Origin: Rhizorhapis suberifaciens
Lineage (GTDB): Bacteria; Pseudomonadota; Alphaproteobacteria; Sphingomonadales; Sphingomonadaceae
DNA: 64,000 nt
Reading direction: 5' to 3'
Assembly: GCF_014200045.1 (NCBI RefSeq)
Contig: NZ_JACHOV010000004.1
Location: forward strand, 62,001 to 126,000
The notes below the pieces were generated by a model. It saw only the letters and a program-made list of their open reading frames with translations, was not told the DNA's origin and searched no databases. Each line of letters begins with the position of its first letter. Positions within the stretch are counted from its first letter, which is position 1. A program made the position numbers and the translations under genes. Positions 1-64,000 of this stretch are shown here, piece by piece.

Positions 1-228
1 GCGAGTGACCTGCTCGTCGGGACTGGCAGGATTAAGACTATAGGTGCCAGGAAGGTCCACCAGTTCCACCGGCCGGCCATCATTCAACATCAAGCGGCCC
101 GATTTACGCTCCACGGTGACGCCGGGATAATTGCCCAGTTTCTGCCGCGCGCCGGTCAGCGCGTTAAAGAGCGCGCTTTTGCCGGCGTTGGGATTACCGA
201 CCAGCGCCACCAAGGGAATACGGCTCAT
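1..228 (-). CDS. feoB: FeoB ferrous iron transporter, N-terminal G-domain fragment (cut by window edge)
   Basis: The reverse-strand reading from the ATG at 228 gives about 76 residues of a FeoB GTPase domain. It begins [18 protein letters not shown], where GNPNAGKS is the G1/P-loop, followed by NYPGVTVE (G2 region) and a DLPGTYSL stretch (G3, DxPG). FeoB is the inner-membrane ferrous iron permease with a cytoplasmic G domain; the membrane part lies beyond the left edge. The start overlaps the feoA stop by 4 bp (ATGA), so the two are translationally coupled in a feoAB operon. Identity is secure from the G motifs and the feoA neighbour. Confidence 0.95.
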
Positions 229-503
229 GCAGCGGCTTCCGCCGTTCGGGTAAATTCGGCCGTTTCAAGTGGACGGACGGTTATGGCGGCCGCATGCGGG
301 CGACGCATGGCGACGATCATACGACCCACGCGACAGGCGATAGGCCCCCTCCCGAACAAGCCGCCATGATGCAGCGCCTCCACTGTGACGCCTTCGCTAA
401 TGCCCAATTCGCGAAGCCGCTGGCCTTCCACATCGGACAGGGACGACCAGTTGATGCTGTCGATGGATGCGGACCGGCGAAGCGGTAACTGGTCGAGGCG
501 CAA
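225..503 (-). CDS. feoA: FeoA-family ferrous iron transport accessory protein
   Basis: A small SH3-like FeoA domain protein of about 92 residues, including the typical [15 protein letters not shown] and GPIACRVG stretches. FeoA is a cytoplasmic partner that binds FeoB. The open frame extends to a TTG at 554, but I prefer the TTG at 503. That choice gives a normal FeoA length, has a GAAAG element 7 nt upstream, and leaves the Fur-like palindrome at 543-555 in the promoter rather than in the coding region. It is coupled to feoB by an ATGA overlap. Confidence 0.88.
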
Positions 504-542
504 TGACTGACTTTCAAGATAAAAAATTGGGTCGATTGTGCG

Positions 543-555
543 ATTGATTATCAAT
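543..555. promoter_or_regulatory. Fur-box-like palindrome upstream of feoAB
   Basis: A perfect palindrome with 6-bp arms ATTGAT/ATCAAT around one base. On the feoA strand it contains TGATAATCA, the core of the classical Fur box. It lies about 40-52 bp upstream of the preferred feoA start, where an iron-responsive repressor would act. Binding by Fur rather than another iron regulator is inference. Confidence 0.45.
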
Positions 556-594
556 AACCAGCGAGAATTTCCAGTCCCGCATGCGAGCTAGAAC

Positions 595-1257
595 TCATAT
601 GGCGGGGTAACGCAAACGGCCAATGAAGCGAGCAAGGCTCGGCCGCCGTTCCGCATTAGCGCGCCAGTGCTGCTTGGTCCTTTCGAAGCGAATTATCCCG
701 TCGATCCTCCGGCCCAGAAAAGCGCGGGAGTCCGTCCATCCGGAGCTCTCATCACTGATGAAGATAAGCAAGGTGGCGGCGTAAACCGCCGCGAGCGTCG
801 TTCGTTTGCTGTAATAGTTGAAGTCCGTGGAAATATCTCCTGCCAGCCGCCACATCTGGTCGGCCGCTCGCCAGCCAAGACGCGTGGCGGCGACCAGATT
901 CTGGGGCATCGCCATGATCGCCTGGGCCCTGCGCAGCGCCTCCCTTTCGGGAGCCAGCAGATCGAGTCGCGCTTCGATCAGCGCCACAATTCGCTCGCGC
1001 ACCTTCATGGTCGCCAGCACCTCGGGCGGGAACTTTCTTTCCATTTCCCGATCGAGCCAGCCGAACCAGGCATCGATCATGTCCATCGCGCCGCCGGGAA
1101 AGGCAAGCTCCACCATGGCGGCATCCAGCCCTGCCGCAGCCGCCGCATTGGTCAGCGCTGCGTCGTTCCACCCGTCAAATGCCGCCTGCCCGGGCAGCAA
1201 CGGGGCCACATGCTCGCGCACTTCGTCCAGGGTCGGATCGTTTGGCAAGCCTGTCAT
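595..1257 (-). CDS. COQ9-family protein (ubiquinone biosynthesis accessory)
   Basis: A 220-residue protein matching the alphaproteobacterial COQ9 family (TetR-like fold with a lipid-binding C-terminal half). Recognisable parts are the helical N-terminus, the AFPGGAMDMIDAWF segment, the KVRERIVALIEARL helix and the late WRLAGDISTDFNYYSKRTTLAAVYAATLL stretch (described here by its WRLAGD and FNYYSKR elements), typical of COQ9. In eukaryotes COQ9 presents quinone intermediates to the COQ7 hydroxylase; bacterial members are poorly studied. It stands alone between feoA and ribH on the same strand, with an ATG start at 1257. Confidence 0.85.
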   Translation of the reverse strand: MTGLPNDPTLDEVREHVAPLLPGQAAFDGWNDAALTNAAAAAGLDAAMVELAFPGGAMDMIDAWFGWLDREMERKFPPEVLATMKVRERIVALIEARLDLLAPEREALRRAQAIMAMPQNLVAATRLGWRAADQMWRLAGDISTDFNYYSKRTTLAAVYAATLLIFISDESSGWTDSRAFLGRRIDGIIRFERTKQHWRANAERRPSLARFIGRLRYPAI

Positions 1258-1387
1258 TGCATTTCTCCCTGATGCTGCATGTAGGGAAAAGGCGAATGGT
1301 TAGGAATAGGGAATACAGCAGGACGTCATCAGTAAAACGAACATTCCGCCTCAGCCGACCTAGATAAAGGTCTCTGCCCAGCCCTAC

Positions 1388-1810
1388 TCACACTGCGAAT
1401 TTCTGTCCTATTTCAAACATCGCAATAGCAGCCTTGGCCGCTTCTCCGCCCTTGTCCTTACGCGTGCGGTCGGACCGCTCCAATGCCTGCGCTTCATTTT
1501 CCACGGTCAGGATACCATTACCAATCGCGATACCGTCCATGGAAAGAGCCATCAGTCCGCGTGCGCTTTCGTTCGACACCACTTCGAAATGATAGGTTTC
1601 GCCACGGATGACCACACCGATGGCGACAAAGCCGTCATAGCGGCCCGACTCGGCGGCCATGGCTATGGCGCCCGGGATCTCCAGCGCGCCGGGGACCATC
1701 ATCACCTCATATTTATGTCCGGCCTCGTCCAGCGCGGTCTTCGCGCCGTCCACCAACATGTCATTGAGATGATCGTAGAAGCGTGCTTCCACGATAAGGA
1801 ATTTAGCCAT
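1388..1810 (-). CDS. ribH: 6,7-dimethyl-8-ribityllumazine synthase
   Basis: Lumazine synthase condenses 5-amino-6-ribitylaminouracil with dihydroxybutanone phosphate, the penultimate step to riboflavin. The 140-residue product starts [13 protein letters not shown] at 1810, preceded by AGGGAG. A longer in-frame start would run into ribBA and is rejected. The family signatures are present: [24 protein letters not shown] with the catalytic His, and a C-terminal [12 protein letters not shown]. The start lies 16 bp after the ribBA stop, so the genes are cotranscribed. Confidence 0.95.
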
Positions 1811-1826
1811 GACGCTCCCTTTGCCT

Positions 1827-3104
1827 TTAATCGATGCGGCGTTCGCCAACCACGGCGAGGTCGTAGCCGTCAAGTGCAACCAGGCTATGATGGCTGTTGG
1901 TAAGCAGAATCATGTCATGCACGCCCAGTTCCGCCAGAATCTGCGCACCCACGCCATAATCGCGAAGTTCCTCCATGTTGGGATCTTGGATCCCTGCATG
2001 AATTCTGAACATCCTGCTCATCGAATCCGGCACGTGCCGATCCAACAGGACAATGATGCCCGCGCCGGCCTCCCCGATGATTTCCATCGAACGGCGTAAA
2101 TACCCGCTGCGCGGCCCTTCCTGCCCTAGAAGGTCCAAGAAAGGGGAAAATTGATGCATCCGAACCAAGGTCGGCTCGTCGGGATTCACTCTTCCTTTTT
2201 GAAGGACGACCTGTTCCGTGCCGGTGGCGCGATTGTAGAACGTCATCGCCGTCCAATCGCTACCCCAGCGACTGTTGAACCGCGTCTCCGCACGCTTTTC
2301 CACGAGATGGTCGTTGCGGTGGCGATAAGCGATCAAGTCACGGATGGTGCCGATCTTCAGCCGGTGCTTTTGCGCGAACGGGATGAGGTCATCCATACGC
2401 GCCATTGTGCCGTCATCCTTCATGATCTCGCAGATCACACCGGAGGGATTGAGGCCGGCAAGGCGGGCAACGTCTACAGCCGCCTCGGTATGGCCGGTGC
2501 GGACCAGAACGCCGCCATCGCGCGCCACCAGCGGGAAGACATGGCCAGGCGTTACAATATCTTCCCTCCCGCGCGCGCCATCAATGGCGACGGCGATGGT
2601 GCGCGCACGGTCGGCGGCGCTGATCCCGGTGGTTACACCTTCCCGCGCTTCGATAGATACCGTGAAAGCAGTTTCGTGGCGCGTGCCGTTTTTCCGGCTC
2701 ATCAGATCGAGGCCAAGCTGCTCGACGCGTGCACGGGTGAGCGTCAGGCAGATCAGCCCACGGCCATGGGTCGCCATGAAGTTGATCGCGTCGGGAGTGG
2801 CCATCTGGGCCGGGATCACTAGATCGCCTTCATTCTCCCGGTCCTCGTCATCGACCAGGATGAACATGCGGCCGTTACGGGCTTCGTTGATGATTTCTTC
2901 CGGGCTGGCAAGCGCCGTCCCGCCTTCGCGCTTCAGCAGATAGGCTTCCAGCTTTCCGAGGGTGTCCGCTGTTGGATTCCAGTCAAACTCATCCATTCGG
3001 CGCAGGGAATTGGCGTGGAGGCCAGCGGCTCGCGCCAGACCGGAGCGCGACATGCCGCCGTTAGTCACCAATTCCCGAAGTTTTTTGATAAGATCTGTGC
3101 TCAT
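1827..3104 (-). CDS. ribB: HTH-DHBP synthase-degenerate GTP cyclohydrolase II fusion (RibBX-type)
   Basis: 425 residues in three parts. Residues 1-60 are helix-turn-helix-like ([19 protein letters not shown]). Residues about 68-270 are 3,4-dihydroxy-2-butanone-4-phosphate synthase, with [25 protein letters not shown] and [15 protein letters not shown] intact, so this activity should be real. Residues about 285-425 align with GTP cyclohydrolase II, but the zinc-binding Cys cluster is absent and the QEGRGIG catalytic motif is replaced by DRHVPDSMS; only the late DYGVGAQIL segment is well kept. This matches the RibBX variant reported in Proteobacteria, so a separate active RibA is expected elsewhere. 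ATG at 3104 has GGGAG upstream. Confidence 0.9.
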
Positions 3105-3114
3105 TGGCTCCCAT

Positions 3115-3134
3115 TATCACACTATAATGTGATA
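3115..3134. promoter_or_regulatory. Operator-like palindrome directly upstream of HTH-ribB
   Basis: A 20-bp near-perfect palindrome with 7-bp arms TATCACA/TGTGATA and the spacer CTATAA. Its centre is about 20 bp upstream of the start codon of the riboflavin gene that itself carries an N-terminal HTH, in the 52-bp gap after ribE. It could be an operator or a hairpin in the intercistronic mRNA. Confidence 0.45.
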
Positions 3135-3156
3135 TCCAAGCGCATTGATCACATCG

Positions 3157-3762
3157 CTATTTGCGTACTTGCTGCATTCTTGCGAGATATCGAGCCAGAA
3201 CATCAATTTCCAAGTTGAACTTACGCCCGACCGAGAGCGTATCAAATGTGGTCATCTGCGCCGTGTGGGGAATGAGATTGATGCCGAAATGGACGCTGCC
3301 GTCAGGCTGGTCCTCCACTTCGTTGACGGTCAGGGAAATGCCGTCGACCGCGATGGAACCCTTTGGAGCCAAGCAAGGTGCGAGCGCAGGCGGCGCAGCG
3401 ATGATGATCCGCGTTGAATCACCCTCCTGCGCTGCCGAAACGAGAGCGCCCACGCCATCGATATGGCCCGTGACAATATGCCCGCCAAGCTCATCCCCAA
3501 CTTTTAAAGCGCGTTCGAGGTTTAGCCGCTGCCCAGAATTCCACATTCCGGGAGTTGTGCGAGAGACGCTTTCCGCCGACACGTCCACGGCAAACCAGTC
3601 CGATCCTTTTTCGACAACGGTCAGGCAAACGCCGGAGCAGGCAATCGAAGCGCCGATATCAACACCGTCCATGTCATAGTTGCTGGCGATTTTAAGGTGC
3701 AGGTCGCCGCGATGCTCGATGTCGTCTATGCGGCCAATATCGGTGATGATGCCTGTGAACAT
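3157..3762 (-). CDS. ribE: Riboflavin synthase alpha chain
   Basis: Riboflavin synthase dismutates two lumazines into riboflavin. The 201-residue protein begins MFTGIITDIGRI and shows the two tandem lumazine-binding repeats: CSGVCLTVV with the active-site Cys in repeat 1, GGHIVTGHIDGVG at the junction, and GSIAVDGISLTVNEV in repeat 2. Length and motif order are normal. It sits between ribD (9 bp upstream) and ribB in the same operon. Confidence 0.96.
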   Translation of the reverse strand: MFTGIITDIGRIDDIEHRGDLHLKIASNYDMDGVDIGASIACSGVCLTVVEKGSDWFAVDVSAESVSRTTPGMWNSGQRLNLERALKVGDELGGHIVTGHIDGVGALVSAAQEGDSTRIIIAAPPALAPCLAPKGSIAVDGISLTVNEVEDQPDGSVHFGINLIPHTAQMTTFDTLSVGRKFNLEIDVLARYLARMQQVRK

Positions 3763-3771
3763 GACTAACCT

Positions 3772-4746
3772 CTAAGCAGCGCGCGTGCGCTCGTAAAGCT
3801 CCATCCGGTCCGGACCCAACATGCGGGTCTCAATGAGGCGCCAGCGCTCATGTGCGTCGGAAAGGCTTCCCAGGCCGATATCGGCAAGCGCCGCTTTTCC
3901 CGCACCGATCAGGACAGGCGCCCGGTAAAGGAGCAGCCGGTCAACCAGATCAGCAGCCAAAAAGGCCGAGGCTGTCCGCGCCCCACCTTCGATCATCAGA
4001 AGGTCGACCTCGGGAATGCCGGCAATGTCTTGGGGCGCAGCGATGGAGTTCCAGCCGTCCGGTGCATTGCCGCTGCCTAGCATGAATCGTATCGGAGAGC
4101 GGTCTTCAAGTCCTGCCAGTCGCACATCAAGCCGTGGGTTGTCCGCCTTCACCGTGCCGCGGCCTACCAATATCGCGTCATGGCGGGCGCGTTCCAGATG
4201 CGTGTGAGCCCGCGCCTGCAGCCCAGTGATCCACTGGCTTTCTCCGTCCGCGCGCGCGATCTGGCCATCCAGAGAAGTCGCCAGTTTAAGTGTTACATGA
4301 GGCCTGCCAAGGGCTTGCCGTGCAAAAAAGCCCGCCATCGCCGCACGTGCTTTGGCCCGCATCACTCCAGTGCGAACTTCGATCCCAGCCTGCTCCAGCA
4401 TTGCCGCGCCACGCCCGTCGGTTCGCTGATCAGGATCCTGCGTGGCGACGACCATTCGGCTGATCCCTGCCTCTCGCAACAAGGCGCTACATGCAGGTCC
4501 ACGCGATGACCGATGGAAGCAAGGCTCCAAGGTGACATAGGCGGTACCCCCATGGGCCGCATCTCCTGCCTCGGCCAGCGCCATGGCTTCAGCATGGGGT
4601 CGCCCCCCTGGCTGCGTCCAACCGCGTCCGACAACATGGCCGTTGTTGACGATGATACAGCCCACGTTGGGATTTGGCGCAGTCCGGCCTCGCCCCCGCT
4701 CAGACAGCGAGATGGCGACGGCCATGTATCGCGCGTCGGACTCCAC
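3772..4746 (-). CDS. ribD: Bifunctional pyrimidine deaminase/reductase RibD
   Basis: RibD deaminates and then reduces the pyrimidine intermediate of riboflavin synthesis. Residues 1-145 are a cytidine-deaminase-like zinc domain with H51-A-E53 and Cys76/Cys86 in a PC...C arrangement. Residues about 150-320 are the reductase, with KLATSLDGQIA, ARHDAILVGRGTVKADNP and LLMIEGGA. The start is GTG at 4746, 2 bp after the stop of the upstream membrane-protein gene. Length (324) is slightly short for the family but all motifs are present. Confidence 0.95.
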   Translation of the reverse strand: MESDARYMAVAISLSERGRGRTAPNPNVGCIIVNNGHVVGRGWTQPGGRPHAEAMALAEAGDAAHGGTAYVTLEPCFHRSSRGPACSALLREAGISRMVVATQDPDQRTDGRGAAMLEQAGIEVRTGVMRAKARAAMAGFFARQALGRPHVTLKLATSLDGQIARADGESQWITGLQARAHTHLERARHDAILVGRGTVKADNPRLDVRLAGLEDRSPIRFMLGSGNAPDGWNSIAAPQDIAGIPEVDLLMIEGGARTASAFLAADLVDRLLLYRAPVLIGAGKAALADIGLGSLSDAHERWRLIETRMLGPDRMELYERTRAA

Positions 4747-4748
4747 GG

Positions 4749-5207
4749 TCAGTGAGCCGCCCCGCTCTTGCCAGCCTTCTCCGCCGCCTTTGCCTTGGCT
4801 TCTGCTTCCATTTTATCAAGGCGCTTCATCAGGGCGGCAACCGCCTCTTTTTCCCGCCGATCGCCGATGGCCGCTTCCTTGCGCCAATCGATGCCGAACT
4901 GGTCAGCGACTTTCCGAAAATCCTGCTGCTTACGCTTGATCGCGGCCTCGCGCTTCAGAAGGTCGATCTTTTGCTGGGCGATGATGTCGGCATCGGTCCG
5001 ATCCCCGGTCCAGTTCTCAATATAGATAATCTGCTTTCCGGGCGCCGTGTTGGTTTTGGAGTCCAAGAGGAAGCCCCATATGATAACCCAGGTCATCGCA
5101 AGCGCAAGCGCCAGCAACAGCAGTTTGTGACGGCGTCCTTCAGCCAGATAGTCGCGCAGATCGACCCAGGCCCTTTTGGGCGAGACGGGACGGGGAAAAA
5201 TAGCCAT
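4749..5207 (-). CDS. Small single-pass membrane protein with coiled-coil tail, unknown function
   Basis: About 152 residues from the ATG at 5207 (MAIFPRPVSPKRAW); earlier in-frame ATGs at 5225 and 5258 are possible. One hydrophobic helix (LLLLALALAMTWVIIWGFLL) near residues 28-48 is followed by about 100 charged residues rich in Lys, Glu and Ala that look helical. The family is not one I can name. It is immediately upstream of ribD with a 2-bp gap, so it is probably the first gene of the rib transcript, but nothing in the sequence ties it to flavin synthesis. Confidence 0.7.
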   Translation of the reverse strand: MAIFPRPVSPKRAWVDLRDYLAEGRRHKLLLLALALAMTWVIIWGFLLDSKTNTAPGKQIIYIENWTGDRTDADIIAQQKIDLLKREAAIKRKQQDFRKVADQFGIDWRKEAAIGDRREKEAVAALMKRLDKMEAEAKAKAAEKAGKSGAAH

Positions 5208-5334
5208 GTCCGCTAAATAGGACATGAGAGCATGGAGCGCCAGTGGCCAACGCGCCACCCGGAGGCCGAGCGCATTTGCGAAACCCTCTGCTCCCCAGAA
5301 GGAACAGGCGGTCAGGGTCGAATGGAATGAAAGC

Positions 5335-5556
5335 CTAGCCGATCAGTCCCTTCGCAATTGCGTAGGCCACCATGTGGGAACGGTTCCTCGTTCTCGTCTT
5401 CAGGCGGATGTGGTCGATGTGGCGTTCTACCGTTCTTGGAGCGATGTTCAATTTCTTCGCGATCTCTTTGGCAGACAGGCCCGTGGCAATGCATGTTAGT
5501 ACCTGCACCTCGCGCGGCGTCAGCCAAAGCTTCGCGTCGTCGTCCGTTTCAATCAT
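5335..5556 (-). CDS. Stand-alone LuxR/GerE-type HTH regulator (73 aa)
   Basis: The product is almost only a GerE helix-turn-helix: LTPREVQVLTCIATGLSAKE, then TVERHIDHIRLKTRTRNR and a short C-terminal helix. It has no receiver, autoinducer or sensor domain. I start it at ATG 5556 because a run of six G lies 7-8 nt upstream; the TTG at 5562 is too close to it. About 39 of 61 aligned residues are identical to the divergent gene at 6331, so they are paralogues. Probably a DNA-binding regulator; targets unknown. Confidence 0.8.
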   Translation of the reverse strand: MIETDDDAKLWLTPREVQVLTCIATGLSAKEIAKKLNIAPRTVERHIDHIRLKTRTRNRSHMVAYAIAKGLIG

Positions 5557-6330
5557 CTTCAAGCCCCCCTGCCCGGAAACAAGCCCTGGGCTAAGCTAGG
5601 ATGTATTCGGCATACCGGTCCGATAAGACACGTGGTCACGAGAATATTAGTCTCAAGCCGACCTCTCGATAGCAAGCGTGGAGAGTAGTTAGCCTGTATG
5701 ACCAAGTCTCCGGCGTCGAGGTTGGCCGTTTGGCTATTTGCGACTATACCCTTTGATATAGAGACCCGCTTTTTTTATGAGTTTTTCGATATATTACTGT
5801 AAGATAAGGATAAAATAGGAAGTGTTCTGCTTGCGGATTTGGATTTCAAGCCCTGATTTCCGATTTTAGGCTATTCGAATCGCATCTATCCACGATGGCA
5901 AATTCGTTTCTGTCCCAAAACGAAACATGCACGGCCATATTTTTCCGTTGGGATAAACAGATATCCTGTTTGATACAGGCAAGGTTTTCACTGAATTTTC
6001 AGACTTCTAGAATTTTCGCCTCCCATCCGGGTTAGGCGTGTCCAAAATGCGCCATGTAGGCCCTATTGCCCGAATCGAACATATGGTGGATCATAGTTGA
6101 CTGTGAGTGGGAGCCGGTCAGGCATTTAAGACAACTATTCATCCGCTATGGGTCGCAAATAGCAGTAAATACATGTTCTGATAATCAGACACGTATTCAT
6201 ATAAATCTATTGGGCCAAGCAATCTGTTGTCTCGATTAAGCGCGCTTGTCATGCAATTCACTATTGTGAACTGCACTGATAAATTGCGTTTTATGAGGAT
6301 AATCAAGTATTGCATAAGTTGGGGGTTATC
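5557..6330. other. AT-rich intergenic region between two divergent luxR-type genes
   Basis: 774 bases without a convincing gene, visibly richer in A/T than the neighbours. It must hold the promoters of both small HTH genes. Visible structure includes a 22-bp palindrome at 6253-6274 and an inverted repeat at 5953-5974 (AAACAG/CTGTTT arms around ATATC). Open frames that cross it are antisense shadows with no family features. A small RNA cannot be excluded by eye. Confidence 0.6.
6253..6274. promoter_or_regulatory. 22-bp palindrome upstream of the second luxR-type gene
   Basis: Arms GCAATTCAC and GTGAACTGC around TATT, with 8 of 9 positions complementary. It sits about 57 bp upstream of the ATG at 6331, a usual place for an operator. 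The GTGAA/TTCAC half-site also appears in the palindrome before the NRPS gene (18873-18899), with different spacing. Confidence 0.4.
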
Positions 6331-6561
6331 ATGCACGACAACGCCATTTCCTCTGTTGAACTTACGAACAGAGAGTCCCAGGTGCTTCGTCTTGTCGCGT
6401 TCGGCCTTTCTGCCAAGAAAGTGGCGATGGAGCTGGACATCGCGCCCTGTACGGTTGAGCGCCATATCGAAAATGTCCGGCTGAAGACACGCACGCGCAA
6501 CCGGGCGCATATGATCGCCTATGTCATTCGTGCGGGAATATTGCCATCTCAATATGGCTGA
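6331..6561 (+). CDS. Stand-alone LuxR/GerE-type HTH regulator (76 aa)
   Basis: A GerE-only protein: ELTNRESQVLRLVAFGLSAK, then TVERHIENVRLKTRTRNR and IAYVIRAGIL. The ATG at 6331 is chosen over the upstream TTG at 6310 because GGGGG lies 5 nt before it. It is divergent from its paralogue at 5335-5556 and convergent with the NRPS-PKS-glycosyltransferase operon, whose last gene ends 105 bp away. The recognition helix is nearly identical in both paralogues (TVERHI, RLKTRTRNR), suggesting overlapping DNA targets. Confidence 0.8.
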   Translation: MHDNAISSVELTNRESQVLRLVAFGLSAKKVAMELDIAPCTVERHIENVRLKTRTRNRAHMIAYVIRAGILPSQYG

Positions 6562-6589
6562 TTTGCCAGCGGGGGCCGCAGGCGATGGC

Positions 6590-6622
6590 GGCGGACGACG
6601 TGACATACACGGACCGTCCGCC
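6590..6622. terminator. Possible hairpin between convergent luxR-type gene and glycosyltransferase
   Basis: Perfect 8-bp inverted arms GGCGGACG/CGTCCGCC around a 17-nt loop in the 104-bp convergent gap. There is no T-run on either side, so it is not a canonical intrinsic terminator. Confidence 0.3.
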
Positions 6623-6665
6623 ACCAACGCCTGTGAATTTCTCATAAATGCGACCCTCGCACCCT

Positions 6666-7685
6666 TCACCTTGAGCCCAGCGGCTTTCCAGGCGCGGGGC
6701 TTTCACCCTTCAGCAAGGCAGAGTGCTTCACGAAGTCAATCAATAGGCCTTGCGGATCATGATCAGTGAGCGCCAGGATCCGCCGACGTAACCGCCAAGC
6801 CAGATGCGACACGATCCAAAGCATGTCGGCAGTCATGGCATAGAAGCGTCCATGGTTTTTCAAGAAATAATATCTCCTCGATTCGAACCAGTAAGCCGGC
6901 ATCCGGCGTACGACCGCATCCTTGCCCGTGAGACCGGTGCTCTGTCCGGCAATGTGCATGACGCAGGCCTGGGGCACGTACCAGCATTCCCACCCGTCCC
7001 GCCGGGCCTGCAGGCACAGGTCCGTCTCTTCATAATATAGAAAATAGCTCTCATCCATCGGTCCGACCGAATCGAGCAGTTCGGCCCTGATCATCATGCT
7101 GGCTCCTGACACCCAATCGACAGGCGCCGGTTCGCGGCCCATTTCCTGAACCGCCGCATGATTTCGCAGCAGACGACTGACCGGCCCGAACCGAGCGCCG
7201 CGTTCAACTTCTCCCAACAATGACGGAAAGCGAAACGCATAAGGCCATGCCTGCCCGTCGCGGTCCTTCAGCAAGGTTCCGGCAATGCCGGCACGCGGAT
7301 GGTCATCCATGAATTTCAGCAGTGCCTGCATGGAACCCGGCTGTACGCGCGTGTCGGGGTTGAGCAGCCAAACATAATCGGGCGAACCGCCTGCCGCCCG
7401 GTCGGTGGCGATGGCACGATTATTACCCTGTGCGAACCCTCCATTGACCGGGGAAGCGACCAGCTTTGCCCAGCGGTCCCAGCCGCGCTTCTTGATGGCG
7501 GAGGCAATACGGCCGCAGCTATTGTCGCCGGAGGCATTGTCGACGATAACTGCGCGCGCGCCGGGATGGGCCTTCATCTCTTCGACAAGACTGTCAAGAC
7601 AGTCGATTGCCAGGCCGGCCGTGCGATAATTCACGATCGCGACCAGAACTGACGGCTGGCTGATCCTGTTCACCGGACCGTTCAT
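6666..7685 (-). CDS. Family 2 glycosyltransferase (WbbL/rhamnosyltransferase-like), last gene of NRPS-PKS operon
   Basis: 339 residues from ATG 7685. A GT-A fold is shown by VAIVNYRTAGLAIDCLDSL, VIVDNASGDNS, NGGFAQGNN, LLNPDTRV (in place of DxD, as in WbbL-type enzymes), WVSGASMMIRAELL and YYEETDLCLQARRDGW. No strong membrane helix is present apart from a C-terminal hydrophobic patch. Its start overlaps the PKS stop by 4 bp (ATGA), so it is translationally coupled to the PKS. That argues it glycosylates the NRPS-PKS product or joins that product to a saccharide, rather than acting only in EPS assembly. The sugar is not predictable. Confidence 0.9.
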   Translation of the reverse strand: MNGPVNRISQPSVLVAIVNYRTAGLAIDCLDSLVEEMKAHPGARAVIVDNASGDNSCGRIASAIKKRGWDRWAKLVASPVNGGFAQGNNRAIATDRAAGGSPDYVWLLNPDTRVQPGSMQALLKFMDDHPRAGIAGTLLKDRDGQAWPYAFRFPSLLGEVERGARFGPVSRLLRNHAAVQEMGREPAPVDWVSGASMMIRAELLDSVGPMDESYFLYYEETDLCLQARRDGWECWYVPQACVMHIAGQSTGLTGKDAVVRRMPAYWFESRRYYFLKNHGRFYAMTADMLWIVSHLAWRLRRRILALTDHDPQGLLIDFVKHSALLKGESPAPGKPLGSR

Positions 7686-10600
7686 TGCGCCAGGAGTTCC
7701 GGCGCGGCAGTCCTCCTCTCGACGGCAGAAAGGACGGGCGGTCTTTTGCACGCCGCCGCTATGGCCGAGCCTCCTTTGAGCGCCGCATCAATGCCCTCCT
7801 GCATCGAGCGGGCAAGTACGGAGACATTGGGTTCCTGAAGCGCGCTGGTATGCCCCCCGGGGATCTGCACGAGCTGCACGGGCTCTGCCACACGCTTGCC
7901 CCATCCCATGATGCAGTCGCTGAACTGCAGGCTGAAGGGCACGTCATCCGGGGCCCCGGTTCCCTCCGTCGCCTTGTAGAGCACGACGTTGCTGTTGGTC
8001 AGCAAACCCTGCGGTCGGTGATGGCGATGCGCGACCTGATAAAGCTCCAGGAATGAGAGGGTTGATCCTCTCGGTTCATGGATCGACCGGCTACGCAGCC
8101 GCTTGACCTCACGATGGTGACGCAGCCGGTCGATGCGGGAACTCAACTCATAAGCGATTACATTATTCAACTTACGGGCAAGAAGCACCGGCACATTCAG
8201 TAGCTCGGCGGCCGTTGCCCCCCTGAAGCTCAGAACGTCCCGCAGTCGGCGGAGCCGCGCCAAGGTGATCTGGAACGGCCGTTCGACCGCTTCAACGTCG
8301 GCTGCATCGATGATCCCGACAAAACGCACATCCTGGTCCTGGTCTTGAAGCTGCCTGGCCATTTCAAATGCGATCACCCCACCCGCGCATAGACCGGCCA
8401 GCAAATAGGGCCCTTCCGGCTGCGCTATTCTGAGGCGGTCGACATAGGTCGCCGCCATTTCATCGATTCGGGTATGGGCAAAGGAACCGTCAGCACGCAT
8501 TTCCGGCTGAAGGCCGTAAACATGATGCCCCTCATCCAACAGCAGCGCCATTGAACGATACAGCAGCGTTTCGCCAAGGCCATCATGGACCAGGAACAGG
8601 GGCGGCTTCCCCTTTCCAGGCCGCAGGGACACGAGACCAGGAATGGGAATAGTCCCGTTTTCCGGCCCTACACCGCCCTCTTCATCCTCGATCGGAGGCG
8701 GCTCGATCAAGGCGGCAAGCTGCGCAACCGTCGGCGCCTCTATCAGCGCGGTGAGAGGCAAGGATTTCCCGCTTTGCTTGCGTAAACGGTTGATGAACTG
8801 GACCGCCAGCAGGGAATGACCACCCAGGTCAAAGAAGTTGTCATTACGCCGCACCTGCCCCACGCCCAGCATTTCCGACCAGAGATGCGCCACCATTTCT
8901 TCAGATGAGGTCCGTGGCGCATCCCTGCCCTCCAGGGCCGCAACCTCGCCATCGCCCGTCCGCCGATCGGAATTTCCAGCGTGCAATTTTTCAAGAGCGG
9001 ACGACAAGACCACCGGAGACACCACGACATGCGGCGCTGCCCGTGCGCTCAATATATGTTCGATGACGGCCATGCCTTCCGATGGTGTGAGGCCCTGGGC
9101 GGCGCTGGCGGCCAGGCCCCCACGGAGCCCGCCCCGGCCTTTTGCTGCTACACCCATTGCAAAGCTGTCCCGGACGAGCATCATGGTGAATGCTTCTATC
9201 TCGGCAAGTACCTGTCCCTCTGCCGTAGCCAGGGTGACATCGAACATAGCTACTGAAGAAGGATCTCCACCTTCCGGCCGATACCGTACATGGCTGACGA
9301 TTCGTTCCGGCAATGGTCCGGCCAGCCGGATACGACCATAGGATGCCGGCGCATAGAATTGCGTCCTGACGTCGCACCCTGGGATCAGCATCTGCGCTCC
9401 GGCCGTCGCGAAGTCCAGCAGCGCAGGATGCAGGTAAAGCTGATCGAGATCTCTTCCAAAAACCTCCGGCAAGCTAAGTTCTATCAGCGCTTCTCCATCG
9501 CCCAGATGAAGCGCCTGTACATTGTTCCACCGCTCCCCGAGGTGCAGGTGCGCGGCGCTGGGGATGGCGGCCTCTCCTCGCCGCTCTTCCGTGCATCGCG
9601 CAAGAATGGCGCTGAGGTTCAGGTGACTGGACGTGCGACGTTCCGCTCCCGAAATATAGCCACGCGCATGTTCCGCCCATTCATCGCCATCTGCGACATC
9701 TCCAGACCGTCCCAATATGGCGAAGCGCCAGACTTCTCCACCTTCATGGCGGAGGTCCACTCGCATCTCCCGCGCCTGGTCATCGGGCACGGCAAAAGGC
9801 GTCAGGAACACTAGTTCACAAAGATCGAGGGCACCCGGCCCGACCATATGATGGAAAGCGGCACGTGCGATTTCGACATAACCCGAACCTGGCACCAGCG
9901 CCTGCCCCGAAGCCAGACGGTGCTCATCCAGCAGCCAGCGCGTCTCGGGCGAATAGGTCGCGCTATAGATACTGCGATCTTTTGTATTGAAAATCAGCCG
10001 GTCGATCAGGGGATGATCAACCAAAGTGCCGGCCGAACCGTCCGCCTCGTCAGGCTGATCGACCGCATCCACCAATGACGCGGCCATGCCCACTTCACGC
10101 CACTGACTCCACCCCATTGAAATTACCGGCGTGGCACCATTTTCCTTTTTTGCCTGGGCAAAGGCGTCAAGAAAGGCGTTGGCGGCTGCATAATCGAACT
10201 GACCGGCAATTCCGGCAAAAGCGCTGATGGAAGAAAACAGCATGATAAAATCGGGCCGCTGTCCCACAAGCGCCGCATCCAATGCCAGCGTTCCTTGCAG
10301 CTTTGGCGCGAGCACCTTGGCCGCATCCCCTATGGTCTTGAGCTGAATGGGGCCATCGTCGAGCACGCCTGCCGTATGGAAAACCCCATGGATCTGGCCG
10401 AACCGGGCCCGCGCTTGGGCGATCGCTCGCCGCATTTGGTGGAAATCACTTACGTCGGCGGACAATAACAGGACCTCGGCGCCCTTTGACTCCAGCGATT
10501 GAACTTCGCGGATGCGGCGACTGATATGATCGCCCGGCGAATGGCTGGCGAGATGGTCTGCCCATAGGTCGCGGGGTGGCAGTGGGGACTTCCCGAGCAG

Positions 10601-13600
10601 TGCCAGTCGCGCGCCAAAACTATCGCTCAGATGCCGCGCAAGCGTCAGTCCGATTCCGCCCAGGCCGCCGGTTATCAGATATGCACCGCCCGGCCGCAAT
10701 CTTGTGGGCGAATGCGATACTGTTGGAGCGGACATGGGCTCCATCTGCTGCACCCAACGTTGCTCATTGCGGTAGGCGACCGCCTGGGCCAGGTCCGGCG
10801 ATGACAACTCGGCCGCCAATGCTTCGACCACATGACACTCCGCCGCCGTGCTGGCGGGCGTCAGGTCAAGGTCGATACTGCAAAGTTCCACATTTGGATA
10901 TTCACGCGGGATCACACGGCACGCGCCTAGTGCTGTCGCTTTGGCAGGCAGGCGTCCAGACTCGGCAAGCACCCGCTGGGTGCGATCGGTGATCAGCGCA
11001 ATCCGGACCGAACGGTCAATCCCCTGCTCCCCCAGCGCCTGGGCCAGCCGCAACAGGCTGTAAAAGCCGCGTTGCAACAAGCTCTCCGTGGCTTTGGGAG
11101 AGGACAAACGCCGATCATGGCCACTTACCAGCCATAGATGATAGATGTGCTGGGGCACAAAGCCGAGGCTCGCTAACAGCGCCCCATAATCCTCCACATG
11201 ATTAGGGTTGATCCGATAAGCGTCGAGCCCCTCCTCCCGAAAACGGGCGCCCCTGCGGGCGGTTGCCACTCTACACCCCTCCGCTCGCAGGCGGCGCACC
11301 AGGGCCTCGCCCAGCGCAAAATCGTCAAGGAACACCAAGGCCGTATCGGGCGGGTCTCCGCGCCCAAGTCTGGCAGTCCGCTGCCAGACCGGCTCGTATA
11401 ACCAATCGTTCAGGTCCTTTCGCCTGGACGGATCATCGCCGCCCGGTCCGGCAAGAGCCAATGCGCTCTTTCCCGGTTCGATCCAATGCCGCTGCCGGTC
11501 GAAACAATAGGTGGGAAGCGGGATGCGCCGCCTGCGCTCGCCCAGCCAGAACTGCCCCCAAGGCACGGCGACGCCGGATGCCCAAAGGCGGCCGAGTATG
11601 TTCAACGCATAGGACAGGTCGTCGACCTTCTCGTCTGGATGCCGGAGCGAATTGAATACAGGCTGATCAGGCGAACGTGCCGGATGCTGCCGCGCAAGGC
11701 TGGTCAGCGTTCGTCCCGGCCCCACTTCCAGCAGCACTTGCCGTTTCTCGTCCAACAAGACCTGCAACCCGTCAGCGAAACGCACCGTCTCGCGCAGGTG
11801 CCGCACCCAATAATTGGCGTCGGTCGCCTCATCGGCGCTGATCCACTTGCCGGTCAGGCAGGAAATGAAAGGCACCTTGGGCGCTTTCATTTTGACGCTT
11901 TGGACCAATTCGCGAAATGGGGCCAGAATGGGTTCCAGCATCTTCGAATGGGCGGCAACGGAGATCGGAACCTCTTGCGTTTCTATCTCACGACCGGCGA
12001 GCGTCGCCTTCAATCGCTCGATTGCCCCTACCGGCCCGGACGCCACGCTGAGCTGTGGGCCATTGACCGCGGCTATCGAAAGGTCGGGGCCCAGCAGCGG
12101 CCGCAACTCATCCTCCGGCAGCGGCACGTTCAACATGCGGCCTTCAGGCAGGGTCTCGAACAGCCTGCCCCGACCGGCGGCGAGCTTCAGCGCTGATTTC
12201 AGGTCGAACACGCCGGCCAAATGCGCTGCTATATATTCGCCCATGCTATGGCCTAGCATCGCCTCTGGTTCGACGCCCCAGGACATCCACAACCGAGCCA
12301 TCGCATATTGCACGGTAAACAGCGCAGGCAATGCGAAGGACGGCTTGTTCAACGCTTCGCGCGCCGCTGCATCGTCCGTTTCAGGGAATAGATGCTCACG
12401 GATGTGGAGGTTGCAACTGCCGGAAAGAATATCCATGCACTCGTCAACCGCCTGCCGGAATATCAATTCCGAACGGTAGAGGCCGAGCGCCATGTTGGGA
12501 TATTGCGCACCCCCGCCAGCGAACAGGAACGCGACGCTCCTATCATTTTCCTTACACTGCTGCGTGAAACTTGCGCCTTCCAACATGGAAACCGCTTCGG
12601 CGGGGTCGCCCGCCACAATGACGCGCCGGTGGCGAAGCGCCTTCCTTCCCACCTGAAGCGTATAGGCGATGTCCGCCAAATTCTGGTCGGGGTGCGCCCG
12701 CAGATGGTCCGCCAGCGCTTGGGCATTTGCCTCCAGCGCCGTCTCCGTAGCTGCTGAGACGACCAGGAGCTGACACGGACGCGATGGCCCGCTCGGACTG
12801 GAAGGCGGCGCTTCCTGAAGCACCACATGGCTGTTGGTGCCCCCGACGCCGAGCGAGCTTATGCCGGCACGACGGGGCGACAAGCCCTGCTTTTCCCAAG
12901 GGCGCAGCGTCGCATTGACATAAAAGGGCGTACGCTCGAACTCGCACGACGGATTGGCCGCGCTGTAGTTCAGACTAGGCGGAATTTTGCCATGACGAAG
13001 CGCCAGCGCCACCTTGATGAAGCTCGCAACGCCCGCCGCTGTATCAGTATGCCCGATATTCGGCTTGACCGACCCGAGGGCGCAATAGCCGGTCGCTTCG
13101 GTGTCCTGTCGAAAGGCCTGGGTCAGCGCGGCCACCTCTATGGGATCGCCGACGGGAGTGCCTGTGCCATGCGCCTCGACATAGCCGATGGTGTCGGCAG
13201 TGACGCCGCTGATGCTCAGCGCTTCGCTTATCACCTTGGCCTGGCCGTCGACGCTGGGAGCGAGATAACTGACCTTGCCCACACCATCATTGTTGACGGC
13301 GGAACCCTTGACCACCGCATAAATATGGTCGCCATCCGCCATGGCGTCCCGCAAGCGCCGCAGCACGACGATTCCCGCCCCGCTGCCAAAGATCGTCCCT
13401 GCCGCCTCTGCATCAAAGGCACGGCAATGGCCGTCCGGCGACAATATCTCCCCCTGTTCGAACACATAGCCGCGCCGGTGCGGCAACTCGATGGTGACGC
13501 CGCCCGCAAGCGCCATGTCGCTTTCGCCGTTCAAAAGGCTCTGTACAGCCATGTGGATCGCGACCAGCGAAGTGGAACAGGCGGTCTGCACATTGACGCT

Positions 13601-14152
13601 CGGCCCTTTCAGATCGAGCAGATAGGAAACACGGGTGGTCAGGAAATCCTTGTCGTTGCCGGTGTGCCGCAACAGGAAGAAGCCGACATTGCGCACCAGC
13701 TCAGGATTGGTGAGCAGGTTGTAAGGCAGATAGGCGTTATGGCCGGACCCAGCGAAGACGCCGATCGCCCCTGCAAAACGTTCCGGCAAATGCCCGGCAT
13801 CTTCCAGCGCCGCCCAGGCACATTGCAGAAAATGGCGATGCTGCGGGTCCATGATCGCCGCGTCGCGCGGGCTAAGGCCGAACAGCGCCGCGTCGAACAT
13901 TTCCATGTCGGGCAGGGGCGCTCCGGCCTTCACATAGTTGGACCGTTTGATGAGACTCTTATCGACGCCCGCCGCAATTAGTTCGTCATCGGAAAAGCGC
14001 GTGATCGACTCTACGCCTTCGCGCAGGTTCGACCAATATTCCTGCATATTGCGCGCGCCGGCAAAACGGCAGGCCATGCCGACAACGGCAATGGCCGTGT
14101 CAAAATCGGCCCCGCCAGAACCGCCGTTGAAGTCAGGGTTGGACTGATACAT
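7682..14152 (-). CDS. Type I polyketide synthase, single module KS-AT-KR-DH-ACP-TE
   Basis: 2156 residues. KS about 18-445 has Cys192 (TACSTS), His328 (EAHGTGT) and His368 (NIGHTD). AT about 540-840 has GHSMGEY with Ser636; the usual substrate motif position reads VAAHS, neither HAFH nor YASH. KR about 1150-1350 has TGGLGGIG, Ser1307/1308, Tyr1321 and Asn1325, with its structural half at about 915-1120. DH about 1378-1660 has His1411 (one residue longer spacing to the G than usual) and Asp1580 in HPALLD. The carrier protein has Ser1780 (DLGGHSLL). The C-terminal thioesterase has GLCAGG with Cys1922 where Ser is common. KR before DH is not the standard order. There is no ER or methyltransferase. 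The gene starts 5 bp after the NRPS stop, so the assembly line is NRPS to PKS to release. Confidence 0.95.
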   Translation of the reverse strand: MYQSNPDFNGGSGGADFDTAIAVVGMACRFAGARNMQEYWSNLREGVESITRFSDDELIAAGVDKSLIKRSNYVKAGAPLPDMEMFDAALFGLSPRDAAIMDPQHRHFLQCAWAALEDAGHLPERFAGAIGVFAGSGHNAYLPYNLLTNPELVRNVGFFLLRHTGNDKDFLTTRVSYLLDLKGPSVNVQTACSTSLVAIHMAVQSLLNGESDMALAGGVTIELPHRRGYVFEQGEILSPDGHCRAFDAEAAGTIFGSGAGIVVLRRLRDAMADGDHIYAVVKGSAVNNDGVGKVSYLAPSVDGQAKVISEALSISGVTADTIGYVEAHGTGTPVGDPIEVAALTQAFRQDTEATGYCALGSVKPNIGHTDTAAGVASFIKVALALRHGKIPPSLNYSAANPSCEFERTPFYVNATLRPWEKQGLSPRRAGISSLGVGGTNSHVVLQEAPPSSPSGPSRPCQLLVVSAATETALEANAQALADHLRAHPDQNLADIAYTLQVGRKALRHRRVIVAGDPAEAVSMLEGASFTQQCKENDRSVAFLFAGGGAQYPNMALGLYRSELIFRQAVDECMDILSGSCNLHIREHLFPETDDAAAREALNKPSFALPALFTVQYAMARLWMSWGVEPEAMLGHSMGEYIAAHLAGVFDLKSALKLAAGRGRLFETLPEGRMLNVPLPEDELRPLLGPDLSIAAVNGPQLSVASGPVGAIERLKATLAGREIETQEVPISVAAHSKMLEPILAPFRELVQSVKMKAPKVPFISCLTGKWISADEATDANYWVRHLRETVRFADGLQVLLDEKRQVLLEVGPGRTLTSLARQHPARSPDQPVFNSLRHPDEKVDDLSYALNILGRLWASGVAVPWGQFWLGERRRRIPLPTYCFDRQRHWIEPGKSALALAGPGGDDPSRRKDLNDWLYEPVWQRTARLGRGDPPDTALVFLDDFALGEALVRRLRAEGCRVATARRGARFREEGLDAYRINPNHVEDYGALLASLGFVPQHIYHLWLVSGHDRRLSSPKATESLLQRGFYSLLRLAQALGEQGIDRSVRIALITDRTQRVLAESGRLPAKATALGACRVIPREYPNVELCSIDLDLTPASTAAECHVVEALAAELSSPDLAQAVAYRNEQRWVQQMEPMSAPTVSHSPTRLRPGGAYLITGGLGGIGLTLARHLSDSFGARLALLGKSPLPPRDLWADHLASHSPGDHISRRIREVQSLESKGAEVLLLSADVSDFHQMRRAIAQARARFGQIHGVFHTAGVLDDGPIQLKTIGDAAKVLAPKLQGTLALDAALVGQRPDFIMLFSSISAFAGIAGQFDYAAANAFLDAFAQAKKENGATPVISMGWSQWREVGMAASLVDAVDQPDEADGSAGTLVDHPLIDRLIFNTKDRSIYSATYSPETRWLLDEHRLASGQALVPGSGYVEIARAAFHHMVGPGALDLCELVFLTPFAVPDDQAREMRVDLRHEGGEVWRFAILGRSGDVADGDEWAEHARGYISGAERRTSSHLNLSAILARCTEERRGEAAIPSAAHLHLGERWNNVQALHLGDGEALIELSLPEVFGRDLDQLYLHPALLDFATAGAQMLIPGCDVRTQFYAPASYGRIRLAGPLPERIVSHVRYRPEGGDPSSVAMFDVTLATAEGQVLAEIEAFTMMLVRDSFAMGVAAKGRGGLRGGLAASAAQGLTPSEGMAVIEHILSARAAPHVVVSPVVLSSALEKLHAGNSDRRTGDGEVAALEGRDAPRTSSEEMVAHLWSEMLGVGQVRRNDNFFDLGGHSLLAVQFINRLRKQSGKSLPLTALIEAPTVAQLAALIEPPPIEDEEGGVGPENGTIPIPGLVSLRPGKGKPPLFLVHDGLGETLLYRSMALLLDEGHHVYGLQPEMRADGSFAHTRIDEMAATYVDRLRIAQPEGPYLLAGLCAGGVIAFEMARQLQDQDQDVRFVGIIDAADVEAVERPFQITLARLRRLRDVLSFRGATAAELLNVPVLLARKLNNVIAYELSSRIDRLRHHREVKRLRSRSIHEPRGSTLSFLELYQVAHRHHRPQGLLTNSNVVLYKATEGTGAPDDVPFSLQFSDCIMGWGKRVAEPVQLVQIPGGHTSALQEPNVSVLARSMQEGIDAALKGGSAIAAACKRPPVLSAVERRTAAPELLAQ

Positions 14153-14157
14153 GGCAG

Positions 14158-17100
14158 TTAACTCCCCTCGCCCAGGACGGCTGGAACCCGTCCCGCGATC
14201 CGGCGCTGCAATGCTGCCCTGCGCCCCTCGGCCCGGCTGAGGCCTTCCTCTGCGGCCTTTGCCGAACTATCGCCTCCCGCGAGATGAGCGCTTAGCGATT
14301 GGACGGTGGGAAACCGGAAAATATCGGTGATCGGCAGCTCCCGCCGCAGCTCGGTCCGCAAACGGCGATGCATCTGCACTGCGAGCAATGAATGACCGCC
14401 AAGGTCAAAGAAATTGTCGCGCGTGCCGACCTGCGATAGCTTCAGCACATCGCACCAGATTGCGGCAATCCTTTGCTCCATGCCCCCCGCAGGCGCGACA
14501 TAGCTTTCCGCGACGGACGTCATGCTGACCGACTCCAGCGCCGGCAACGCGTTCCGATCGACCTTGCCGTTCGGCGTCATCGGCAACCGCGCGAGCGACA
14601 TGATATGCGCCGCCACCATGAATTCGGGCAGTCGGGCCTTCAGGCACTCGCGTACCTCCGCAATCATGTCCCTTGAAAGCTCCGGCACGACATAAGCAAT
14701 CAACTGCTTGTCCCCGACCTCATCCTCGCGAGCCACGACTACAGCTTCCTGCACCGCTTCATGGTCGTTCAGCACAGCTTCGATCTCACCAAGCTCGATG
14801 CGATAGCCCCGCACCTTCACCTGATGGTCGAGACGTCCCAGGAATTCGATGACGCCATCGGCTCGCCGCCTACCAAGGTCGCCGGTACGATAGGCGCGTT
14901 CGCCCGGACGCAGGGGATCGGCGATGAAGCGTTCGGCGGTAAGGCTCGGTCGATCCAGATAGCCCCGCACGACGCCATGACCGCCAATGACGAGCTCGCC
15001 GGGCGCGCCGGGCAAGACCGGCTGCTGCCGGCTGTCGAGAATATAGACATGTTGGTTGGCGAGCGGTCTTCCGAGCGGTATCGCGCCATCCGATCCATCG
15101 ACTTTATGAGCCGCCGACCAGATGGTGGTCTCCGTTGGACCGTACATGTTGGTAACGGCGCCTCCGGACAGGCCTGTCAGCTCTCGCGCCAAATCCGGCG
15201 GGAAGGCCTCGCCACCGATCATTACATGCTTCAGAGCCGCGATCGGCTCCCTGAGGCGGTCGTCCGCGAGCATCAAACGCATCATTGATGGCGTGCATTG
15301 CAGATGCGTGACGGCATGACGCTTCATGAGCACAGGCAAAGGTTCATCCGCGCCGGCCGGCTCACCCGACGAAGCCATCAGCCGCAGCTGATTCAGATAA
15401 GGAAGATGCTCCAGCACTTGCCGTTCCGGCACGCCGAAGTCGATCAGGCACGCGATCTCATCCACGCCGACCGTGCGGGCCATATCGACCATCGCCAAGC
15501 AGCTTTCGGGCGTCCCGAACAGGCCGCTGGTTTCATAATAACGGTCGAAAGCGAAGGAGAGCAGCATTTCCATGTCAGTTTGCGACAGGGCCTCGAATGC
15601 GTCCTGCCCGGCGGATTCCGCCATTCCCGCCCGCCGCTTGAATGCCGGAAAGGCCCAGGCATATTGCTTTACAAGGCTCGTCGCGGTCCGCAGATAGGCG
15701 ATCATCGGTTCCCGGACCGCCTCCCGCACCTGCTCCGCGTCGGGCCCCACGAAGCTGTGCAACATCAAGGTGACATGTCCCTCGCCTTCGTGCCCCGCTT
15801 CCCTCCAGGCGTTGCGGTAGGCGTCCAGCTTTTCCGAAAGCTCACCGAGCGACTGCCCGAGCAAATGAGTCAATACGCCGCCGCCCGCTCTGCCCGCAGC
15901 AGCAAAGGTGTCCACATTTCCGGCCGAGGTGATCCAGAAAGGTAGTTCAGGCTGCACGGGCCGGGGCAGTATCTGCACTTCCACCGGCTTGCCCAGCGGA
16001 CCTGCAAATGACCGGCTTTCACCCCGCCACAAGGCCCGGACGGCATCCATGCCGTTAAGGAGAGCGCCAGTGCGATCGGCAAAGCTTTCCGGGCGCAGCA
16101 CAAAATCATTGGGCTGCCATCCCGATGCGAAGGCGATACCGGCGCGGCCGTTCGACAGATTGTCGACCACCGACCATTCTTCCGCAACCCGCACAGGATG
16201 GTGCAGCGGCACCACGACGCTGCCTCCCCTGATCTTGACGCGACTGGTGATCGCCGCCACTGCCGCACCGGTCACGGCCGGATTGGGATACAGCCCGCCA
16301 AAAGAATGAAAGTGCCGCTCGGGGGTCCATACCGCGGAAAACCCGTTCTGATCGGCGAACTTCGCGCCTTCGAGCAGCAGGCGGTATTTCTCGCCCGGCT
16401 GGCTCTCCGCATCGGCCGCGAAATAGAACAGGCTGAAGTCCAGTGGCTTTTTAACCGGGACGCGCGCTTCGGTCAGTTCGCCGCCCGTTGAGAGTATGAC
16501 ATGCAGGCCGCGGGACAGCGTCCAGCAAAGTTCCAACACAGAGATGTCAAAACTTAGGCTGGTGACGGCGAGCCATGTCCCTTCAGGCGTGATATGCTGG
16601 TCCATTCCCGCAAAGAAGTTCGCCACATTCCGGTGCTCGACCATGACGCCTTTGGGCTTGCCGGTCGAACCAGAGGTGTAGATCACATAGGCAAGGCTTG
16701 CAGGACCCGCGGCGCTCTCAACCGGCTCAGGCGAATGACGCATGATTTCGGGCCAATCGGCATCGATCCGAACCAGGGTCGCGCCCTCGCCGGAAATCCT
16801 TTCGGCCAGATGCGCTTGCGTGATGATCAGCTTTGCACGGGAATCGGCGATCATGTGCGCAATTCGTTCGGAAGGGTATTTGGGATCGAGCGGAACATAG
16901 GCTCCGCCCGCCTTCAATATGCCGAGGAGCGCGACCAGCATGTCCAATGAGCGGTCGACGAACAGTCCCACGAATTGATCGGGTCCCGCGCCTTGCTGCT
17001 GCAGATGGCGCGCAATCTGATTGGAGCGCCGATTCAGCTCGCCATAGCTCAAGCTCTCGCCCCGGCAGGTCACGGCGACGCGGTCCGGCGTGCGGCGCGC

Positions 17101-18816
17101 CTGCTCTTCGAACAGTTCGTGGACGCAAGCATCGGCACGCCAGGCGGCGTCAGGTCCACTCCAGGCGCGGATTGCCTTCGCCAGTTCCACAGGGCTTATA
17201 AGGGGTAGTTCACCCGTGGGCGCTTGCGGCTCCGCGTCTGCCGCCGCCAACAACGAAAGCAGTCCCTGCTGCATGGTTGTCACCGCAGCATGATCGAGCC
17301 GTGCCGGATCATGGAACCAGCGGCTGACCCGCCCGTCGGACCGGATCGCGATGGTCAACTCCGATCCGGGCAGCAGCGTCACTTCGTCCAATGTCTCGGC
17401 GATAAGGATGGAGACGGGCAGCAGCACGCGGTCCTTTTCCGCGCGCAACTCCGGCATGCGCGCCACAAGGTCGCTGCTGAACCCCAGCCGGCGATGTGCC
17501 TCCCGCACCGATCCGCACAACCCCTCCCGCAGGTGATCCAGCCCCTGTGAAAAGTCGATCTCCGCGCGAAGCGGCACTTGCGGCGAAAACCAGGCTTCCA
17601 GCCCGGCATGGGAAGCGGTCATCACTGGATCGGTATAGCCGAAATCAAACTCTTCTTTGTCGGCAAGCCGTCCGATCAAGGCCACAGCAGCGGCCAGAAC
17701 GGCTTTTTCCCTTCCCAGAACATCCGGGCCAGGCATGACGAGTTCCGCGTGCGTCATGATGTCCCGACCCGGATGTCGGTCCCGTACGACTAGGGGGAGG
17801 TCGACGGGACCAAGGGATGCGATGCGGCTGCGCCAATAATTTTCATGCGCCGCCAAGCCTGAATTTATTTCAGTGAGGGCCGAAAGCGTCGACCGGTCTA
17901 GCACGTCGAACTGCGCCCCTTCGCGAAGTCCGAACCGACCCACGGCTTCGCTCACCGCCAGTTCAGCGCCCTGCAATGTGGAAAGACGATGCAGCGCCAA
18001 ATGCTCGGCGCCGGTCGCGACGATGATCCGGTGTGGCTCGATGGCCACTATCGTGCCCGGCGCAAATCTGGATGTGTCGCCCTCGACACTTGCGCCCAGC
18101 ACAAGCATCAGCGCCCCGCCAAAGCTCGCCTTCGCCTTTCCAATGGGATTGGCGTAGCCGCCGAAATCAAGCGCGCGTATCAGTCTTTCGATCTTGTCGG
18201 CAGGTTGGTGCCACTGAATTGCGCAGGCCGCCTCAGGCCGATGCCGCCTTGAAAAATAACGAGCCGGTCCATTGGGCTGCGCTTGTGGTACGATCCGGCC
18301 GCTGGCGAGACCATCGACGAGTTCCTCGAAACTGTCGATCCCCGCAGCAAAGCATTTCGTATTGAGCGAAAAGGCTGTTTCGCCTTCATCAATGGCGATG
18401 CCCCGCGCGGTCAGCACCGCCCCGCCATCGACCTCTCCTGTCATTTGGTGCCAGGTGATGCCGTGCAGGGGCTCTCCGTTCAGCAGCGCCCACACCGGCA
18501 CGTTCAAACCTGCATAATGTGGTAACGGTCCGTCATGGAAATTGATCGCGCCCTTGGCGGGCAGGCTCAGCACCTCATCGGAAAGCACCGAAAGGTTCGT
18601 CACGCTGAACAGATAATCGAACCGTCCGACTTCGGCTGAGGGCAGGTCACGCGGCCGATCGACCAGCAGGATGCCAGCCTCGCTCGCCCAGTTGCGTATG
18701 GCGGGCCGCCGCGACACCACTGCCGCGATCCTGTGGCCCCGCGCTTCCAACGTCTTGGCGCACTGAATGAGAAGAGACTCTTCGCCGATGAGAACACAGC
18801 GCCAGGAACAATGCAT
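14158..18816 (-). CDS. NRPS: formyltransferase - truncated C - A with inserted luciferase-like monooxygenase - PCP
   Basis: 1552 residues from ATG 18816 (GGGAG 6 nt upstream; ATG 18819 also possible). Residues 1-185 are a formyltransferase with the catalytic set Asn92, His94 (INFHDGPLP) and Asp130 (GEVDGG), as in the start module of linear gramicidin synthetase. Residues about 310-540 resemble the C-terminal half of a condensation domain without HHxxxDG. The A domain runs about 560-1430 (YTSGSTGKPKG, NMYGPTET, RTGDLG, NGKVDR). Between A4 (SFDISVLEL) and A5 lies a luciferase-like FMN monooxygenase at about 790-1130 (GFSAVWTPERHFHSFGG, AGIAFASGWQPNDF). The PCP Ser is 1476 (DLGGHSLLA). Aligned by eye to GrsA, the specificity pocket reads D-I-L-Q-M-G-M-I-W-K, a glycine-type code. 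Confidence 0.93.
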   Translation of the reverse strand: MHCSWRCVLIGEESLLIQCAKTLEARGHRIAAVVSRRPAIRNWASEAGILLVDRPRDLPSAEVGRFDYLFSVTNLSVLSDEVLSLPAKGAINFHDGPLPHYAGLNVPVWALLNGEPLHGITWHQMTGEVDGGAVLTARGIAIDEGETAFSLNTKCFAAGIDSFEELVDGLASGRIVPQAQPNGPARYFSRRHRPEAACAIQWHQPADKIERLIRALDFGGYANPIGKAKASFGGALMLVLGASVEGDTSRFAPGTIVAIEPHRIIVATGAEHLALHRLSTLQGAELAVSEAVGRFGLREGAQFDVLDRSTLSALTEINSGLAAHENYWRSRIASLGPVDLPLVVRDRHPGRDIMTHAELVMPGPDVLGREKAVLAAAVALIGRLADKEEFDFGYTDPVMTASHAGLEAWFSPQVPLRAEIDFSQGLDHLREGLCGSVREAHRRLGFSSDLVARMPELRAEKDRVLLPVSILIAETLDEVTLLPGSELTIAIRSDGRVSRWFHDPARLDHAAVTTMQQGLLSLLAAADAEPQAPTGELPLISPVELAKAIRAWSGPDAAWRADACVHELFEEQARRTPDRVAVTCRGESLSYGELNRRSNQIARHLQQQGAGPDQFVGLFVDRSLDMLVALLGILKAGGAYVPLDPKYPSERIAHMIADSRAKLIITQAHLAERISGEGATLVRIDADWPEIMRHSPEPVESAAGPASLAYVIYTSGSTGKPKGVMVEHRNVANFFAGMDQHITPEGTWLAVTSLSFDISVLELCWTLSRGLHVILSTGGELTEARVPVKKPLDFSLFYFAADAESQPGEKYRLLLEGAKFADQNGFSAVWTPERHFHSFGGLYPNPAVTGAAVAAITSRVKIRGGSVVVPLHHPVRVAEEWSVVDNLSNGRAGIAFASGWQPNDFVLRPESFADRTGALLNGMDAVRALWRGESRSFAGPLGKPVEVQILPRPVQPELPFWITSAGNVDTFAAAGRAGGGVLTHLLGQSLGELSEKLDAYRNAWREAGHEGEGHVTLMLHSFVGPDAEQVREAVREPMIAYLRTATSLVKQYAWAFPAFKRRAGMAESAGQDAFEALSQTDMEMLLSFAFDRYYETSGLFGTPESCLAMVDMARTVGVDEIACLIDFGVPERQVLEHLPYLNQLRLMASSGEPAGADEPLPVLMKRHAVTHLQCTPSMMRLMLADDRLREPIAALKHVMIGGEAFPPDLARELTGLSGGAVTNMYGPTETTIWSAAHKVDGSDGAIPLGRPLANQHVYILDSRQQPVLPGAPGELVIGGHGVVRGYLDRPSLTAERFIADPLRPGERAYRTGDLGRRRADGVIEFLGRLDHQVKVRGYRIELGEIEAVLNDHEAVQEAVVVAREDEVGDKQLIAYVVPELSRDMIAEVRECLKARLPEFMVAAHIMSLARLPMTPNGKVDRNALPALESVSMTSVAESYVAPAGGMEQRIAAIWCDVLKLSQVGTRDNFFDLGGHSLLAVQMHRRLRTELRRELPITDIFRFPTVQSLSAHLAGGDSSAKAAEEGLSRAEGRRAALQRRIAGRVPAVLGEGS

Positions 18817-18872
18817 CATGAACTCCCGCCAACCAAAGCAACGGCAGCAGCCTTTACTAAAAAGACCATCCA

Positions 18873-18899
18873 CATGTGAATTTAATGCCAATTCACATG
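18873..18899. promoter_or_regulatory. Perfect 10-bp inverted repeat upstream of the NRPS-PKS operon
   Basis: Arms CATGTGAATT and AATTCACATG separated by TAATGCC, 56 bp upstream of the NRPS start. It lies in the only promoter-sized gap before the NRPS-PKS-GT operon (18817-19013), so it is the best candidate operator for that operon. It could also fold as a hairpin in a leader RNA. Confidence 0.5.
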
Positions 18900-19013
18900 C
18901 AGTTTTACACCGTCCAATAGTAACATTATGGGCATTATATGTTCAGGAACAATTTTCCGAATTGCCTGGGGACAATTCCCCACAGACTAATTCATATGAG
19001 TAAATTTCTCTCC

Positions 19014-19928
19014 CTATTTATACTCAATCAACTTCCCCTTTTTCTTCAAATGGAGCCGGTTAAGCCAAAATTGCATTTGTCCCTGGACATGCGGTATCTT
19101 CCCCAAAAGAATGAAGCTGGCATAAAGCGCCCCCGCATGCCGCGTGACACGCAGCCAGAGCAGCGGCCAAAGCGGAAGGCTCATTGGATTGGCCCAGAAA
19201 AGGTTGCTCATAACCTTGCGCCATAGCCGTCGATCTTCAGCGCCCCGGCGGTGCAAAGCTTCGGCGCTGGCATAGCCGCTGCGCCGGTTGCGTTGCCACC
19301 ATTGGGCAAAGCGGGACATTGCGGCATCGTGCAGCGTCATTTCTCGCGCCAGGCGGTAGATGTTCCAGCCTGCCTTGCGCAGTCTATGGCAGAGATCGGG
19401 CTCTTCCCCCGCGATCAGCTCGTCCGCAAAGCCGCCCGCTTCCTCCAGCGCAACGACGCGCATCAGGCTATCGCCGCCGCAGCTCTCGGCCTCCCCAACC
19501 GTAGTGTCCCATTCAAGATCGCAGAGTCGATTGTAGACGCTGTCGCCAGGAGAGCGCTCGCGCCGCCGTCCGCAGACGACGGCGGCGTCAGTATTCCTCT
19601 GCATCACCGCTTTTGCAGCGTCCAGCCAGTCGGGATGCAATTCGCAGTCCCCGTCAATGAACTGGACCAACTCCATTTCCGGCAATGCATCGCATAGATA
19701 CCGAAACCCGGCGTTGCGCGCGCGCGCCGCCGTAAAGGGCGTTGCGGCATCCAATTCCACGACGTCGACTCCCAAGGACCGCGCCATTGCCACGCTGCCG
19801 TCGATGGAACCAGAATCCACATAGATTGATCGGACGAACTGCCCGGACAAGCTGGCAAGGCAGCGCCGGAGGCGTTCGCCTTCATTCCGCCCGATAATGA
19901 CGGCTCCAATAGGGCAATTCTGGCTCAT
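19014..19928 (-). CDS. Family 2 glycosyltransferase, membrane-associated
   Basis: 304 residues with GT-A motifs: AVIIGRNEGERLRRCLASL, YVDSGSIDGS, FIDGDCELHPDW (DGD metal site) and AGEEPDLCHRLRKAGW. A hydrophobic C-terminal stretch (LPLWPLLWLRV, LYASFILLG) probably anchors it to the inner membrane. Its start overlaps the stop of the next gene upstream by 4 bp, forming an operon of three glycosyltransferases (21085, 19925, 19014). It likely adds a sugar to a lipid-linked EPS intermediate; specificity unknown. Confidence 0.88.
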   Translation of the reverse strand: MSQNCPIGAVIIGRNEGERLRRCLASLSGQFVRSIYVDSGSIDGSVAMARSLGVDVVELDAATPFTAARARNAGFRYLCDALPEMELVQFIDGDCELHPDWLDAAKAVMQRNTDAAVVCGRRRERSPGDSVYNRLCDLEWDTTVGEAESCGGDSLMRVVALEEAGGFADELIAGEEPDLCHRLRKAGWNIYRLAREMTLHDAAMSRFAQWWQRNRRSGYASAEALHRRGAEDRRLWRKVMSNLFWANPMSLPLWPLLWLRVTRHAGALYASFILLGKIPHVQGQMQFWLNRLHLKKKGKLIEYK

Positions 19929-21082
19929 GGCTCACGGCTCGTGCGCAGCCAGGCTCGCTGAGGCCGAACCAGCAGCCTGGCATAGATCGGTAGCTTCCAG
20001 ACCATATAGAATGGCAGCTTCATCAACGTCCCAAGTGGCAGCGAAGCCCTGCCCCACCGGGCCCAGACGCACAGCAGGCTGACGAAGAACAGCAGGCATC
20101 CCGCTACCAATCCTAGCAATGGCGTGGCGTCCCCGGACTGCCATGCAAAAAGGAGCAGTCCCAGCAACCCACTGATCACCGCCATGCCCAACAGGCTTAG
20201 CGGCGGTACGGCGACGTCCAATGCCAATGCCAGGGCTGAGGGCCGTTGCAAGACGGTCCGTGCCAGGCGGGGGACATAGGCGGCCGCCGTCATGATCTGC
20301 CCATGTTCCCAGCGGGTCCGCTGCGTCACCGTAGCGGACTGACTGCTTGCGCTGCTGGTGAAGGCCGCATCCTCATGGAAAATTACGCGTTCTCCGCCGA
20401 GGAACAATTCCAGTCCAAGCTGCAAGTCTTCCACCAGATTGGCTGAGGCGAGCGGCGCGGACTTGAACAGGGCCCAGGGGAATGCCATCCCCGTCCCTTG
20501 CAGCAAGGCTGCTCCAGACAAACCGAACAACCCCCGCTGCCTCACATGATTGCGGATACGAAAGGCGAAGGTCGAAATTCCGACCAACGCCCCTGCCTCT
20601 TCAGCATGCGTCAGCAGAAACAAGCCCTGCACCGCCGCCTCTTCCTGATAAGCACAAGCCGCCAACTTTTGCAGCGCGCCCGGCTCTGGAACACAGTCGG
20701 CATCGAGGATGATCACAATTTCGGGAGGATCATCCGAAAGGATGTCGCGGCCAAAATCGAGCGCAAATCCTTTCCCTCGGAACGCCGGATTGGTGCGGGT
20801 TGCCACAAAGGCGCCTGCACGACGTGCCACCGCTGCAGTGTCATCCGTGCAATTATCGGCCACAACGACCAGACGGTCGAAAGGGCGCAACTGCACCCGC
20901 ACCGCTGCTATTACTGCGGCAATGCCCAGAACCTCATTATGTGCCGGCATCAGCACAGCGAATGGCGGGGCCGACGCGGAAGCAACTCGGCTTTGTCCAG
21001 CGAGAATCGCCACTGTAAATTCGAACGACAGCCAAAGCAGCGGAACTAGCAACAACATCGCAAGCAACCAGGCCGCCGCCAT
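19925..21082 (-). CDS. Integral membrane family 2 glycosyltransferase
   Basis: 385 residues. An N-terminal membrane helix (MAAAWLLAMLLLVPLLWLSF) is followed by a processive-type GT2 domain: LMPAHNEVLGIAAVI, VADNCTDDTA, ILDADCVPEPGA (DAD), LVEDLQLGLE (ED) and QRTRWEHGQ (QxxRW-like). Two or more C-terminal helices (LLGMAVISGLLGLLLFAW, LVAGCLLFFVSLLCV) follow. Architecture resembles cellulose/hyaluronan synthase-like transferases, although here it is one of several EPS transferases. The ATG at 21082 has a GGGGGA ribosome site and lies 2 bp after the preceding gene. Confidence 0.88.
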   Translation of the reverse strand: MAAAWLLAMLLLVPLLWLSFEFTVAILAGQSRVASASAPPFAVLMPAHNEVLGIAAVIAAVRVQLRPFDRLVVVADNCTDDTAAVARRAGAFVATRTNPAFRGKGFALDFGRDILSDDPPEIVIILDADCVPEPGALQKLAACAYQEEAAVQGLFLLTHAEEAGALVGISTFAFRIRNHVRQRGLFGLSGAALLQGTGMAFPWALFKSAPLASANLVEDLQLGLELFLGGERVIFHEDAAFTSSASSQSATVTQRTRWEHGQIMTAAAYVPRLARTVLQRPSALALALDVAVPPLSLLGMAVISGLLGLLLFAWQSGDATPLLGLVAGCLLFFVSLLCVWARWGRASLPLGTLMKLPFYMVWKLPIYARLLVRPQRAWLRTSREP

Positions 21083-21084
21083 GA

Positions 21085-22359
21085 CTATCCCCCTACCAGT
21101 GGACGGAGCAAATCGGCCAGCAACGCCGCATTCCTGTCGCCATTATGGTTTCTAAGCACACGCTCCCGACCGATTTCCGCCATGCACGCCAACCGGCCCG
21201 GATGGCATTCCAGCGCCTCGCGCAGGGCTTCGGCCAACGCCGGACGCGATCCGGCCGGGACAAGCCAGCCGCATTGTTCATCAACCAGCTCCGGAACACC
21301 GGCGATGCAGGTCGCGACCACGGGGCGGCCTAGCGCCAGGGCCTCCATCAGCACGACCGGAAGGCCCTCGGCAAAGCTCGGCAGGATCAATGCCCGCGCT
21401 CCCAATATCTCGCGGCGAACAGCCTCCGCGTCTTTCCAGCCAGTCAGCGTCACCCGCCGTTCCAGGCCAAGCGCCTTGATCTGCGCCTCAAGCTGGGGCC
21501 GCATTTCGCCATCTCCAACGATGCGCAGCGAGAACAGATGATCCCGCGCGACTTCAGCTGCCGCTTCGATCAGCAGGTTCAATCCCTTTTGGCTGCTGAG
21601 CCGGGCCACGCAGACCAGGACATTGGAATGCGGGAGCGATGACGCCGAGGGCTCTTCATCCAGAAGCTGGCGGTCGAGCCCACAGCGAACGACCTTGATC
21701 TTCGGCCAATCGGCGATATGTGCCCATCGCATCAATTGGCCGCGACCGAAGTCGGAAACGGCCACGACAAAACTCGCGCCGGCGATCTTTTCCGCAAGCA
21801 GCAGCGATGCCGGTGCGTCGAACTCATCGGGGCCATGCAGCGTCATGCTGTAGGTAATGCCGGCAAGCTTGTTCGCCAGCCTGGCGACGGCGGCCGGGTT
21901 AGTGCCGAAATGGACATGGACGTGCCGGATACTTGCGTTCTGCAGCATCCGAACGAGCAGGCAGGCCTCCACAAGATAAGCCGCCGAACGGACAATTCCG
22001 GCCTGTCCACGCAAGCCAGAGCCGACCGCCAGCGCCAGCGTTTTCGCAAAGCGGACAGGGTGTCTCAACGACTGCCAAAGGAGAGCGGAAAAAAGCCGCA
22101 TGCGAGGGCCGTCGAGCAGCACTGCGGTTCGCGTCGCTTCCGACTGGTCGTCGGGATCGGGCAGCGTTTCGCCTGACGTGCGGATCGAAAAGCGGTGCAC
22201 ATCGAAGCCCTGCCGCTCAAGCGCAGCAATCTCGCGGCGGATGAAGCTGTGGCTGACCTTTGGATAGACATTGGTCAAATAAGCGATCCGAAGGGGCGCC
22301 ACTCTGCCGTACCAGCCGTCGCGCGCGCTCAGCCGTCGCTCATCCAGAACGATTTGCAT
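21085..22359 (-). CDS. Family 4 glycosyltransferase (colanic-acid WcaL/AmsK-like)
   Basis: 424 residues from ATG 22359 (GGGAGAG upstream; upstream in-frame starts add a poorly structured leader). The GT-B fold shows RIAYLTNVYPKVSHSFIRREI at the N-terminus, HVHVHFGTNPAAVARL, TLHGPDEFD, VARLSSQKGLNLLIEA and EGLPVVLMEALALGRPVVAT (the EX7E nucleotide-sugar motif), then VPELVDEQCGWLV. The N-terminal SHSFIRREI pattern is characteristic of WcaL/AmsK-type EPS enzymes. First gene of the leftward three-gene glycosyltransferase operon, divergent from the gene at 22634. Confidence 0.9.
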   Translation of the reverse strand: MQIVLDERRLSARDGWYGRVAPLRIAYLTNVYPKVSHSFIRREIAALERQGFDVHRFSIRTSGETLPDPDDQSEATRTAVLLDGPRMRLFSALLWQSLRHPVRFAKTLALAVGSGLRGQAGIVRSAAYLVEACLLVRMLQNASIRHVHVHFGTNPAAVARLANKLAGITYSMTLHGPDEFDAPASLLLAEKIAGASFVVAVSDFGRGQLMRWAHIADWPKIKVVRCGLDRQLLDEEPSASSLPHSNVLVCVARLSSQKGLNLLIEAAAEVARDHLFSLRIVGDGEMRPQLEAQIKALGLERRVTLTGWKDAEAVRREILGARALILPSFAEGLPVVLMEALALGRPVVATCIAGVPELVDEQCGWLVPAGSRPALAEALREALECHPGRLACMAEIGRERVLRNHNGDRNAALLADLLRPLVGG

Positions 22360-22633
22360 CACGCCTCTCCCACCGCCGGATAGGCTCATTCTGCAGGGGA
22401 AACCGGTGTCGTGAGAAGACTTGATATAATCCACTGAAGTCTACTCAGTATCTATTCGCGCCCGGAAAATACCCACGGACTAGGGATCATGGTCGCCAAG
22501 GGCGATCGGCGGTAGCTTAGGCGCCTGAACTGCGCATTTATTGCGGGCGATTGTCCGTAACTTCATGTTCTGGAGGCACTACGCCTTGATATCGTTTCGC
22601 CCCGGCATCCATTCACTTCGTAAGGCTGTAGGC

Positions 22634-23629
22634 ATGTCCTTCCCCGATCTGGAGTCTGCGGCGGCGGAACGGTGGACGATCTCCCCTGGGTGCCGGCGCT
22701 ACGTCCATCCCGCGAAGTTCGTGCCCGGACAACTTGAGCGCATCCGGGCGGCGGAATTCGGATCGGTTACAGACGTGATCCGCGACTTCCGCGGCGGTTA
22801 TGACGCCATACAGGAAGAAACGCTGGGATTTCGGGCCAGCGAGATCGACTTGATCGACGGCGTCCTCTATGCGCCCCGGGCCAATCGCAGCTTGAAGCCG
22901 CGCTCGCGCCGCGTTCCCGCCTATTCCGCGCCCAAAGAGGTGACCACGGGCGCGCTTTACGAAAGCTGGGTGGGCAATCGCTGGTTCGGGAACTGGCTGA
23001 CGGACGACTGCCTTACCTATCGGCTGGCCGAACGCTTTGGCAGGCCGGTCACCAGCCGCTCGGTGAATGCCGGCCATATGCCCTATTATGCGGCGCTGCT
23101 CGGCATCAGTCCCGCCACCGTGAATCATGTTCATTTCAATGAATTGATCTTCTTTCGCGACTCCTCTCAGAACACCCATAAAAAGCAACGGGCGGATGAA
23201 CTTCGCGCGCGACTGACTGCCACCATTCCTGCGGCCCGACACCCCGGCGTTTTTCTGCTGAGGGGCGAAACGGGCGACTGCCGGAGACTGGTGAACGAAA
23301 AGGTCATCGCCGAACGGTTGGCGCTGGAACGAGGGTTCGGCGTACTCGACCCCAGCACGGCGTCGGTGGACGAAATTCTCGCTCATTGTGCGGGAGCCAA
23401 GGTCATCGCCGGGGTGGAAGGCAGCCATCTGGTCCATGGCCTGGCGGTGATGCCCCCTGACGGCATCCTCTTCACCATTCAGCCGCCCGACCGGGTGGTG
23501 TCGGTGCTGAAGATCATCACGGATCGCCAGGGACAGACTTACGCCTTTGTCGTGGGAAACGGAACGCAGAACCATTTCACCGTGGAGTGGACCGAGATTC
23601 AGCGCACGCTCGATCTGGCGCTTTCCTGA
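22634..23629 (+). CDS. GT61-family (DUF563) glycosyltransferase
   Basis: About 331 residues. It carries typical DUF563/GT61 features: an N-terminal half with EETLGFRASEIDLIDGVLYAP, then KVIAGVEGSHLVHGLAVMPP near the C-terminus, the conserved glycine-His segment that lines the donor site. The ATG at 22634 is preferred for the AAGG 8 nt upstream; an ATG at 22565 or TTG at 22541 could lengthen it. It opens a rightward operon with an acetyltransferase, an acyl-CoA ligase and an ACP. A 526-residue frame on the opposite strand is only a GC shadow. Confidence 0.85.
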   Translation: MSFPDLESAAAERWTISPGCRRYVHPAKFVPGQLERIRAAEFGSVTDVIRDFRGGYDAIQEETLGFRASEIDLIDGVLYAPRANRSLKPRSRRVPAYSAPKEVTTGALYESWVGNRWFGNWLTDDCLTYRLAERFGRPVTSRSVNAGHMPYYAALLGISPATVNHVHFNELIFFRDSSQNTHKKQRADELRARLTATIPAARHPGVFLLRGETGDCRRLVNEKVIAERLALERGFGVLDPSTASVDEILAHCAGAKVIAGVEGSHLVHGLAVMPPDGILFTIQPPDRVVSVLKIITDRQGQTYAFVVGNGTQNHFTVEWTEIQRTLDLALS

Positions 23630-23650
23630 CTTATGAGGGGGGAACAAGCC

Positions 23651-24241
23651 ATGTTGATGCAGCATATTCGCCAGGATTACAGGCGGCACGGCAATTCTGT
23701 CATGAATGCGGCCTTCCTGTCGCTTCTCATCTACCGCTTCGGACGCTGGTCGCTCGAACGGGAGAATCCGATGGGCCGCCGCATCGCCCGAAAGCTCTAC
23801 GGCGCGGTAAACCTGTTTGTCGCGAACGTCACGAAGATATGGATCCCCCCGCAAGTGACTATTGGGGAAGATTTTCACATCATCCATGCCGAAGGATCGC
23901 TGTCCATCCATCCCAATGTGATCATCGGCGACCGGTTCGGGGTCATGCACAATGTCACCATCGGCACTAATATGACCGATGGCGCGCCAGTCATTGGGGA
24001 CGACGTCTTTGTCGGCGTCAACGCGACCCTGCTCGGCCCAATCACAATTGGTGACCGAGTCCGGATTGCGGCGAATACGGCGGTCACCACCGATGTTCCC
24101 AATGACTGCGTCGCTATCGGCTCGCCAGCGAAAATCTACCCCCGCCTTGGCCCTTGGCCGGATGCTACCGCGCTGGCCTCCATGGCCTTCCACAGGAAGG
24201 CAGCAGGCCCGCAGCGGCGATCAGTGGAACAGCTGCCATGA
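23651..24241 (+). CDS. Serine acetyltransferase-like hexapeptide-repeat O-acetyltransferase
   Basis: 196 residues. After a helical N-terminus (RQDYRRHGNSVMNAAFLSLL), a left-handed beta-helix is built of hexapeptide repeats (VTIGEDFHIIHAEG, IHPNVIIGDRF, IGDDVFVGVNATLLGPITIG, IPN-type end with AIGSPAKI). This is the CysE/WcaB fold, but in an EPS locus it more likely acetylates a sugar than serine. ATG 23651 is chosen because GAGGGGGG lies 9 nt upstream. Its stop overlaps the acyl-CoA ligase start (ATGA). Confidence 0.85.
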   Translation: MLMQHIRQDYRRHGNSVMNAAFLSLLIYRFGRWSLERENPMGRRIARKLYGAVNLFVANVTKIWIPPQVTIGEDFHIIHAEGSLSIHPNVIIGDRFGVMHNVTIGTNMTDGAPVIGDDVFVGVNATLLGPITIGDRVRIAANTAVTTDVPNDCVAIGSPAKIYPRLGPWPDATALASMAFHRKAAGPQRRSVEQLP

Positions 24242-25821
24242 ACGCTTTGACCACGACTTTTTATCAGCTTCTCGCGGACAATCTTCCCCTCCGCGCGAAC
24301 AAGCTTGCGGTAATCGATGAAAATCGAGGAACGACCTATGGCGAACTCGCGGCCGAGGTCGACCGCCTGGCTTCCTATCTCCACCATTGCGGCGTCAAGT
24401 CCGGTGATCGCGTGATCGTTCAGCTTCGCAAGGACATGGCCGAAGTCGCCGCGATGTTCGCCATCGCAAAGGTCGGCGCTGTCGTGGTGAACGTCAACGT
24501 CCAATGCACGCTGGAACAACTGGGCTATGTTGCCGATGACTGCGGCGCGAAGTTGCTCATCGTCGAACAGACGGTCGCCCAGGCCCTTTCGCTTCTCCCC
24601 CTGCCGGTTGCCGTGCGCCATGTTTTAAGCAGGGGAAAGTCGCCCAACGTCAGCCGCTTTGACCAGTGGGACAATGCTCACGGGCACCCCATTGACGAAG
24701 TGCCCCGTCTCGACACCGACTTGGCGATGATCATCTACACTTCGGGCTCCACAGGCAAACCCAAGGGCGTGATGCTCAGCCATCGCAACATCATCGCCGG
24801 CGCGCGCTCAGTGGCTCGCTATCTTAAGCTGCGGGAGGACGACCGCTTGCTGAGCGTCCTTCCTTACAGTTTCGACTATGGCCTTAATCAGCTGACCACG
24901 ATGATGCTGATGGGGGGCACCATAGTGCATCAGCCTGTTGTGATGGCGACCGAGATTGTTCGCGCGATAGAGCGTCACGAAGTCACCGGCCTTGCCGCCG
25001 TGCCACCGCTGTGGAACCAGATCGTCCGGCTGCTCAGCGAAAGGCCCGCGACCTTCCCGACCCTGCGCCGCATCACCAATTCAGGCGGAAAGATCCCGCT
25101 CAACGTTCTGAAGCGCATGCCGGACGTCTTTCCGGGCGTGGACATCTACCTCATGTACGGACTTACCGAGGCGTTCCGCTCCACCTACCTTCCACCGCAG
25201 GAATTCAAGCGCAAAATGGGCTCTATCGGACGCGCTATTCCGGGTGCTGAAATTTATGTCGTCAAGTCCGGCGCGGGCATCGCGAGTCCCGGCGAGCAGG
25301 GCGAACTGGTCCATCGCGGTCCACTGGTCAGCATGGGCTATTGGGGGAACCCTGAGGCCACCCGCGAAAAGCTGCGTCCATGCCCGGAACTCGCCCGCCT
25401 GATCGGCGATGAACCCGTCGTTTACAGCGGCGACATTGTGGAGCTTGATGCGGAGGGAGACCTCTGGTTCGTTGGCCGCAACGATGCAATGATCAAGACC
25501 AGCGGCTTCCGCGTCAGCCCCGACGAGATCGAGGACCTGGTCTGCCGAAGCGGCATGGTGGCGGACGCCGTCGCTTTCGGCATCAACGACAATGACCGGG
25601 GCCAGCTGGTGCACGTCGCCGTCACCCCGCTGCCGGGCTTTACGGAGGCGGCGCTGCTCCGGCACTGCCAGCGCGTCATGCCGCACTATATGATCCCCAG
25701 CCGGATTCACGTCTGGCAGGAACCGATGCCTCGCACCGCAAGCGGCAAGCTGGCGCGCCCGGATGTCCGCCGCCATTGCGATGACCGCCTGCGTTCGGAG
25801 ACCCCCATGGGAATGGAGTAA
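24238..25821 (+). CDS. Acyl-CoA/acyl-ACP ligase (AMP-forming), exosortase-A-associated type
   Basis: 527 residues of the ANL superfamily starting MNALTTTFYQLLADNLP; the upstream frame overlaps the acetyltransferase and is not used. Motifs: YTSGSTGKPKGVMLSHRN (P-loop), YSFDYGLNQL, LMYGLTEAFRSTYLPP (aromatic region), YSGDIVELDAEGDLWFVGR, and RTASGKLARPDVR with the catalytic Lys. This subgroup is usually found beside a small ACP in exopolysaccharide/exosortase loci. Here the ACP follows after 5 bp, so the enzyme probably activates a carboxylic acid and loads it on that ACP. No exosortase gene is in the window. Confidence 0.9.
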   Translation: MNALTTTFYQLLADNLPLRANKLAVIDENRGTTYGELAAEVDRLASYLHHCGVKSGDRVIVQLRKDMAEVAAMFAIAKVGAVVVNVNVQCTLEQLGYVADDCGAKLLIVEQTVAQALSLLPLPVAVRHVLSRGKSPNVSRFDQWDNAHGHPIDEVPRLDTDLAMIIYTSGSTGKPKGVMLSHRNIIAGARSVARYLKLREDDRLLSVLPYSFDYGLNQLTTMMLMGGTIVHQPVVMATEIVRAIERHEVTGLAAVPPLWNQIVRLLSERPATFPTLRRITNSGGKIPLNVLKRMPDVFPGVDIYLMYGLTEAFRSTYLPPQEFKRKMGSIGRAIPGAEIYVVKSGAGIASPGEQGELVHRGPLVSMGYWGNPEATREKLRPCPELARLIGDEPVVYSGDIVELDAEGDLWFVGRNDAMIKTSGFRVSPDEIEDLVCRSGMVADAVAFGINDNDRGQLVHVAVTPLPGFTEAALLRHCQRVMPHYMIPSRIHVWQEPMPRTASGKLARPDVRRHCDDRLRSETPMGME

Positions 25822-25826
25822 GACGC

Positions 25827-26066
25827 ATGGCGCTGACCGATCGACAGTTGATGACCTATTTGAAGGACACGCTTAATTTCAAAGAGGAGCTGGACCTGGA
25901 AAGTGAGCTTTTTTCCACCGGAGCGCTCGATTCCGTCTCCATGCTCAACCTCATAGCCTTCGTTGAGGAAACTGCTGGGGTGGAGATCAGGGCCGAAGAT
26001 GTGACGCTCGATAATTTCGATACCGCCGCCCGCATCCTGCGCTTCGCCGAGCAAAGCATCGGGTAA
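25827..26066 (+). CDS. Acyl carrier protein paired with the acyl ligase
   Basis: 79 residues, acidic and helical, with the phosphopantetheine Ser36 in GALDSVSML (the classical DSL motif has become DSV). Like the ACPs that accompany exosortase-A-type acyl ligases, it is encoded next to its ligase rather than with fatty-acid genes. It may hold an acyl group for transfer to the polysaccharide, or supply the PKS 12 kb away; context favours the former. Last gene of the rightward operon beginning at 22634. Confidence 0.88.
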   Translation: MALTDRQLMTYLKDTLNFKEELDLESELFSTGALDSVSMLNLIAFVEETAGVEIRAEDVTLDNFDTAARILRFAEQSIG

Positions 26067-26090
26067 GGACCCAAACCCCTTTTTCTATCC

Positions 26091-26116
26091 ATTCGTCCCG
26101 AGCGAAGTCGACGGGT
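26091..26116. repeat. Interspersed palindromic repeat, family A copy
   Basis: ATTCGTCCCGAGCGAAGTCG and following bases match the reverse complement of the copies at 37931 and 60392 (core CTTCGCTCGNNACGAA). It lies between the convergent ACP and glycosyltransferase genes. Confidence 0.6.
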
Positions 26117-26127
26117 TAGGCCCGCCT

Positions 26128-27252
26128 TCATTCCGCATTTGGGATCAACAGCTCCAGATACCGATCCGCCGACCGCCGCGTGGTGAACTGTTCCAGCCAG
26201 GATTTTGGCGCGGGCTCCGGCCGGTTTTTTAAGCAAGTGAGCATCGCATCCGCCAACCGCCGCGCATTACCTACCGGCACCAGCGTTCCATATGCCCCGG
26301 CGTTCAGCACTTCCGTTGGCCCAAAGGGGCAGTCGGTGGACACGACGGGCGTTCCCAGTGCAATGGCTTCGACCAGAACATTGGACAGCCCCTCGCAAAT
26401 CGACGAGGCCGCCAGCATCGCGGCCTTTGCGGTATAGGCATGCGGATTGGGCACGAAGTGCCGCAACTGCACGCAGTCGGAAAGATCGAGCGAGGCGACC
26501 AGCGTTTCCAACATTTCCCGTTCCGAACCATCACCGAAGATCACTAGCCGGCACGCCATTTCCCTCCGCACCTGCGCAAAGGCGTGCAGCAATAGCGCGA
26601 AATTCTTTTCCGGCTCCAGCCTTCCCAGTCCGATCACTACGGGGACGTCGCTGTCCGTGAACCAGGCATCGTCCACCGGCTCCTGCGACTGTTGGTACAG
26701 GCCGCTGTTCACGATCGGATTATAGATGCAGCGCACCTGGCCCCTGCCCATCCCGATTGCGTCGGCCAGATCGCCGGCCGTGCCGTTCGACACCGCAACT
26801 ACCGCGTCGGCATGAGGATAAAAGAGGCGCGCGAACAGCAGAAACCATCGCCGGGGCTGCCAGGCAGAAGCAAGCTGCCGATTGATCGTCGGCGTATTAT
26901 GCTCGGTTACCACCACTCGCACATCGGCCCGCGAAAGATGCCGCGCCATGATCGCAAACACATTGGGAAAAAAGCCCGCGCACAGCAGCGAGCGGGGGCG
27001 CTCGCGTTGCAGGAACCGGTACAGCTTTACGATGCGCGCCCAGGGGCTTTCCGCCTCCAACACGACATAACGCACGGCCCCCGGAAGCCGGTCGCGATAG
27101 GGGGAATAGATATTGTCGACATCGACCACCAGCGACACGCCATGCCCGCGCGCCAAAAACTCCTCTATCAGGTTCAGCATCACCTGATCGGTCCCGCCAT
27201 TGTAGAGAGCCCGTACATAGACCGCCACATCGGCTCTGGCGCTGGTGCTCAT
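26128..27252 (-). CDS. Family 4 glycosyltransferase (WbnE/PimB-like)
   Basis: 374 residues from ATG 27252. GT-B motifs include YVRALYNGGTDQVMLNLIEEF near the N-terminus (described by its GGTDQVMLNL core), VVTEHNTPTIN, VVAVSNGTAGDLA, IYNPIV, GLGRLEPEKNFALLLHAF and CEGLSNVLVEAIALGTPVVST (EX7E). The pattern NPI-GRL-EGLSNVL-D(C)PFGPTEV is typical of Wbn/Wbd-type O-antigen transferases. It begins 7 bp after the aminotransferase stop and is the third gene of the leftward operon 29820 to 26128. Confidence 0.9.
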   Translation of the reverse strand: MSTSARADVAVYVRALYNGGTDQVMLNLIEEFLARGHGVSLVVDVDNIYSPYRDRLPGAVRYVVLEAESPWARIVKLYRFLQRERPRSLLCAGFFPNVFAIMARHLSRADVRVVVTEHNTPTINRQLASAWQPRRWFLLFARLFYPHADAVVAVSNGTAGDLADAIGMGRGQVRCIYNPIVNSGLYQQSQEPVDDAWFTDSDVPVVIGLGRLEPEKNFALLLHAFAQVRREMACRLVIFGDGSEREMLETLVASLDLSDCVQLRHFVPNPHAYTAKAAMLAASSICEGLSNVLVEAIALGTPVVSTDCPFGPTEVLNAGAYGTLVPVGNARRLADAMLTCLKNRPEPAPKSWLEQFTTRRSADRYLELLIPNAE

Positions 27253-27259
27253 CCCTGCC

Positions 27260-28426
27260 TCACGCGCAATCGATGACGGCTTCGGCGACATGATCCACAT
27301 CGGCGTCCGTCAGGTTCGAATGCAGGGGGAGACGCAGCAGGCAGGCCGTGAACCGGTCGCTATTGGGCAGCAGTCGACCATCATGCTGGCTTTGGAAAAA
27401 CTGGCTCCGATGAAGCCCGGCATAATGAGTGGCCGTCTGAATGCCTCGCAGCTTCAATGCCGCGATCAGATCCGAACGGTGCTCCATATCGCGGCAGACC
27501 AGATAGAAAGCATGTCCGTTGCCGCTGCACTCGGCCGGCACGTCCGCAACGGCAACGCCCCGCTCCTCCATCGATGTGCGCAGCCACGCCATGTAGCGCC
27601 GGAAGATCGCTCTCCGCCGCGCCTGCACTTCCTTCACCGTCTCCAGCTGCGCCCAAAGAAAGGCCGCATTAAGCTCGGACGGCAGGAAGGAGGAACCGAT
27701 GTCCACCCAGCCATAGCGGTCGATCTCACCCCGGACGAATGCAGACCGGTTGGTGCCCTTCTCCCTTATAATCTCCGCCCGATGGGCATAAGCCGCATTG
27801 TTGACGACGATCATTCCCCCTTCCCCGCAAGTGATGTTCTTGGTCTCGTGAAAGGAAAAGGCCGCCACATCTCCAAAACTTCCCGCAGGCCGTCCCCTGT
27901 AGGTCGCATCCAGCGCCTGCGCTGCGTCCTCGACCACCACCAGGCCGGCCTGCGCCGCAATTTCCCTGATCCGGTCCATGTCGCAAATGATCCCGGCATA
28001 ATGAACGACCACAATGGCGCGTGTGCGGGGACCGACCAGCGCCGCCACCTGTTCGGGATCGATATTGGGATTATCGGGAAGGCTGTCGGCAAAGACCAGC
28101 TTCGCTCCGCGCAGCGCAAATGCATTGGCAGACGACACGAAGGTATAGGCAGGCACGATCACTTCATCGCCCGGCCGAATATCCGCGAGAATGCCGCCCA
28201 TCTCCAGTGCGTCGGTACAGGACGTCGTCAGCAGCACCTTTGCATAGCCATAGCATTCCTCGAAGAATTGCTGGCACCTTTTGGTATAGGGACCATCGCC
28301 CGCAAGCTTCCGGCTATGGATGGCGGCGGCGATATGACCTTGCTCGCCGCCGGTAATATTGGGTTCGTTAAAGGCGATGTGATTCGCTCGGGCGGGGTGC
28401 TCTAAGGGGGTTATGATCGACGCCAT
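27260..28426 (-). CDS. WecE/FdtB-type nucleotide-sugar aminotransferase (DegT/DnrJ/EryC1 family)
   Basis: 388 residues from ATG 28426 (MASIITPLEHP), overlapping the upstream stop by 1 bp. PLP-dependent sugar transaminase with TTSCTDALEMGGIL (phosphate site), VPAYTFVSSANAFALRGA, VEDAAQALDA and the Schiff-base Lys196 in SFHETKNITCGEGG, which is the WecE form of the motif. WecE makes dTDP-4-amino-4,6-dideoxygalactose from the 4-keto sugar; a related 4-amino-deoxy sugar is expected in this polysaccharide. The 74 residues of open frame before this ATG lack family similarity. Confidence 0.92.
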   Translation of the reverse strand: MASIITPLEHPARANHIAFNEPNITGGEQGHIAAAIHSRKLAGDGPYTKRCQQFFEECYGYAKVLLTTSCTDALEMGGILADIRPGDEVIVPAYTFVSSANAFALRGAKLVFADSLPDNPNIDPEQVAALVGPRTRAIVVVHYAGIICDMDRIREIAAQAGLVVVEDAAQALDATYRGRPAGSFGDVAAFSFHETKNITCGEGGMIVVNNAAYAHRAEIIREKGTNRSAFVRGEIDRYGWVDIGSSFLPSELNAAFLWAQLETVKEVQARRRAIFRRYMAWLRTSMEERGVAVADVPAECSGNGHAFYLVCRDMEHRSDLIAALKLRGIQTATHYAGLHRSQFFQSQHDGRLLPNSDRFTACLLRLPLHSNLTDADVDHVAEAVIDCA

Positions 28427-29820
28427 CACGCTGCCCTTTCCATGCCGGCAGCCAGCACAGCGCCCTGGCGTGCGTTCACCACCTCTTCCAATATCTCCAC
28501 CACGCGGCGGGATTTGGCATCCCAGCCGAAATAACCTTCCAACACGCGTCGCCTTGCCCCTTGTCCTAGCGACCGACGCAGGGCCGGCGAAGCAGCCAAA
28601 CGGCGCAGTGCGTCGGTAAAGCCGTCGACCATGAATTCTTCGGAACATGGATCGATGAGAAAGGCTGAGCTTTCGTCCAGATATTCGCTTGGCCCCATCC
28701 AGTTGGTGGCGACGATCGGCAGGCCGATCGCCATCGCCTCAAGCAAGGCAAGCCCCCCACACTCCCTCAGTGACGGCATGACATAGACATCCGCCTTGCG
28801 CAGAAGGTCGATATAGGTCTCCAACGGCACGCGGCCGTGCAGCTTCACGCTCTCGCCGATGCCCTCCGATTCCACAAGTAACCGGATGGTCTCGAACAGT
28901 TCACCGTCGCCAATCAGGTCCAGGCGCGAATTGCCTTCACGCGCAAGCGGGGCGAAAGCCCTCACAATATATTCCGCGCCCTTCCAGTCCACGAGTCGCC
29001 CGCAGAAGAGGAAGCGCGTTACATGCTGGTTGGCGAGCGGCTCATCATAATTTTTGGGGGCCCAGCGTTCGATATCGACCCCGCTTTCCACCACCTCATG
29101 AATTAGCCCCCGCGCACCGGGCGGCAGCGCCCGCGCGGTGCGCTGATTTCCCACGACGAGCGCGTCGGCGTTGAGCTTGCCAGGAATGAATCGGTGCAGC
29201 ATTACGGCCAGCTTGCGTACGGCATTGATCGTCCACCCGACCAACGCCCCATCCATATGCTTGAAGGCGGGAGGCAGCTCCAGTCCGCCACACATCGGCC
29301 CAATCACCACCGGGACCGGAAATCCATACATGAAGCTCAGCGCCTTGGGAGAGATCGGCACGGGCTCAAAGACAATATCGCTCTGGTGCTCCGCGATCAG
29401 CCGGCGGGCCACCTTGCGCAGCCGGATCTGGGTCAGAACGTGGATCGCCTGGTTAAAGACCAGGTCCTCGATCCGATAAGGCACATATTTGCCTGCCGCG
29501 AAGATCAGCTTCTGCAACCAGCCATCCTCGATGAAATGGACGCGCCGGAACAGGTCCGGAGCCATGTCTTCCTTCAATTGCTCCCGCACCCGCGCATGGC
29601 AGATCGCCAGCACATCCAGCCCAAGCCGGGCAAAATTCTCCAGATAATAAAATGGGACGCTGGTCTCGCCGCTTTGACGAAGGGAGATATTTTCGGCCAC
29701 GAGCAAAACTCGAAGCGGGGTTCGACGGCCAACAGCTTCTTGGCCACCGGCCGCCTCTGCTGTGCCCATTCCTTGATTTGGGTCTTTCTGCCGGGCCGCG
29801 ACGGCGGAATCGCTCCACAT
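28426..29820 (-). CDS. Family 4 glycosyltransferase
   Basis: 464 residues from ATG 29820, chosen because GGGAGG lies 7 nt upstream (ATG 29835 lacks a site). GT-B fold with LRVLLVAENISLRQSGETSV at about residue 36, FYYLENFARLGLDV, VVIGPMCGGLELP, VESGVDIERWAP, FCGRLVDWKGAEYIVRAF and RECGGLALLEAMAIGLPIVAT (EX7E), then GPSEYLDESSAFLI. First gene of the leftward operon with the WecE-like aminotransferase and another glycosyltransferase. Confidence 0.9.
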   Translation of the reverse strand: MWSDSAVAARQKDPNQGMGTAEAAGGQEAVGRRTPLRVLLVAENISLRQSGETSVPFYYLENFARLGLDVLAICHARVREQLKEDMAPDLFRRVHFIEDGWLQKLIFAAGKYVPYRIEDLVFNQAIHVLTQIRLRKVARRLIAEHQSDIVFEPVPISPKALSFMYGFPVPVVIGPMCGGLELPPAFKHMDGALVGWTINAVRKLAVMLHRFIPGKLNADALVVGNQRTARALPPGARGLIHEVVESGVDIERWAPKNYDEPLANQHVTRFLFCGRLVDWKGAEYIVRAFAPLAREGNSRLDLIGDGELFETIRLLVESEGIGESVKLHGRVPLETYIDLLRKADVYVMPSLRECGGLALLEAMAIGLPIVATNWMGPSEYLDESSAFLIDPCSEEFMVDGFTDALRRLAASPALRRSLGQGARRRVLEGYFGWDAKSRRVVEILEEVVNARQGAVLAAGMERAA

Positions 29821-30034
29821 GAACGAGCCTCCCATTTGCCCCGGAACTGCGGGGACCAGATCTCATGAAATCAAGATTATCAAAGCGGAAGGCAGCCCCG
29901 ATATTGGTTGAATCCCGCTGGTAAAGCAGCCCTGCGGCATTCCGGATCACCGTTTTAGGAAGGCGCATTGGCGTGTGGCCCCCGGCGTCCAAGCGGGCGT
30001 TTCTTTCGCAAATTTGCTCGGGAGAATGCGGGTG

Positions 30035-30856
30035 CTAAAATCGCAACCGGCGTTGAAGAACAGGCGGTGCCCATTCCCGTACCAAATGATCCAGCATCAC
30101 TTCCCAGTCGCGCTTGTCGCCGCTTTTCGGACGGGGACGGAAATTGGTGGTGCGGTCATGTGTATGCCAGGCGCCGTCCGGAACTGCATAATAATAAGTG
30201 GCGATCGAGCGCCGCGACCGGCTCTCCGGACATGTCAGTGGATCAGGATGGCCATGATAGCTGCTGAGATCAGTGGTAAAGACCACCGCCCGCCCCAGCA
30301 CGGGCTGAATCTTGTGCCTGCACGCCACCATCTCCCGATCCCAAAGCTCAAGCGCGCCGCCGTAGGATTCATCCCAATCCTCATTGAGGTAAATCAGCAA
30401 ATTCAGCCGCCGCTCCACATTCATGATGTGGTGCCGGTTGAAATCGGCATGGATGCTCAAATGCCCGCCGCGCTTGGTTTCATGCAGGCCCGCGCCGTTA
30501 AAATAGGGATCGGCGATCAGCCCCTGAATGCCGGTCATCTCCGACAAAAAGGTGAGAAACGCCTGTGAATTCAGCTCAGCAAACAAGTTTCGCACGGCCA
30601 GACCCGCGCATTCCTGCGGGTGATATTGATATTTCAGCCGCTCTTGATCCCGCATGAAATGGAACTTGCCCCTACTGTCGGGAAAGCCACTGAGCACCTG
30701 CCGCAGCAATGCCACGTCAATGAAATCATCCAATACGATATGCGGGAACGGATCGGCATTTTGGTATCGCTCAGCACATTCTGTTCCGGCCACCCGACAC
30801 GCCGCCTCGTCGAAGCCAAGATAGCCGCCACTGTCCATGAGGTTCAGAAAAGCCAT
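30035..30856 (-). CDS. 2-oxoglutarate/Fe(II)-dependent oxygenase (prolyl-4-hydroxylase-like)
   Basis: 273 residues with the double-stranded beta-helix facial triad: His136-x-Asp138 in IHADFN and His201 in YHGHPDPL, plus Arg215/216 in the SRRSIATYYY strand for 2-oxoglutarate. The N-terminus has FPHIVLDDFID, common in 2OG-Fe(II) oxygenases of sugar and peptide clusters. In an EPS locus it may hydroxylate a sugar, an acyl substituent or a protein; the sequence does not decide. It is divergent from the glycosyltransferase at 31008. Confidence 0.88.
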   Translation of the reverse strand: MAFLNLMDSGGYLGFDEAACRVAGTECAERYQNADPFPHIVLDDFIDVALLRQVLSGFPDSRGKFHFMRDQERLKYQYHPQECAGLAVRNLFAELNSQAFLTFLSEMTGIQGLIADPYFNGAGLHETKRGGHLSIHADFNRHHIMNVERRLNLLIYLNEDWDESYGGALELWDREMVACRHKIQPVLGRAVVFTTDLSSYHGHPDPLTCPESRSRRSIATYYYAVPDGAWHTHDRTTNFRPRPKSGDKRDWEVMLDHLVREWAPPVLQRRLRF

Positions 30857-31007
30857 GCGGTCCGCCCTCCCATCTGCCGATCATTAAGCGCCCGCGCGGC
30901 CTTTTTGGTCAAGGCGAGGAAATACCCTCCCATTTTCCCTGATCGACAGCGGAGGGGACCGGCACAATAATGTTCCAATCTCTCCCGGTACGAATGGGAA
31001 CGCGGGA

Positions 31008-32222
31008 ATGCATATCGCCTATCTGTCGCCAACCTGGCCTCCCGCTGGCGCAGCCAACGGGGTCGTCACCTATGTTTCCGCGATGCGAAGCTATCTGCGT
31101 TCGCAGGGTCATGACGTATCGATTCTTGCCCAGGGGAAGCTGTTCGCCAGCGATGGCAGCATTCATGACTTCGATGCCGAGCGAGGAGCCTTGGGCCACT
31201 ATATCGCGCGTCTCAGAGGCAGAATCGACAGTCATCTCGGCCACCGTCCCTGGTCGGCTCGGATCGTAGCATCGCAGCTCAGCAAGGCATGCCGCCTCGC
31301 GCCTATCGATCTTGTGGAAATGGAGGAAAGCTTTGGCTGGTCGCACGCCGCGCAACTGCGTCTTAATGTGCCGGTCATCACCCGCTTGCACGGTCCCCAT
31401 GCGCTGATGCCCAAATTCCCGAAGGCTCCCGGAGAGGCTCGTCGTTCCCGCCATCGCGTATCGGCCGAAGGCAAAGCCATTTGTGGGGCCTCGGCGCTCA
31501 CGGCGCCCTCGCGCACGGTCATGAATGCCATATGCTCTCTCTATGGACGGGAAGACGCCACCGGAGAAATCATCCCCAATCCGGTGGCCGTTGCAGATCC
31601 CGACGAGCGTTGGCGGCTATCGGACTGTCAGCGGGACGTCATTCTGTACGTCGGTCGTTTCGACCGCCTGAAGGGTGCCGACACGATATTGGCTGCTTTC
31701 CAGCGCCTCCTTCACAAACGTCCCACCGCCAAGCTGCTAATGGTGGGCCCGGATTACGGCCTGACGCTGGATGATGGCCGGACGTTCAATTGGGATGTCT
31801 ACGCATCCGAGCATCTAAGCTCCGAGGAGCGCAAGAACATCGAGTTCCTGGGAATTCAGACGCCCGACCAGATCAGAATGTTGCGGCGACGAGCCCATGT
31901 GACGGTAGTCGCGTCGCGGTGGGAAAATTTCCCATACGCCGCGGTCGAAGCGATGGCCGTCGGAAGCCCTCTCATCTCCACCAACTGGGCCGGTAGCGCC
32001 GACCTTATCGCGCATGGGCAGACGGGTTGGCGCACACCGGTGGGCCGTCCGGAGCTATTGGCCGACCGGATTTGCTGGCTCCTGGGCAACCCCGCTGCGG
32101 CGACCAGAGCTGGCGAAGCGGCGTGGAACCAGTGCCGCACAGCCTATTCGATTGCCAGCATAGGCGCTCGAACATTGGGCTTCTACGAAGAAACATTGTC
32201 TCGGCATCCAAAGCGTGACTGA
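31008..32222 (+). CDS. Family 4 glycosyltransferase
   Basis: 404 residues. GT-B motifs: MHIAYLSPTWPPAGAANGVV, SHAAQLRLNVPVITRLHGPH, TAPSRTVMNAI, IIPNPVAV, LYVGRFDRLKGADTILAAF and SRWENFPYAAVEAMAVGSPL (EX7E), then NWAGSADLIAHGQTGW. Starts in a 151-bp divergent gap with the oxygenase. Its stop overlaps the Wzx GTG start by 8 bp, so the pair is cotranscribed. Confidence 0.9.
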   Translation: MHIAYLSPTWPPAGAANGVVTYVSAMRSYLRSQGHDVSILAQGKLFASDGSIHDFDAERGALGHYIARLRGRIDSHLGHRPWSARIVASQLSKACRLAPIDLVEMEESFGWSHAAQLRLNVPVITRLHGPHALMPKFPKAPGEARRSRHRVSAEGKAICGASALTAPSRTVMNAICSLYGREDATGEIIPNPVAVADPDERWRLSDCQRDVILYVGRFDRLKGADTILAAFQRLLHKRPTAKLLMVGPDYGLTLDDGRTFNWDVYASEHLSSEERKNIEFLGIQTPDQIRMLRRRAHVTVVASRWENFPYAAVEAMAVGSPLISTNWAGSADLIAHGQTGWRTPVGRPELLADRICWLLGNPAAATRAGEAAWNQCRTAYSIASIGARTLGFYEETLSRHPKRD

Positions 32223-33594
32223 CGCCGGCGCGCTGCAACCGCCAAGGCGCTTCCCACGTCCGGTTACCTTACTGTCACGCGCGATTAGCGTAGCCCGGCA
32301 AGATACAAATGTGGTGATCGCCACCGTCGTGTTCGCCAATCTGCTGCGCGCCGTCAGTACCATTCTGCTGACCCGGCTGCTCGCGCCTGAAGCCTTCGGC
32401 ATCGCAGGCATTATCGGCATCATCGCCTTTGTTATGACAATGATGTCGGATCTTGGGTTCCAGGCCTTTGTCGTGCGTCATGCAGACGGCGACAAGCAGC
32501 AGTTCCGGGACGTCATATGGACGATCCGACTTATGCGATCGGCAGTTCTCACTATATTGATGATGGCGTTGGCAGAGCCCATTGCCCTCGCAACGGGTAA
32601 GCCGGAGATCGCCCCTGCGATCGCGGTTTCCGCCTTCATGTTTCTGATCGACGGCTGCTCCGCGCTAACGGTAATTACGGCGCTTCGCGAACGCCTTCTT
32701 TTGCGACTGAGCGCGGTAGAGACGCTGGCGTCCATCATACAATTGATTGTCGCGGTGGCGCTGGCGTTCGCCTGGCGAAACTATTGGGCGATCGTGATTG
32801 CCCCACTCGCCGGCGGGATTGCCAAATCGGCCTTCAGCTATTTCTGCTTCAAGGATGCTCGTCGCCGCTTTCGGATCGACGGAACCTATTCCATTGAGTT
32901 GTGGAATTTCGCACGCTTTGTCATTGGTTCCAGCCTCATCAGCATGCTTCTTTCGCAATGCGACAAGATCGTGCTGGCGCGGCTTTTTCCGCTCGACACG
33001 CTGGGCTATTACATGCTCGCCACCAATCTGGCGATGGCGCCGCTGGCCTTTACGAGCGCCTATACCAGCCGCGTCCTCTACCCCGCCTTCGCCCGTACGT
33101 GGAGGGACCAGCCGGGAGAGCTAAAGACGGTATTTTATCGCTACCGGCGGCGCATGTCCTACCTCTACATGTTTGCTGCGGGCGCTCTCATCGGAACAGC
33201 TTCGCTGGTGGTCGCTATTCTTTATGACGATCGCTATGCGCCCGCGGCGATGTTCCTGCAAATTCTGGCTATCGCTCCGCTGCTTGCGCTCAGCAGCGGC
33301 AGCGCCAATGAGGTGCTGACCGCCTCTGGCCGAATTCATGTCACCTTCCACGCCAATATTGCCAAGCTGCTATGGCTGGGGCTGGTCGGACCCGTCGCCT
33401 TTCGCGCCTTTGGGCCAATCGGCCTCGTGGCGGCGGTTGGTGCCATTGAAGCGCCCGCTCTTCTGTACAGCTGGTGGCAGCTCCACCGCGCCGAGTTGCT
33501 GAAGCTGCCCGAGGAACTCGCCTTCTTGTCCGTCGGAGGACTAGGCATTCTCATCGGTTTCGGCCTGGAGCAGATCATCCTGCCCTATTTGTAA
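32215..33594 (+). CDS. Wzx-type oligosaccharide flippase
   Basis: 459 residues with roughly 12 hydrophobic helices and the N-terminal polysaccharide-biosynthesis pattern (FANLLRAVSTILLTRLLAPEAFGIAG-type segment, residues about 40-65) seen in MOP/PST flippases. Wzx translocates undecaprenyl-linked repeat units across the inner membrane. It starts with GTG at 32215 inside the preceding glycosyltransferase gene. Its 3' end overlaps the convergent wzy-like gene by 20 bp. Confidence 0.88.
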   Translation: MTDAGALQPPRRFPRPVTLLSRAISVARQDTNVVIATVVFANLLRAVSTILLTRLLAPEAFGIAGIIGIIAFVMTMMSDLGFQAFVVRHADGDKQQFRDVIWTIRLMRSAVLTILMMALAEPIALATGKPEIAPAIAVSAFMFLIDGCSALTVITALRERLLLRLSAVETLASIIQLIVAVALAFAWRNYWAIVIAPLAGGIAKSAFSYFCFKDARRRFRIDGTYSIELWNFARFVIGSSLISMLLSQCDKIVLARLFPLDTLGYYMLATNLAMAPLAFTSAYTSRVLYPAFARTWRDQPGELKTVFYRYRRRMSYLYMFAAGALIGTASLVVAILYDDRYAPAAMFLQILAIAPLLALSSGSANEVLTASGRIHVTFHANIAKLLWLGLVGPVAFRAFGPIGLVAAVGAIEAPALLYSWWQLHRAELLKLPEELAFLSVGGLGILIGFGLEQIILPYL

Positions 33595-35152
33595 GTGCTG
33601 GCGCCATCGACGGTGCGGCGTTGAACTTGGTGAAGGAAGTCCGCGCCCCGCCGCGCATCCAATGGATCGCCGCCGAAAAGCCGAAGAACAGGAACATGAA
33701 CACCGCCGGCCTGCCCCCCAGTGAGGTAAAGAACAGCATCTCCATCATCGCCACTAGCCCAGCACAGATCAACGCCGCCGGAGCTAAGTCGGCCGGAGAG
33801 CGGCGCAGATATGACCGACGCATCCACAACAAGGCAATGAAGGTCGCAAAACCCCCGAGGAAGATCAAAAGTCCAATGGCGCCTGAGATGAGCGCTATGA
33901 AGATATAGGTGTTCACCAGATCGACAATACCTTCGCCCTGACGCAAGTCGTCTAATCGGATCATCGCTTCGGGGAAGGAATAGCCGACCAGGGGGCTTTT
34001 CTTGAACTCCTCCAGCCCCCGCTCAAACAGCCGCTCACGATAATCAACGGTGTCAACCGACCCGCCACTAAGACCAATGGTCTCCGAAACATAGGGACTG
34101 ACCTGCGCGAGGCCCATCAATATTCCCCATGCCAACCCCGCCAGGGCGCAGCGCCGCAGCAGCAACACAATCCGGCCGCGATAGAGGTCCGCCACCGTCA
34201 TGCCGATAAACAAGCCGATCCATGCGCCTCGCGATTGCGGCGCGGAAAGTCCCACCAGCAACAACAGGAGAATGCCCAAATAATGGAGCTTGGATCGGAA
34301 AGCAGGCCTCGAAAGCCATGCAGCGAGCAAGCAGAAAACCAGGACCATCGCCATGGATGTGGATTCAAGGAATGGCCCGCCCGCGCGCAGCACCCCTCCC
34401 CGCGTCTTGACCAGCAGGTCTGCAACAATGCCATGTCTGTCATAAAGCCCGTTATAGATCGGCCAGCCGGTCCTGACCTCATACAACAATATGATGGAAA
34501 TGATCACAGCGGCGCAGGTGAGCCAGACCATGCAAAGCCGGACGTCATCCATCGTCCTTACGCTCCGACTAACGATGAAATAAGGGAAAGCGTAATCCAG
34601 GCCGATATTGAGCAACAGCCGGATGAAGTTCGTAACTGTGGTATCTCTCGCAAGCCCCGCCACCAGCACCAGCAGGATCGCCGCCACCGGCATATCGAGC
34701 GCGCGAAAGCCGCCGGCCTTTCCATGAGTAAACAGCAACAGCCGGATCATCGCTCCAATCGCCAAACCATCGTGCACGCCGAACTCAAACAGCTTCACCC
34801 CCCCCAGGATCATTGAAGTATCGAGGCCCGGCAGAAGCAGCAGGCTGAACATGTACATGGGGGCGACTTCGCCCGGCTTGCGAGCAAAAAGCGGCACCAT
34901 CCACAACATCACGGCATAGAGCAGCCACACGCTGGGGGCACCCCAGGCGGTTAACGGCATGGCAAGCGCAATCAACGCCGGACGGTAGCCAATCGACCGC
35001 TTCATCTGCGGACTGAGGCAATAGTAAAATAAGCCGAACGCAATCACCGTGAGTATTGAAATGAAGAGCGCTGGCTTGATGAAAGCGTAGGACAGCAGCA
35101 GCGCTAGAATGGCGAGAACCGTCAGAACCGCAGAGGCCACGCCCTGGGTCAT
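33575..35152 (-). CDS. Wzy-type polysaccharide polymerase / O-antigen ligase family protein
   Basis: 525 residues with about 12 membrane helices and a large periplasmic loop. Features of the Wzy/WaaL family include RGAWIGLFIGM and, in the loop, SVDTVDYRERLFERGLEEF with LVGYSFPE, the R...R and G(Y/W) signature of the wzy_C domain. It would polymerise flipped repeat units in the periplasm. Start ATG 35152 overlaps the stop of the acyltransferase-glycosidase gene by 4 bp. Confidence 0.85.
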   Translation of the reverse strand: MTQGVASAVLTVLAILALLLSYAFIKPALFISILTVIAFGLFYYCLSPQMKRSIGYRPALIALAMPLTAWGAPSVWLLYAVMLWMVPLFARKPGEVAPMYMFSLLLLPGLDTSMILGGVKLFEFGVHDGLAIGAMIRLLLFTHGKAGGFRALDMPVAAILLVLVAGLARDTTVTNFIRLLLNIGLDYAFPYFIVSRSVRTMDDVRLCMVWLTCAAVIISIILLYEVRTGWPIYNGLYDRHGIVADLLVKTRGGVLRAGGPFLESTSMAMVLVFCLLAAWLSRPAFRSKLHYLGILLLLLVGLSAPQSRGAWIGLFIGMTVADLYRGRIVLLLRRCALAGLAWGILMGLAQVSPYVSETIGLSGGSVDTVDYRERLFERGLEEFKKSPLVGYSFPEAMIRLDDLRQGEGIVDLVNTYIFIALISGAIGLLIFLGGFATFIALLWMRRSYLRRSPADLAPAALICAGLVAMMEMLFFTSLGGRPAVFMFLFFGFSAAIHWMRGGARTSFTKFNAAPSMAPALTNRAG

Positions 35153-37854
35153 TGGTCCAGGTCCTCCAGAAACTGTCGCACCACCCGTTCCTTGGGCGCT
35201 TGGGCGAGCGGTTGTCCGGCATATTCCCTCAGTCCCCAGGATCCATATTCGCCTATCGGAGCCGTCGAGGCATAGAGCATCAGGAGGTCGCCCAATTTCG
35301 CTTTCCATGCGGCCAAATAACGCTCGTAGACGGCAGCCATTCTAGGATCCCGTTGCACGCCGTAGGCAAGCGGCATGTCGGTGGTCACCAGATGCTGACC
35401 CCCTTCATAAGTGATGAAGCGTTTGCCATAGCTTGCCGCGATCGCCTTGTTCTGGACCGCATAATCGATCGTTTCGTCTATGGCGGCATTGAGCCGGGAA
35501 TACACCCAATCGACATCACGCTGTCCCCGGTCGGCAAGGTCCAAATGGATATAAGGCGCTGTCGCAAGAGCATCGACCCAGCGGGCCGTGTCCTCATATT
35601 CCAGGATCATCTTTGCAAGATCGGGATAGACGTTCAGGCTGGACACGACTCTGACAAGCTTTTCCGGCCGGTCGGCAAAGATGCTTGTCCATATCTGCAA
35701 TACATTCCGCGACTTCTGCGCATAACGGCGCATCTGCGCGCGCGTTGGATCTCCAGCCGGATCAAGCCGGAGCTTCAGCCCCTCCTCGCGGGCCTGCTCG
35801 GCTGCCTCGAACATGTCGTTCCAGACTTCATTGCCGAGTTCCACATAGACGGTCCGCTCTGGCGCAATGCGATCATGCACCATTCGGGCGAAGTTCCGGA
35901 TATATTCGTCATCGGCATTGTAGGGGATCAGAAACCACGGATCGACCTTGGCTTCATTGGCAAGGCGGATCATGTTTTCAATCGCTACACCTTCTTTGGC
36001 GATCTGGGAGGAATAGGCGGCGGGCGTCCGTTTGGCCCAAACGCCGCCGCGATTACCGTTAATCATCTGCCAGTCGAGAAAACGAATGACGGCGAAGCCC
36101 TGGAGGAATTTCACGAACTCAGGATGAAACATCTCGGCTGCCGGCCGGCCCTTTTCCCGGCAATCGATATTTCGCAGGGGATTGGCAGGGTTTGTGCGGT
36201 CAAGTTGTATCCAGGCGCCCTCATCCGCGCCTCCTTGTGACACCAGGTCGAAGTCCAGGAACTGGCTGCCTCGGTCGGTTTCTTCCACGATACCGCCTGT
36301 CGAAAGCTCACCTTCGCCTAAGAAGACGCATCGGACAGCGACTCTCCGGAATGGGGAAGGAGGCAAAATCAACGGCCGGGGCGCTGCCTGGCCGGGCTTG
36401 AGATATTTGACCCAACCAAGCGCATCGAGTTGCCGGTCGTCCATTCTGGTCCAACCGTCCCCTTCCGCCGTGAACCATTCGCTTTGGGCGATCAAATTGG
36501 TGAAGACCTGCTGGCGGTTATAGGTCTCGGGTCCGAACAGATTAACGCCCACACGAGTCGCCGGGGCGGGCCCCACCGTTGCGATGGAGGCCGAAAGAGG
36601 AGCCGATTGCTGCGTCGTGGCGAAGGCCACGGTCGCAATGGTTACGAGAGCGGGAGCGCTCATTGCGAGGGCGCGGGTTCTTGCCTGAGCGAGTGTCCGG
36701 GTCTGATCCCGTGTCCTGCCCCGAGGCCTGGTCCGCTGCTCAAAACGCGCCACCATCAACCGAAGCCGGCGCTGGACGGGCTTGTCGATAAAATGAAAGA
36801 CCAGCAGCGACAATAGGACGCAGCCGACCAACAAAGCCGCAGCCAGGACGACGTCCCATTGGCTGGACAGATAGCGGTCGCTAATCTGTTTCGCCAAAGT
36901 GATGACCGGCCGGTGCGTCAGATAAAGAGCGAAAGAGGCTTCACCGAGCAGGATAGGCAGCGGCGCTTTCAAGATGCGCGAGACGGCTCCCCGGCCATGT
37001 GCGAACACCAGAACCAGCGCGGCCATGGCAGGCAGATAAGCGAGCTGCCACCGGAATGGCATCGGCACGTCCATCTGGTGACAAACCACCATCAACAGCG
37101 GAATCAGGAGGACGAGGCCGATTTCCAGAGCTGTACCGGATTGATCCCGATACATCCCCGCGCGGGCCGCCCGGTAAAGCAGCATGCCAGCAGCGAAATC
37201 CACCAGCCGTGTGGGTGGATTGAGATAGAAGAACCACTCCGCCATTGCCGATGGCTGATTGCCTTTCAGCACCCAATAGGCCGCCGCTGTCGCAATGAGG
37301 GCGATTCCGCCTGCCGCGAGAGTCGCCAGCGTGCGGGTGCGAAGCATCACCAGAAGAGGGAACATCAGGTAGAAGAATAGCTCGCAGGAGAGGCTCCAGC
37401 TCGGCGCGTTCAGCGAATAGTGGATCGCCGACTGCGGCGCGAAAGCATGAAGCAACGACAGATTGAGCAGAATCGTGGTGATGCCGGGCGCTTCATTCTT
37501 GATCAGCAGAAGCCAGGCCAGAAATGGAAGCGCCACGAGCCAGTGGAGCGGCAGGATGCGGACCATCCGATAGGCGAAATAGGCCCCGGCGCTTATGTGT
37601 CGATGTCTTATCCTGTCGCCATAGGCATGGGATATGATGAAGCCCGAAAGGACATAGAAAAAGGAAACGCCGCTATATCCTTCGAAAAAGAGGTTATCAT
37701 AAACCCACTTCACCGCCGGGTTCTGGTTGTCCGCAAGAAACGCCAGATGTGACAGCAGCACCGCGAGCGCCGCGAAGAATCGCAGCGAAGTCAACTGGCC
37801 GATAGCGCGTGGCATCTCCGTCTCAGACGGCATAGTCTGGCGAGCATGCTCCAT
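35149..37854 (-). CDS. Membrane acyltransferase (OafA-like) fused to a clan-A glycosidase-like domain
   Basis: 901 residues from ATG 37854 (an in-frame GTG at 37887 lacks a ribosome site). Residues about 15-370 are an acyltransferase-3 domain: SLRFFAALAVLLSH with the catalytic His, FFYVLSGFIISHAYG, YRMVRILPLHW and about ten membrane helices. After a basic, repetitive Arg/Thr linker and one further helix (about 395-415), residues about 430-900 form a soluble domain. It contains YVELGNEVWND (Glu676, acid/base-type Asn-Glu pair) and FITYEGGQ (Glu817, nucleophile-type), as in clan GH-A barrels. The protein would acylate a sugar and bind or cut a glycan in the periplasm. It is coupled to the wzy-like gene. 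Confidence 0.85.
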   Translation of the reverse strand: MEHARQTMPSETEMPRAIGQLTSLRFFAALAVLLSHLAFLADNQNPAVKWVYDNLFFEGYSGVSFFYVLSGFIISHAYGDRIRHRHISAGAYFAYRMVRILPLHWLVALPFLAWLLLIKNEAPGITTILLNLSLLHAFAPQSAIHYSLNAPSWSLSCELFFYLMFPLLVMLRTRTLATLAAGGIALIATAAAYWVLKGNQPSAMAEWFFYLNPPTRLVDFAAGMLLYRAARAGMYRDQSGTALEIGLVLLIPLLMVVCHQMDVPMPFRWQLAYLPAMAALVLVFAHGRGAVSRILKAPLPILLGEASFALYLTHRPVITLAKQISDRYLSSQWDVVLAAALLVGCVLLSLLVFHFIDKPVQRRLRLMVARFEQRTRPRGRTRDQTRTLAQARTRALAMSAPALVTIATVAFATTQQSAPLSASIATVGPAPATRVGVNLFGPETYNRQQVFTNLIAQSEWFTAEGDGWTRMDDRQLDALGWVKYLKPGQAAPRPLILPPSPFRRVAVRCVFLGEGELSTGGIVEETDRGSQFLDFDLVSQGGADEGAWIQLDRTNPANPLRNIDCREKGRPAAEMFHPEFVKFLQGFAVIRFLDWQMINGNRGGVWAKRTPAAYSSQIAKEGVAIENMIRLANEAKVDPWFLIPYNADDEYIRNFARMVHDRIAPERTVYVELGNEVWNDMFEAAEQAREEGLKLRLDPAGDPTRAQMRRYAQKSRNVLQIWTSIFADRPEKLVRVVSSLNVYPDLAKMILEYEDTARWVDALATAPYIHLDLADRGQRDVDWVYSRLNAAIDETIDYAVQNKAIAASYGKRFITYEGGQHLVTTDMPLAYGVQRDPRMAAVYERYLAAWKAKLGDLLMLYASTAPIGEYGSWGLREYAGQPLAQAPKERVVRQFLEDLDQ

Positions 37855-37930
37855 CTTGGAGCCGCTTGCGCTAAAACGGAATCTCACCGTTCGATCCGAG
37901 CGTGGCCGAGGGACGCCGGCTTAGTGTAGC

Positions 37931-37960
37931 CGTATCTCGGCTTCGCTCGACACGAATGGG
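37931..37960. repeat. Interspersed palindromic repeat, family A copy
   Basis: Contains CTTCGCTCGACACGAATGGG, matching GATTGCTCGACACGAACGGG at 60396-60415 and, inverted, the copy at 26091. It lies between the wecG-like gene and the acyltransferase-glycosidase gene. Confidence 0.6.
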
Positions 37961-38011
37961 TCATGATGCCGATTAATCGCACGATGCTCTAGATCCTCCC
38001 CTTGTGGGCTT

Positions 38012-38893
38012 TCACCGTCTGTAGCGCGCATGATACGGGCAGAGATGCCGCGGTTCACGACGCTGATCACGCTTTTCCCGCCAAGCATTGTAGATCGGCA
38101 GGATCAATGGGCCGTCCACCAGATAACGGCGCCACAGTCGTTGCGGATTGGACAACAGCCTGAACAGCCATTCGAGCGCAAGCTGTTGCAGCCAGCGCGG
38201 AGCCCGCCGCTGATCCCCGCTCAGGAACTGCAGACTTGCGCCGACGCACAGGGCGATACCTGTTGCTTGCCCGGAGCAGGCGATTTGATATGCCAGTATC
38301 TCCTGCTGCGGCGAGCCTACCGCCAAAAAAGTGTAGCGTGCACGAGCCTCTATGACGAACTGCGTTGCATTTTCGAGAGCAGCGGGATCCGACGCAAATC
38401 CCATGGGCGGGTTGTGGTGCATCAGGTTGCGCAAGCCATAGGTTTCGCGCACGGTTGCGATCATAACCGGATCGCCGCCCACCACGGCGATCCGGTCATC
38501 CGGGCAAATGAACTCCTCCAGCAAATCCGCTGTCAGATCGCTGCCCGGAATAGGAAGAAGCGAACGGCCGGTTCGAGAAGCCAGAAGCGACAGAATGCGA
38601 CTGTCGCACAGATTCAACCATGCTGAACGATACATTGGCCAAAGATCCGACCGCAGCCTTTGGATACGCACGATATGATCGACATTAGGGGTAACGACAT
38701 AGGCAAATGGCGCGTCGACCGGCCGTTCCGCGATCATTTTGAGCACCTGGGCCTTTCCCAGGGGCGAAAAGTCCATGTCCAGAAAGTCCGTCGACTTTCT
38801 GATCCTGCCGGAAGGCGGCGGGGCGGATGCTCTGCCGCCTGCCTGGACTAAGCCATTCATGGCTTGAGCTGATGTGGCCACCATGCCCTCCAT
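38012..38893 (-). CDS. WecG/TagA/CpsF-family glycosyltransferase
   Basis: About 293 residues. The family core starts near residue 40 (FLDMDFSPLGKAQVLKMI) with YVVTPNVDHIVRIQR, LNLCDSRILSLLAS, GSDLTADLLEEF, VVGGDPVMIATV, FLAVGSPQQEILA and ALCVGASLQFLSG, all hallmarks of the GT26 fold. These enzymes transfer ManNAc-type sugars to undecaprenyl-PP-GlcNAc, an early step. ATG 38893 is used although the ribosome site is weak; a TTG at 38905 and ATG 38884 are alternatives. It is separated from wza by a 352-bp divergent region. Confidence 0.9.
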   Translation of the reverse strand: MEGMVATSAQAMNGLVQAGGRASAPPPSGRIRKSTDFLDMDFSPLGKAQVLKMIAERPVDAPFAYVVTPNVDHIVRIQRLRSDLWPMYRSAWLNLCDSRILSLLASRTGRSLLPIPGSDLTADLLEEFICPDDRIAVVGGDPVMIATVRETYGLRNLMHHNPPMGFASDPAALENATQFVIEARARYTFLAVGSPQQEILAYQIACSGQATGIALCVGASLQFLSGDQRRAPRWLQQLALEWLFRLLSNPQRLWRRYLVDGPLILPIYNAWREKRDQRREPRHLCPYHARYRR

Positions 38894-39245
38894 TCTTGTA
38901 GGCAATCACACGACGAAAAGCGCCGGCCGCCCAAATTGAAGATCAGGACGCATGCTTTGCCGGAACCTGTCCGTTCCTCATGGAGGAAGCCTGCCCTGAA
39001 CAAGAGTAGGCGTGCCTGTCGGCGAAATCATTTCGCGAAAGCACCAATCAAAATTCCGTGGGTCGGATCGCGTGGGACTACGACACCAGGCAGAACAAAG
39101 GGGCAGACCGGCTGTGGTTTCCCCGGCGTTTACTCAATAGGAGTGGAAGAAATCACCACGCAAGAATTGGGCCTGTCCTTTCCGACTGCTCGGCACCCTT
39201 CTGATCAAGCTATAGTAAAAGCCTGCTTATTTTAGGGGATGAGCC
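38894..39245. other. Divergent promoter region between wecG-like and wza-like genes
   Basis: 352 bases with no supported gene. It holds a palindrome at 39022-39040, a short inverted repeat GGAAC/GTTCC at 38962-38977, and a TATAGT at 39211-39216 that may be a -10 element for the export operon (no clear -35 was found). Probable control point of EPS export genes. Confidence 0.5.
39022..39040. promoter_or_regulatory. Palindrome upstream of the EPS export operon
   Basis: A perfect 15-bp palindrome with arms GCGAAAT/ATTTCGC around one C (39022-39036) runs into a second overlapping palindrome TTTCGCGAAA (39031-39040). It is about 205 bp upstream of the wza-like start. Operator role is inference. 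Confidence 0.35.
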
Positions 39246-39875
39246 ATGAGGAGCCTTGGGCTTTTACACCTTTCGGCCAAAGTCGTCTTTTGTTGTGCCA
39301 CTGCGGCGCTGCCTGCCCAATCCTTGGCGCAGGCCCTCCCGGCGGCCATACAAAGCGCTCCTGAGGCCGAATACCGGATCAATATCGGCGATGAACTGGA
39401 AGTGCTGGTTTGGGGAGAGGACCGGATGCAGCGCACCGTCCGGATACAGCCGGACGGCAGCTTCGCCTTTCCGCTGGCTGGCACCATCATTGCCGCCGGC
39501 CTTACGACCCAGGACGTTCGTGCCGAAATTCAAAGGCAACTCGCCGACAAATACAGGAACGGGCCGCCTGATGTCACCGTCACCGTTCGCGAAGCTACAG
39601 GCATGCGCTTCTTTGTCGTGGGGAAGGTCCGTACGCCCGGGAGCTATGCTGCCAGCGGTGCGATCGATATTCTTCAGGCGCTCAGCCTGGCTGGCGGACT
39701 CGCCGACTTTGCCGACGTGAAGGGCGCCGTCATCCTGCGCAAGACGCCTCAGGGCCAATTCATTGAACGTGTGCAACTCGCACAGGTGCTCAAAGGGAGC
39801 CGACGCCTTGGCCCCGGCGCATTGGCGAAACCGCTGCCCGTGCTCAGGAGCGGCGATGTCCTCGTCATCCCCTGA
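39246..39875 (+). CDS. Wza-type outer-membrane polysaccharide export protein
   Basis: 209 residues with a signal peptide (FCCATAALPAQSLAQA; no lipobox Cys at a clear cleavage site). A Poly_export domain follows at about 42-115 (YRINIGDELEVLVWGEDRMQ, QPDGSFAFPLAGTIIAAG) and one SLBB domain at about 117-205 (FFVVGKVRTPGSYAASGAIDILQAL-type strand, ALSLAGGLADFA). It is short like other sphingomonad Wza homologues that lack the outer-membrane barrel helix. First gene of the export operon; a good ribosome site AGGGGAT precedes the ATG. Confidence 0.92.
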   Translation: MRSLGLLHLSAKVVFCCATAALPAQSLAQALPAAIQSAPEAEYRINIGDELEVLVWGEDRMQRTVRIQPDGSFAFPLAGTIIAAGLTTQDVRAEIQRQLADKYRNGPPDVTVTVREATGMRFFVVGKVRTPGSYAASGAIDILQALSLAGGLADFADVKGAVILRKTPQGQFIERVQLAQVLKGSRRLGPGALAKPLPVLRSGDVLVIP

Positions 39876-41064
39876 CCGCACCGGACCATTTACGCGCCGG
39901 GGGGCCGAGCGGCAGGGAAGGTTGGCGGTGCTGGCGGTTGCACTGCTCTATACCTTCCCCGCAATGGCGAAGGTTGAGCCCAGGCTGACGGTGGACGCCA
40001 GCGTTTTCCTGTCCTCCAATCCCTTTTTGATCACTGGGTCGGACCTTGACACCGTAATCGGCGAAATGTCCGTCCGGCCTGCGGTCACCGTGACATCGCC
40101 GGGCGGATCATCGCTGGACTTGGCGGGTGTTGCGACCAAGCGCATCTACAGCCGTGCGCGGTACAAGGACTTCTTGATCGGCAATCTGCACGCCGATGGC
40201 ACCTACAGAGACAGCGAGCGGCTGTCGGTACTGGCGTCGGCCGGTTTCGACCGGGGGATTTTGGCCGACCAACTGACTTCTGGAATCGATGCCGCGTCCG
40301 ATGGGGAAGGTTTGCGGGAAGATGTCACGGCGAAGGTGGGTCTGTTGTGGCAACCTGATCGGCATTTCGAGGTTGCGCCCGCAGTCGCGTACCTGAACAC
40401 CAATTATCTGGGTTCCACCACTCCTCTGCGCGACACCAGAATAATCACGCCAAGCCTGCAACTCTGGCGACGGACCAGCCCCTATACCCGGTTCGGGGCG
40501 CGGGCGGAGGTAGAGTTCCATTCGCCCGATGATGAAGCCAAATTCAAGACGATTTCAGGATTTATAACCGTAGATCAGCGATTGGCCGAGCATTGGCAAT
40601 TGACCGCTGAAGCAGGTGCGGAACGCAGCGAAGCGCATGACCTGCTTATCCCCGGACTTCCTGCCATTCGGGAATCGGCGCGGACGCGCTTTGCCGGGCG
40701 TGTGGACCTGTGCCATGAACTTGAGCGGCTGACGCTGTGTGCCAACGCCACGCTCTCGTCCGAGCCTAGCGGCTTTGGGGGATCACAGCGGCGTCTGGCG
40801 GGTTTTCTGTCCGCCACTCACCGGGTCAGCGAAAGAGTAACTCTAAGCGCCATCGGGGAATATCAGCGTGCTCGCCTGCAAGGTGCGGACATCTCCGCCC
40901 TTGATTCCATGCGAGCCGAGGCGCGCGTGGAATGGCAGGCAGCCCGCAAATTCCGAGTGGGCGGCAACATCGAATATCGCCGGCAGGAACTATTTTCCGG
41001 CCGCACGGTCAAGGCCGGGTTTGTCGGCATCAGGCTGAGCTATGACTGGAGGAGGACGCCATGA
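39856..41064 (+). CDS. Outer-membrane beta-barrel protein of the EPS export operon
   Basis: 402 residues from ATG 39856, which has AGGAG 5 nt upstream and overlaps the wza-like gene by 20 bp. An N-terminal hydrophobic segment (LAVLAVALLYTFPAMA) is a signal peptide. The rest is alternating amphipathic strands ending in an aromatic-rich strand (FVGIRLSYDW), typical of beta-barrels of the BBP2/OMP-beta-brl class found next to Wza and Wzz in sphingomonads. It may form the outer-membrane pore or scaffold for the exported polymer. Confidence 0.85.
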   Translation: MSSSSPDRTGPFTRRGAERQGRLAVLAVALLYTFPAMAKVEPRLTVDASVFLSSNPFLITGSDLDTVIGEMSVRPAVTVTSPGGSSLDLAGVATKRIYSRARYKDFLIGNLHADGTYRDSERLSVLASAGFDRGILADQLTSGIDAASDGEGLREDVTAKVGLLWQPDRHFEVAPAVAYLNTNYLGSTTPLRDTRIITPSLQLWRRTSPYTRFGARAEVEFHSPDDEAKFKTISGFITVDQRLAEHWQLTAEAGAERSEAHDLLIPGLPAIRESARTRFAGRVDLCHELERLTLCANATLSSEPSGFGGSQRRLAGFLSATHRVSERVTLSAIGEYQRARLQGADISALDSMRAEARVEWQAARKFRVGGNIEYRRQELFSGRTVKAGFVGIRLSYDWRRTP

Positions 41065-42524
41065 GCGAGGAGGAAGGGGAAGTCCCCACCAGCTTTGTAA
41101 CACCAGGCGAACTGCTGGCGATCTTGTACCGACGCTTCTGGTGGCTCGCCGCACCGACGGCTCTGGGCACGGTCGCTGCAACCGGCATGACGCTGTTCAT
41201 AGAACCGCAATATCAGTCGACAGCGACGTTGCTCATTGCCTCACAGGAGGTGCCCACTGCCCTCGTGGCCTCTCCATTCGCCACCTATGCCGACGAGCGC
41301 ATCGCCAAGATCCGCCAACAAATTCTGAGCCGCGCCAATATCGTCCGGATCATAAAGGACCTGAATCTCTACCCGGAGGAGCGCGAGGAACTCCCCAGTG
41401 AAGATGTCCAGAATTTGATGAGAGGCGCGGTCGGCGTCAATCTGGTGAGCGCCAGCGACACCAATAATGGAGGCCAGGGCGCCAGGACCACGATCGCGTT
41501 CAGCCTGTCCTTCACTTATGCCGACGCAGCCACCGCCCAGGCCGTCGCCGATCGCCTGACCCATATGTTCATAGGCGAAGACAAGCGACAGCGCATCGAA
41601 CAGGCATCAGGCACAGCCGCCTTTCTGGCGCGGCGCGGCAATGAGTTGCGCGACCGCTTGGTGGAACTCGACCAAAAGCGGCGGGAGATTCAGGCCCGCT
41701 ATGGCGGCGCGCTTCCCGATCAAGTGGCGTTGAGCGCTCAGTCCAGTTCGGCGCTTCGGGCGGAAATCTCGCGCATGGATGCTGAGGCGCAAGGAATCAT
41801 GCAACAAAACAGCATTTTGGCTGCACGCGGCGCGGAATTGGCATCCGCCGCGAATGAGGCACCTAATTCCGTTCAACTTGCCGAAACCAAATTGGTTCAA
41901 CTGACCTCCATCTACACCGACCAGCATCCCGATGTGGTGGCCGCGCGCACGGCGCTGAAGGCTGCACGGGCAAGCGCACGCAAAACGACGCCTCGCGGAA
42001 CTGGCGTTATCTCATCGGAGATCGCCGCCGGGCGGAACCGCGTGGTGTCCCTCAGTCAGAGACGAGCAAATCTGGTTGCTTCAGTCGGTGAAATGGAGCG
42101 CATCAGCGCCCTTGCCCCCCAAGCCGCCTATGAACTGAACAATCTGGAACGCGATTATGACAATCTGAAGCAGCAATATCAGGACATACGCGAAAAGCAG
42201 TTGGAGGCTCAAGTCGCGGCCAATCTGCAATCGGAGGGTAAGGGCGAGCACTTTTCGGTGGTCGATCCCGCCAACTGGCCGTTGCAGCCGATCAGCCCCA
42301 ATCCAAAACATCTGGTTATACTTGGAATGGCGGGTGGCCTAGCCGTCGGTGTGAGCTTGGTCCTTATCCTTGAAATGCTGGCCGGCCTTATCAATGGCCA
42401 GGCTGCCATCCGGCGCTTGACGGGTGTTCGGCCCCTGGCCGTCGTACCGATGCTGAGGCCCGATGGACCAGCCGGCATCTCTTCCCTGTTGCGTCGGCTG
42501 TTGCCGGGCGGTGCCAAGATTTAA
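41061..42524 (+). CDS. Polysaccharide chain-length/copolymerase protein (Wzz/GNVR, Wzc N-terminal type)
   Basis: 487 residues. An N-terminal Wzz domain with TM1 near 25-50 (RRFWWLAAPTALGTVAATGM) is followed by a long periplasmic coiled-coil (about 170-390, many heptad-like EL/DR/LV repeats) including a GNVR-like region. A second TM lies near 420-445 (LVILGMAGGLAVGVSLVLIL). There is no kinase domain; the ATPase is the next gene, as in Gram-positive CpsC/CpsD-type splits. It starts by ATGA overlap with the barrel gene. Confidence 0.92.
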   Translation: MSEEEGEVPTSFVTPGELLAILYRRFWWLAAPTALGTVAATGMTLFIEPQYQSTATLLIASQEVPTALVASPFATYADERIAKIRQQILSRANIVRIIKDLNLYPEEREELPSEDVQNLMRGAVGVNLVSASDTNNGGQGARTTIAFSLSFTYADAATAQAVADRLTHMFIGEDKRQRIEQASGTAAFLARRGNELRDRLVELDQKRREIQARYGGALPDQVALSAQSSSALRAEISRMDAEAQGIMQQNSILAARGAELASAANEAPNSVQLAETKLVQLTSIYTDQHPDVVAARTALKAARASARKTTPRGTGVISSEIAAGRNRVVSLSQRRANLVASVGEMERISALAPQAAYELNNLERDYDNLKQQYQDIREKQLEAQVAANLQSEGKGEHFSVVDPANWPLQPISPNPKHLVILGMAGGLAVGVSLVLILEMLAGLINGQAAIRRLTGVRPLAVVPMLRPDGPAGISSLLRRLLPGGAKI

Positions 42525-42538
42525 AGGAGCGGAAATCC

Positions 42539-43327
42539 ATGTCTACCGGATTGAACAGGATCCTATCCTCGGCGCTGCCGTCAGGTGACGAACGCGTTAA
42601 TGTCCACCCCGATGTTGAAGCGTGGCGACGCCATACCGTCCGGCTGGATCGAGCACGGCTGGTAGAGAACGGCATTTTCGGTTTCGACAACCTGGATCCG
42701 CGCGCGCAGAGCTTCGTTTTCCTCCGCTGGCAATTACTGAATGGATTTGTGCGTTCCGGCGGCCGCGTTATCGCTGTCACTTCTACCCGTCCTGGCGACG
42801 GCAAGACTTTCATCACCACGAATCTCGCAGCAGCACTCAGCCGGGTTCGCCCCACAGTCCTGCTCGACCTTGACCTTCGCCGGCCGGCTGTCGGATGGCG
42901 CTTCGGACTTTCCGCTGCCGCCGGCATCGACGACTATTTGTCAGGAGGGGCAGATGCTTGGGACGTGGTGCAGAATGTCGAGGACATGAATCTGGGCATT
43001 GTCCCCGTTCGAGTACCCCAGCCCCAATCGCCAGAACTGCTCACCGTCGAGACGCTTCCTCAATTACTGTCGGCTTTGCGGGGCCGCAGTGATGATCCCA
43101 TCTGCCTCATCGATACGCCGCCGGTTCTCGTGGTCGATGATATTCTGCTGTTCGCTCAGCACCTGGACGGCGTGTTGCTGGTCGTGGAAGAGGGTAAGAC
43201 CCGCGCAGATGAGGTGCGCGAAGCTCTGCGATTGATGGAGGCAATTCCCTTGGTCGGAACTGTGCTTAACAGGTCTATTTTCAGTGGGCGGCGGAGGGAT
43301 TTCGATCAATCCTATTATTATCGCTGA
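42539..43327 (+). CDS. CpsD/CapB-type tyrosine autokinase of EPS synthesis
   Basis: 262 residues. BY-kinase motifs: Walker A STRPGDGKTF (Lys89), Walker A' VLLDLDLRRP, Walker B ICLIDTPPVL, and a short C-terminal Tyr cluster (SYYYR, Tyr259-261) as autophosphorylation sites. It works with the separate Wzz-like protein encoded 14 bp upstream to control polymer length and export. The Tyr tail is shorter than in Wzc of E. coli. Confidence 0.92.
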   Translation: MSTGLNRILSSALPSGDERVNVHPDVEAWRRHTVRLDRARLVENGIFGFDNLDPRAQSFVFLRWQLLNGFVRSGGRVIAVTSTRPGDGKTFITTNLAAALSRVRPTVLLDLDLRRPAVGWRFGLSAAAGIDDYLSGGADAWDVVQNVEDMNLGIVPVRVPQPQSPELLTVETLPQLLSALRGRSDDPICLIDTPPVLVVDDILLFAQHLDGVLLVVEEGKTRADEVREALRLMEAIPLVGTVLNRSIFSGRRRDFDQSYYYR

Positions 43328-43392
43328 CAAGGTAGGACCGGAACATCATCTTCAAACGCGGGTTCCCTTCGGCACAGAAAGGAAGAACGCAC

Positions 43393-43641
43393 ATGGACAT
43401 GGTAGAACGCATCGCCCGCGTCCTCGCAGGTCAGCATTTCAGCCGCAACGCCGAAGGAGCAGCGCCTCCGGGTACGGCTGTCGCCGAAATCGTCGATGAG
43501 GAATGGCCGGATTATGTCAATGATGCCGTCGCCGTGCTGAAGACGATGCGAGAGCCTGATGCTGCGATGCGAGCGGTCGATTATGCGGCAAACGGCGCTT
43601 GGGAAAGAATGATCCAGACTGCGTTGGGCCGTCACGCCTGA
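43393..43641 (+). CDS. Small conserved-type hypothetical protein (82 aa)
   Basis: An acidic 82-residue protein with no membrane helix or motif I recognise; helical segments include MVERIARVLAGQHFS and DYVNDAVAVLKTMR. A purine-rich ribosome site (AAAGGAAGAA) precedes the ATG. It lies 65 bp after the CpsD gene on the same strand and overlaps the next, convergent gene by 10 bp. It resembles short proteins that recur in sphingomonads, but no function can be given. Confidence 0.6.
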   Translation: MDMVERIARVLAGQHFSRNAEGAAPPGTAVAEIVDEEWPDYVNDAVAVLKTMREPDAAMRAVDYAANGAWERMIQTALGRHA

Positions 43642-44171
43642 CGGTTTCGATCCCGCAACGGGCCGTCGCCCAGCATCGTGTGCCGCGCGGCCAAAAGATC
43701 GCGCATGGTCGCGGTCGTTACGCTGCCCCACACCAGATGCGCTCCGATCATGAGCGCATTGCGCCTGATTGGGTGCTTTTCAGCAGAATTGAGAACGCCA
43801 AGCGCGGGGACCCAACCGAAATAGCTGGCGGTCCAGATGCATAAGCCCGCTATCGCTCCTGCAACTGGCCGTGCAGAGGGGCTGACCGTCCCCATCAGCG
43901 CTCCCGCCGCTGCTCCAAAGCTGAAATGCGCCGCGGTCGAACGATCCTGCATCGAGTCCTCCGATGTACCGCCAAGCAGCGTCTGAGTTATTTCACGCGG
44001 GGGTAGCGGATATCGCTCATCCTTAGGCAAGCGCTGATACATACGGTTCATCGCGGCCGTCATCGCGGCTGTTCCTACTATGCCCGCCAGCGCGCCTAAC
44101 AGCAGGCGGCTCGTTACTCTGGGAAAGGGATGATCAACGACTTGCGGCATCACAACGGCTCTCTTCAGCAT
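43632..44171 (-). CDS. DUF1440/YagU-like membrane protein, unknown function
   Basis: 179 residues with glycine/alanine-rich membrane helices (LLLGALAGIVGTAAMTAAM; HFSFGAAAGALMGTV; VAGAIAGLCIWTASYFG; LMIGAHLVWGSVTTATM). The HFSFGAAAGALMG and AHLVWG pieces recall the YagU/DUF1440 inner-membrane family. ATG 44150 is an alternative start with an AGAGAG upstream. Not obviously tied to its neighbours. Confidence 0.65.
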   Translation of the reverse strand: MLKRAVVMPQVVDHPFPRVTSRLLLGALAGIVGTAAMTAAMNRMYQRLPKDERYPLPPREITQTLLGGTSEDSMQDRSTAAHFSFGAAAGALMGTVSPSARPVAGAIAGLCIWTASYFGWVPALGVLNSAEKHPIRRNALMIGAHLVWGSVTTATMRDLLAARHTMLGDGPLRDRNRQA

Positions 44172-44221
44172 GATCCGATGCGATCAGTAACGCGCACCAC
44201 AGGAGAGGAGTTGCGTTGCAG

Positions 44222-44761
44222 CTATTTTGCGCTTTTGTTGCTCAGGGACCGGACAGCCGCCAGCGTGTTCTTCACATGATCCTGGGGGCTCATGTCACTA
44301 TGCACATAGGCTACCCTCCCGCTTTGCGTAATGACGAATGAGGTGCGGTTGGACAAACCCTCACGTTGCGGGAGCGTCACGTCATAAGCCTTGATCACCT
44401 CAGGTGTAGCAGAGGCAACAGCGAACTTGTTCCGGCACGCCTCAATTGAGAATTTCTGCAGCTTTTCGATGGGATCGGCAGAAAGACCGATTACCGTTGC
44501 ACCAGCCTTGTGAAAGGCATCGCTCGCCTCGGCAAACTCATGTGCTTCAATGGTGCAGCCGGGGGTGAACGCGGCAGGAAAGAAATATAGCACCACCGGA
44601 CCGGTTCGGAGTTGCCTGGAAAGGTTCAGTGTAAAGGATTTGCCGGCCAATGCACCTTTGGTCGTAAAGTCCGGAGCCTTGGCCCCGACCGGCAGGGCGG
44701 CGAACGCCTCAGCGGGCGCGACGAGCAACAGAGCGGCGAATAGGGCGATCAGCGTCTTCAT
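44222..44761 (-). CDS. Exported peroxiredoxin (AhpC/TSA, BCP-like)
   Basis: 179 residues from ATG 44761 (GGGAGGACCC upstream). A Sec signal peptide (MKTLIALFAALLLVAPAEAFA) is followed by a thioredoxin-fold peroxiredoxin with peroxidatic Cys in AAFTPGCTIEAHEF and the GLSADPIEKLQKF strand-helix. A second Cys (EACRNKF) may resolve the sulfenate. Removes peroxides in the periplasm. The combination of signal peptide and BCP-type domain is common in sphingomonads. Confidence 0.88.
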   Translation of the reverse strand: MKTLIALFAALLLVAPAEAFAALPVGAKAPDFTTKGALAGKSFTLNLSRQLRTGPVVLYFFPAAFTPGCTIEAHEFAEASDAFHKAGATVIGLSADPIEKLQKFSIEACRNKFAVASATPEVIKAYDVTLPQREGLSNRTSFVITQSGRVAYVHSDMSPQDHVKNTLAAVRSLSNKSAK

Positions 44762-44822
44762 CGGGTCCTCCCAGCACAGCATAGCTCCGCCTCGCGCAGC
44801 CGTCTAGCGACCCTGGCGCCGG

Positions 44823-45149
44823 TCAAGGGGGACATTCCCCTGGAAATTGCCGTATCAGATGATCGCAGACCGCGGGATGAAGGGGAAGAGCAAAGGCACA
44901 TCCATAGGTGAAGCCCTCATGCCATTTGATGACCGCCTCCAGCCCCTGAAATCCGGGAACGTTCAGCCAAAGCCTTGTGCCTACATGCATGGAAAACGCG
45001 GTTTCAAAGCGGAAGCCGGATATTGAAAGGTCGATAACGTCCACGTCGAATCGAACCTGGCGATGTCCGCGAACGGTTGCGTCGATAAAGACTTTTCGGC
45101 GCTCCGCCCAGCGTACGCCCCTATCCTGACAATGTGACGATTGCGACAT
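44823..45149 (-). CDS. PilZ-domain protein (putative c-di-GMP receptor)
   Basis: 108 residues, nearly all one PilZ domain: ERRKVFIDATVRGHRQVRFD in place of the RxxxR start, then DLSISGFRFET (the D/NxSxxG motif) and WLNVPGFQGLEAVIKW. The RxxxR-type arginines (RWAERRK) and DxSxxG are present, so c-di-GMP binding is plausible. It lies close to the EPS locus, so control of polysaccharide production or motility is possible but not shown. Confidence 0.82.
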   Translation of the reverse strand: MSQSSHCQDRGVRWAERRKVFIDATVRGHRQVRFDVDVIDLSISGFRFETAFSMHVGTRLWLNVPGFQGLEAVIKWHEGFTYGCAFALPLHPAVCDHLIRQFPGECPP

Positions 45150-45329
45150 GCGGGCTATCCCTATATTTGCTTAGTTACAGGTCGCAAATATCCCTTAAAA
45201 CTCAGTAAAGTAGCCGCACTTACTTTGCGTACCCTGCTTTTATCGTCCGATTTTACATTGTTGGCTTGCGGGCAGCCATTCTGTCCCTCCCGCCTTGTCC
45301 TGAGCGGCTTTCAATCTTAAAGCGCGTGC

Positions 45330-46430
45330 ATGACAAAACCGCACCCCAAAGATTGGATACTCGGCATTTCACCTTATGTGCCGGGAAAAGCCACCAGCGA
45401 CGATGGGCGTAAGGTCGTGAAGTTGTCCGCCAATGAAAACCCGCTAGGCACAAGTCCCAAGGTCCGAGCGGCGTTCATGGCGGCGACCGCTGATCTTGCC
45501 GCCTACCCGGACCCAGGCGCGACTTTGTTACGGGGGGCCATTGCGGCCGAATATGGCTTGGATTCCGCGCGCATAATTTATGGCACCGGGTCCGACGAAC
45601 TATTGCATTTGGCATCCAGCGCCTATGCAGGCCCCGGCGATGAGGTGCTCTACGTTCGGTACGGGTTCTCGGTTTACGATATCGCGGCGCGGCGCGTGGG
45701 GGCGACGCCCATCGAAGCTCCGGACAAGGACTATGCGACCGACGTCGACGCCCTGCTGGCTTGTGTTACCGAAAAGACGCGGGTCGTTTATCTCGCCAAT
45801 CCGAATAATCCTACCGGCACCTTTTCGAACAGGCAGGAAATCGCGCGACTGCATAGGGGCCTGCCGCCCGAAGTGCTGCTGGTGATCGATCAGGCCTATG
45901 CCGAATATCTGGAGCCTGAAGATGACGATCTGGGTCTGGAATTGGCTAAGACGGCGGCCAATGTCTTCGTCACACGCACCTTCTCCAAAATATACGGCCT
46001 TGCTGCTGAGCGCATCGGCTGGGGTTATGCATCAAGCGAGGTGATCGACGCACTGCATCGGATACGCGCTCCATTCAACGTCACGACGGCCGGGCAGGCC
46101 GCTGCAGCGGCGGCCATCGATGACAAACAATGGATCGAAGCGAGCAGGGCTCACAATCGTCAATGGCGCCAATGGCTGGCGTCCGAAGTGGAAGGACTAG
46201 GCAATTACGGACTGAAAGTCGTGCCGAGCCGAGCCAATTTCCTCCTGATCCTGTTCGAAGGTTCACTCAACGCGGAGGCTGCTTATAAGGGCCTGATGCA
46301 GGCGGGCTATGCCACGCGCTGGCTGCCCGGCCAGGGATTGCCCAATGCTTTGCGGATTACGATCGGCACGGAAGCACAGACCCGCGATATTGCGCGTTTG
46401 CTTCGCCAAATGGCGGAAGGTCGGGGCTGA
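45330..46430 (+). CDS. hisC: Histidinol-phosphate/aromatic aminotransferase
   Basis: 366 residues, fold-type I PLP aminotransferase: [14 protein letters not shown] at the N-terminus, [30 protein letters not shown] and the Schiff-base Lys220 in [15 protein letters not shown]. HisC converts imidazole-acetol phosphate to histidinol phosphate. Next to tyrC, in alphaproteobacteria, it also commonly transaminates aromatic keto acids or prephenate. The stop overlaps the tyrC start by one base. Confidence 0.92.
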
Positions 46431-47335
46431 TGCTGCCTTTTTCTCGCGTCGCCATCATCGGACTGGGCCTCATCGGCTCGTCGCTGGCGCGGGCTATAAA
46501 GACCCAGATGCCGACAGTGCGGGTCACCGGCTATGACGCGAGCGCCGAGGTGCGAGCAACGGCCGAACGGATCAAGCTGTGCGATGATGTGACTGATACG
46601 CCTGGCGCCGCGGTAATCGATGCTGATCTCCTGATCCTGTGCGTGCCGGTAGGGGCGATGGGTACGGTCGCCCAGGAAATTGCCGCCGACTTGCCTGCTG
46701 ATGCCATCGTCAGCGATGTGGGCTCGTGCAAAGCAAATATCCTGTCCGCTTTGGAAAAGGCCCTTCCTGGCCGCATCATCATCCCTGCCCATCCGGTGGC
46801 CGGAACGGAGAATAGTGGCCCGGAGGCGGGTTTTGCCAGCCTGTTCAAGGGACGGTGGTGCATCATCACGCCCCCTTCGGACGCAGAGGCCGCCTCCGTC
46901 GCGCGGGTGGCCGAATTGTGGCGACGCCTGGGAGCCAATGTCGAGACAATGGATGCCGAGCATCATGATCTGGTGCTCGCGGTCACGAGCCACTTGCCGC
47001 ACCTTATCGCCTATACCATTGTCGGAACGGCGAGCGATCTGGAGGATGTCACCCGGTCCGAAGTTATCAAATATTCGGCAGGCGGCTTTCGGGACTTCAC
47101 ACGCATAGCGGCGAGCGATCCTACCATGTGGCGTGATGTGTTTCTGACTAACAAGGAGGCGGTGCTGGAAATGCTGCAGCGCTTTTCCGAGGATCTGTCA
47201 GCGTTGCAGCGGGCCATTCGCTGGAACGACGGCGACGCGCTGTTCAACCTGTTCACCCGCACGCGGGCAATCCGCCGTTCGATCATTGAGGAAGGTCAGG
47301 ATGATGCCGCGCCGGATTTCGGGCGGACGCATTAG
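46430..47335 (+). CDS. tyrC: Prephenate/arogenate (cyclohexadienyl) dehydrogenase
   Basis: 301 residues. NAD(P) Rossmann motif VAIIGLGLIGSSLARAI at the N-terminus, then CVPVGAMG, SDVGSCKANI, HPVAGTENSGPEAG and HDLVLAVTSHLPHLIAY with the catalytic His, as in TyrA/TyrC enzymes. It oxidatively decarboxylates prephenate or arogenate toward tyrosine. The hisC-tyrC pair is a known alphaproteobacterial arrangement. Confidence 0.93.
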   Translation: MLPFSRVAIIGLGLIGSSLARAIKTQMPTVRVTGYDASAEVRATAERIKLCDDVTDTPGAAVIDADLLILCVPVGAMGTVAQEIAADLPADAIVSDVGSCKANILSALEKALPGRIIIPAHPVAGTENSGPEAGFASLFKGRWCIITPPSDAEAASVARVAELWRRLGANVETMDAEHHDLVLAVTSHLPHLIAYTIVGTASDLEDVTRSEVIKYSAGGFRDFTRIAASDPTMWRDVFLTNKEAVLEMLQRFSEDLSALQRAIRWNDGDALFNLFTRTRAIRRSIIEEGQDDAAPDFGRTH

Positions 47336-47541
47336 TTTGTGAACCCATTGCAATGCGTGAAGACATTGCAGGTTAATGAAACGCTTTTTTGCAGAACCGC
47401 AACCGTTGGGGATGTCACGACCGTTATGACGGTTCCGGTCCAACTTTCTACGCTGAACGGGGTGCACGCATGAATGCGGCGGTGGAGGCGTGGCTGCGAC
47501 CCACCGTCATTAGCTTATCACGAGATAAATTTCACCTGGAC

Positions 47542-47567
47542 AAAAAAGGCGGGACCGGGGTCCCGCC
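47542..47567 (-). terminator. Intrinsic terminator of the tonB-exb operon
   Basis: A GC stem with arms GGCGGGAC/GTCCCGCC (47548-47567). On the minus strand it is followed by six U's (47542-47547), directly 35 bp after the last exbD stop. On the plus strand only three T's follow, so it may also act weakly on tyrC transcripts. Confidence 0.85.
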
Positions 47568-47602
47568 TTTGATGCCTCAGCTCTAACTGCCTCTATGCGA
47601 GA

Positions 47603-48028
47603 TCAGAAAGCGCCATATTGTTCATTACCAACGAAGCCCAGCTTGGTGACGCCGCTGCGCTTGATCTCTGCAAGCACCTGGTCGACGATCACATAACGGG
47701 TCTGAGCGTCAGGCTGGAACTGGAGTTCTGGCTCCGGCACCATTTTGACGGTCTGGTCGAGATATTGACGCACCGTTACCAGATCCACCGGAGCGCCGTT
47801 CCAGGTGATGACGCCAGCAGCATCGATTGCCAACTTGTTCTTTACTGGGTCGACGACATTCTGCGGAGGATTCACCGACTCTTGCGGAAGGTCGATCTTC
47901 ACCGCGTGGGTTTGGATCGGGATGGTGATGATGAACATGATGAGAAGAACGAGCATGACGTCGATCAACGGCGTCGTGTTCATTTCCATCATCGGTTCGC
48001 CGTCTTCGCGGCCGCCACTCATGGCCAT
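47603..48028 (-). CDS. exbD: ExbD/TolR-family proton-channel subunit (second copy)
   Basis: 141 residues with one N-terminal TM helix (PLIDVMLVLLIMFIITIPI) containing the conserved Asp, and a C-terminal periplasmic domain. N-terminal MEMNTTPLID is the family signature. Works with ExbB to energise TonB. Two different exbD genes follow exbB here, as in Xanthomonas-type ferric uptake operons; this one is last and is followed by the terminator. Confidence 0.92.
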   Translation of the reverse strand: MAMSGGREDGEPMMEMNTTPLIDVMLVLLIMFIITIPIQTHAVKIDLPQESVNPPQNVVDPVKNKLAIDAAGVITWNGAPVDLVTVRQYLDQTVKMVPEPELQFQPDAQTRYVIVDQVLAEIKRSGVTKLGFVGNEQYGAF

Positions 48029-48047
48029 GATCTATACTCCTGAAATC

Positions 48048-48536
48048 TTAGAGCCGCATGCGGTTCTGACCAGGCTCAGGCTCAGAAATGAACCCGACCT
48101 TGGCGAAACCGGCGCGCTGCATGGTGTAGACGGTCCCGCCAATGCAGCGGTAAGGCGTGTTGATGTCGCCGCGGATGTGCACTTCGGGCATATCTTCGGG
48201 CGTCATATTTTCGACGCCCCCGGCCTTTTCAATATCCGCGGTCAGCTTTGCCACCGCACGGTCGAGCAGTTCCGATGAATCGACGCGGGTCATATTCCAA
48301 TATACCGCGCAGGCGCCGCCGGGCTCGGTCGTAATGGAAAGCGAAACATTTTCGGGCTTCGTCGTTGTCGGTTCGAAAGCCACTTTGGGCAGTCGAAGAT
48401 CGACCGTCTGGATAACGACCGGGACCGCGATGAGGAAGATGATGAGCAACACCAGCATGACGTCCACAAGAGGCGTCGTGTTGATGTCGGACATCGGGGT
48501 TTCATCGCCGCCTTCGGATCCAACGCTCATTGCCAT
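48048..48536 (-). CDS. exbD: ExbD/TolR-family proton-channel subunit (first copy)
   Basis: 162 residues. MSDINTTPLVDVMLVLLIIFLI is the N-terminal segment with membrane helix and conserved Asp (motif NTTPLVDVMLV); the periplasmic domain includes ISITTEPGG-like and VHIRGDINTPY strands. It is longer than its downstream paralogue, with an extra Cys pair (GACAVYW, YRCIGG) that could form a disulfide. Second of the two exbD genes after exbB. Confidence 0.92.
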   Translation of the reverse strand: MAMSVGSEGGDETPMSDINTTPLVDVMLVLLIIFLIAVPVVIQTVDLRLPKVAFEPTTTKPENVSLSITTEPGGACAVYWNMTRVDSSELLDRAVAKLTADIEKAGGVENMTPEDMPEVHIRGDINTPYRCIGGTVYTMQRAGFAKVGFISEPEPGQNRMRL

Positions 48537-48659
48537 TGATCAAATTCCTAACATTCCAACATTCTATGCCTGGGCTCAGCCTTGCGGACATGCCGTCCTA
48601 GGGCAGGGTTGAGCAGCTGGCCGGAAACGGCCTGACCACGGGCCAGGCCGTCCTGGACA

Positions 48660-49430
48660 TCAGGCCTTCTTGGCAGTCGCGGCAGGAGCGGCTGCGGCCG
48701 GCTTGGCGGCGGCGATTGCAGCGGTGTTGGTCGGCTTAACCTGGCCATTGGAAACCATGTAGCCAAGCACGTCGACCGAAAAGGCATTGAGGTTCTCGGA
48801 GATCGACTTGTTCCGGCGCTGCAGCCAGTTGTAGGCAAGCACGGCAGGAACAGCCACGGCCAGACCCAAGGCGGTCATGATGAGAGCTTCACCAACCGGT
48901 CCCGCAACAGCGTCGATCGACGCCTGACCGGCAGCACCAATCTTGATAAGAGCGCGGTAGATGCCGATAACGGTACCGAACAGACCGATGAACGGCGCGG
49001 TCGCGCCCACGGTAGCAAGGAACGCAAGACCGGTGCCGAGCTTCGCATTAATCGCGGCTTCGGAACGAGCGAGCGAGCCGTGCAGCCAGTCATGCGCTTC
49101 AACGGGATCGGTCAGCTTGGTGTACTGTTCCTGAGCGGCAATGCCGTCATCGACCAGCTGCTTGTAAGCGCTGTTCTTTTCCAGCTTGGCGGCGCCTTCC
49201 TTCAGGCTGGCATTCCGCCAGAAGGTCTGGCGGACCTTCTTCGACTGGTTGATGATCTTCTGCTGCTCGATGAGCTTTGTGAACAGAATGTAGAAAGATG
49301 CGACGGACATGCCGCAAAGGATGAGGAACACGGTCCAGGCAATGACGCCGCCCTGTTCAAGGGCTTCCATCAGACCGTAGGGATTCTCAGCGGCCGGTGC
49401 GGCGGCTGCAGCTGCAAACTGGATGAACAT
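48660..49430 (-). CDS. exbB: ExbB/MotA/TolQ-family proton-channel protein
   Basis: 256 residues with an N-terminal Ala-rich segment, TM1 near 30-50 (VIAWTVFLILCGMSVASFYI), a cytoplasmic loop, and TM2/TM3 in the MotA-ExbB domain (GLAFLATVGATAPFIGLFGTV; ALIMTALGLAVAVPAVLAYN). Partner of ExbD and TonB in the inner membrane. The C-terminus is a Pro/Ala/Lys tail (KPAAAAPAATAKKA). Between tonB and exbD in the operon. Confidence 0.93.
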   Translation of the reverse strand: MFIQFAAAAAAPAAENPYGLMEALEQGGVIAWTVFLILCGMSVASFYILFTKLIEQQKIINQSKKVRQTFWRNASLKEGAAKLEKNSAYKQLVDDGIAAQEQYTKLTDPVEAHDWLHGSLARSEAAINAKLGTGLAFLATVGATAPFIGLFGTVIGIYRALIKIGAAGQASIDAVAGPVGEALIMTALGLAVAVPAVLAYNWLQRRNKSISENLNAFSVDVLGYMVSNGQVKPTNTAAIAAAKPAAAAPAATAKKA

Positions 49431-49506
49431 TTTCAGTAACTTCCTCTAACTAACTTATGGGCTAAAAGGGCGGCCCGCCGGGAATTCCGCCGGGTCGCCC
49501 TGCAAA

Positions 49507-50157
49507 TCAACGTGGTATCTGCCACACGACGCGGCTGGCGTAGCTGCTCGGCATAGGATTGCCTTCGGTGTCTTCGGCCGGTTTGAAGCGCGCGCGACGC
49601 AACAGCATCTTGCAAGCTTCGGCATCCAGATCACCATGACCGCTCGACGACGTTATCTGGCAGTCAGTCGCCCTTCCGCTTGCGTCGATCGCCAGGCGGA
49701 AACCGGTTGTCCCTGCACGTTCCTCACGAAGCGCGCGAGAGGGATAATCGTCCGGCGTTACCCAACTGCCAGGATTCCCGCGCGGCGAAGCAGCCTTTGC
49801 AGCCTGTTTGGGCGGCGGGGGTGGCGGCGGCGCGGCAACAGGCGCCGGGGTGAACACCGGCGGCGGAGTCCGTACCGTCGTTACCGGTGGCGGCGGCGAA
49901 GGCGTCTGAACGATCGGCGGCGGCGCAACCACAGGCGGCGGCTCGATCGGTTGATCAGGCGGCGGGGGTGGCGGTGGCTCCTCGGGTGGCGGCGGCTCCT
50001 CCTCCACGTCGATCACGTTGAGCTGTTCGGCCGCCTTTTTGACGTATTTCATGCCCAGGCCAGTAACGAATGCGTAACCGAGGACAGCGTGGATAAGGGC
50101 AACGATGATAATCGAGATAAAACGGCTCGAACTCATCGAGTGGTCAGCATAAGCCAT
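49507..50157 (-). CDS. tonB: TonB energy-transducing protein
   Basis: 216 residues. One TM anchor (FISIIIVALIHAVLGYAFV) with a conserved His, a long Pro-rich spacer (EEEPPPPEEPPPPPPP and further Pro runs), and a C-terminal TonB domain ending with YPSRALREERAGTTGFRL and SYASRVVWQIPR. It transmits proton-motive force to TonB-dependent receptors. First gene of the leftward tonB-exbB-exbD-exbD operon; divergent from the gene at 50407 across about 250 bp. Confidence 0.94.
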   Translation of the reverse strand: MAYADHSMSSSRFISIIIVALIHAVLGYAFVTGLGMKYVKKAAEQLNVIDVEEEPPPPEEPPPPPPPDQPIEPPPVVAPPPIVQTPSPPPPVTTVRTPPPVFTPAPVAAPPPPPPPKQAAKAASPRGNPGSWVTPDDYPSRALREERAGTTGFRLAIDASGRATDCQITSSSGHGDLDAEACKMLLRRARFKPAEDTEGNPMPSSYASRVVWQIPR

Positions 50158-50406
50158 TCAGAAACGACACTCCTTAACTCAGCTTCCAAAAAAAGGTGAG
50201 ACACATATTAGAAGGTGGAGCAGGGGCGCCCACATCCATCTTTCTCCAATGCGCCAGAATTCTTGTTCTGTTATTTTGCATTCCTGTATCGCGCCCCGGC
50301 CTGGTACGCAAACGCTTTATCGAAGCGCGCGTTTTCACGGCCGAAGGCTAGCGGCTAGGGGAGTTCTGTGCCAGTTTACCCGCGCATGCAAGCATCAAGA
50401 GTAACC

Positions 50407-51273
50407 ATGATTCAAAAAACCTTCATCGCCCTGGCATTTTTTGGTCTGATTGTTGCCACAATCCCAGCAAATGCGCGGGATTCAGCACCTTCCGCCCAGT
50501 TGTCCTATGCTGACGTCGCCGACCTTGCAGCGGACACGCCGCTGGCCATCGAAGCGCAGGTTCGCAAGGCCATAAAGGTAAAACCGGAACGGGCGCCTGG
50601 GCTCGCCCAGGGCCATCAGCGCTTTTTTGTCGAAGCAAGGGTCATAAAGCTGATCAGGGGCCGCGACGGAATCGGTCGAGACATTAATTATGTTGTTGAT
50701 TTACCGCTCGATTTCAGAGGGCGCACGGCCAAGTTGAAGAAGCGTCATGTACTCTTGTTCGCTCGCCCTGTCAGCGGCGGTTCGGGGTCTATTCAGTTGG
50801 TCGCACCCGATGCACAGATCGACTGGTCGCCCGAAAGTGAGACCATGTTGCGCGCCATTTTGGCCCAGGCGGTCAGGCCCGATGCCCCTCCGCGAATCAC
50901 CGGAGTGGGCAGCGCCTTTTATTCAGCGGGGTCGATTCCCGGTGAGGGAGAGACGCAGATCTTTTTGAAGACAGCCACCGGCGATCCTGTATCCCTATCG
51001 ATTCTCCGGCGTCCTGGTCAGGATCCCCGATGGGCCGTCGCCTTGGGGGAGATTGTGGATGAATCGGCCAGCATTCCCGCACCCCAAAGCCTGTTGTGGT
51101 ATCGTCTAGCCTGCTCCTTGCCCCGCGAGTTGCCTGAACCGGCGCTATCCAATCTCAGTTCCTCCGACGCGGAAATGGCCAGGGCGGATTATAAGGTAGT
51201 GATCGCTGGCTTGGGTCCGTGCGGGCGCACGCGTAAGGCCAGTTCGCCCAGTTCAGCTTCGACACAATCATAG
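50407..51273 (+). CDS. Secreted hypothetical protein
   Basis: 288 residues from ATG 50407, with a signal peptide (KTFIALAFFGLIVATIPANA). The mature protein is mixed alpha/beta, including HRFFVEARVIKLIRGRDGIG-like and RHVLLFARPVSGGSG strands, and two late Cys residues (LACSLPRE, GLGPCGR). No family I can name. An upstream in-frame GTG at 50368 is less likely. Divergent from tonB and 62 bp before hom. Confidence 0.7.
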   Translation: MIQKTFIALAFFGLIVATIPANARDSAPSAQLSYADVADLAADTPLAIEAQVRKAIKVKPERAPGLAQGHQRFFVEARVIKLIRGRDGIGRDINYVVDLPLDFRGRTAKLKKRHVLLFARPVSGGSGSIQLVAPDAQIDWSPESETMLRAILAQAVRPDAPPRITGVGSAFYSAGSIPGEGETQIFLKTATGDPVSLSILRRPGQDPRWAVALGEIVDESASIPAPQSLLWYRLACSLPRELPEPALSNLSSSDAEMARADYKVVIAGLGPCGRTRKASSPSSASTQS

Positions 51274-51335
51274 CCTTGGATTTCTGCCCCCGCGCCGCTA
51301 TCAGCGCGATCATTGCTTTGTGAGCGGGGATCAGA

Positions 51336-52631
51336 ATGTCTGGTGAAAATGGGTTGCGAATTGCGATCGTGGGCCTTGGCACAGTCGGGGGCGGCGTCAT
51401 TCGCCTGCTGGAGACCAATCGAGCGCTGATCGCCCGGCGCGCCGGACGGCCGATCAGGATCACCGCCATTTCAGCCCGCGACAAGACCAAGGACAGGGGC
51501 GTCGACCTTTCCCCCTATGAATGGGTCGACGACATGAGCAGCCTTGCCGTCCGCGAAGACATAGACGCGGTGGTGGAGCTGATCGGCGGCGCCGATGGTC
51601 CAGCACTGACGCTTGCCCGCCAATGCCTGGCCGCCGGCAAGCCGTTCGTGACGGCCAATAAGGCCATGATCGCGCACCACGGCCTCGACTTGGCTGAAGG
51701 CGCTGAAAAAGCAGGGGTCGCACTAAAATATGAAGCGGCGGTTGCGGGCGGCATTCCGGTCATCAAAGGCCTTCGCGAGGGGGCGGCGGCGAATGAGATC
51801 AGCCGCGTCTATGGCATACTGAACGGCACCTGCAATTACATCCTCACTACTATGGAAAGGGAGGGGCATGCCTTTTCCGACGTGTTGAAGGACGCGCAGG
51901 ATCTTGGCTATGCGGAAGCTGATCCCACGTTCGATATAGACGGCATTGATGCCGCGCATAAACTGTCCATTCTGGCGAGTCTCGCTTTCGGTACGGCGCT
52001 GGATTTCGACAAGGTCAATGTCACCGGCATTCGCCATGTCATTGCCGCCGATATCGCCGAAGCGGCCGCCTTGGGCTTTCGCATTCGCCTGGTGGGTATG
52101 GCAGAAACGGGACCCGATGGATTGTTTCAGCAGGTCCACCCCATGCTGGTGCCAGCAAATCACCCGCTGGCCCATGTCGACGGTTCTTTAAATGCAGTCG
52201 TCGCGGAAGGGAATTTCGTCGGCCGACTATTTTTTCAGGGCGCAGGCGCAGGCGATGGACCAACCGCCTCCGCCGTGGTGGCGGACCTGATCGATGTGGC
52301 GCGCGGCGAATATGGTCCGGCATTTGCCATGCCAGTGGAATCGCTCGATCGTCTGCCAAAGGCGGACGCGGGCAAACGGACTGGGCGCGTTTATTTGCGG
52401 TTCAAGGTTAAAGATCGCCCCGGAGTGTTGGCGGAAATCGCCGCCGCCACGCGCGACGCCGGTGTTTCAATCGAAAGCATGATCCAACGAGGCGAGACCA
52501 GCAATGGCGGCGTGCTGGTGGCCATCGTCACCCACACCGGTGAACTGGCCTGCGTCAATGATACGCTGGAACGGCTGAGCGGATCTGACAGCCTCCTCGA
52601 CCAGCCAATGGTCATGCACATATTGGATTGA
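51336..52631 (+). CDS. hom: Homoserine dehydrogenase
   Basis: 431 residues. NAD(P) domain with IVGLGTVGGGVIRLLE, catalytic domain with TANKAMIAHHG, YEAAVAGGIPVIKGL, GILNGTCNYILT and DIDGIDAAHKLSILA (catalytic Asp/Lys region), and a C-terminal ACT domain (about 350-425: RPGVLAEIAAATRDAGVSIE-like with IVTHTGEL). Reduces aspartate semialdehyde to homoserine on the route to threonine and methionine. Normal length for the ACT-containing form. Confidence 0.95.
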   Translation: MSGENGLRIAIVGLGTVGGGVIRLLETNRALIARRAGRPIRITAISARDKTKDRGVDLSPYEWVDDMSSLAVREDIDAVVELIGGADGPALTLARQCLAAGKPFVTANKAMIAHHGLDLAEGAEKAGVALKYEAAVAGGIPVIKGLREGAAANEISRVYGILNGTCNYILTTMEREGHAFSDVLKDAQDLGYAEADPTFDIDGIDAAHKLSILASLAFGTALDFDKVNVTGIRHVIAADIAEAAALGFRIRLVGMAETGPDGLFQQVHPMLVPANHPLAHVDGSLNAVVAEGNFVGRLFFQGAGAGDGPTASAVVADLIDVARGEYGPAFAMPVESLDRLPKADAGKRTGRVYLRFKVKDRPGVLAEIAAATRDAGVSIESMIQRGETSNGGVLVAIVTHTGELACVNDTLERLSGSDSLLDQPMVMHILD

Positions 52632-52737
52632 GCCGCGATATCGGCGGTTAGCGGATTCAGTAACGGTGACGCGAGGTTTTATCACGTCCCCGCCGTTAAC
52701 GGGGGGATATTTCAGGAATAGCGGAAAGAATAGCGCT

Positions 52738-54069
52738 TCAGCCGAATTCCACGCTTTCGAAGCGGACCGTTTCGCCTACGGCCTGGCTGGCGAGCTGATC
52801 CTCCCACATGACCCTGTGCCCGCGGACGAAAGTGCCGACGGGCTTGCCTGTAAGTTCCATCCCCGTAAAGGGTGACCAACCGCAACGCGATGCCAACCAA
52901 TCCTCGGTGATCGTCCAGTGGCGCTTGAGGTCGACGACCGTGAAATCGGCATCATAGCCGGCGGCAATGCGCCCCTTGCCGACAAGACCGAAAACCCGCT
53001 GCGGGCCCGCGCTGGTGAGTTCGATGACGCGCTGCAAAGTGGTTCGTCCGGCAGCAACATGGTCGAGCAACAGCGGTAACAGCGTCTGAACGCCTGGCAT
53101 GCCGCTGGGCGATGCCGGATAGGCCTTTGCCTTTTCCTCCAATGTATGTGGCGCGTGATCGGAGCCGATGACGTCCGGCACGCCTTGATTCAACCACTGC
53201 CAAAGACCATCCCGGTGCGCGCCGGATCGGATCGGCGGATTCATCTGAGCCAAACTGCCAAGGCGCGGATAGGCTTCGTCCGCTGCAAGCGTCAGATGCT
53301 GCGGCGTCACCTCGCAAGTGGCGATATCCTTGTGCCGTGCGATCAATTCCAGTTCGGCAGGCGTGGTGATGTGGAGAATATGAATGCGCCGTCCGGCTGC
53401 ACGCGCCAACCGCAATATGCGCTGCGTCGCCAACATGGCGCTTTCGTCGTCGCGCCAGATGGGATGGGAGGAGGCGTCCCCTTCCACCCGAAAATCCTTG
53501 CGCGCGTTCATCCGGGCTTCGTCCTCGGCATGAATGGCGACGCGGCGCTTGCCGGAAGCCAGGACAGCGCTCAGTGCTTCATCTTCCGCCACCAGCAGGC
53601 TGCCGGTGGACGCACCCATGAAGATCTTCACCCCCGCCGCCCCAGGCAGACGTTCAAGCGCGACAAGTTCAGCGGCATTGGCGGCCGTCGCGCCGACATA
53701 GAAGGCATGGTCGCACCACATGCGGTGGTGTCCGCGCTTCACCTTTTCCGCCAGCCGTTCCGCGCTGTCAGTGTTAGGATTAGTGTTTGGCATTTCGAAA
53801 ACCGCAGTCACGCCGCCCAGAACGGCGGCGCGGCTACCCGATTCCAGATCCTCCTTATGCTCCAGGCCCGGCTCTCGGAAATGCACCTGACTATCGATAA
53901 CACCAGGAAGAATGTCGAGGCCGGTGCAATCGATCACGTCGCCCGCGTCGTCCAGAGAGGTCCCCAGCGTAGAGATCTTTCCGTCGCGGACGCCGATGCT
54001 GATCTGCGCAGGGCCGCCCGGCGTGTGGACCGTGCCATTTTTGAGGATGAGATCGAAGGTCTGGGTCAT
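52738..54069 (-). CDS. pyrC: Dihydroorotase-family amidohydrolase (first metal His replaced by Gln)
   Basis: 443 residues of the class I dihydroorotase/allantoinase fold. Present: PGVIDSQVHFREPGLEHKED, VFEMPNTNP, GVKIFMGASTG (carboxylated Lys), HILHITTPAEL, GSDHAPHTLEEKA (catalytic Asp) and the C-terminal ADFTVVDL. The usual HxH metal pair in D-x-H-x-H appears as SQVH, so the first His is Gln. It may be a true pyrimidine-pathway enzyme of a variant subtype, or a related hydrolase. Divergent from ygfZ. Confidence 0.85.
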   Translation of the reverse strand: MTQTFDLILKNGTVHTPGGPAQISIGVRDGKISTLGTSLDDAGDVIDCTGLDILPGVIDSQVHFREPGLEHKEDLESGSRAAVLGGVTAVFEMPNTNPNTDSAERLAEKVKRGHHRMWCDHAFYVGATAANAAELVALERLPGAAGVKIFMGASTGSLLVAEDEALSAVLASGKRRVAIHAEDEARMNARKDFRVEGDASSHPIWRDDESAMLATQRILRLARAAGRRIHILHITTPAELELIARHKDIATCEVTPQHLTLAADEAYPRLGSLAQMNPPIRSGAHRDGLWQWLNQGVPDVIGSDHAPHTLEEKAKAYPASPSGMPGVQTLLPLLLDHVAAGRTTLQRVIELTSAGPQRVFGLVGKGRIAAGYDADFTVVDLKRHWTITEDWLASRCGWSPFTGMELTGKPVGTFVRGHRVMWEDQLASQAVGETVRFESVEFG

Positions 54070-54182
54070 TTCTCAAAAAGGCTCCGTTGGTTCGCCTAAG
54101 CACGCTGGGTTGCGCCACGTGCCTCGCGTCGGCTCGGCACGAACGACTTGGATAAGTTTAGAATCTCTCCTACCTAAAGGCC

Positions 54183-54929
54183 ATGTCCGAAACCACCCTA
54201 ATCGACCGCGCCATCATCCGCCTTTCAGGCGATGAGGTTCGCCCTTTCCTGCAGGGCCTTCTCACCCAGGATGTCCTTACACTAAAGGAGGGGGAGCCGC
54301 GCTGGAGCGGGCTGCTGACCGCGCAGGGCAAGGCCTTGTTCGACTTCCTGCTATGGGCGAAGGGCGAGGACGTTCTGATCGACTGTGAAGCGGATCAGGC
54401 GGATGCCTTGGTCCGGCGGCTGTCGCTCTACCGATTGCGGCGAATAATAAGCATAGAGAGTCATCCGACGCTGGCGGTCCATTGGTCTCCGGCTGCCACC
54501 GGCAAACCGGCCGATCCTCGGCTGCTGGAATTGGGCCACAGGTGGCTTTCCGAACGCGATAATGCAGGACCGAACCATGCGGCGGCTTGGCGGAAGCATC
54601 GGCTGTCGCTTGGCGTCACTGAAGGAGTGGCCGAACTCGGATCGGACCAGACCTTATGGCTGGAGGCGAATGCGGGCGAACTGAACGGCGTCGACTTCCG
54701 CAAGGGCTGCTATGTCGGGCAGGAGAATACCGCCCGGATGCATTACCGATCGAAGGTCAATCGCCGGCTGGTCGTCGTGCCGATGGATCAGGCAGACGTG
54801 AAGCGGCAAAGGCTTGCTCTTCCCGACCTTGGCCTTTCGATCGAGCACCGGCGAGTGGAGGACCTTGCGGGACTTGCACTTCCAGACTGGCTCGCTCGCG
54901 CCGTTGCCGTCGTGCCTGCAGAAGGTTGA
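54183..54929 (+). CDS. ygfZ: YgfZ/GcvT-like folate-binding protein (Fe-S cluster repair / IbaG-type)
   Basis: 248 residues with GcvT-like N-terminal domain (LIDRAIIRLSGDEVRPFLQG-type start, GLLTQDVLTL) and the diagnostic KGCYVGQE motif (here RKGCYVGQENTARMHY). YgfZ uses tetrahydrofolate in maturation or repair of certain Fe-S enzymes such as MiaB. Shorter than E. coli YgfZ but with the invariant Cys. It is followed 5 bp later by the cyclase gene. Confidence 0.9.
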   Translation: MSETTLIDRAIIRLSGDEVRPFLQGLLTQDVLTLKEGEPRWSGLLTAQGKALFDFLLWAKGEDVLIDCEADQADALVRRLSLYRLRRIISIESHPTLAVHWSPAATGKPADPRLLELGHRWLSERDNAGPNHAAAWRKHRLSLGVTEGVAELGSDQTLWLEANAGELNGVDFRKGCYVGQENTARMHYRSKVNRRLVVVPMDQADVKRQRLALPDLGLSIEHRRVEDLAGLALPDWLARAVAVVPAEG

Positions 54930-54934
54930 GATAG

Positions 54935-55669
54935 TTGCGGTTCTTCACCCTATTCCTTGTCCTGCTAATCACCGCCCCCGCTTACGCGCAGGGTTATCGC
55001 GTGGTCGCCTCCTATCCTCACGATAGCGGGGCTTTTACCCAAGGACTCTTCTACCTCTCCGGGACGCTTTATGAGAGCACCGGCGGCGAGGGTCGGTCAG
55101 ACATAAGAGAGGTGAGGCTGGAGGATGGTAAGGTCATTCGCCGCGTGCCCCTCCCCCCGCAATATTTCGGCGAGGGGATAGTGCTTTGGAAAGGCGAAAT
55201 CCTCAACATCACCTGGCTGCATGGCATTGGGTTCCGCTGGGACCTGCGAAATTTCAAACCAAAAGCATCCTTTCGCTACCAGGGCGAAGGCTGGGGCCTG
55301 ACTCAGGACGGCAGCCATATCATCATGAGCGATGGCACACCGGAATTAAGGGTGATTGATCCTGCGACATTCCGGGAACTCAGCCGTGTCAGAGTCTCTG
55401 ATCAGGGCCGCCCCGTCAGCCGCCTGAACGAGCTGGAATATGTGAAGGGGGAAATCTGGGCCAATGTCTGGATGACGCCCAGGATTGCTCGCATCGACCC
55501 CGCAACCGGAGAGGTCCGGGGCTGGATCGACTTGAGGGGGCTTGTAGAAGCTCAAGGAATCGACGATCCCGATGCAGTCCTGAACGGCATTGCCTATGAT
55601 GCCAAAGACGATCGCGTGTTCGTCACTGGAAAGAACTGGCCCCGTCTCTATGAGATCAAGGTGGAGTGA
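54935..55669 (+). CDS. Exported glutaminyl-peptide cyclotransferase (Glu_cyclase_2 family)
   Basis: 244 residues starting with TTG at 54935 (GAAGG upstream). Signal peptide MRFFTLFLVLLITAPAYAQG, then a beta-propeller of the plant/bacterial glutamine cyclotransferase family: PHDSGAFTQGLFYL, YESTGGEGRSDIREV, FGEGIVLW, EGWGLTQDGSHIIMSDGT and LNGIAYDA. It converts N-terminal Gln to pyroglutamate on exported peptides. Cotranscribed with ygfZ; convergent with the dioxygenase gene, 5 bp apart. Confidence 0.9.
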   Translation: MRFFTLFLVLLITAPAYAQGYRVVASYPHDSGAFTQGLFYLSGTLYESTGGEGRSDIREVRLEDGKVIRRVPLPPQYFGEGIVLWKGEILNITWLHGIGFRWDLRNFKPKASFRYQGEGWGLTQDGSHIIMSDGTPELRVIDPATFRELSRVRVSDQGRPVSRLNELEYVKGEIWANVWMTPRIARIDPATGEVRGWIDLRGLVEAQGIDDPDAVLNGIAYDAKDDRVFVTGKNWPRLYEIKVE

Positions 55670-55674
55670 ACGGA

Positions 55675-57141
55675 CTACCGGGCCTTCGCCTGGGCAAGCT
55701 GAGCCGAAGACACCCACCAACCATGAACTTGGGCGCGTAGCCGAGTGGGAATCCTAACCTTCGCCACCGGCCCCGCGCCGATATTACCGGCTTCGAGAAT
55801 CCAGGCGGCGTGCTCAAATTGGGTATCGCCGGTCTGGTGATCGACAATCGCGATCAACCATCCTTCATGCGCGGGATCGGCGGCTGGAACGTGGACCGGT
55901 TCATGAATGGCGTGCCCCGGCGGCAAACCGAGCGCCTCCAAGCGGCCGGTGTCGGGTTCAATGCGGAAGAGCATGTTGAAGCAGACACCAGCCGGCCCGC
56001 CCAGAAGCGGTGGCCCGCCCTGTGGATTCACACTGCCATACCAGCCATATCCATAAGGCCTCCCCTGCTTTGCATCGGGAATGCGCGGCATGTCACCCGG
56101 AGGCCCCTTCATTTCCTGCCCAATAGCGTTGTCGCCGCTTTCCATGTCGAAGGTCCAGCGGACAAAACCGCCCTGAATTTCCCATGGCTGTCGGTCAATG
56201 CCGGACGCGACGCGGATGAAGGCAAAGGCATTGGTGTCGGAAAGGTGCATATCCATGTGCACTTTCCCGCCTTCTTCAAAGGCGTTCATGATGTGGTAGA
56301 CCGAAACGCCTTTTGGTCCCTTGAACCAGCGCATTTCCTCTACCTTGCCGTACCGGGGCATGATCCCGACCCAGCTTTCCAGTTCCGGCTCGTGGATCCA
56401 GTGGGCGCCGCCCTCCTTCACCCGGTCGAGGCTGGCTGTGGTCGGAAAAACAGGAAAGATCGCGAAACTTTCAGTGATGGCAAAGTCGTGCATCATCGAG
56501 CAATAAGGCGCCTTGAACCATTGCTCAGAAACGAGAGTGCCGTCGCGGTCGGCTATGCAATAGGCGACGTCGGTGGAACACAGGCCGCCCGCCTCATAGC
56601 CGAAGAAGAACATCTCGCCGGTCTCTGGATCGATGCGGACGTGGGCCGTCATCGTCTCTGACTTCAACGCGCCGTGATAATCCCAGCTTCCCAGCGTTTC
56701 GAGGTTGTTGGGATTGACTTCATAAGCCCGACCATCCTCCTTCGTCATGAACAGGCGGCCCGCGTGCCAGATCGGCGTGGTGTTGGCGACGGTGCGATCG
56801 ACGCCCTGTACCTCGGCTCGGTCAGTATAAGGATTGCGATAGCGGCCAAAGAGAGCCTTGCCCGCCTCCTTCTCCGCCAAATAACGCGCCGTCTTCACAT
56901 AGCGGATGTCATAATCCACCTTGCCGCCCTGAAACCGAATGCGGCTGATCATGCCGTCGCCGGACAGCGCAGTGTCGTCAGGATAAAGCGGGGCGAACTC
57001 GGGATCGGGAACGGCACGGAAGAATGCACCCTCGATTTCTGAGGGAATCGTGCCTTCCACTTCCAGATTCTCGAGGTGCACTTCTACGCCCAAAGGCTCA
57101 TTCAACCCCATGAAATCCGGAGTCTGCGGAAATATTTTCAT
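55675..57141 (-). CDS. Carotenoid-cleavage-type stilbene dioxygenase (lignostilbene dioxygenase/NOV1-like)
   Basis: 488 residues of the RPE65/carotenoid oxygenase seven-bladed propeller. The four iron ligands are visible as His167 (TAHVRI), His218 (MMHDF), His283 (VYHIM) and His473 (QVHGW). Tyr101 (GRYRNPY) and Lys134 (FMTKEDG), which in NOV1-type enzymes bind the 4-hydroxyl of the stilbene, are both in place. It should cleave 4-hydroxystilbenes such as lignostilbene or resveratrol to two aldehydes, vanillin-type products that LigV can oxidise. It is on the same strand as ferA, ferB and ligV, but the palindrome in its 97-bp upstream gap suggests its own control. Confidence 0.9.
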   Translation of the reverse strand: MKIFPQTPDFMGLNEPLGVEVHLENLEVEGTIPSEIEGAFFRAVPDPEFAPLYPDDTALSGDGMISRIRFQGGKVDYDIRYVKTARYLAEKEAGKALFGRYRNPYTDRAEVQGVDRTVANTTPIWHAGRLFMTKEDGRAYEVNPNNLETLGSWDYHGALKSETMTAHVRIDPETGEMFFFGYEAGGLCSTDVAYCIADRDGTLVSEQWFKAPYCSMMHDFAITESFAIFPVFPTTASLDRVKEGGAHWIHEPELESWVGIMPRYGKVEEMRWFKGPKGVSVYHIMNAFEEGGKVHMDMHLSDTNAFAFIRVASGIDRQPWEIQGGFVRWTFDMESGDNAIGQEMKGPPGDMPRIPDAKQGRPYGYGWYGSVNPQGGPPLLGGPAGVCFNMLFRIEPDTGRLEALGLPPGHAIHEPVHVPAADPAHEGWLIAIVDHQTGDTQFEHAAWILEAGNIGAGPVAKVRIPTRLRAQVHGWWVSSAQLAQAKAR

Positions 57142-57170
57142 TGAGCCACTTCCAATGTCTTATTCGTTTA

Positions 57171-57193
57171 TTGATAACATTTGATATCATCAA
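57171..57193. promoter_or_regulatory. Operator-like palindrome upstream of the stilbene dioxygenase gene
   Basis: A 23-bp imperfect palindrome with outer arms TTGAT/ATCAA and 7 of 9 positions symmetric, 30-52 bp upstream of the dioxygenase start and between it and ferA. A MarR, LysR or other regulator site is possible; its sequence does not match the candidate FerC site at 61931. Confidence 0.4.
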
Positions 57194-57238
57194 CAAGTTG
57201 GAAATGGCAATGCGCAGAATCAATAACAGACGTTATGG

Positions 57239-59359
57239 TCATCCCACCAGCATCAGGGCGTCCAGCGCGACTGCGCCCTCGCCTTCCGGATAGACGATCA
57301 CCGGGTTAAGATCGACTTCACGGATTGATGGTTCGCCCAGGAGCAGTTGCCCGAGGCGTAAAATGATATCGGCGACCGCGCCGACGTCCAACGCGGGCGA
57401 ACCACGAAAACCCCTCAAGAGCGGACTGCTCTTCAAAAGGCTGAGTTCTGCAATAATTTCTTTGCGGCCAAGGTCCGTGGCCAAAAGCCGGACGTCCTGC
57501 AGGATTTCGGCCTGAACGCCGCCGAAACCGGCAAGGATCACCGGGCCCCATTCAGGATCATTGCGGGCGCCGATAATGAGTTCTGTTCCGCGCTTGCCCA
57601 TCCCCTCGATGAGCACGCCGTCAAGTTTAAGGCTGGGGTTATAGACACCGACATTGACGAAAAGTTGCGCCCATGCCGCCGCCAGCGCCTCAACGTCGCT
57701 GATGTTCAGGATGACGCCTCCGGCATCGCTCTTGTGCGACAGCTCCGCAGACTGTGCCTTGATGACGACGGGATAGCCGATGTCGGCGGCAGCGGTTTTT
57801 GCTTCATCCAGACTGGTGGCGAAGCGGCCGTTGGGGAAGGGCACACCCAATGGCGCAAGGATTTGCTTGGCGCGATACTCCGGCACAACGCCGTGCAGCG
57901 GCAGCCCTTCGGCTTTCAACGGCGTTGCGCCCGACGCATAAAGGTCCCGTGCCGCAAATTGCGAGAGATGGGCAATCGCTCGCAGCGCCCGATCTGGTGA
58001 AGGAAAATAGGAGACGCCGAGGGCGCGTAGCCCCGAAATATACTCGGCCGGCACTTCCGCGCCTTCATCGACGCCAGTAAAAATTACGGGCTTGCTCGGA
58101 TTAAGCTTTTTAATCGCTTCGATCACCGGCGGGAATTTGCGTGAGGCGGTCGCGGGATCGGTCTGGATGATGGCGAGCACGACGCAGCCAAAGCGTTCAT
58201 CGGGAAGCAGCGCGGAAAGCGTCCGCTCGTACAGTCCCGGATCGACCAGCGCCTGCGCCGTCAAATCAAGCGGATTGCTGACTGGAATGAAGTCCGGCAT
58301 GGCCGCGCGAAGGGCGGGGCTGCTGTCGTCATGCAGTTCGGGGAGCAGCAGGCCGATATCCTCGGCGAGATCGAGGGTCAGCGCCTTGAAGGCACCGGAT
58401 TCGCCAAGCACTGCGGTTCCGCCGGTCGGCATAGTGACGCAGCGTGCCGCGATGTCGGCGACATCGCCCAGTTCTTCGAGATTTTCGACAACGAGCACGC
58501 CCGCGCGTTCCACCTTGGTGCGCATGACCTTATAGTCACCAGCCATAGCGCCTGTATGGGTGGCGGCGGATTCGCGTGCAGCGCTGGATTTGCCAGGATG
58601 CAGCAGGACGATGGGCTTGCCTGCCTCCCGCGCACGCCGGGCGGCAGAGAGGAAGCGCTGGGGCTTGCGGAACTGCTCGACGATCATGGCGATAACTTGC
58701 GTATGCGGGTCGTCGATCAGATAATCGACATAGTCCTCGACACCGCTCGCGGCTTCATTGCCGGTGGAGACGAAGTAGGAAATGCCAAGGTCGCGGCTCA
58801 GCAGGCTGACGCTCAGCACTGCCGCCATCGCACCGCTTTGCGAGACAACGCCGATGCCCTTTCGCCCTTCCAGCCGCGCCGTCGGCATTTCCACAAAGGT
58901 CAGCGGCACCCCGTCAACGTAGTTAATCATGCCCAGGCAGTTGGGTCCTTCGATCACCATGCCGCTTTCCTGCGCGATACGGGCGATTTCGCGCTGCTCG
59001 GCCAGCCCCTCTTCACCGCCTTCGGCAAAGCCTGCGGAGAAGATCACTGCTGCGCCCACCTTTCGCCCGGCCAGCGCCTTGACGGCTTCAACAACACCGG
59101 CGCGGGGAATGGCGAGGATAGCCGCGTCCACGCCTTCAGGCAGATCGTCGATCGACTGAAGACAGGGACGGCCATTGATCTCATCGCGCTTTGGGTTGAT
59201 CAAATGGATGTCGCCCTGATAGCCGAGCCGTTCCAAATTACCGAGCACCGAAGCGCCAAGCGCCCCGGGCTTGTCGGAGGCGCCGACGATCACGACCGAT
59301 TTGGGGGCCAGCAGTCGATCGATGGCAGTGGACGGGATCGGAGCGGTCTGGACTGTCAC
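57239..59359 (-). CDS. ferA: Feruloyl-CoA synthetase (ADP-forming acyl-CoA ligase)
   Basis: 706 residues of the ADP-forming NDP-ligase superfamily, unlike AMP-forming acyl ligases. An N-terminal CoA-binding domain (VVIVGASDKPGALGASVLGN) is followed by a succinyl-CoA-ligase-like domain with the phospho-His268 in SAATHTGAMAGD, a hinge, and a C-terminal ATP-grasp domain (FPNGRFATSLDEAKTAA, PVVIKAQSAELSHKSD). FerA of Sphingobium SYK-6 activates ferulate and other hydroxycinnamates to CoA thioesters. Downstream of ferB with 131 bp between them; the role is assigned from the neighbours. Confidence 0.9.
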   Translation of the reverse strand: MTVQTAPIPSTAIDRLLAPKSVVIVGASDKPGALGASVLGNLERLGYQGDIHLINPKRDEINGRPCLQSIDDLPEGVDAAILAIPRAGVVEAVKALAGRKVGAAVIFSAGFAEGGEEGLAEQREIARIAQESGMVIEGPNCLGMINYVDGVPLTFVEMPTARLEGRKGIGVVSQSGAMAAVLSVSLLSRDLGISYFVSTGNEAASGVEDYVDYLIDDPHTQVIAMIVEQFRKPQRFLSAARRAREAGKPIVLLHPGKSSAARESAATHTGAMAGDYKVMRTKVERAGVLVVENLEELGDVADIAARCVTMPTGGTAVLGESGAFKALTLDLAEDIGLLLPELHDDSSPALRAAMPDFIPVSNPLDLTAQALVDPGLYERTLSALLPDERFGCVVLAIIQTDPATASRKFPPVIEAIKKLNPSKPVIFTGVDEGAEVPAEYISGLRALGVSYFPSPDRALRAIAHLSQFAARDLYASGATPLKAEGLPLHGVVPEYRAKQILAPLGVPFPNGRFATSLDEAKTAAADIGYPVVIKAQSAELSHKSDAGGVILNISDVEALAAAWAQLFVNVGVYNPSLKLDGVLIEGMGKRGTELIIGARNDPEWGPVILAGFGGVQAEILQDVRLLATDLGRKEIIAELSLLKSSPLLRGFRGSPALDVGAVADIILRLGQLLLGEPSIREVDLNPVIVYPEGEGAVALDALMLVG

Positions 59360-59440
59360 GGGATTCCTCGTGGAAGTTGATTATTTCAGCTGCTCGTCAC
59401 CGCCGCAAAGGCAGGACCCATCTTCGTCTCCTGGTACATC

Positions 59441-59482
59441 GTTCCTGCGGAGGAATGGGTTCCCGCTTTCGCGGAATGACGG
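59441..59482. repeat. Interspersed repeat family B (hairpin type) in the ferB-ferA gap
   Basis: The stretch with TTCCTGCGGAGGAATGGGTT and CCGCTTTCGCGG (arms CCGC/GCGG around TTTC) ending GGAATGACGG resembles short dispersed hairpin repeats known in Proteobacteria. It may stabilise or attenuate the ferB-ferA mRNA. Only one copy was seen in this window. Confidence 0.4.
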
Positions 59483-59490
59483 CATGGATT

Positions 59491-60333
59491 TCAGGCCTCA
59501 GCCTTGCTCTTGTCATAATGGCCAAGGCCGGGCTTGAAGGTCTTGTGATCCAGGAACTGCTTCATTGCCTCATGGCGGCCGTCCGACTTGTCCATGAAGT
59601 TCAGCGCTTCCTGAGCACGGATCAGATAATCTTCGGCATTGTCATAGGTCATTTCGGAAACACGGCGGACGCAATCCTTGGCGGCCTTCAGCGTCGCCCA
59701 ATTCTTCCCGAGCAGCGTCTGTGCGACTTCACGTACGCGGGCTTCCAGTCTGTCGGCGGGAAGCGATTCGTTGACGAGACGCGCGGCCGCAGCTTCCTGG
59801 CCGGACAGATTCTCGCCCATCAGCGAATGGTACATGGCGTCGCGGAACGACATAAGCTCCACAGCCACCTTGGTCGCGCCGCCGCCCGGCAAAATGCCCC
59901 AGTTGATTTCGGAAAGGCCGAACTGCGCATCGTCCGAACAAAAAGCGAGGTCGCAGGCGAAGAGCGGACCATAGCCGCCGCCGAAGCACCAGCCATTGAT
60001 CATGGCGATGGTGGTCTTCTGATACCAGCGCAGCCGTTCCCACCAGCTATAAGCCTCTCGCTGCGACTTGCGGACGCCCGGCAGGCCCTGGGCCTCGGTC
60101 TCTCGGAAATATTCCTTGAGGTCCATGCCTGCAGACCATGCGGCGCCTTCACCGGTGAGAACAAGAACGCCGACATCGTCGCGAAATTCCAGCTCATCCA
60201 GCACCTCCAGCATCCGGCGGTTGAGTTTGGGGCTCATACAATTGCGCTTTTCCGGGCGATTGAACTTCACCCAGGCAATGCCATTCTCGACGGTATAAGC
60301 GACGGTGTCCTTTTCTGCACGTTCTGTAGTCAT
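59491..60333 (-). CDS. ferB: Feruloyl-CoA hydratase/lyase (HCHL)
   Basis: 280 residues of the crotonase fold from ATG 60333 (GGAGAAAG upstream; the 78-residue upstream extension is spurious). Close to the Pseudomonas HCHL: NRPEKRNCMSP, AAWSAGMDLKEYFRE with Met70 and Tyr75, NGWCFGGGYGPLFACDLAF (oxyanion hole, Gly120) and SEINWGILPGG with the catalytic Glu142. It hydrates feruloyl-CoA and cleaves it to vanillin and acetyl-CoA. Lies between ligV and ferA, consistent with the pathway order. Confidence 0.95.
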   Translation of the reverse strand: MTTERAEKDTVAYTVENGIAWVKFNRPEKRNCMSPKLNRRMLEVLDELEFRDDVGVLVLTGEGAAWSAGMDLKEYFRETEAQGLPGVRKSQREAYSWWERLRWYQKTTIAMINGWCFGGGYGPLFACDLAFCSDDAQFGLSEINWGILPGGGATKVAVELMSFRDAMYHSLMGENLSGQEAAAARLVNESLPADRLEARVREVAQTLLGKNWATLKAAKDCVRRVSEMTYDNAEDYLIRAQEALNFMDKSDGRHEAMKQFLDHKTFKPGLGHYDKSKAEA

Positions 60334-60344
60334 AACTTCTTTCT

Positions 60345-60416
60345 CCGTTCGTCCCGAGTGAAGTCGAGGGACATTAATGCTGCGCGAACGTGTTTCGATT
60401 GCTCGACACGAACGGG
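60345..60416. repeat. Interspersed palindromic repeat family A, full inverted pair
   Basis: Two inverted half-copies: CCGTTCGTCCCGAGTGAAGT at 60345 and GATTGCTCGACACGAACGGG at 60396, about 30 bp apart. They can form a long imperfect stem-loop in the ligV-ferB gap. Half-copies also occur at 26091 and 37931. Confidence 0.65.
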
Positions 60417-60430
60417 CGTGGGTCATTGAA

Positions 60431-61888
60431 TTAAATCGGGAAATGCCCTGGTTCGGTCTCCATCGTAATCCAGCGCAGTTCCGTGAAGCTATCGATCCCC
60501 GCCTTGCCGCCGAAGCGGCCATATCCTGATGCACCGACGCCGCCGAAAGGCATCTGCGCCTCATCATGCACCGTGGGGCCGTTCACATGGCAAATGCCGG
60601 ATTTGATCTGCCGCGCGACGCGCAGGCCGCGCGCTGTGTCCCTGGTGAAGACGGCCGCGGACAGGCCGTATTCGCTGTCATTGGCAAGGCGAATGGCGTC
60701 GGCCTCATCTTTGGCGCGGATCATCGCTACGATCGGCCCGAAACTCTCGTCACGATAAAGCTTCATTCCGCTGGTGACGCCGTCCACGACGGTTGCGGGC
60801 ATAAGCACATTGTCTGCCTTGCCGCCGGAAAGGGCCTTCGCGCCTTTCGCTAGTGCATCGTCCAGAAGGCTGTTCACATGATCGACTGTCTTTTGGTCGA
60901 CCACGGCTCCAAGCGGCGTATTGCCTTGACGCGGATCGCCGACGGTGAGGCTGCTTGCCTTTGCGGCGAACTTCTGGGCGAAGGTGTCGGCGATCGCGTC
61001 GACCACAATGATGCGTTCGGTCGACATGCAGATCTGGCCCTGATTCATGAAAGCGCCAAACGCCGCAGCCTTTACCGCCTCATCCAGATCAGCGTCTTCC
61101 AGCACGATCAGCGGAGCCTTGCCGCCCAATTCCAGCAGGCAAGGCTTCAGATGCTCGGCTGCGCGCTTGGCAATAATCTTGCCAACTGCGGTCGAACCCG
61201 TGAAGTTGATCCGCTTGACTGCTGGATGATCGATGAGCGCGCCCACTATTTCACCTGCATCTTCGGGCGCATTGGTGATGGAGTTGACGACGCCGGAAGG
61301 GAACCCAGCCGAAGCAAAGGCCTCAATAATGACGGCGTGGGTGCGCGGGCAGCTTTCCGATGCCTTCATTATGACGGTATTGCCGCAAGCGAGAGGCATC
61401 GCGACAGCGCGGACACCAAGGATGATGGGGGCGTTCCATGGAGCAATGCCCAGGATTACGCCAACCGGCTCGCGGATCGCCATGGCAAGGCAGCCGGGCT
61501 TGTCCGAGGGAATGACCTCACCGCCGATCTGTGTTGTCATGGCGGCTGCTTCCCGCACCATCCCGGCGGCAAGGCCCAGATTGAATAGCGCCCAGCCTTT
61601 GGTGGCCCCGATTTCGGACATCATGGCATCGACGAAGTCGTCGGCGCGCGCCTCCAGCGCGGCAGCAGCCTTCATGAGCAGCGCGCGGCGCGCATTGGGA
61701 CCGGTGGCGGACCAGGCCGGAAAAGCGGCAGCAGCAGCTTCCGCCGCTCGCTCAACGTCCTTGAGACCGGCAGCGGGGGCGACGGTGGCAGCTTCGCCAG
61801 TAAGCGGATTGATGCGCAAAAAGGTCCGCCCAGCATCAGCGGCGGTCGAATTCCCGGCGATTGACATCAGCACAGATGTTGCTTCCAT
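60431..61888 (-). CDS. ligV: Vanillin dehydrogenase (aldehyde dehydrogenase family)
   Basis: 485 residues from ATG 61888 (AGGAGCGGG upstream; a longer start overlaps the ferC promoter). ALDH motifs: GIAPWNAPIILGVRAVAMPL, NFTGSTAVGKIIA (NAD site), LLELGGKAPLIVLEDADLDE (general-base Glu) and NQGQICMSTERI (catalytic Cys). It oxidises vanillin, and by relation syringaldehyde or protocatechualdehyde, to the acid. It opens the leftward catabolic run and is divergent from ferC. Confidence 0.92.
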   Translation of the reverse strand: MEATSVLMSIAGNSTAADAGRTFLRINPLTGEAATVAPAAGLKDVERAAEAAAAAFPAWSATGPNARRALLMKAAAALEARADDFVDAMMSEIGATKGWALFNLGLAAGMVREAAAMTTQIGGEVIPSDKPGCLAMAIREPVGVILGIAPWNAPIILGVRAVAMPLACGNTVIMKASESCPRTHAVIIEAFASAGFPSGVVNSITNAPEDAGEIVGALIDHPAVKRINFTGSTAVGKIIAKRAAEHLKPCLLELGGKAPLIVLEDADLDEAVKAAAFGAFMNQGQICMSTERIIVVDAIADTFAQKFAAKASSLTVGDPRQGNTPLGAVVDQKTVDHVNSLLDDALAKGAKALSGGKADNVLMPATVVDGVTSGMKLYRDESFGPIVAMIRAKDEADAIRLANDSEYGLSAAVFTRDTARGLRVARQIKSGICHVNGPTVHDEAQMPFGGVGASGYGRFGGKAGIDSFTELRWITMETEPGHFPI

Positions 61889-61930
61889 GGCCCGCTCCTG
61901 CTTTTTGTGTTGACCTAGCCCACTCAATAA

Positions 61931-61947
61931 TGTTGTGTCGCATAACA
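61931..61947. promoter_or_regulatory. Candidate FerC operator between ligV and ferC
   Basis: A 17-bp inverted repeat with arms TGTTGTG/CATAACA (6 of 7 complementary) around TCG, in the 75-bp gap between the divergent ligV and ferC genes. It overlaps the place where both promoters must lie. MarR-type regulators bind such short palindromes, so it is the leading site for FerC. Confidence 0.5.
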
Positions 61948-61963
61948 ATCAAGGAGATTTTCA

Positions 61964-62455
61964 ATGGCGTCGCCAAGCGGCATCGAAGCAGTTTCCGCCG
62001 AAGAGCCCCGCGACGGGGTTACGAACACGCGATTTCTGGACGGTCTGGTGGGATATTGGCTGCGCAGGGCCTCGAACGTTGTGTCGGCCGACTTTGCCAG
62101 TACCGTTCAGGAAGGAAGCGGTCTGCGCTCCGTACTGGTGTCGATTTTGTCGGTGGTCGACGCCAATCCCGGTATCAGCCAGACCCAATTAGGGCGCAGC
62201 CTCAACATTCAGCGGGCCAACATGGTGCCTCTGCTCTCCGGCCTTATCGATGACGGTTTGCTGAGACGGGAAGCGTCCGCGGAGGATAAGCGCGTGTTGG
62301 ATCTGTACATCACCCCTGCCGGTGAAACCAAGCTCAAAGAGGCGACGGCAATGATCATGGCGCATGAGAAGCGTCTGCTTGCCTCGTTCACTGCAAAGGA
62401 GCGCCAGACACTGATCGATCTGCTTGCCAAAATTACACGGGCAGAGGCCCAATAA
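61964..62455 (+). CDS. ferC: MarR-family regulator of hydroxycinnamate catabolism (FerC-like)
   Basis: 163 residues with a MarR winged helix: GLRSVLVSILSVVDANPGIS, QTQLGRSLNIQRANMVPLL (HTH), then the wing REASAEDKRVLDLYITPAGE. AGGAG precedes the ATG. In Sphingobium SYK-6 FerC represses ferBA and is released by hydroxycinnamoyl-CoA thioesters. The neighbourhood (ligV-ferB-ferA divergent, MFS transporter downstream) supports the same role. Confidence 0.9.
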   Translation: MASPSGIEAVSAEEPRDGVTNTRFLDGLVGYWLRRASNVVSADFASTVQEGSGLRSVLVSILSVVDANPGISQTQLGRSLNIQRANMVPLLSGLIDDGLLRREASAEDKRVLDLYITPAGETKLKEATAMIMAHEKRLLASFTAKERQTLIDLLAKITRAEAQ

Positions 62456-62483
62456 ATACAAATTATATAAAAAGGGGATGCCG

Positions 62484-63800
62484 ATGACCGCTGATCCGCG
62501 GGCAATCATAGCCGAATCCAAAATGACGCAGTTCCAGGTCGTGGCGATAGCAATCACGATTGGATTGAACGCGCTCGACGGCTTCGATGTTCTGGCCATC
62601 AGCTTTGCTTCGCCGGGAATTGCGGCTGAATGGGGCATCGATAGAGCCGCCTTGGGCGTGGTTCTGTCCATGGAACTGATAGGCATGGCCGTAGGATCGC
62701 TGCTGCTGGGTGGCGTGGCTGACAAGATCGGGCGCAGAACAACCATTCTTGGATGCCTAACCGCAATGGCGACGGGCATGTTCATGACCACGACCGTGTC
62801 AAGTATCGCCGCATTGTCGGCCTGGCGCGTCTTCACAGGCCTGGGGATCGGCGGGATGCTGACCGCCATCGCCGCGGCCGCGGCCGAACATTCGAACGCC
62901 CGCAGCCGCAATCTTTGCATTGCCCTGATGGCGATAGGCTATCCGCTTGGAGCCGTCATCGGCGGATCGGTCTCGGCGATGCTGCTCACTGCAAATGATT
63001 GGCGCGCGGTGTTCATTTTCGGTGGAATTGTGACCACGACTTTCATCCCGCTGGTCTGGTGGCGCCTGCCAGAGACAATTCCCTTCCTGACCCGCAAGCA
63101 GCCGGAACACGCCCTGCAGAAGATCAACCGCACCCTAAAGAGCCTGGGCCATGCAACTGTCAGCGCCCTTCCCGCTTTTGCGTCCGCAGAACAGCAGGAA
63201 CGATCGGTCCGCGATATTTTTAGGCCAGGCCTGATTGGGACGACCATTATCGTGACGCTGGCTTATTTCCTGCACATCACTACCTTTTATTTCATAATTA
63301 AGTGGATCCCCAAGCTCGTAGTGGACATGGGCTTTGAGCCGGCTTCTGCTGCCGGCGTCCTGGTATGGGCCAATGTCGGCGGCGCGAGCGGCGGAGCGAT
63401 GCTGGGAATCCTCGCGCGCTATATGCCGCTTAAATGGCTGACCATCGGCGTCCTGCTATGTTCCACGGCCATGGTGTCGGTGTTCGGAATGGGACAGTCC
63501 ACCTTGGCTCAGTTGGCTTTGGTCGCCGGGGCAACCGGGTTTTTCACCAATGCAGGCGTGGTGGGGCTGTACGCCATTTTTGCGCAGGCTTTTCCCACCC
63601 ATGTTCGCGCCACGGGAACAGGCTTTGCCATTGGCGTCGGCCGGGGTGGGGCGGCGCTGGCGCCCATGATTGGTGGGTTCCTGTTCAACGCCGGATATGG
63701 ACTGCAATGGGTAGCGATGTTTATGGGACTGGGTGCCTTTTTCGCGGGGATTGCGCTATGCTTCCTGCGCGAACGAAAGAGCGCAATCGAAGGAGGCTAA
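62484..63800 (+). CDS. MFS aromatic-acid/H+ symporter (AAHS family)
   Basis: 438 residues from ATG 62484 (AAAAAGGGG upstream; the longer frame overlaps ferC). Twelve membrane helices, with the AAHS signature DGFDVLAISFASPGIAAEWG in TM1 and GGVADKIGRRTTILG in the TM2-3 loop (variant of DRxGRR). Similar to PcaK/VanK-type transporters of protocatechuate and vanillate. In this position it most likely imports ferulate or related hydroxycinnamates, probably cotranscribed with ferC. Confidence 0.9.
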   Translation: MTADPRAIIAESKMTQFQVVAIAITIGLNALDGFDVLAISFASPGIAAEWGIDRAALGVVLSMELIGMAVGSLLLGGVADKIGRRTTILGCLTAMATGMFMTTTVSSIAALSAWRVFTGLGIGGMLTAIAAAAAEHSNARSRNLCIALMAIGYPLGAVIGGSVSAMLLTANDWRAVFIFGGIVTTTFIPLVWWRLPETIPFLTRKQPEHALQKINRTLKSLGHATVSALPAFASAEQQERSVRDIFRPGLIGTTIIVTLAYFLHITTFYFIIKWIPKLVVDMGFEPASAAGVLVWANVGGASGGAMLGILARYMPLKWLTIGVLLCSTAMVSVFGMGQSTLAQLALVAGATGFFTNAGVVGLYAIFAQAFPTHVRATGTGFAIGVGRGGAALAPMIGGFLFNAGYGLQWVAMFMGLGAFFAGIALCFLRERKSAIEGG

Positions 63801-63817
63801 TGAAAGGTTTACGGTAA
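63800..63817 (+). other. Five-codon leader between the MFS gene and ogt
   Basis: A perfect AAGGAGG precedes an ATG at 63800 that shares its A with the MFS stop and reads Met-Lys-Gly-Leu-Arg-stop. Its TAA overlaps the ATG of the ogt-like gene (TAATG). It looks like a translational coupling bridge rather than a functional peptide. Confidence 0.35.
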
Positions 63818-64000
63818 TGCCCACACTTTTCCTGGACCGGTATGATAGTCCCATCGGCACCATATTGCTGGTGACCGATGAAGACCGACGATTGCGCGCG
63901 CTGGATTTTGAGGATCATGAAGATCGCATGCGGCGGTTGTTGCGTCGGCACTATGGCACCGACCAGACACTATCCGTTCCCGCTCCAACCGCAATTCGCG
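63817..64000 (+). CDS. ogt: Methylated-DNA-protein cysteine methyltransferase, N-terminal part (cut by window edge)
   Basis: About 61 residues begin MPTLFLDRYDSPIGTILLV and continue with DRRLRALDFEDHEDRMRRLL, the N-terminal domain of Ogt/Ada-type O6-methylguanine methyltransferases (ribonuclease-H-like fold). The active-site PCHR motif would lie beyond the right edge. The ATG is reached through the TAATG overlap with the short leader. It is probably a DNA repair gene unrelated to the catabolic operon. Confidence 0.88.
   Translation, partial: MPTLFLDRYDSPIGTILLVTDEDRRLRALDFEDHEDRMRRLLRRHYGTDQTLSVPAPTAIR

Follow-up and report, generated by a model that had tools for sequence, protein, structure and literature searches.

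Gene organization and genomic setting

The window, a 64,000-nucleotide stretch of Rhizorhapis suberifaciens DNA, harbors three contiguous minus-strand genes encoding an NRPS, a type I PKS and a GT2 (Table 1). The NRPS ORF spans 14158–18891 (1577 aa counted from a TTG), and translation probably begins at 18816, on the second ATG of an adjacent pair, behind a GGGAG; the GT2 ORF spans 6666–7751 and probably starts at ATG 7685. The NRPS stop and the PKS ATG are separated by a gap of 5 nt, and the PKS TGA overlaps the GT2 ATG in a shared ATGA. The coupling of the three genes and the domain order of both megasynthases, as claimed in an initial annotation, were confirmed by the ORFs, the ATGA and Pfam/NCBIfam matches, with C′ placed by its predicted fold. 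Frameshifts, named there as grounds for discarding that reading, were not found in the NRPS, PKS or GT2; no internal stop interrupts the three ORFs, and a pseudogene in the window is ruled out, since they are intact and conserved. The operon goes beyond chance, because the same NRPS–PKS pair recurs in 11 relatives. A GTG ORF located 3′ of the GT2 (6139–6669) is weakly conserved and has no Pfam or NCBIfam match, for which reasons it was excluded as an operon member.

The three genes close a Wzx/Wzy-type exopolysaccharide (EPS) locus, a setting overlooked in the initial annotation. Flippase, polymerase, Wza, Wzz and glycosyltransferases are found together and, as in other Wzx/Wzy loci, a kinase and WecG are also present; the locus differs from the usual ones in carrying two megasynthases and a co-distributed GT2. 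Assignment to the exosortase-A EPS loci was rejected, since the XrtA-system ligase (Table 1), export (87 bits, cut-off 180) and chain-length (176 bits, cut-off 279) families all scored under their cut-offs; the genome has two exosortase genes, both on other contigs. The initial annotation had seen neither a PPTase nor a dedicated exporter. The former observation holds among the window ORFs scanned, with two ACPS-family genes on other contigs, whereas the latter is misleading, because EPS flippase and export genes share the locus. The WecE-like transaminase, a possible source of an amino-sugar acceptor, gave weak matches only (28–33%), in two relatives.

Table 1. Genes and domains of the megasynthase operon and the surrounding EPS locus
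Feature	Position	Strand	Basis or remark
GT2, NRPS–PKS partner	6666..7685	−	ATGA overlap with PKS stop; co-distribution
Type I PKS, KS-AT-KR-DH-ACP-TE	7682..14152	−	2156 aa; Pfam/NCBIfam
TE, Cys as nucleophile (GLCAGG)	7829..8602	−	Pfam, motifs
ACP	8705..8890	−	Pfam
DH, HRLASGQALVPG and LLDFATAGAQ	9179..10015	−	Pfam, motifs
KR, catalytic Tyr and LDD	10094..10687	−	Pfam, motifs
AT, GHSMG and VAAHS	11687..12529	−	Pfam, motifs
KS, ACSTS, HGTGT and NIGH	12815..14095	−	Pfam, motifs
NRPS, FT-C′-A(MOX)-PCP	14158..18816	−	~1552 aa from ATG 18816
PCP	14281..14475	−	Pfam
A domain, C-terminal part, predicted Gly code DILQMGMIWK	14563..15342	−	Pfam, code reading
MOX, MupA/Atu3671-family FMN luciferase-like monooxygenase, between A4 and A5	15382..16437	−	TIGR04020
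A domain, N-terminal part, A3 and A4	16474..17112	−	Pfam, motifs
C′, condensation C-lobe only	17158..17919	−	Predicted fold; without N-lobe or HHxxxDG
Formyltransferase (FT), full-length ArnA/Fmt fold	17917..18813	−	Pfam PF00551+PF02911 (N+C)
GT2 upstream of NRPS	19014..19928	−	Homologue in 11/11 relatives
GT2, EpsU-like, under cut-off	19925..21082	−	Homologue in 11/11 relatives
GT4, EpsE-like, under cut-off	21085..22434	−	
Acyl-CoA ligase near exosortase-A-associated ligase family	24154..25821	+	550.8 bits, cut-off 592
GT4	26128..27300	−	
WecE-like dTDP-4-amino-4,6-dideoxyhexose transaminase	27260..28648	−	Over cut-off
GT4	28426..29835	−	
2OG-Fe(II) oxygenase	30035..30856	−	
GT4	31008..32222	+	
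Wzx-type flippase	32215..33594	+	
Wzy/O-antigen-ligase-type polymerase	33575..35308	−	
Acyl_transf_3 membrane acyltransferase	35149..37887	−	ORF start may be too early
WecG/TagA/CpsF glycosyltransferase	38012..38905	−	
Wza-type export protein	39246..39875	+	
Wzz-type chain-length determinant	41061..42524	+	
EPS tyrosine autokinase homologue	42539..43327	+	

Domain composition of the assembly line

The predicted FT structure (model pLDDT 94.8) aligns with ArnA (Z 26.8, rmsd 2.3, 290 aligned), and by phmmer the FT scored 84.7 bits with ArnA versus about 25 with LgrA. The presumed catalytic columns Asn/His/Asp, which we take to be the FT triad, are invariant in 57/57 aligned sequences. As in LgrA of linear gramicidin, an N-terminal FT is found ahead of A-PCP; unlike that of LgrA, the window FT appears closer to ArnA/Fmt in sequence, has its own C-terminal domain and precedes a remnant C-lobe. 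No Pfam condensation family matches this C′ stretch, and HHxxxDG is absent from the NRPS sequence. C′ was folded alone because the top 50 Foldseek matches listed for the whole FT-C′ model were all formyltransferase-type folds; the resulting model (pLDDT 94.9) aligns to EntF residues 167–446 (Z 19.5, rmsd 4.8, 233 aligned). These models suggest that NRPS module 1 has no functional condensation domain and retains a predicted C-lobe remnant.

With code positions anchored on what we presume to be those of PheA, the A-domain code is one that we take to specify glycine, and the substrate proposed in the initial annotation is thus supported by prediction. The code DILQ[M/L/F]GM[I/V]WK was read in 50 of 91 MOX-containing proteins; of the 39 others read, 24 deviate at position 278 alone, a position placed by script via a loose motif, and 2 were unread. 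The MOX scored 494 bits against TIGR04020 (cut-off 244) and is the only match over cut-off in the genome. Fabrubactin FbnE is another MupA/Atu3671-family monooxygenase. Mupirocin MupA shares the TIGR04020 family but, according to PMC10952193, acts in trans on a beta-ketoacyl-ACP, whereas the window MOX is embedded in the A domain. The myxothiazol, melithiazol and solanimycin (SolF) modules likewise have a monooxygenase inside a Gly adenylation domain; they extend an upstream chain, whereas the window NRPS is a starter, with FT before and PKS after it. According to PMC9765074, SolF is A-P-C-A-ox-P, without FT, some Dickeya SolF proteins are without ~500 aa predicted to contain the monooxygenase, and SolG is C-A-P. 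SolG membership of the window NRPS was rejected, its NCBIfam score being 492 bits against a cut-off of 2200, with the match in the generic A-PCP part.

The PKS carries KS, cis-AT and ACP with active-site motifs and is of the modular type I; its AT is presumed to use malonyl and its KR to be B-type, and Pfam detected no ER domain in it. The rhizobial capsule enzyme RkpA is also a type I PKS encoded within a polysaccharide locus; it is not known to have an NRPS, FT or MOX partner, and it was set beside the window PKS by description. With this precedent, and with an acyl-CoA ligase and a membrane acyltransferase in the locus, the product could serve the polysaccharide as a specialised lipid or acyl primer instead of decorating its repeat unit. 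We regard this as quite improbable, considering that glycine extended only once would not be long enough for a lipid anchor, barring iteration by the PKS, and that no ER was found.

Conservation and association with exopolysaccharide genes

Conserved synteny, which the initial annotation had proposed as a check, was borne out: the NRPS–PKS pair was found in 11/11 fetched sphingomonad relatives (46–64% identity per aligned segment), accompanied in all of them by homologues of the three GT2s, and in many phyla. Within 60 kb around the pair, 6/6 EPS-assembly families were present in eight of ten relatives and 4/6 in two, and the 11th, with 20 kb covered, had 2/6; 20/20 control 20-kb stretches, placed at hand-picked round coordinates in 4 of the 11 relatives, had none. 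The acyl-ligase query was left out of this count because the NRPS itself matches it. EPS genes also surround the pair in 6 of 7 opened annotated alphaproteobacterial plasmid loci (Rhodobacterales, Hyphomicrobiales), the exception being Aliiroseovarius, where the neighbours are mostly denitrification genes. Additionally, a GT2 match above 300 bits was obtained in 8/8 NRPS-positive genomes versus 0/290 NRPS-negative ones; the best 8 matches are those of the 8 positive genomes (at least 362 bits; 52–60% identity apart from the window's own), and the best match among the 290 negative genomes scored 269 bits. In Ruegeria, the GT2 between PKS and NRPS is a homologue (40% over 278 aa, 216 bits), in contrast to a second EPS GT2 (28% over 78 aa). 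Two irregularities were observed, for which either sequencing error or decay may be responsible: in genome G057 the PKS is split into two overlapping ORFs, one with the KS and the other with AT through TE, and the match to the GT2 in genome G043 runs through one TGA.

In a survey with domain HMMs whose seeds were proteins of the family itself, the FT-C′-A(MOX)-PCP plus PKS architecture was found to recur in many phyla; the assembly line has at least 571 relatives, of which the survey took in 80. The link to EPS is weak beyond the Alphaproteobacteria: among 107 ORFs around 19 loci from other groups, GT2 and polysaccharide deacetylase were the commonest families, with 6 members each, and such mixed neighbours rule out a universal EPS context. 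Since 26 of 76 related loci matched none of 42 neighbour queries, the NRPS–PKS unit can exist outside an EPS setting. The NRPS and PKS trees share 44/76 splits (r 0.84, 79 pairs); a length filter removed two MOX-less Sphingomonas from this set, and a separate NRPS tree of 102 sequences was therefore built. In agreement with the initial annotation, neither the architecture nor a product was named in the literature found, in which subscription papers are thinly covered.

These distributions bear on the reading of the initial annotation, in which the GT2 glycosylates a small, diffusible molecule, be it an antibiotic, a signal or something siderophore-like, that then leaves the cell, the EPS genes merely adjoining. 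NRPS-PKS-TE lines do usually release free products, and EPS matches are scarce or absent around the pair at loci of Myxococcus, Planctomycetes and Anaerolineae. However, the EPS genes around the pair in sphingomonads and on plasmids, their absence from the controls and the co-distribution of GT2 with the NRPS make this reading unlikely.

Covariation of monooxygenase and dehydratase

The DH is present in 74/74 complete NRPS–PKS pairs with MOX and in 0/3 without it, a covariation based on a single joint loss and on one outgroup locus whose code is Ser-like. In the 102-sequence tree, two Sphingomonas without MOX and DH nest within the MOX-containing clade; both excisions are clean, the Gly code is retained, and MOX and DH were lost jointly. 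A search of 385 class genomes for more MOX-less orthologues yielded one further FT-NRPS, L190, which adds nothing to the DH count because it is without a complete PKS and has a ~325 aa insertion in the later part of the A domain.

The coupling could be explained in more than one way. The oxime side chain of necroxime and lobatamide is a C4 enoyl oxime chain. The oxime starters of necroxime, lobatamide and oximidine share with the window line a glycine primer, an oxygenase and a DH, but are trans-AT modules of a long line. If the MOX acted on nitrogen, with the FT acting on N-hydroxyglycyl or the oxime, a 4-oximino-but-2-enoyl unit would result, which would account for the coupling and be compatible with an EPS destination; an oxygenase and a DH on a glycine primer are proposed for the necroxime oxime in PMC7318616. 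On the other hand, the main text of that source mentions no FT and does not contain "formyl", and an N-formyl amide would favour C-alpha hydroxylation, which PMC10204066 and PMC11342130 report for the myxothiazol and solanimycin Gly A-MOX modules. N-oxidation is consequently considered somewhat unlikely. A MupA-like alpha-hydroxylation of the PKS beta-ketoacyl-ACP, with KR and DH then giving an alpha-keto acyl, would also couple MOX to DH and suit an EPS destination, MupA itself requiring a beta-keto ACP substrate (PMC10952193). Nevertheless, the MOX belongs to the upstream protein, where it is embedded in the Gly A domain, and Gly-embedded homologues are said to target the glycyl C-alpha (PMC11342130), making this a remote prospect.

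Proposed pathway and implications

With moderate confidence, we propose that the three genes constitute a module of the EPS locus, in which a C4 unit derived from N-formylglycine and oxidised by the MOX is destined for exopolysaccharide. The NRPS would load glycine and the FT would formylate its nitrogen, with the C′ C-lobe probably serving as a scaffold between FT and A and no peptide bond expected. The MOX would then most likely hydroxylate the C-alpha of N-formylglycyl-PCP, oxidation of the nitrogen towards an oxime being less likely. The PKS would add one malonyl, reduce it and, coupled to the MOX oxidation, dehydrate it, for which an oxygenase and a DH on a Gly primer provide a precedent (PMC7318616). 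The result would be a 4-carbon 2-enoyl unit oxidised at C4: 4-formamido-4-hydroxybut-2-enoyl, which could cyclise into a butenolide; 4-oxobut-2-enoyl, should the N–C bond be cleaved in the way known for myxothiazol; or 4-oximinobut-2-enoyl. The TE would either release this unit or pass it on, the acceptor being the EPS repeat unit or a lipid-linked sugar, the GT2 would work on the same unit, and Wzx/Wzy/Wza would then assemble and export the polymer. No acyl carrier-to-sugar transferase was identified at the locus, and the TE may simply hydrolyse. From the product of the initial annotation, an N-formyl-glycine-derived unit extended once, reduced, possibly dehydrated, released and glycosylated, glycine, FT and domain order are retained; its free-standing nature is disfavoured by the EPS locus and the co-distributed GT2, and it left out the MOX oxidation, which DH presence tracks (74/74 versus 0/3).

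The joint loss of MOX and DH in Sphingomonas represents a natural experiment on the inserted MOX, for which there are at least three candidate chemistries. More tentatively, and with less than even confidence, we suggest that the FT-C′-A[MOX]-PCP plus KS-AT-KR-DH-ACP-TE lines form a widespread class that builds an oxidised-glycine C4 acyl or butenolide-type unit covalently into EPS, in a merger of megasynthases with the Wzx/Wzy system where the dedicated GT2 would be the hand-over enzyme. If this is true, the EPS of many environmental bacteria would carry a reactive, assembly-line-made group overlooked by carbohydrate annotation, and a number of "orphan NRPS-PKS" clusters would have to be counted among the EPS genes.

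Gene and domain organization

The NRPS, PKS and GT2 genes at window positions 6666-18816 are real and intact, and the initial annotation, which had described these three genes and their domains from the sequence, was borne out by the analysis of reading frames and by Pfam and NCBIfam matches. ATGs at 18819 and 18816, both preceded by GGGAG, are candidate NRPS starts, and since homologues align from query residues 18-34, the start at 18816 proposed earlier is plausible. The NRPS stop is separated by 5 nt from the PKS ATG, and the GT2 ATG overlaps the PKS TGA in an ATGA.

Coordinates of features in the window
Feature	Position	Strand
NRPS ORF	18891-14158	-
PKS start codon	14152	-
GT2 start codon (6666 GT2)	7685	-
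TE region of the PKS	7829-8602	-
First GT2 upstream of NRPS	19014	-
Second GT2 upstream of NRPS	19925	-
GT4	21085	-
526-aa ORF	22613-24193	-

The NRPS comprises the N and C parts of a formyltransferase (FT), a split AMP-binding domain, a TIGR04020 luciferase-like monooxygenase (MOX) and a PCP, the MOX being located after A4 (FDIS, residue 781) and before A5 (NMYGPTETT, 1248), while the PKS is organized as KS-AT-KR-DH-ACP-TE. With motifs anchored to PheA positions, the A-domain code reads DILQMGMIWK, which predicts glycine. Of 68 TEs from this PKS and related ones, 23 have Cys at the nucleophile position (GLCAGG; 12 sphingomonads with G-numbers and the wider loci L068, L071-L077, L079, L082 and L083) and 43 have Ser, the motif not being found in 2.

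A structure model of FT with C', the stretch between FT and A, was built from 57 aligned sequences (pLDDT 94.8), and its first 300 residues resemble the ArnA and Fmt formyltransferases (ArnA Z 26.8, rmsd 2.3, 290 aligned). Modelled alone from 48 sequences (pLDDT 94.9), C' resembles NRPS condensation domains, the best matches falling on the C-lobe (EntF residues 167-446: Z 19.5, rmsd 4.8, 233 aligned; Foldseek top match Txo1, E 4.5e-11). The condensation N-lobe, which carries the HHxxxDG motif, is absent, and FT occupies its place. None of the 57 aligned sequences deviates at the presumed FT Asn-His-Asp columns, and the N-lobe with its motif is missing; FT therefore appears to be active and C' to be a scaffold.

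Polysaccharide setting and conservation among sphingomonads

On the minus strand, the order is GT4, GT2, GT2, 197 bp, NRPS, PKS and GT2, and this run forms one end of an exopolysaccharide (EPS) locus. At 24-43 kb, the locus encodes Wzx, Wzy, Wza, Wzz, a tyrosine autokinase homologue, WecG and a membrane acyltransferase, together with three more GT4s, a WecE-like transaminase, a 2OG oxygenase and an acyl-CoA ligase; the opposite flank of the NRPS-PKS run holds riboflavin genes and COQ9. The 526-aa ORF within the locus has no Pfam or NCBIfam match. Other contigs of the same genome carry two exosortase genes, two PPTase-family genes and three further Wza homologues.

At E 1e-100, 8 of 298 family genomes contain the NRPS, and at E 1e-150 so do 6 of 396 order genomes; G043 and the genome of the window itself belong to both sets. 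In all 11 relatives compared (ten over 60 kb, G547 over 20 kb), the PKS adjoins the NRPS, the aligned segments being 46-64% identical, and each of the three GT2s has a homologue. All six EPS-assembly families occur in eight of them (G057, G107, G013, G405, G123, G043, G112 and G140); G517 is without Wzz and the kinase, G553 without Wzx and Wzy, and G547 has two of the six within its 20 kb. Twenty control stretches of 20 kb, placed by hand at round coordinates in four of the 11 relatives, all lacked the six families, and the acyl-ligase query matched two of these stretches. The G057 PKS is divided into two overlapping ORFs, with KS split from AT to TE, and the GT2 match in G043 runs through one TGA.

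Over the same 298 genomes, the 6666 GT2, which overlaps the PKS stop, matched in 28 at 1e-40, and the eight best genomes are the eight NRPS-positive ones (after the window's own gene, 52-60% and 362-430 bits); among the 290 NRPS-negative genomes, the top match reached 44% and 269 bits. Co-occurrence was looser for the 19014 GT2, matched in 41 of 298 genomes, including the NRPS-negative G225 at 61%. In G225 (C5:2392-4325, near a contig end), this homologue lies beside a 41% homologue of the 6666 GT2. In Ruegeria, the GT2 between PKS and NRPS is a 6666 GT2 homologue (40% over 278 aa) and not a homologue of the other EPS GT2s, with 28% over 78 aa to one and no match at 1e-3 to the remaining one. 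Across 98 loci, a 6666-type GT2 was located within 1200 bp of the megasynthases in 47 and was absent there in 51.

Distribution beyond the family

By tblastn, relatives showed 42.7-46.4% identity among the 15 plasmid matches listed, and query coverage of at least 80% was obtained in 16 records from Methylobacterium, Shinella, Ruegeria, Rhizobium, Aminobacter, Paracoccus and others. Ten plasmid regions were examined, three of them without annotation; six of the seven annotated ones combine EPS genes with a type I PKS. Four of these six also have a PPTase gene in the examined stretch, which in one of the four is about 9 kb away. In the seventh, from Aliiroseovarius, an exosortase and a fused NRPS/PKS are surrounded mostly by denitrification genes; on this xrtD-bearing plasmid, the MOX-NRPS adjoins the fused gene (L064:24483-33731). 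The Paracoccus marcusii EPS locus carries a second, separate C-A-PCP-TE NRPS (L059:653-4531). In Phaeobacter inhibens, a PKS and an NRPS lie two locus tags apart (Inhi_1972/Inhi_1974; PMC4062626), a spacing that would fit the PKS-GT2-NRPS order seen in relatives from Rhodobacterales.

Scanning genomes with the FT-C' alignment yielded at least 571 relatives, 80 of which were examined; their titles, with some classes inferred from genus names, cover Alpha-, Beta-, Gamma- and Deltaproteobacteria, Planctomycetes, Acidobacteria, Chloroflexi, Gemmatimonadetes, Myxococcota, Cyanobacteria, Actinobacteria and others. The FT-NRPS and PKS architecture is common to most of these relatives, and the NRPS-PKS belongs to a two-enzyme family spanning many phyla. 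No product of this family was found in the literature searched. The caution on the product in the initial annotation was justified. Two loci from Bacillota and Actinomycetota MAGs (L095:6072-12578 and L123:946-6633) encode a single-chain FT-C'-A(MOX)-PCP-TE, with no PKS in the examined stretch. Neighbourhoods are mixed outside Alphaproteobacteria. Of 76 scan loci, 26 gave no match to any of 42 neighbour queries, and the commonest families among the 107 ORFs around 19 non-alphaproteobacterial loci were GT2 and polysaccharide deacetylase, with 6 members each. The EPS link is claimed for Alphaproteobacteria.

Coupling of monooxygenase and dehydratase

The coupling was counted in 106 loci after removal of four recognised duplicates, further close relatives possibly being among them. 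Of these, 77 pair a complete FT-NRPS with an adjacent PKS bearing KS, AT, KR and carrier; DH was present in all 74 such pairs with MOX (TE in 71) and in none of the three without it. The other 29 loci comprise 12 with MOX and no PKS in the examined stretch, 8 with MOX and a truncated PKS, 2 with neither MOX nor a PKS there, and 7 without a complete FT-NRPS. Two of the pairs lacking both domains, from Sphingomonas (G043 and G123), nest within the MOX-bearing clade of the NRPS tree (support 0.927 with L068; further out 0.0, 0.883, 0.971 and 0.992), and in them the Gly code is kept while MOX and DH are each excised at domain borders. The third, from a Candidatus Sulfotelmatobacter MAG (L093), has a Ser-like code and, with L086 as the root, branches outside that clade; its absence of MOX and DH therefore need not reflect a loss. 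The coupling thus rests on one joint loss and one outgroup state. Two PKS genes lacking DH come after the MOX-less FT-NRPS at L093:83-11552. The FT-C'-A at L190:33-4820 is without MOX and has about 325 aa inserted in the later portion of its A domain.

Proposed chemistry and overall reading

Glycine and one malonate, with KR and DH, would give a C4 enoyl chain, and FT would supply the N-acyl group to the starter. In myxothiazol and melithiazol, the Gly-embedded MOX is said to hydroxylate C-alpha, after which the N-C bond breaks and glyoxylate is left on the carrier (PMC11342130), and that of solanimycin is likewise said to hydroxylate C-alpha (PMC10204066); whereas the N-acyl group comes from the upstream chain in those modules, here it would come from FT. 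The oxime on the glycine primer of necroxime is ascribed by its authors to oxygenase, DH and MT domains (PMC7318616), and MupA is described as requiring a beta-keto ACP (PMC10952193). All three are candidate routes on these data; C-alpha hydroxylation is favoured over a necroxime-type oxime or a MupA-type route because FT would turn the nitrogen into an amide.

What changes relative to the initial annotation is the setting: in Alphaproteobacteria, the NRPS-PKS is a conserved module of EPS loci, with a co-distributed GT2 and coupled MOX and DH.
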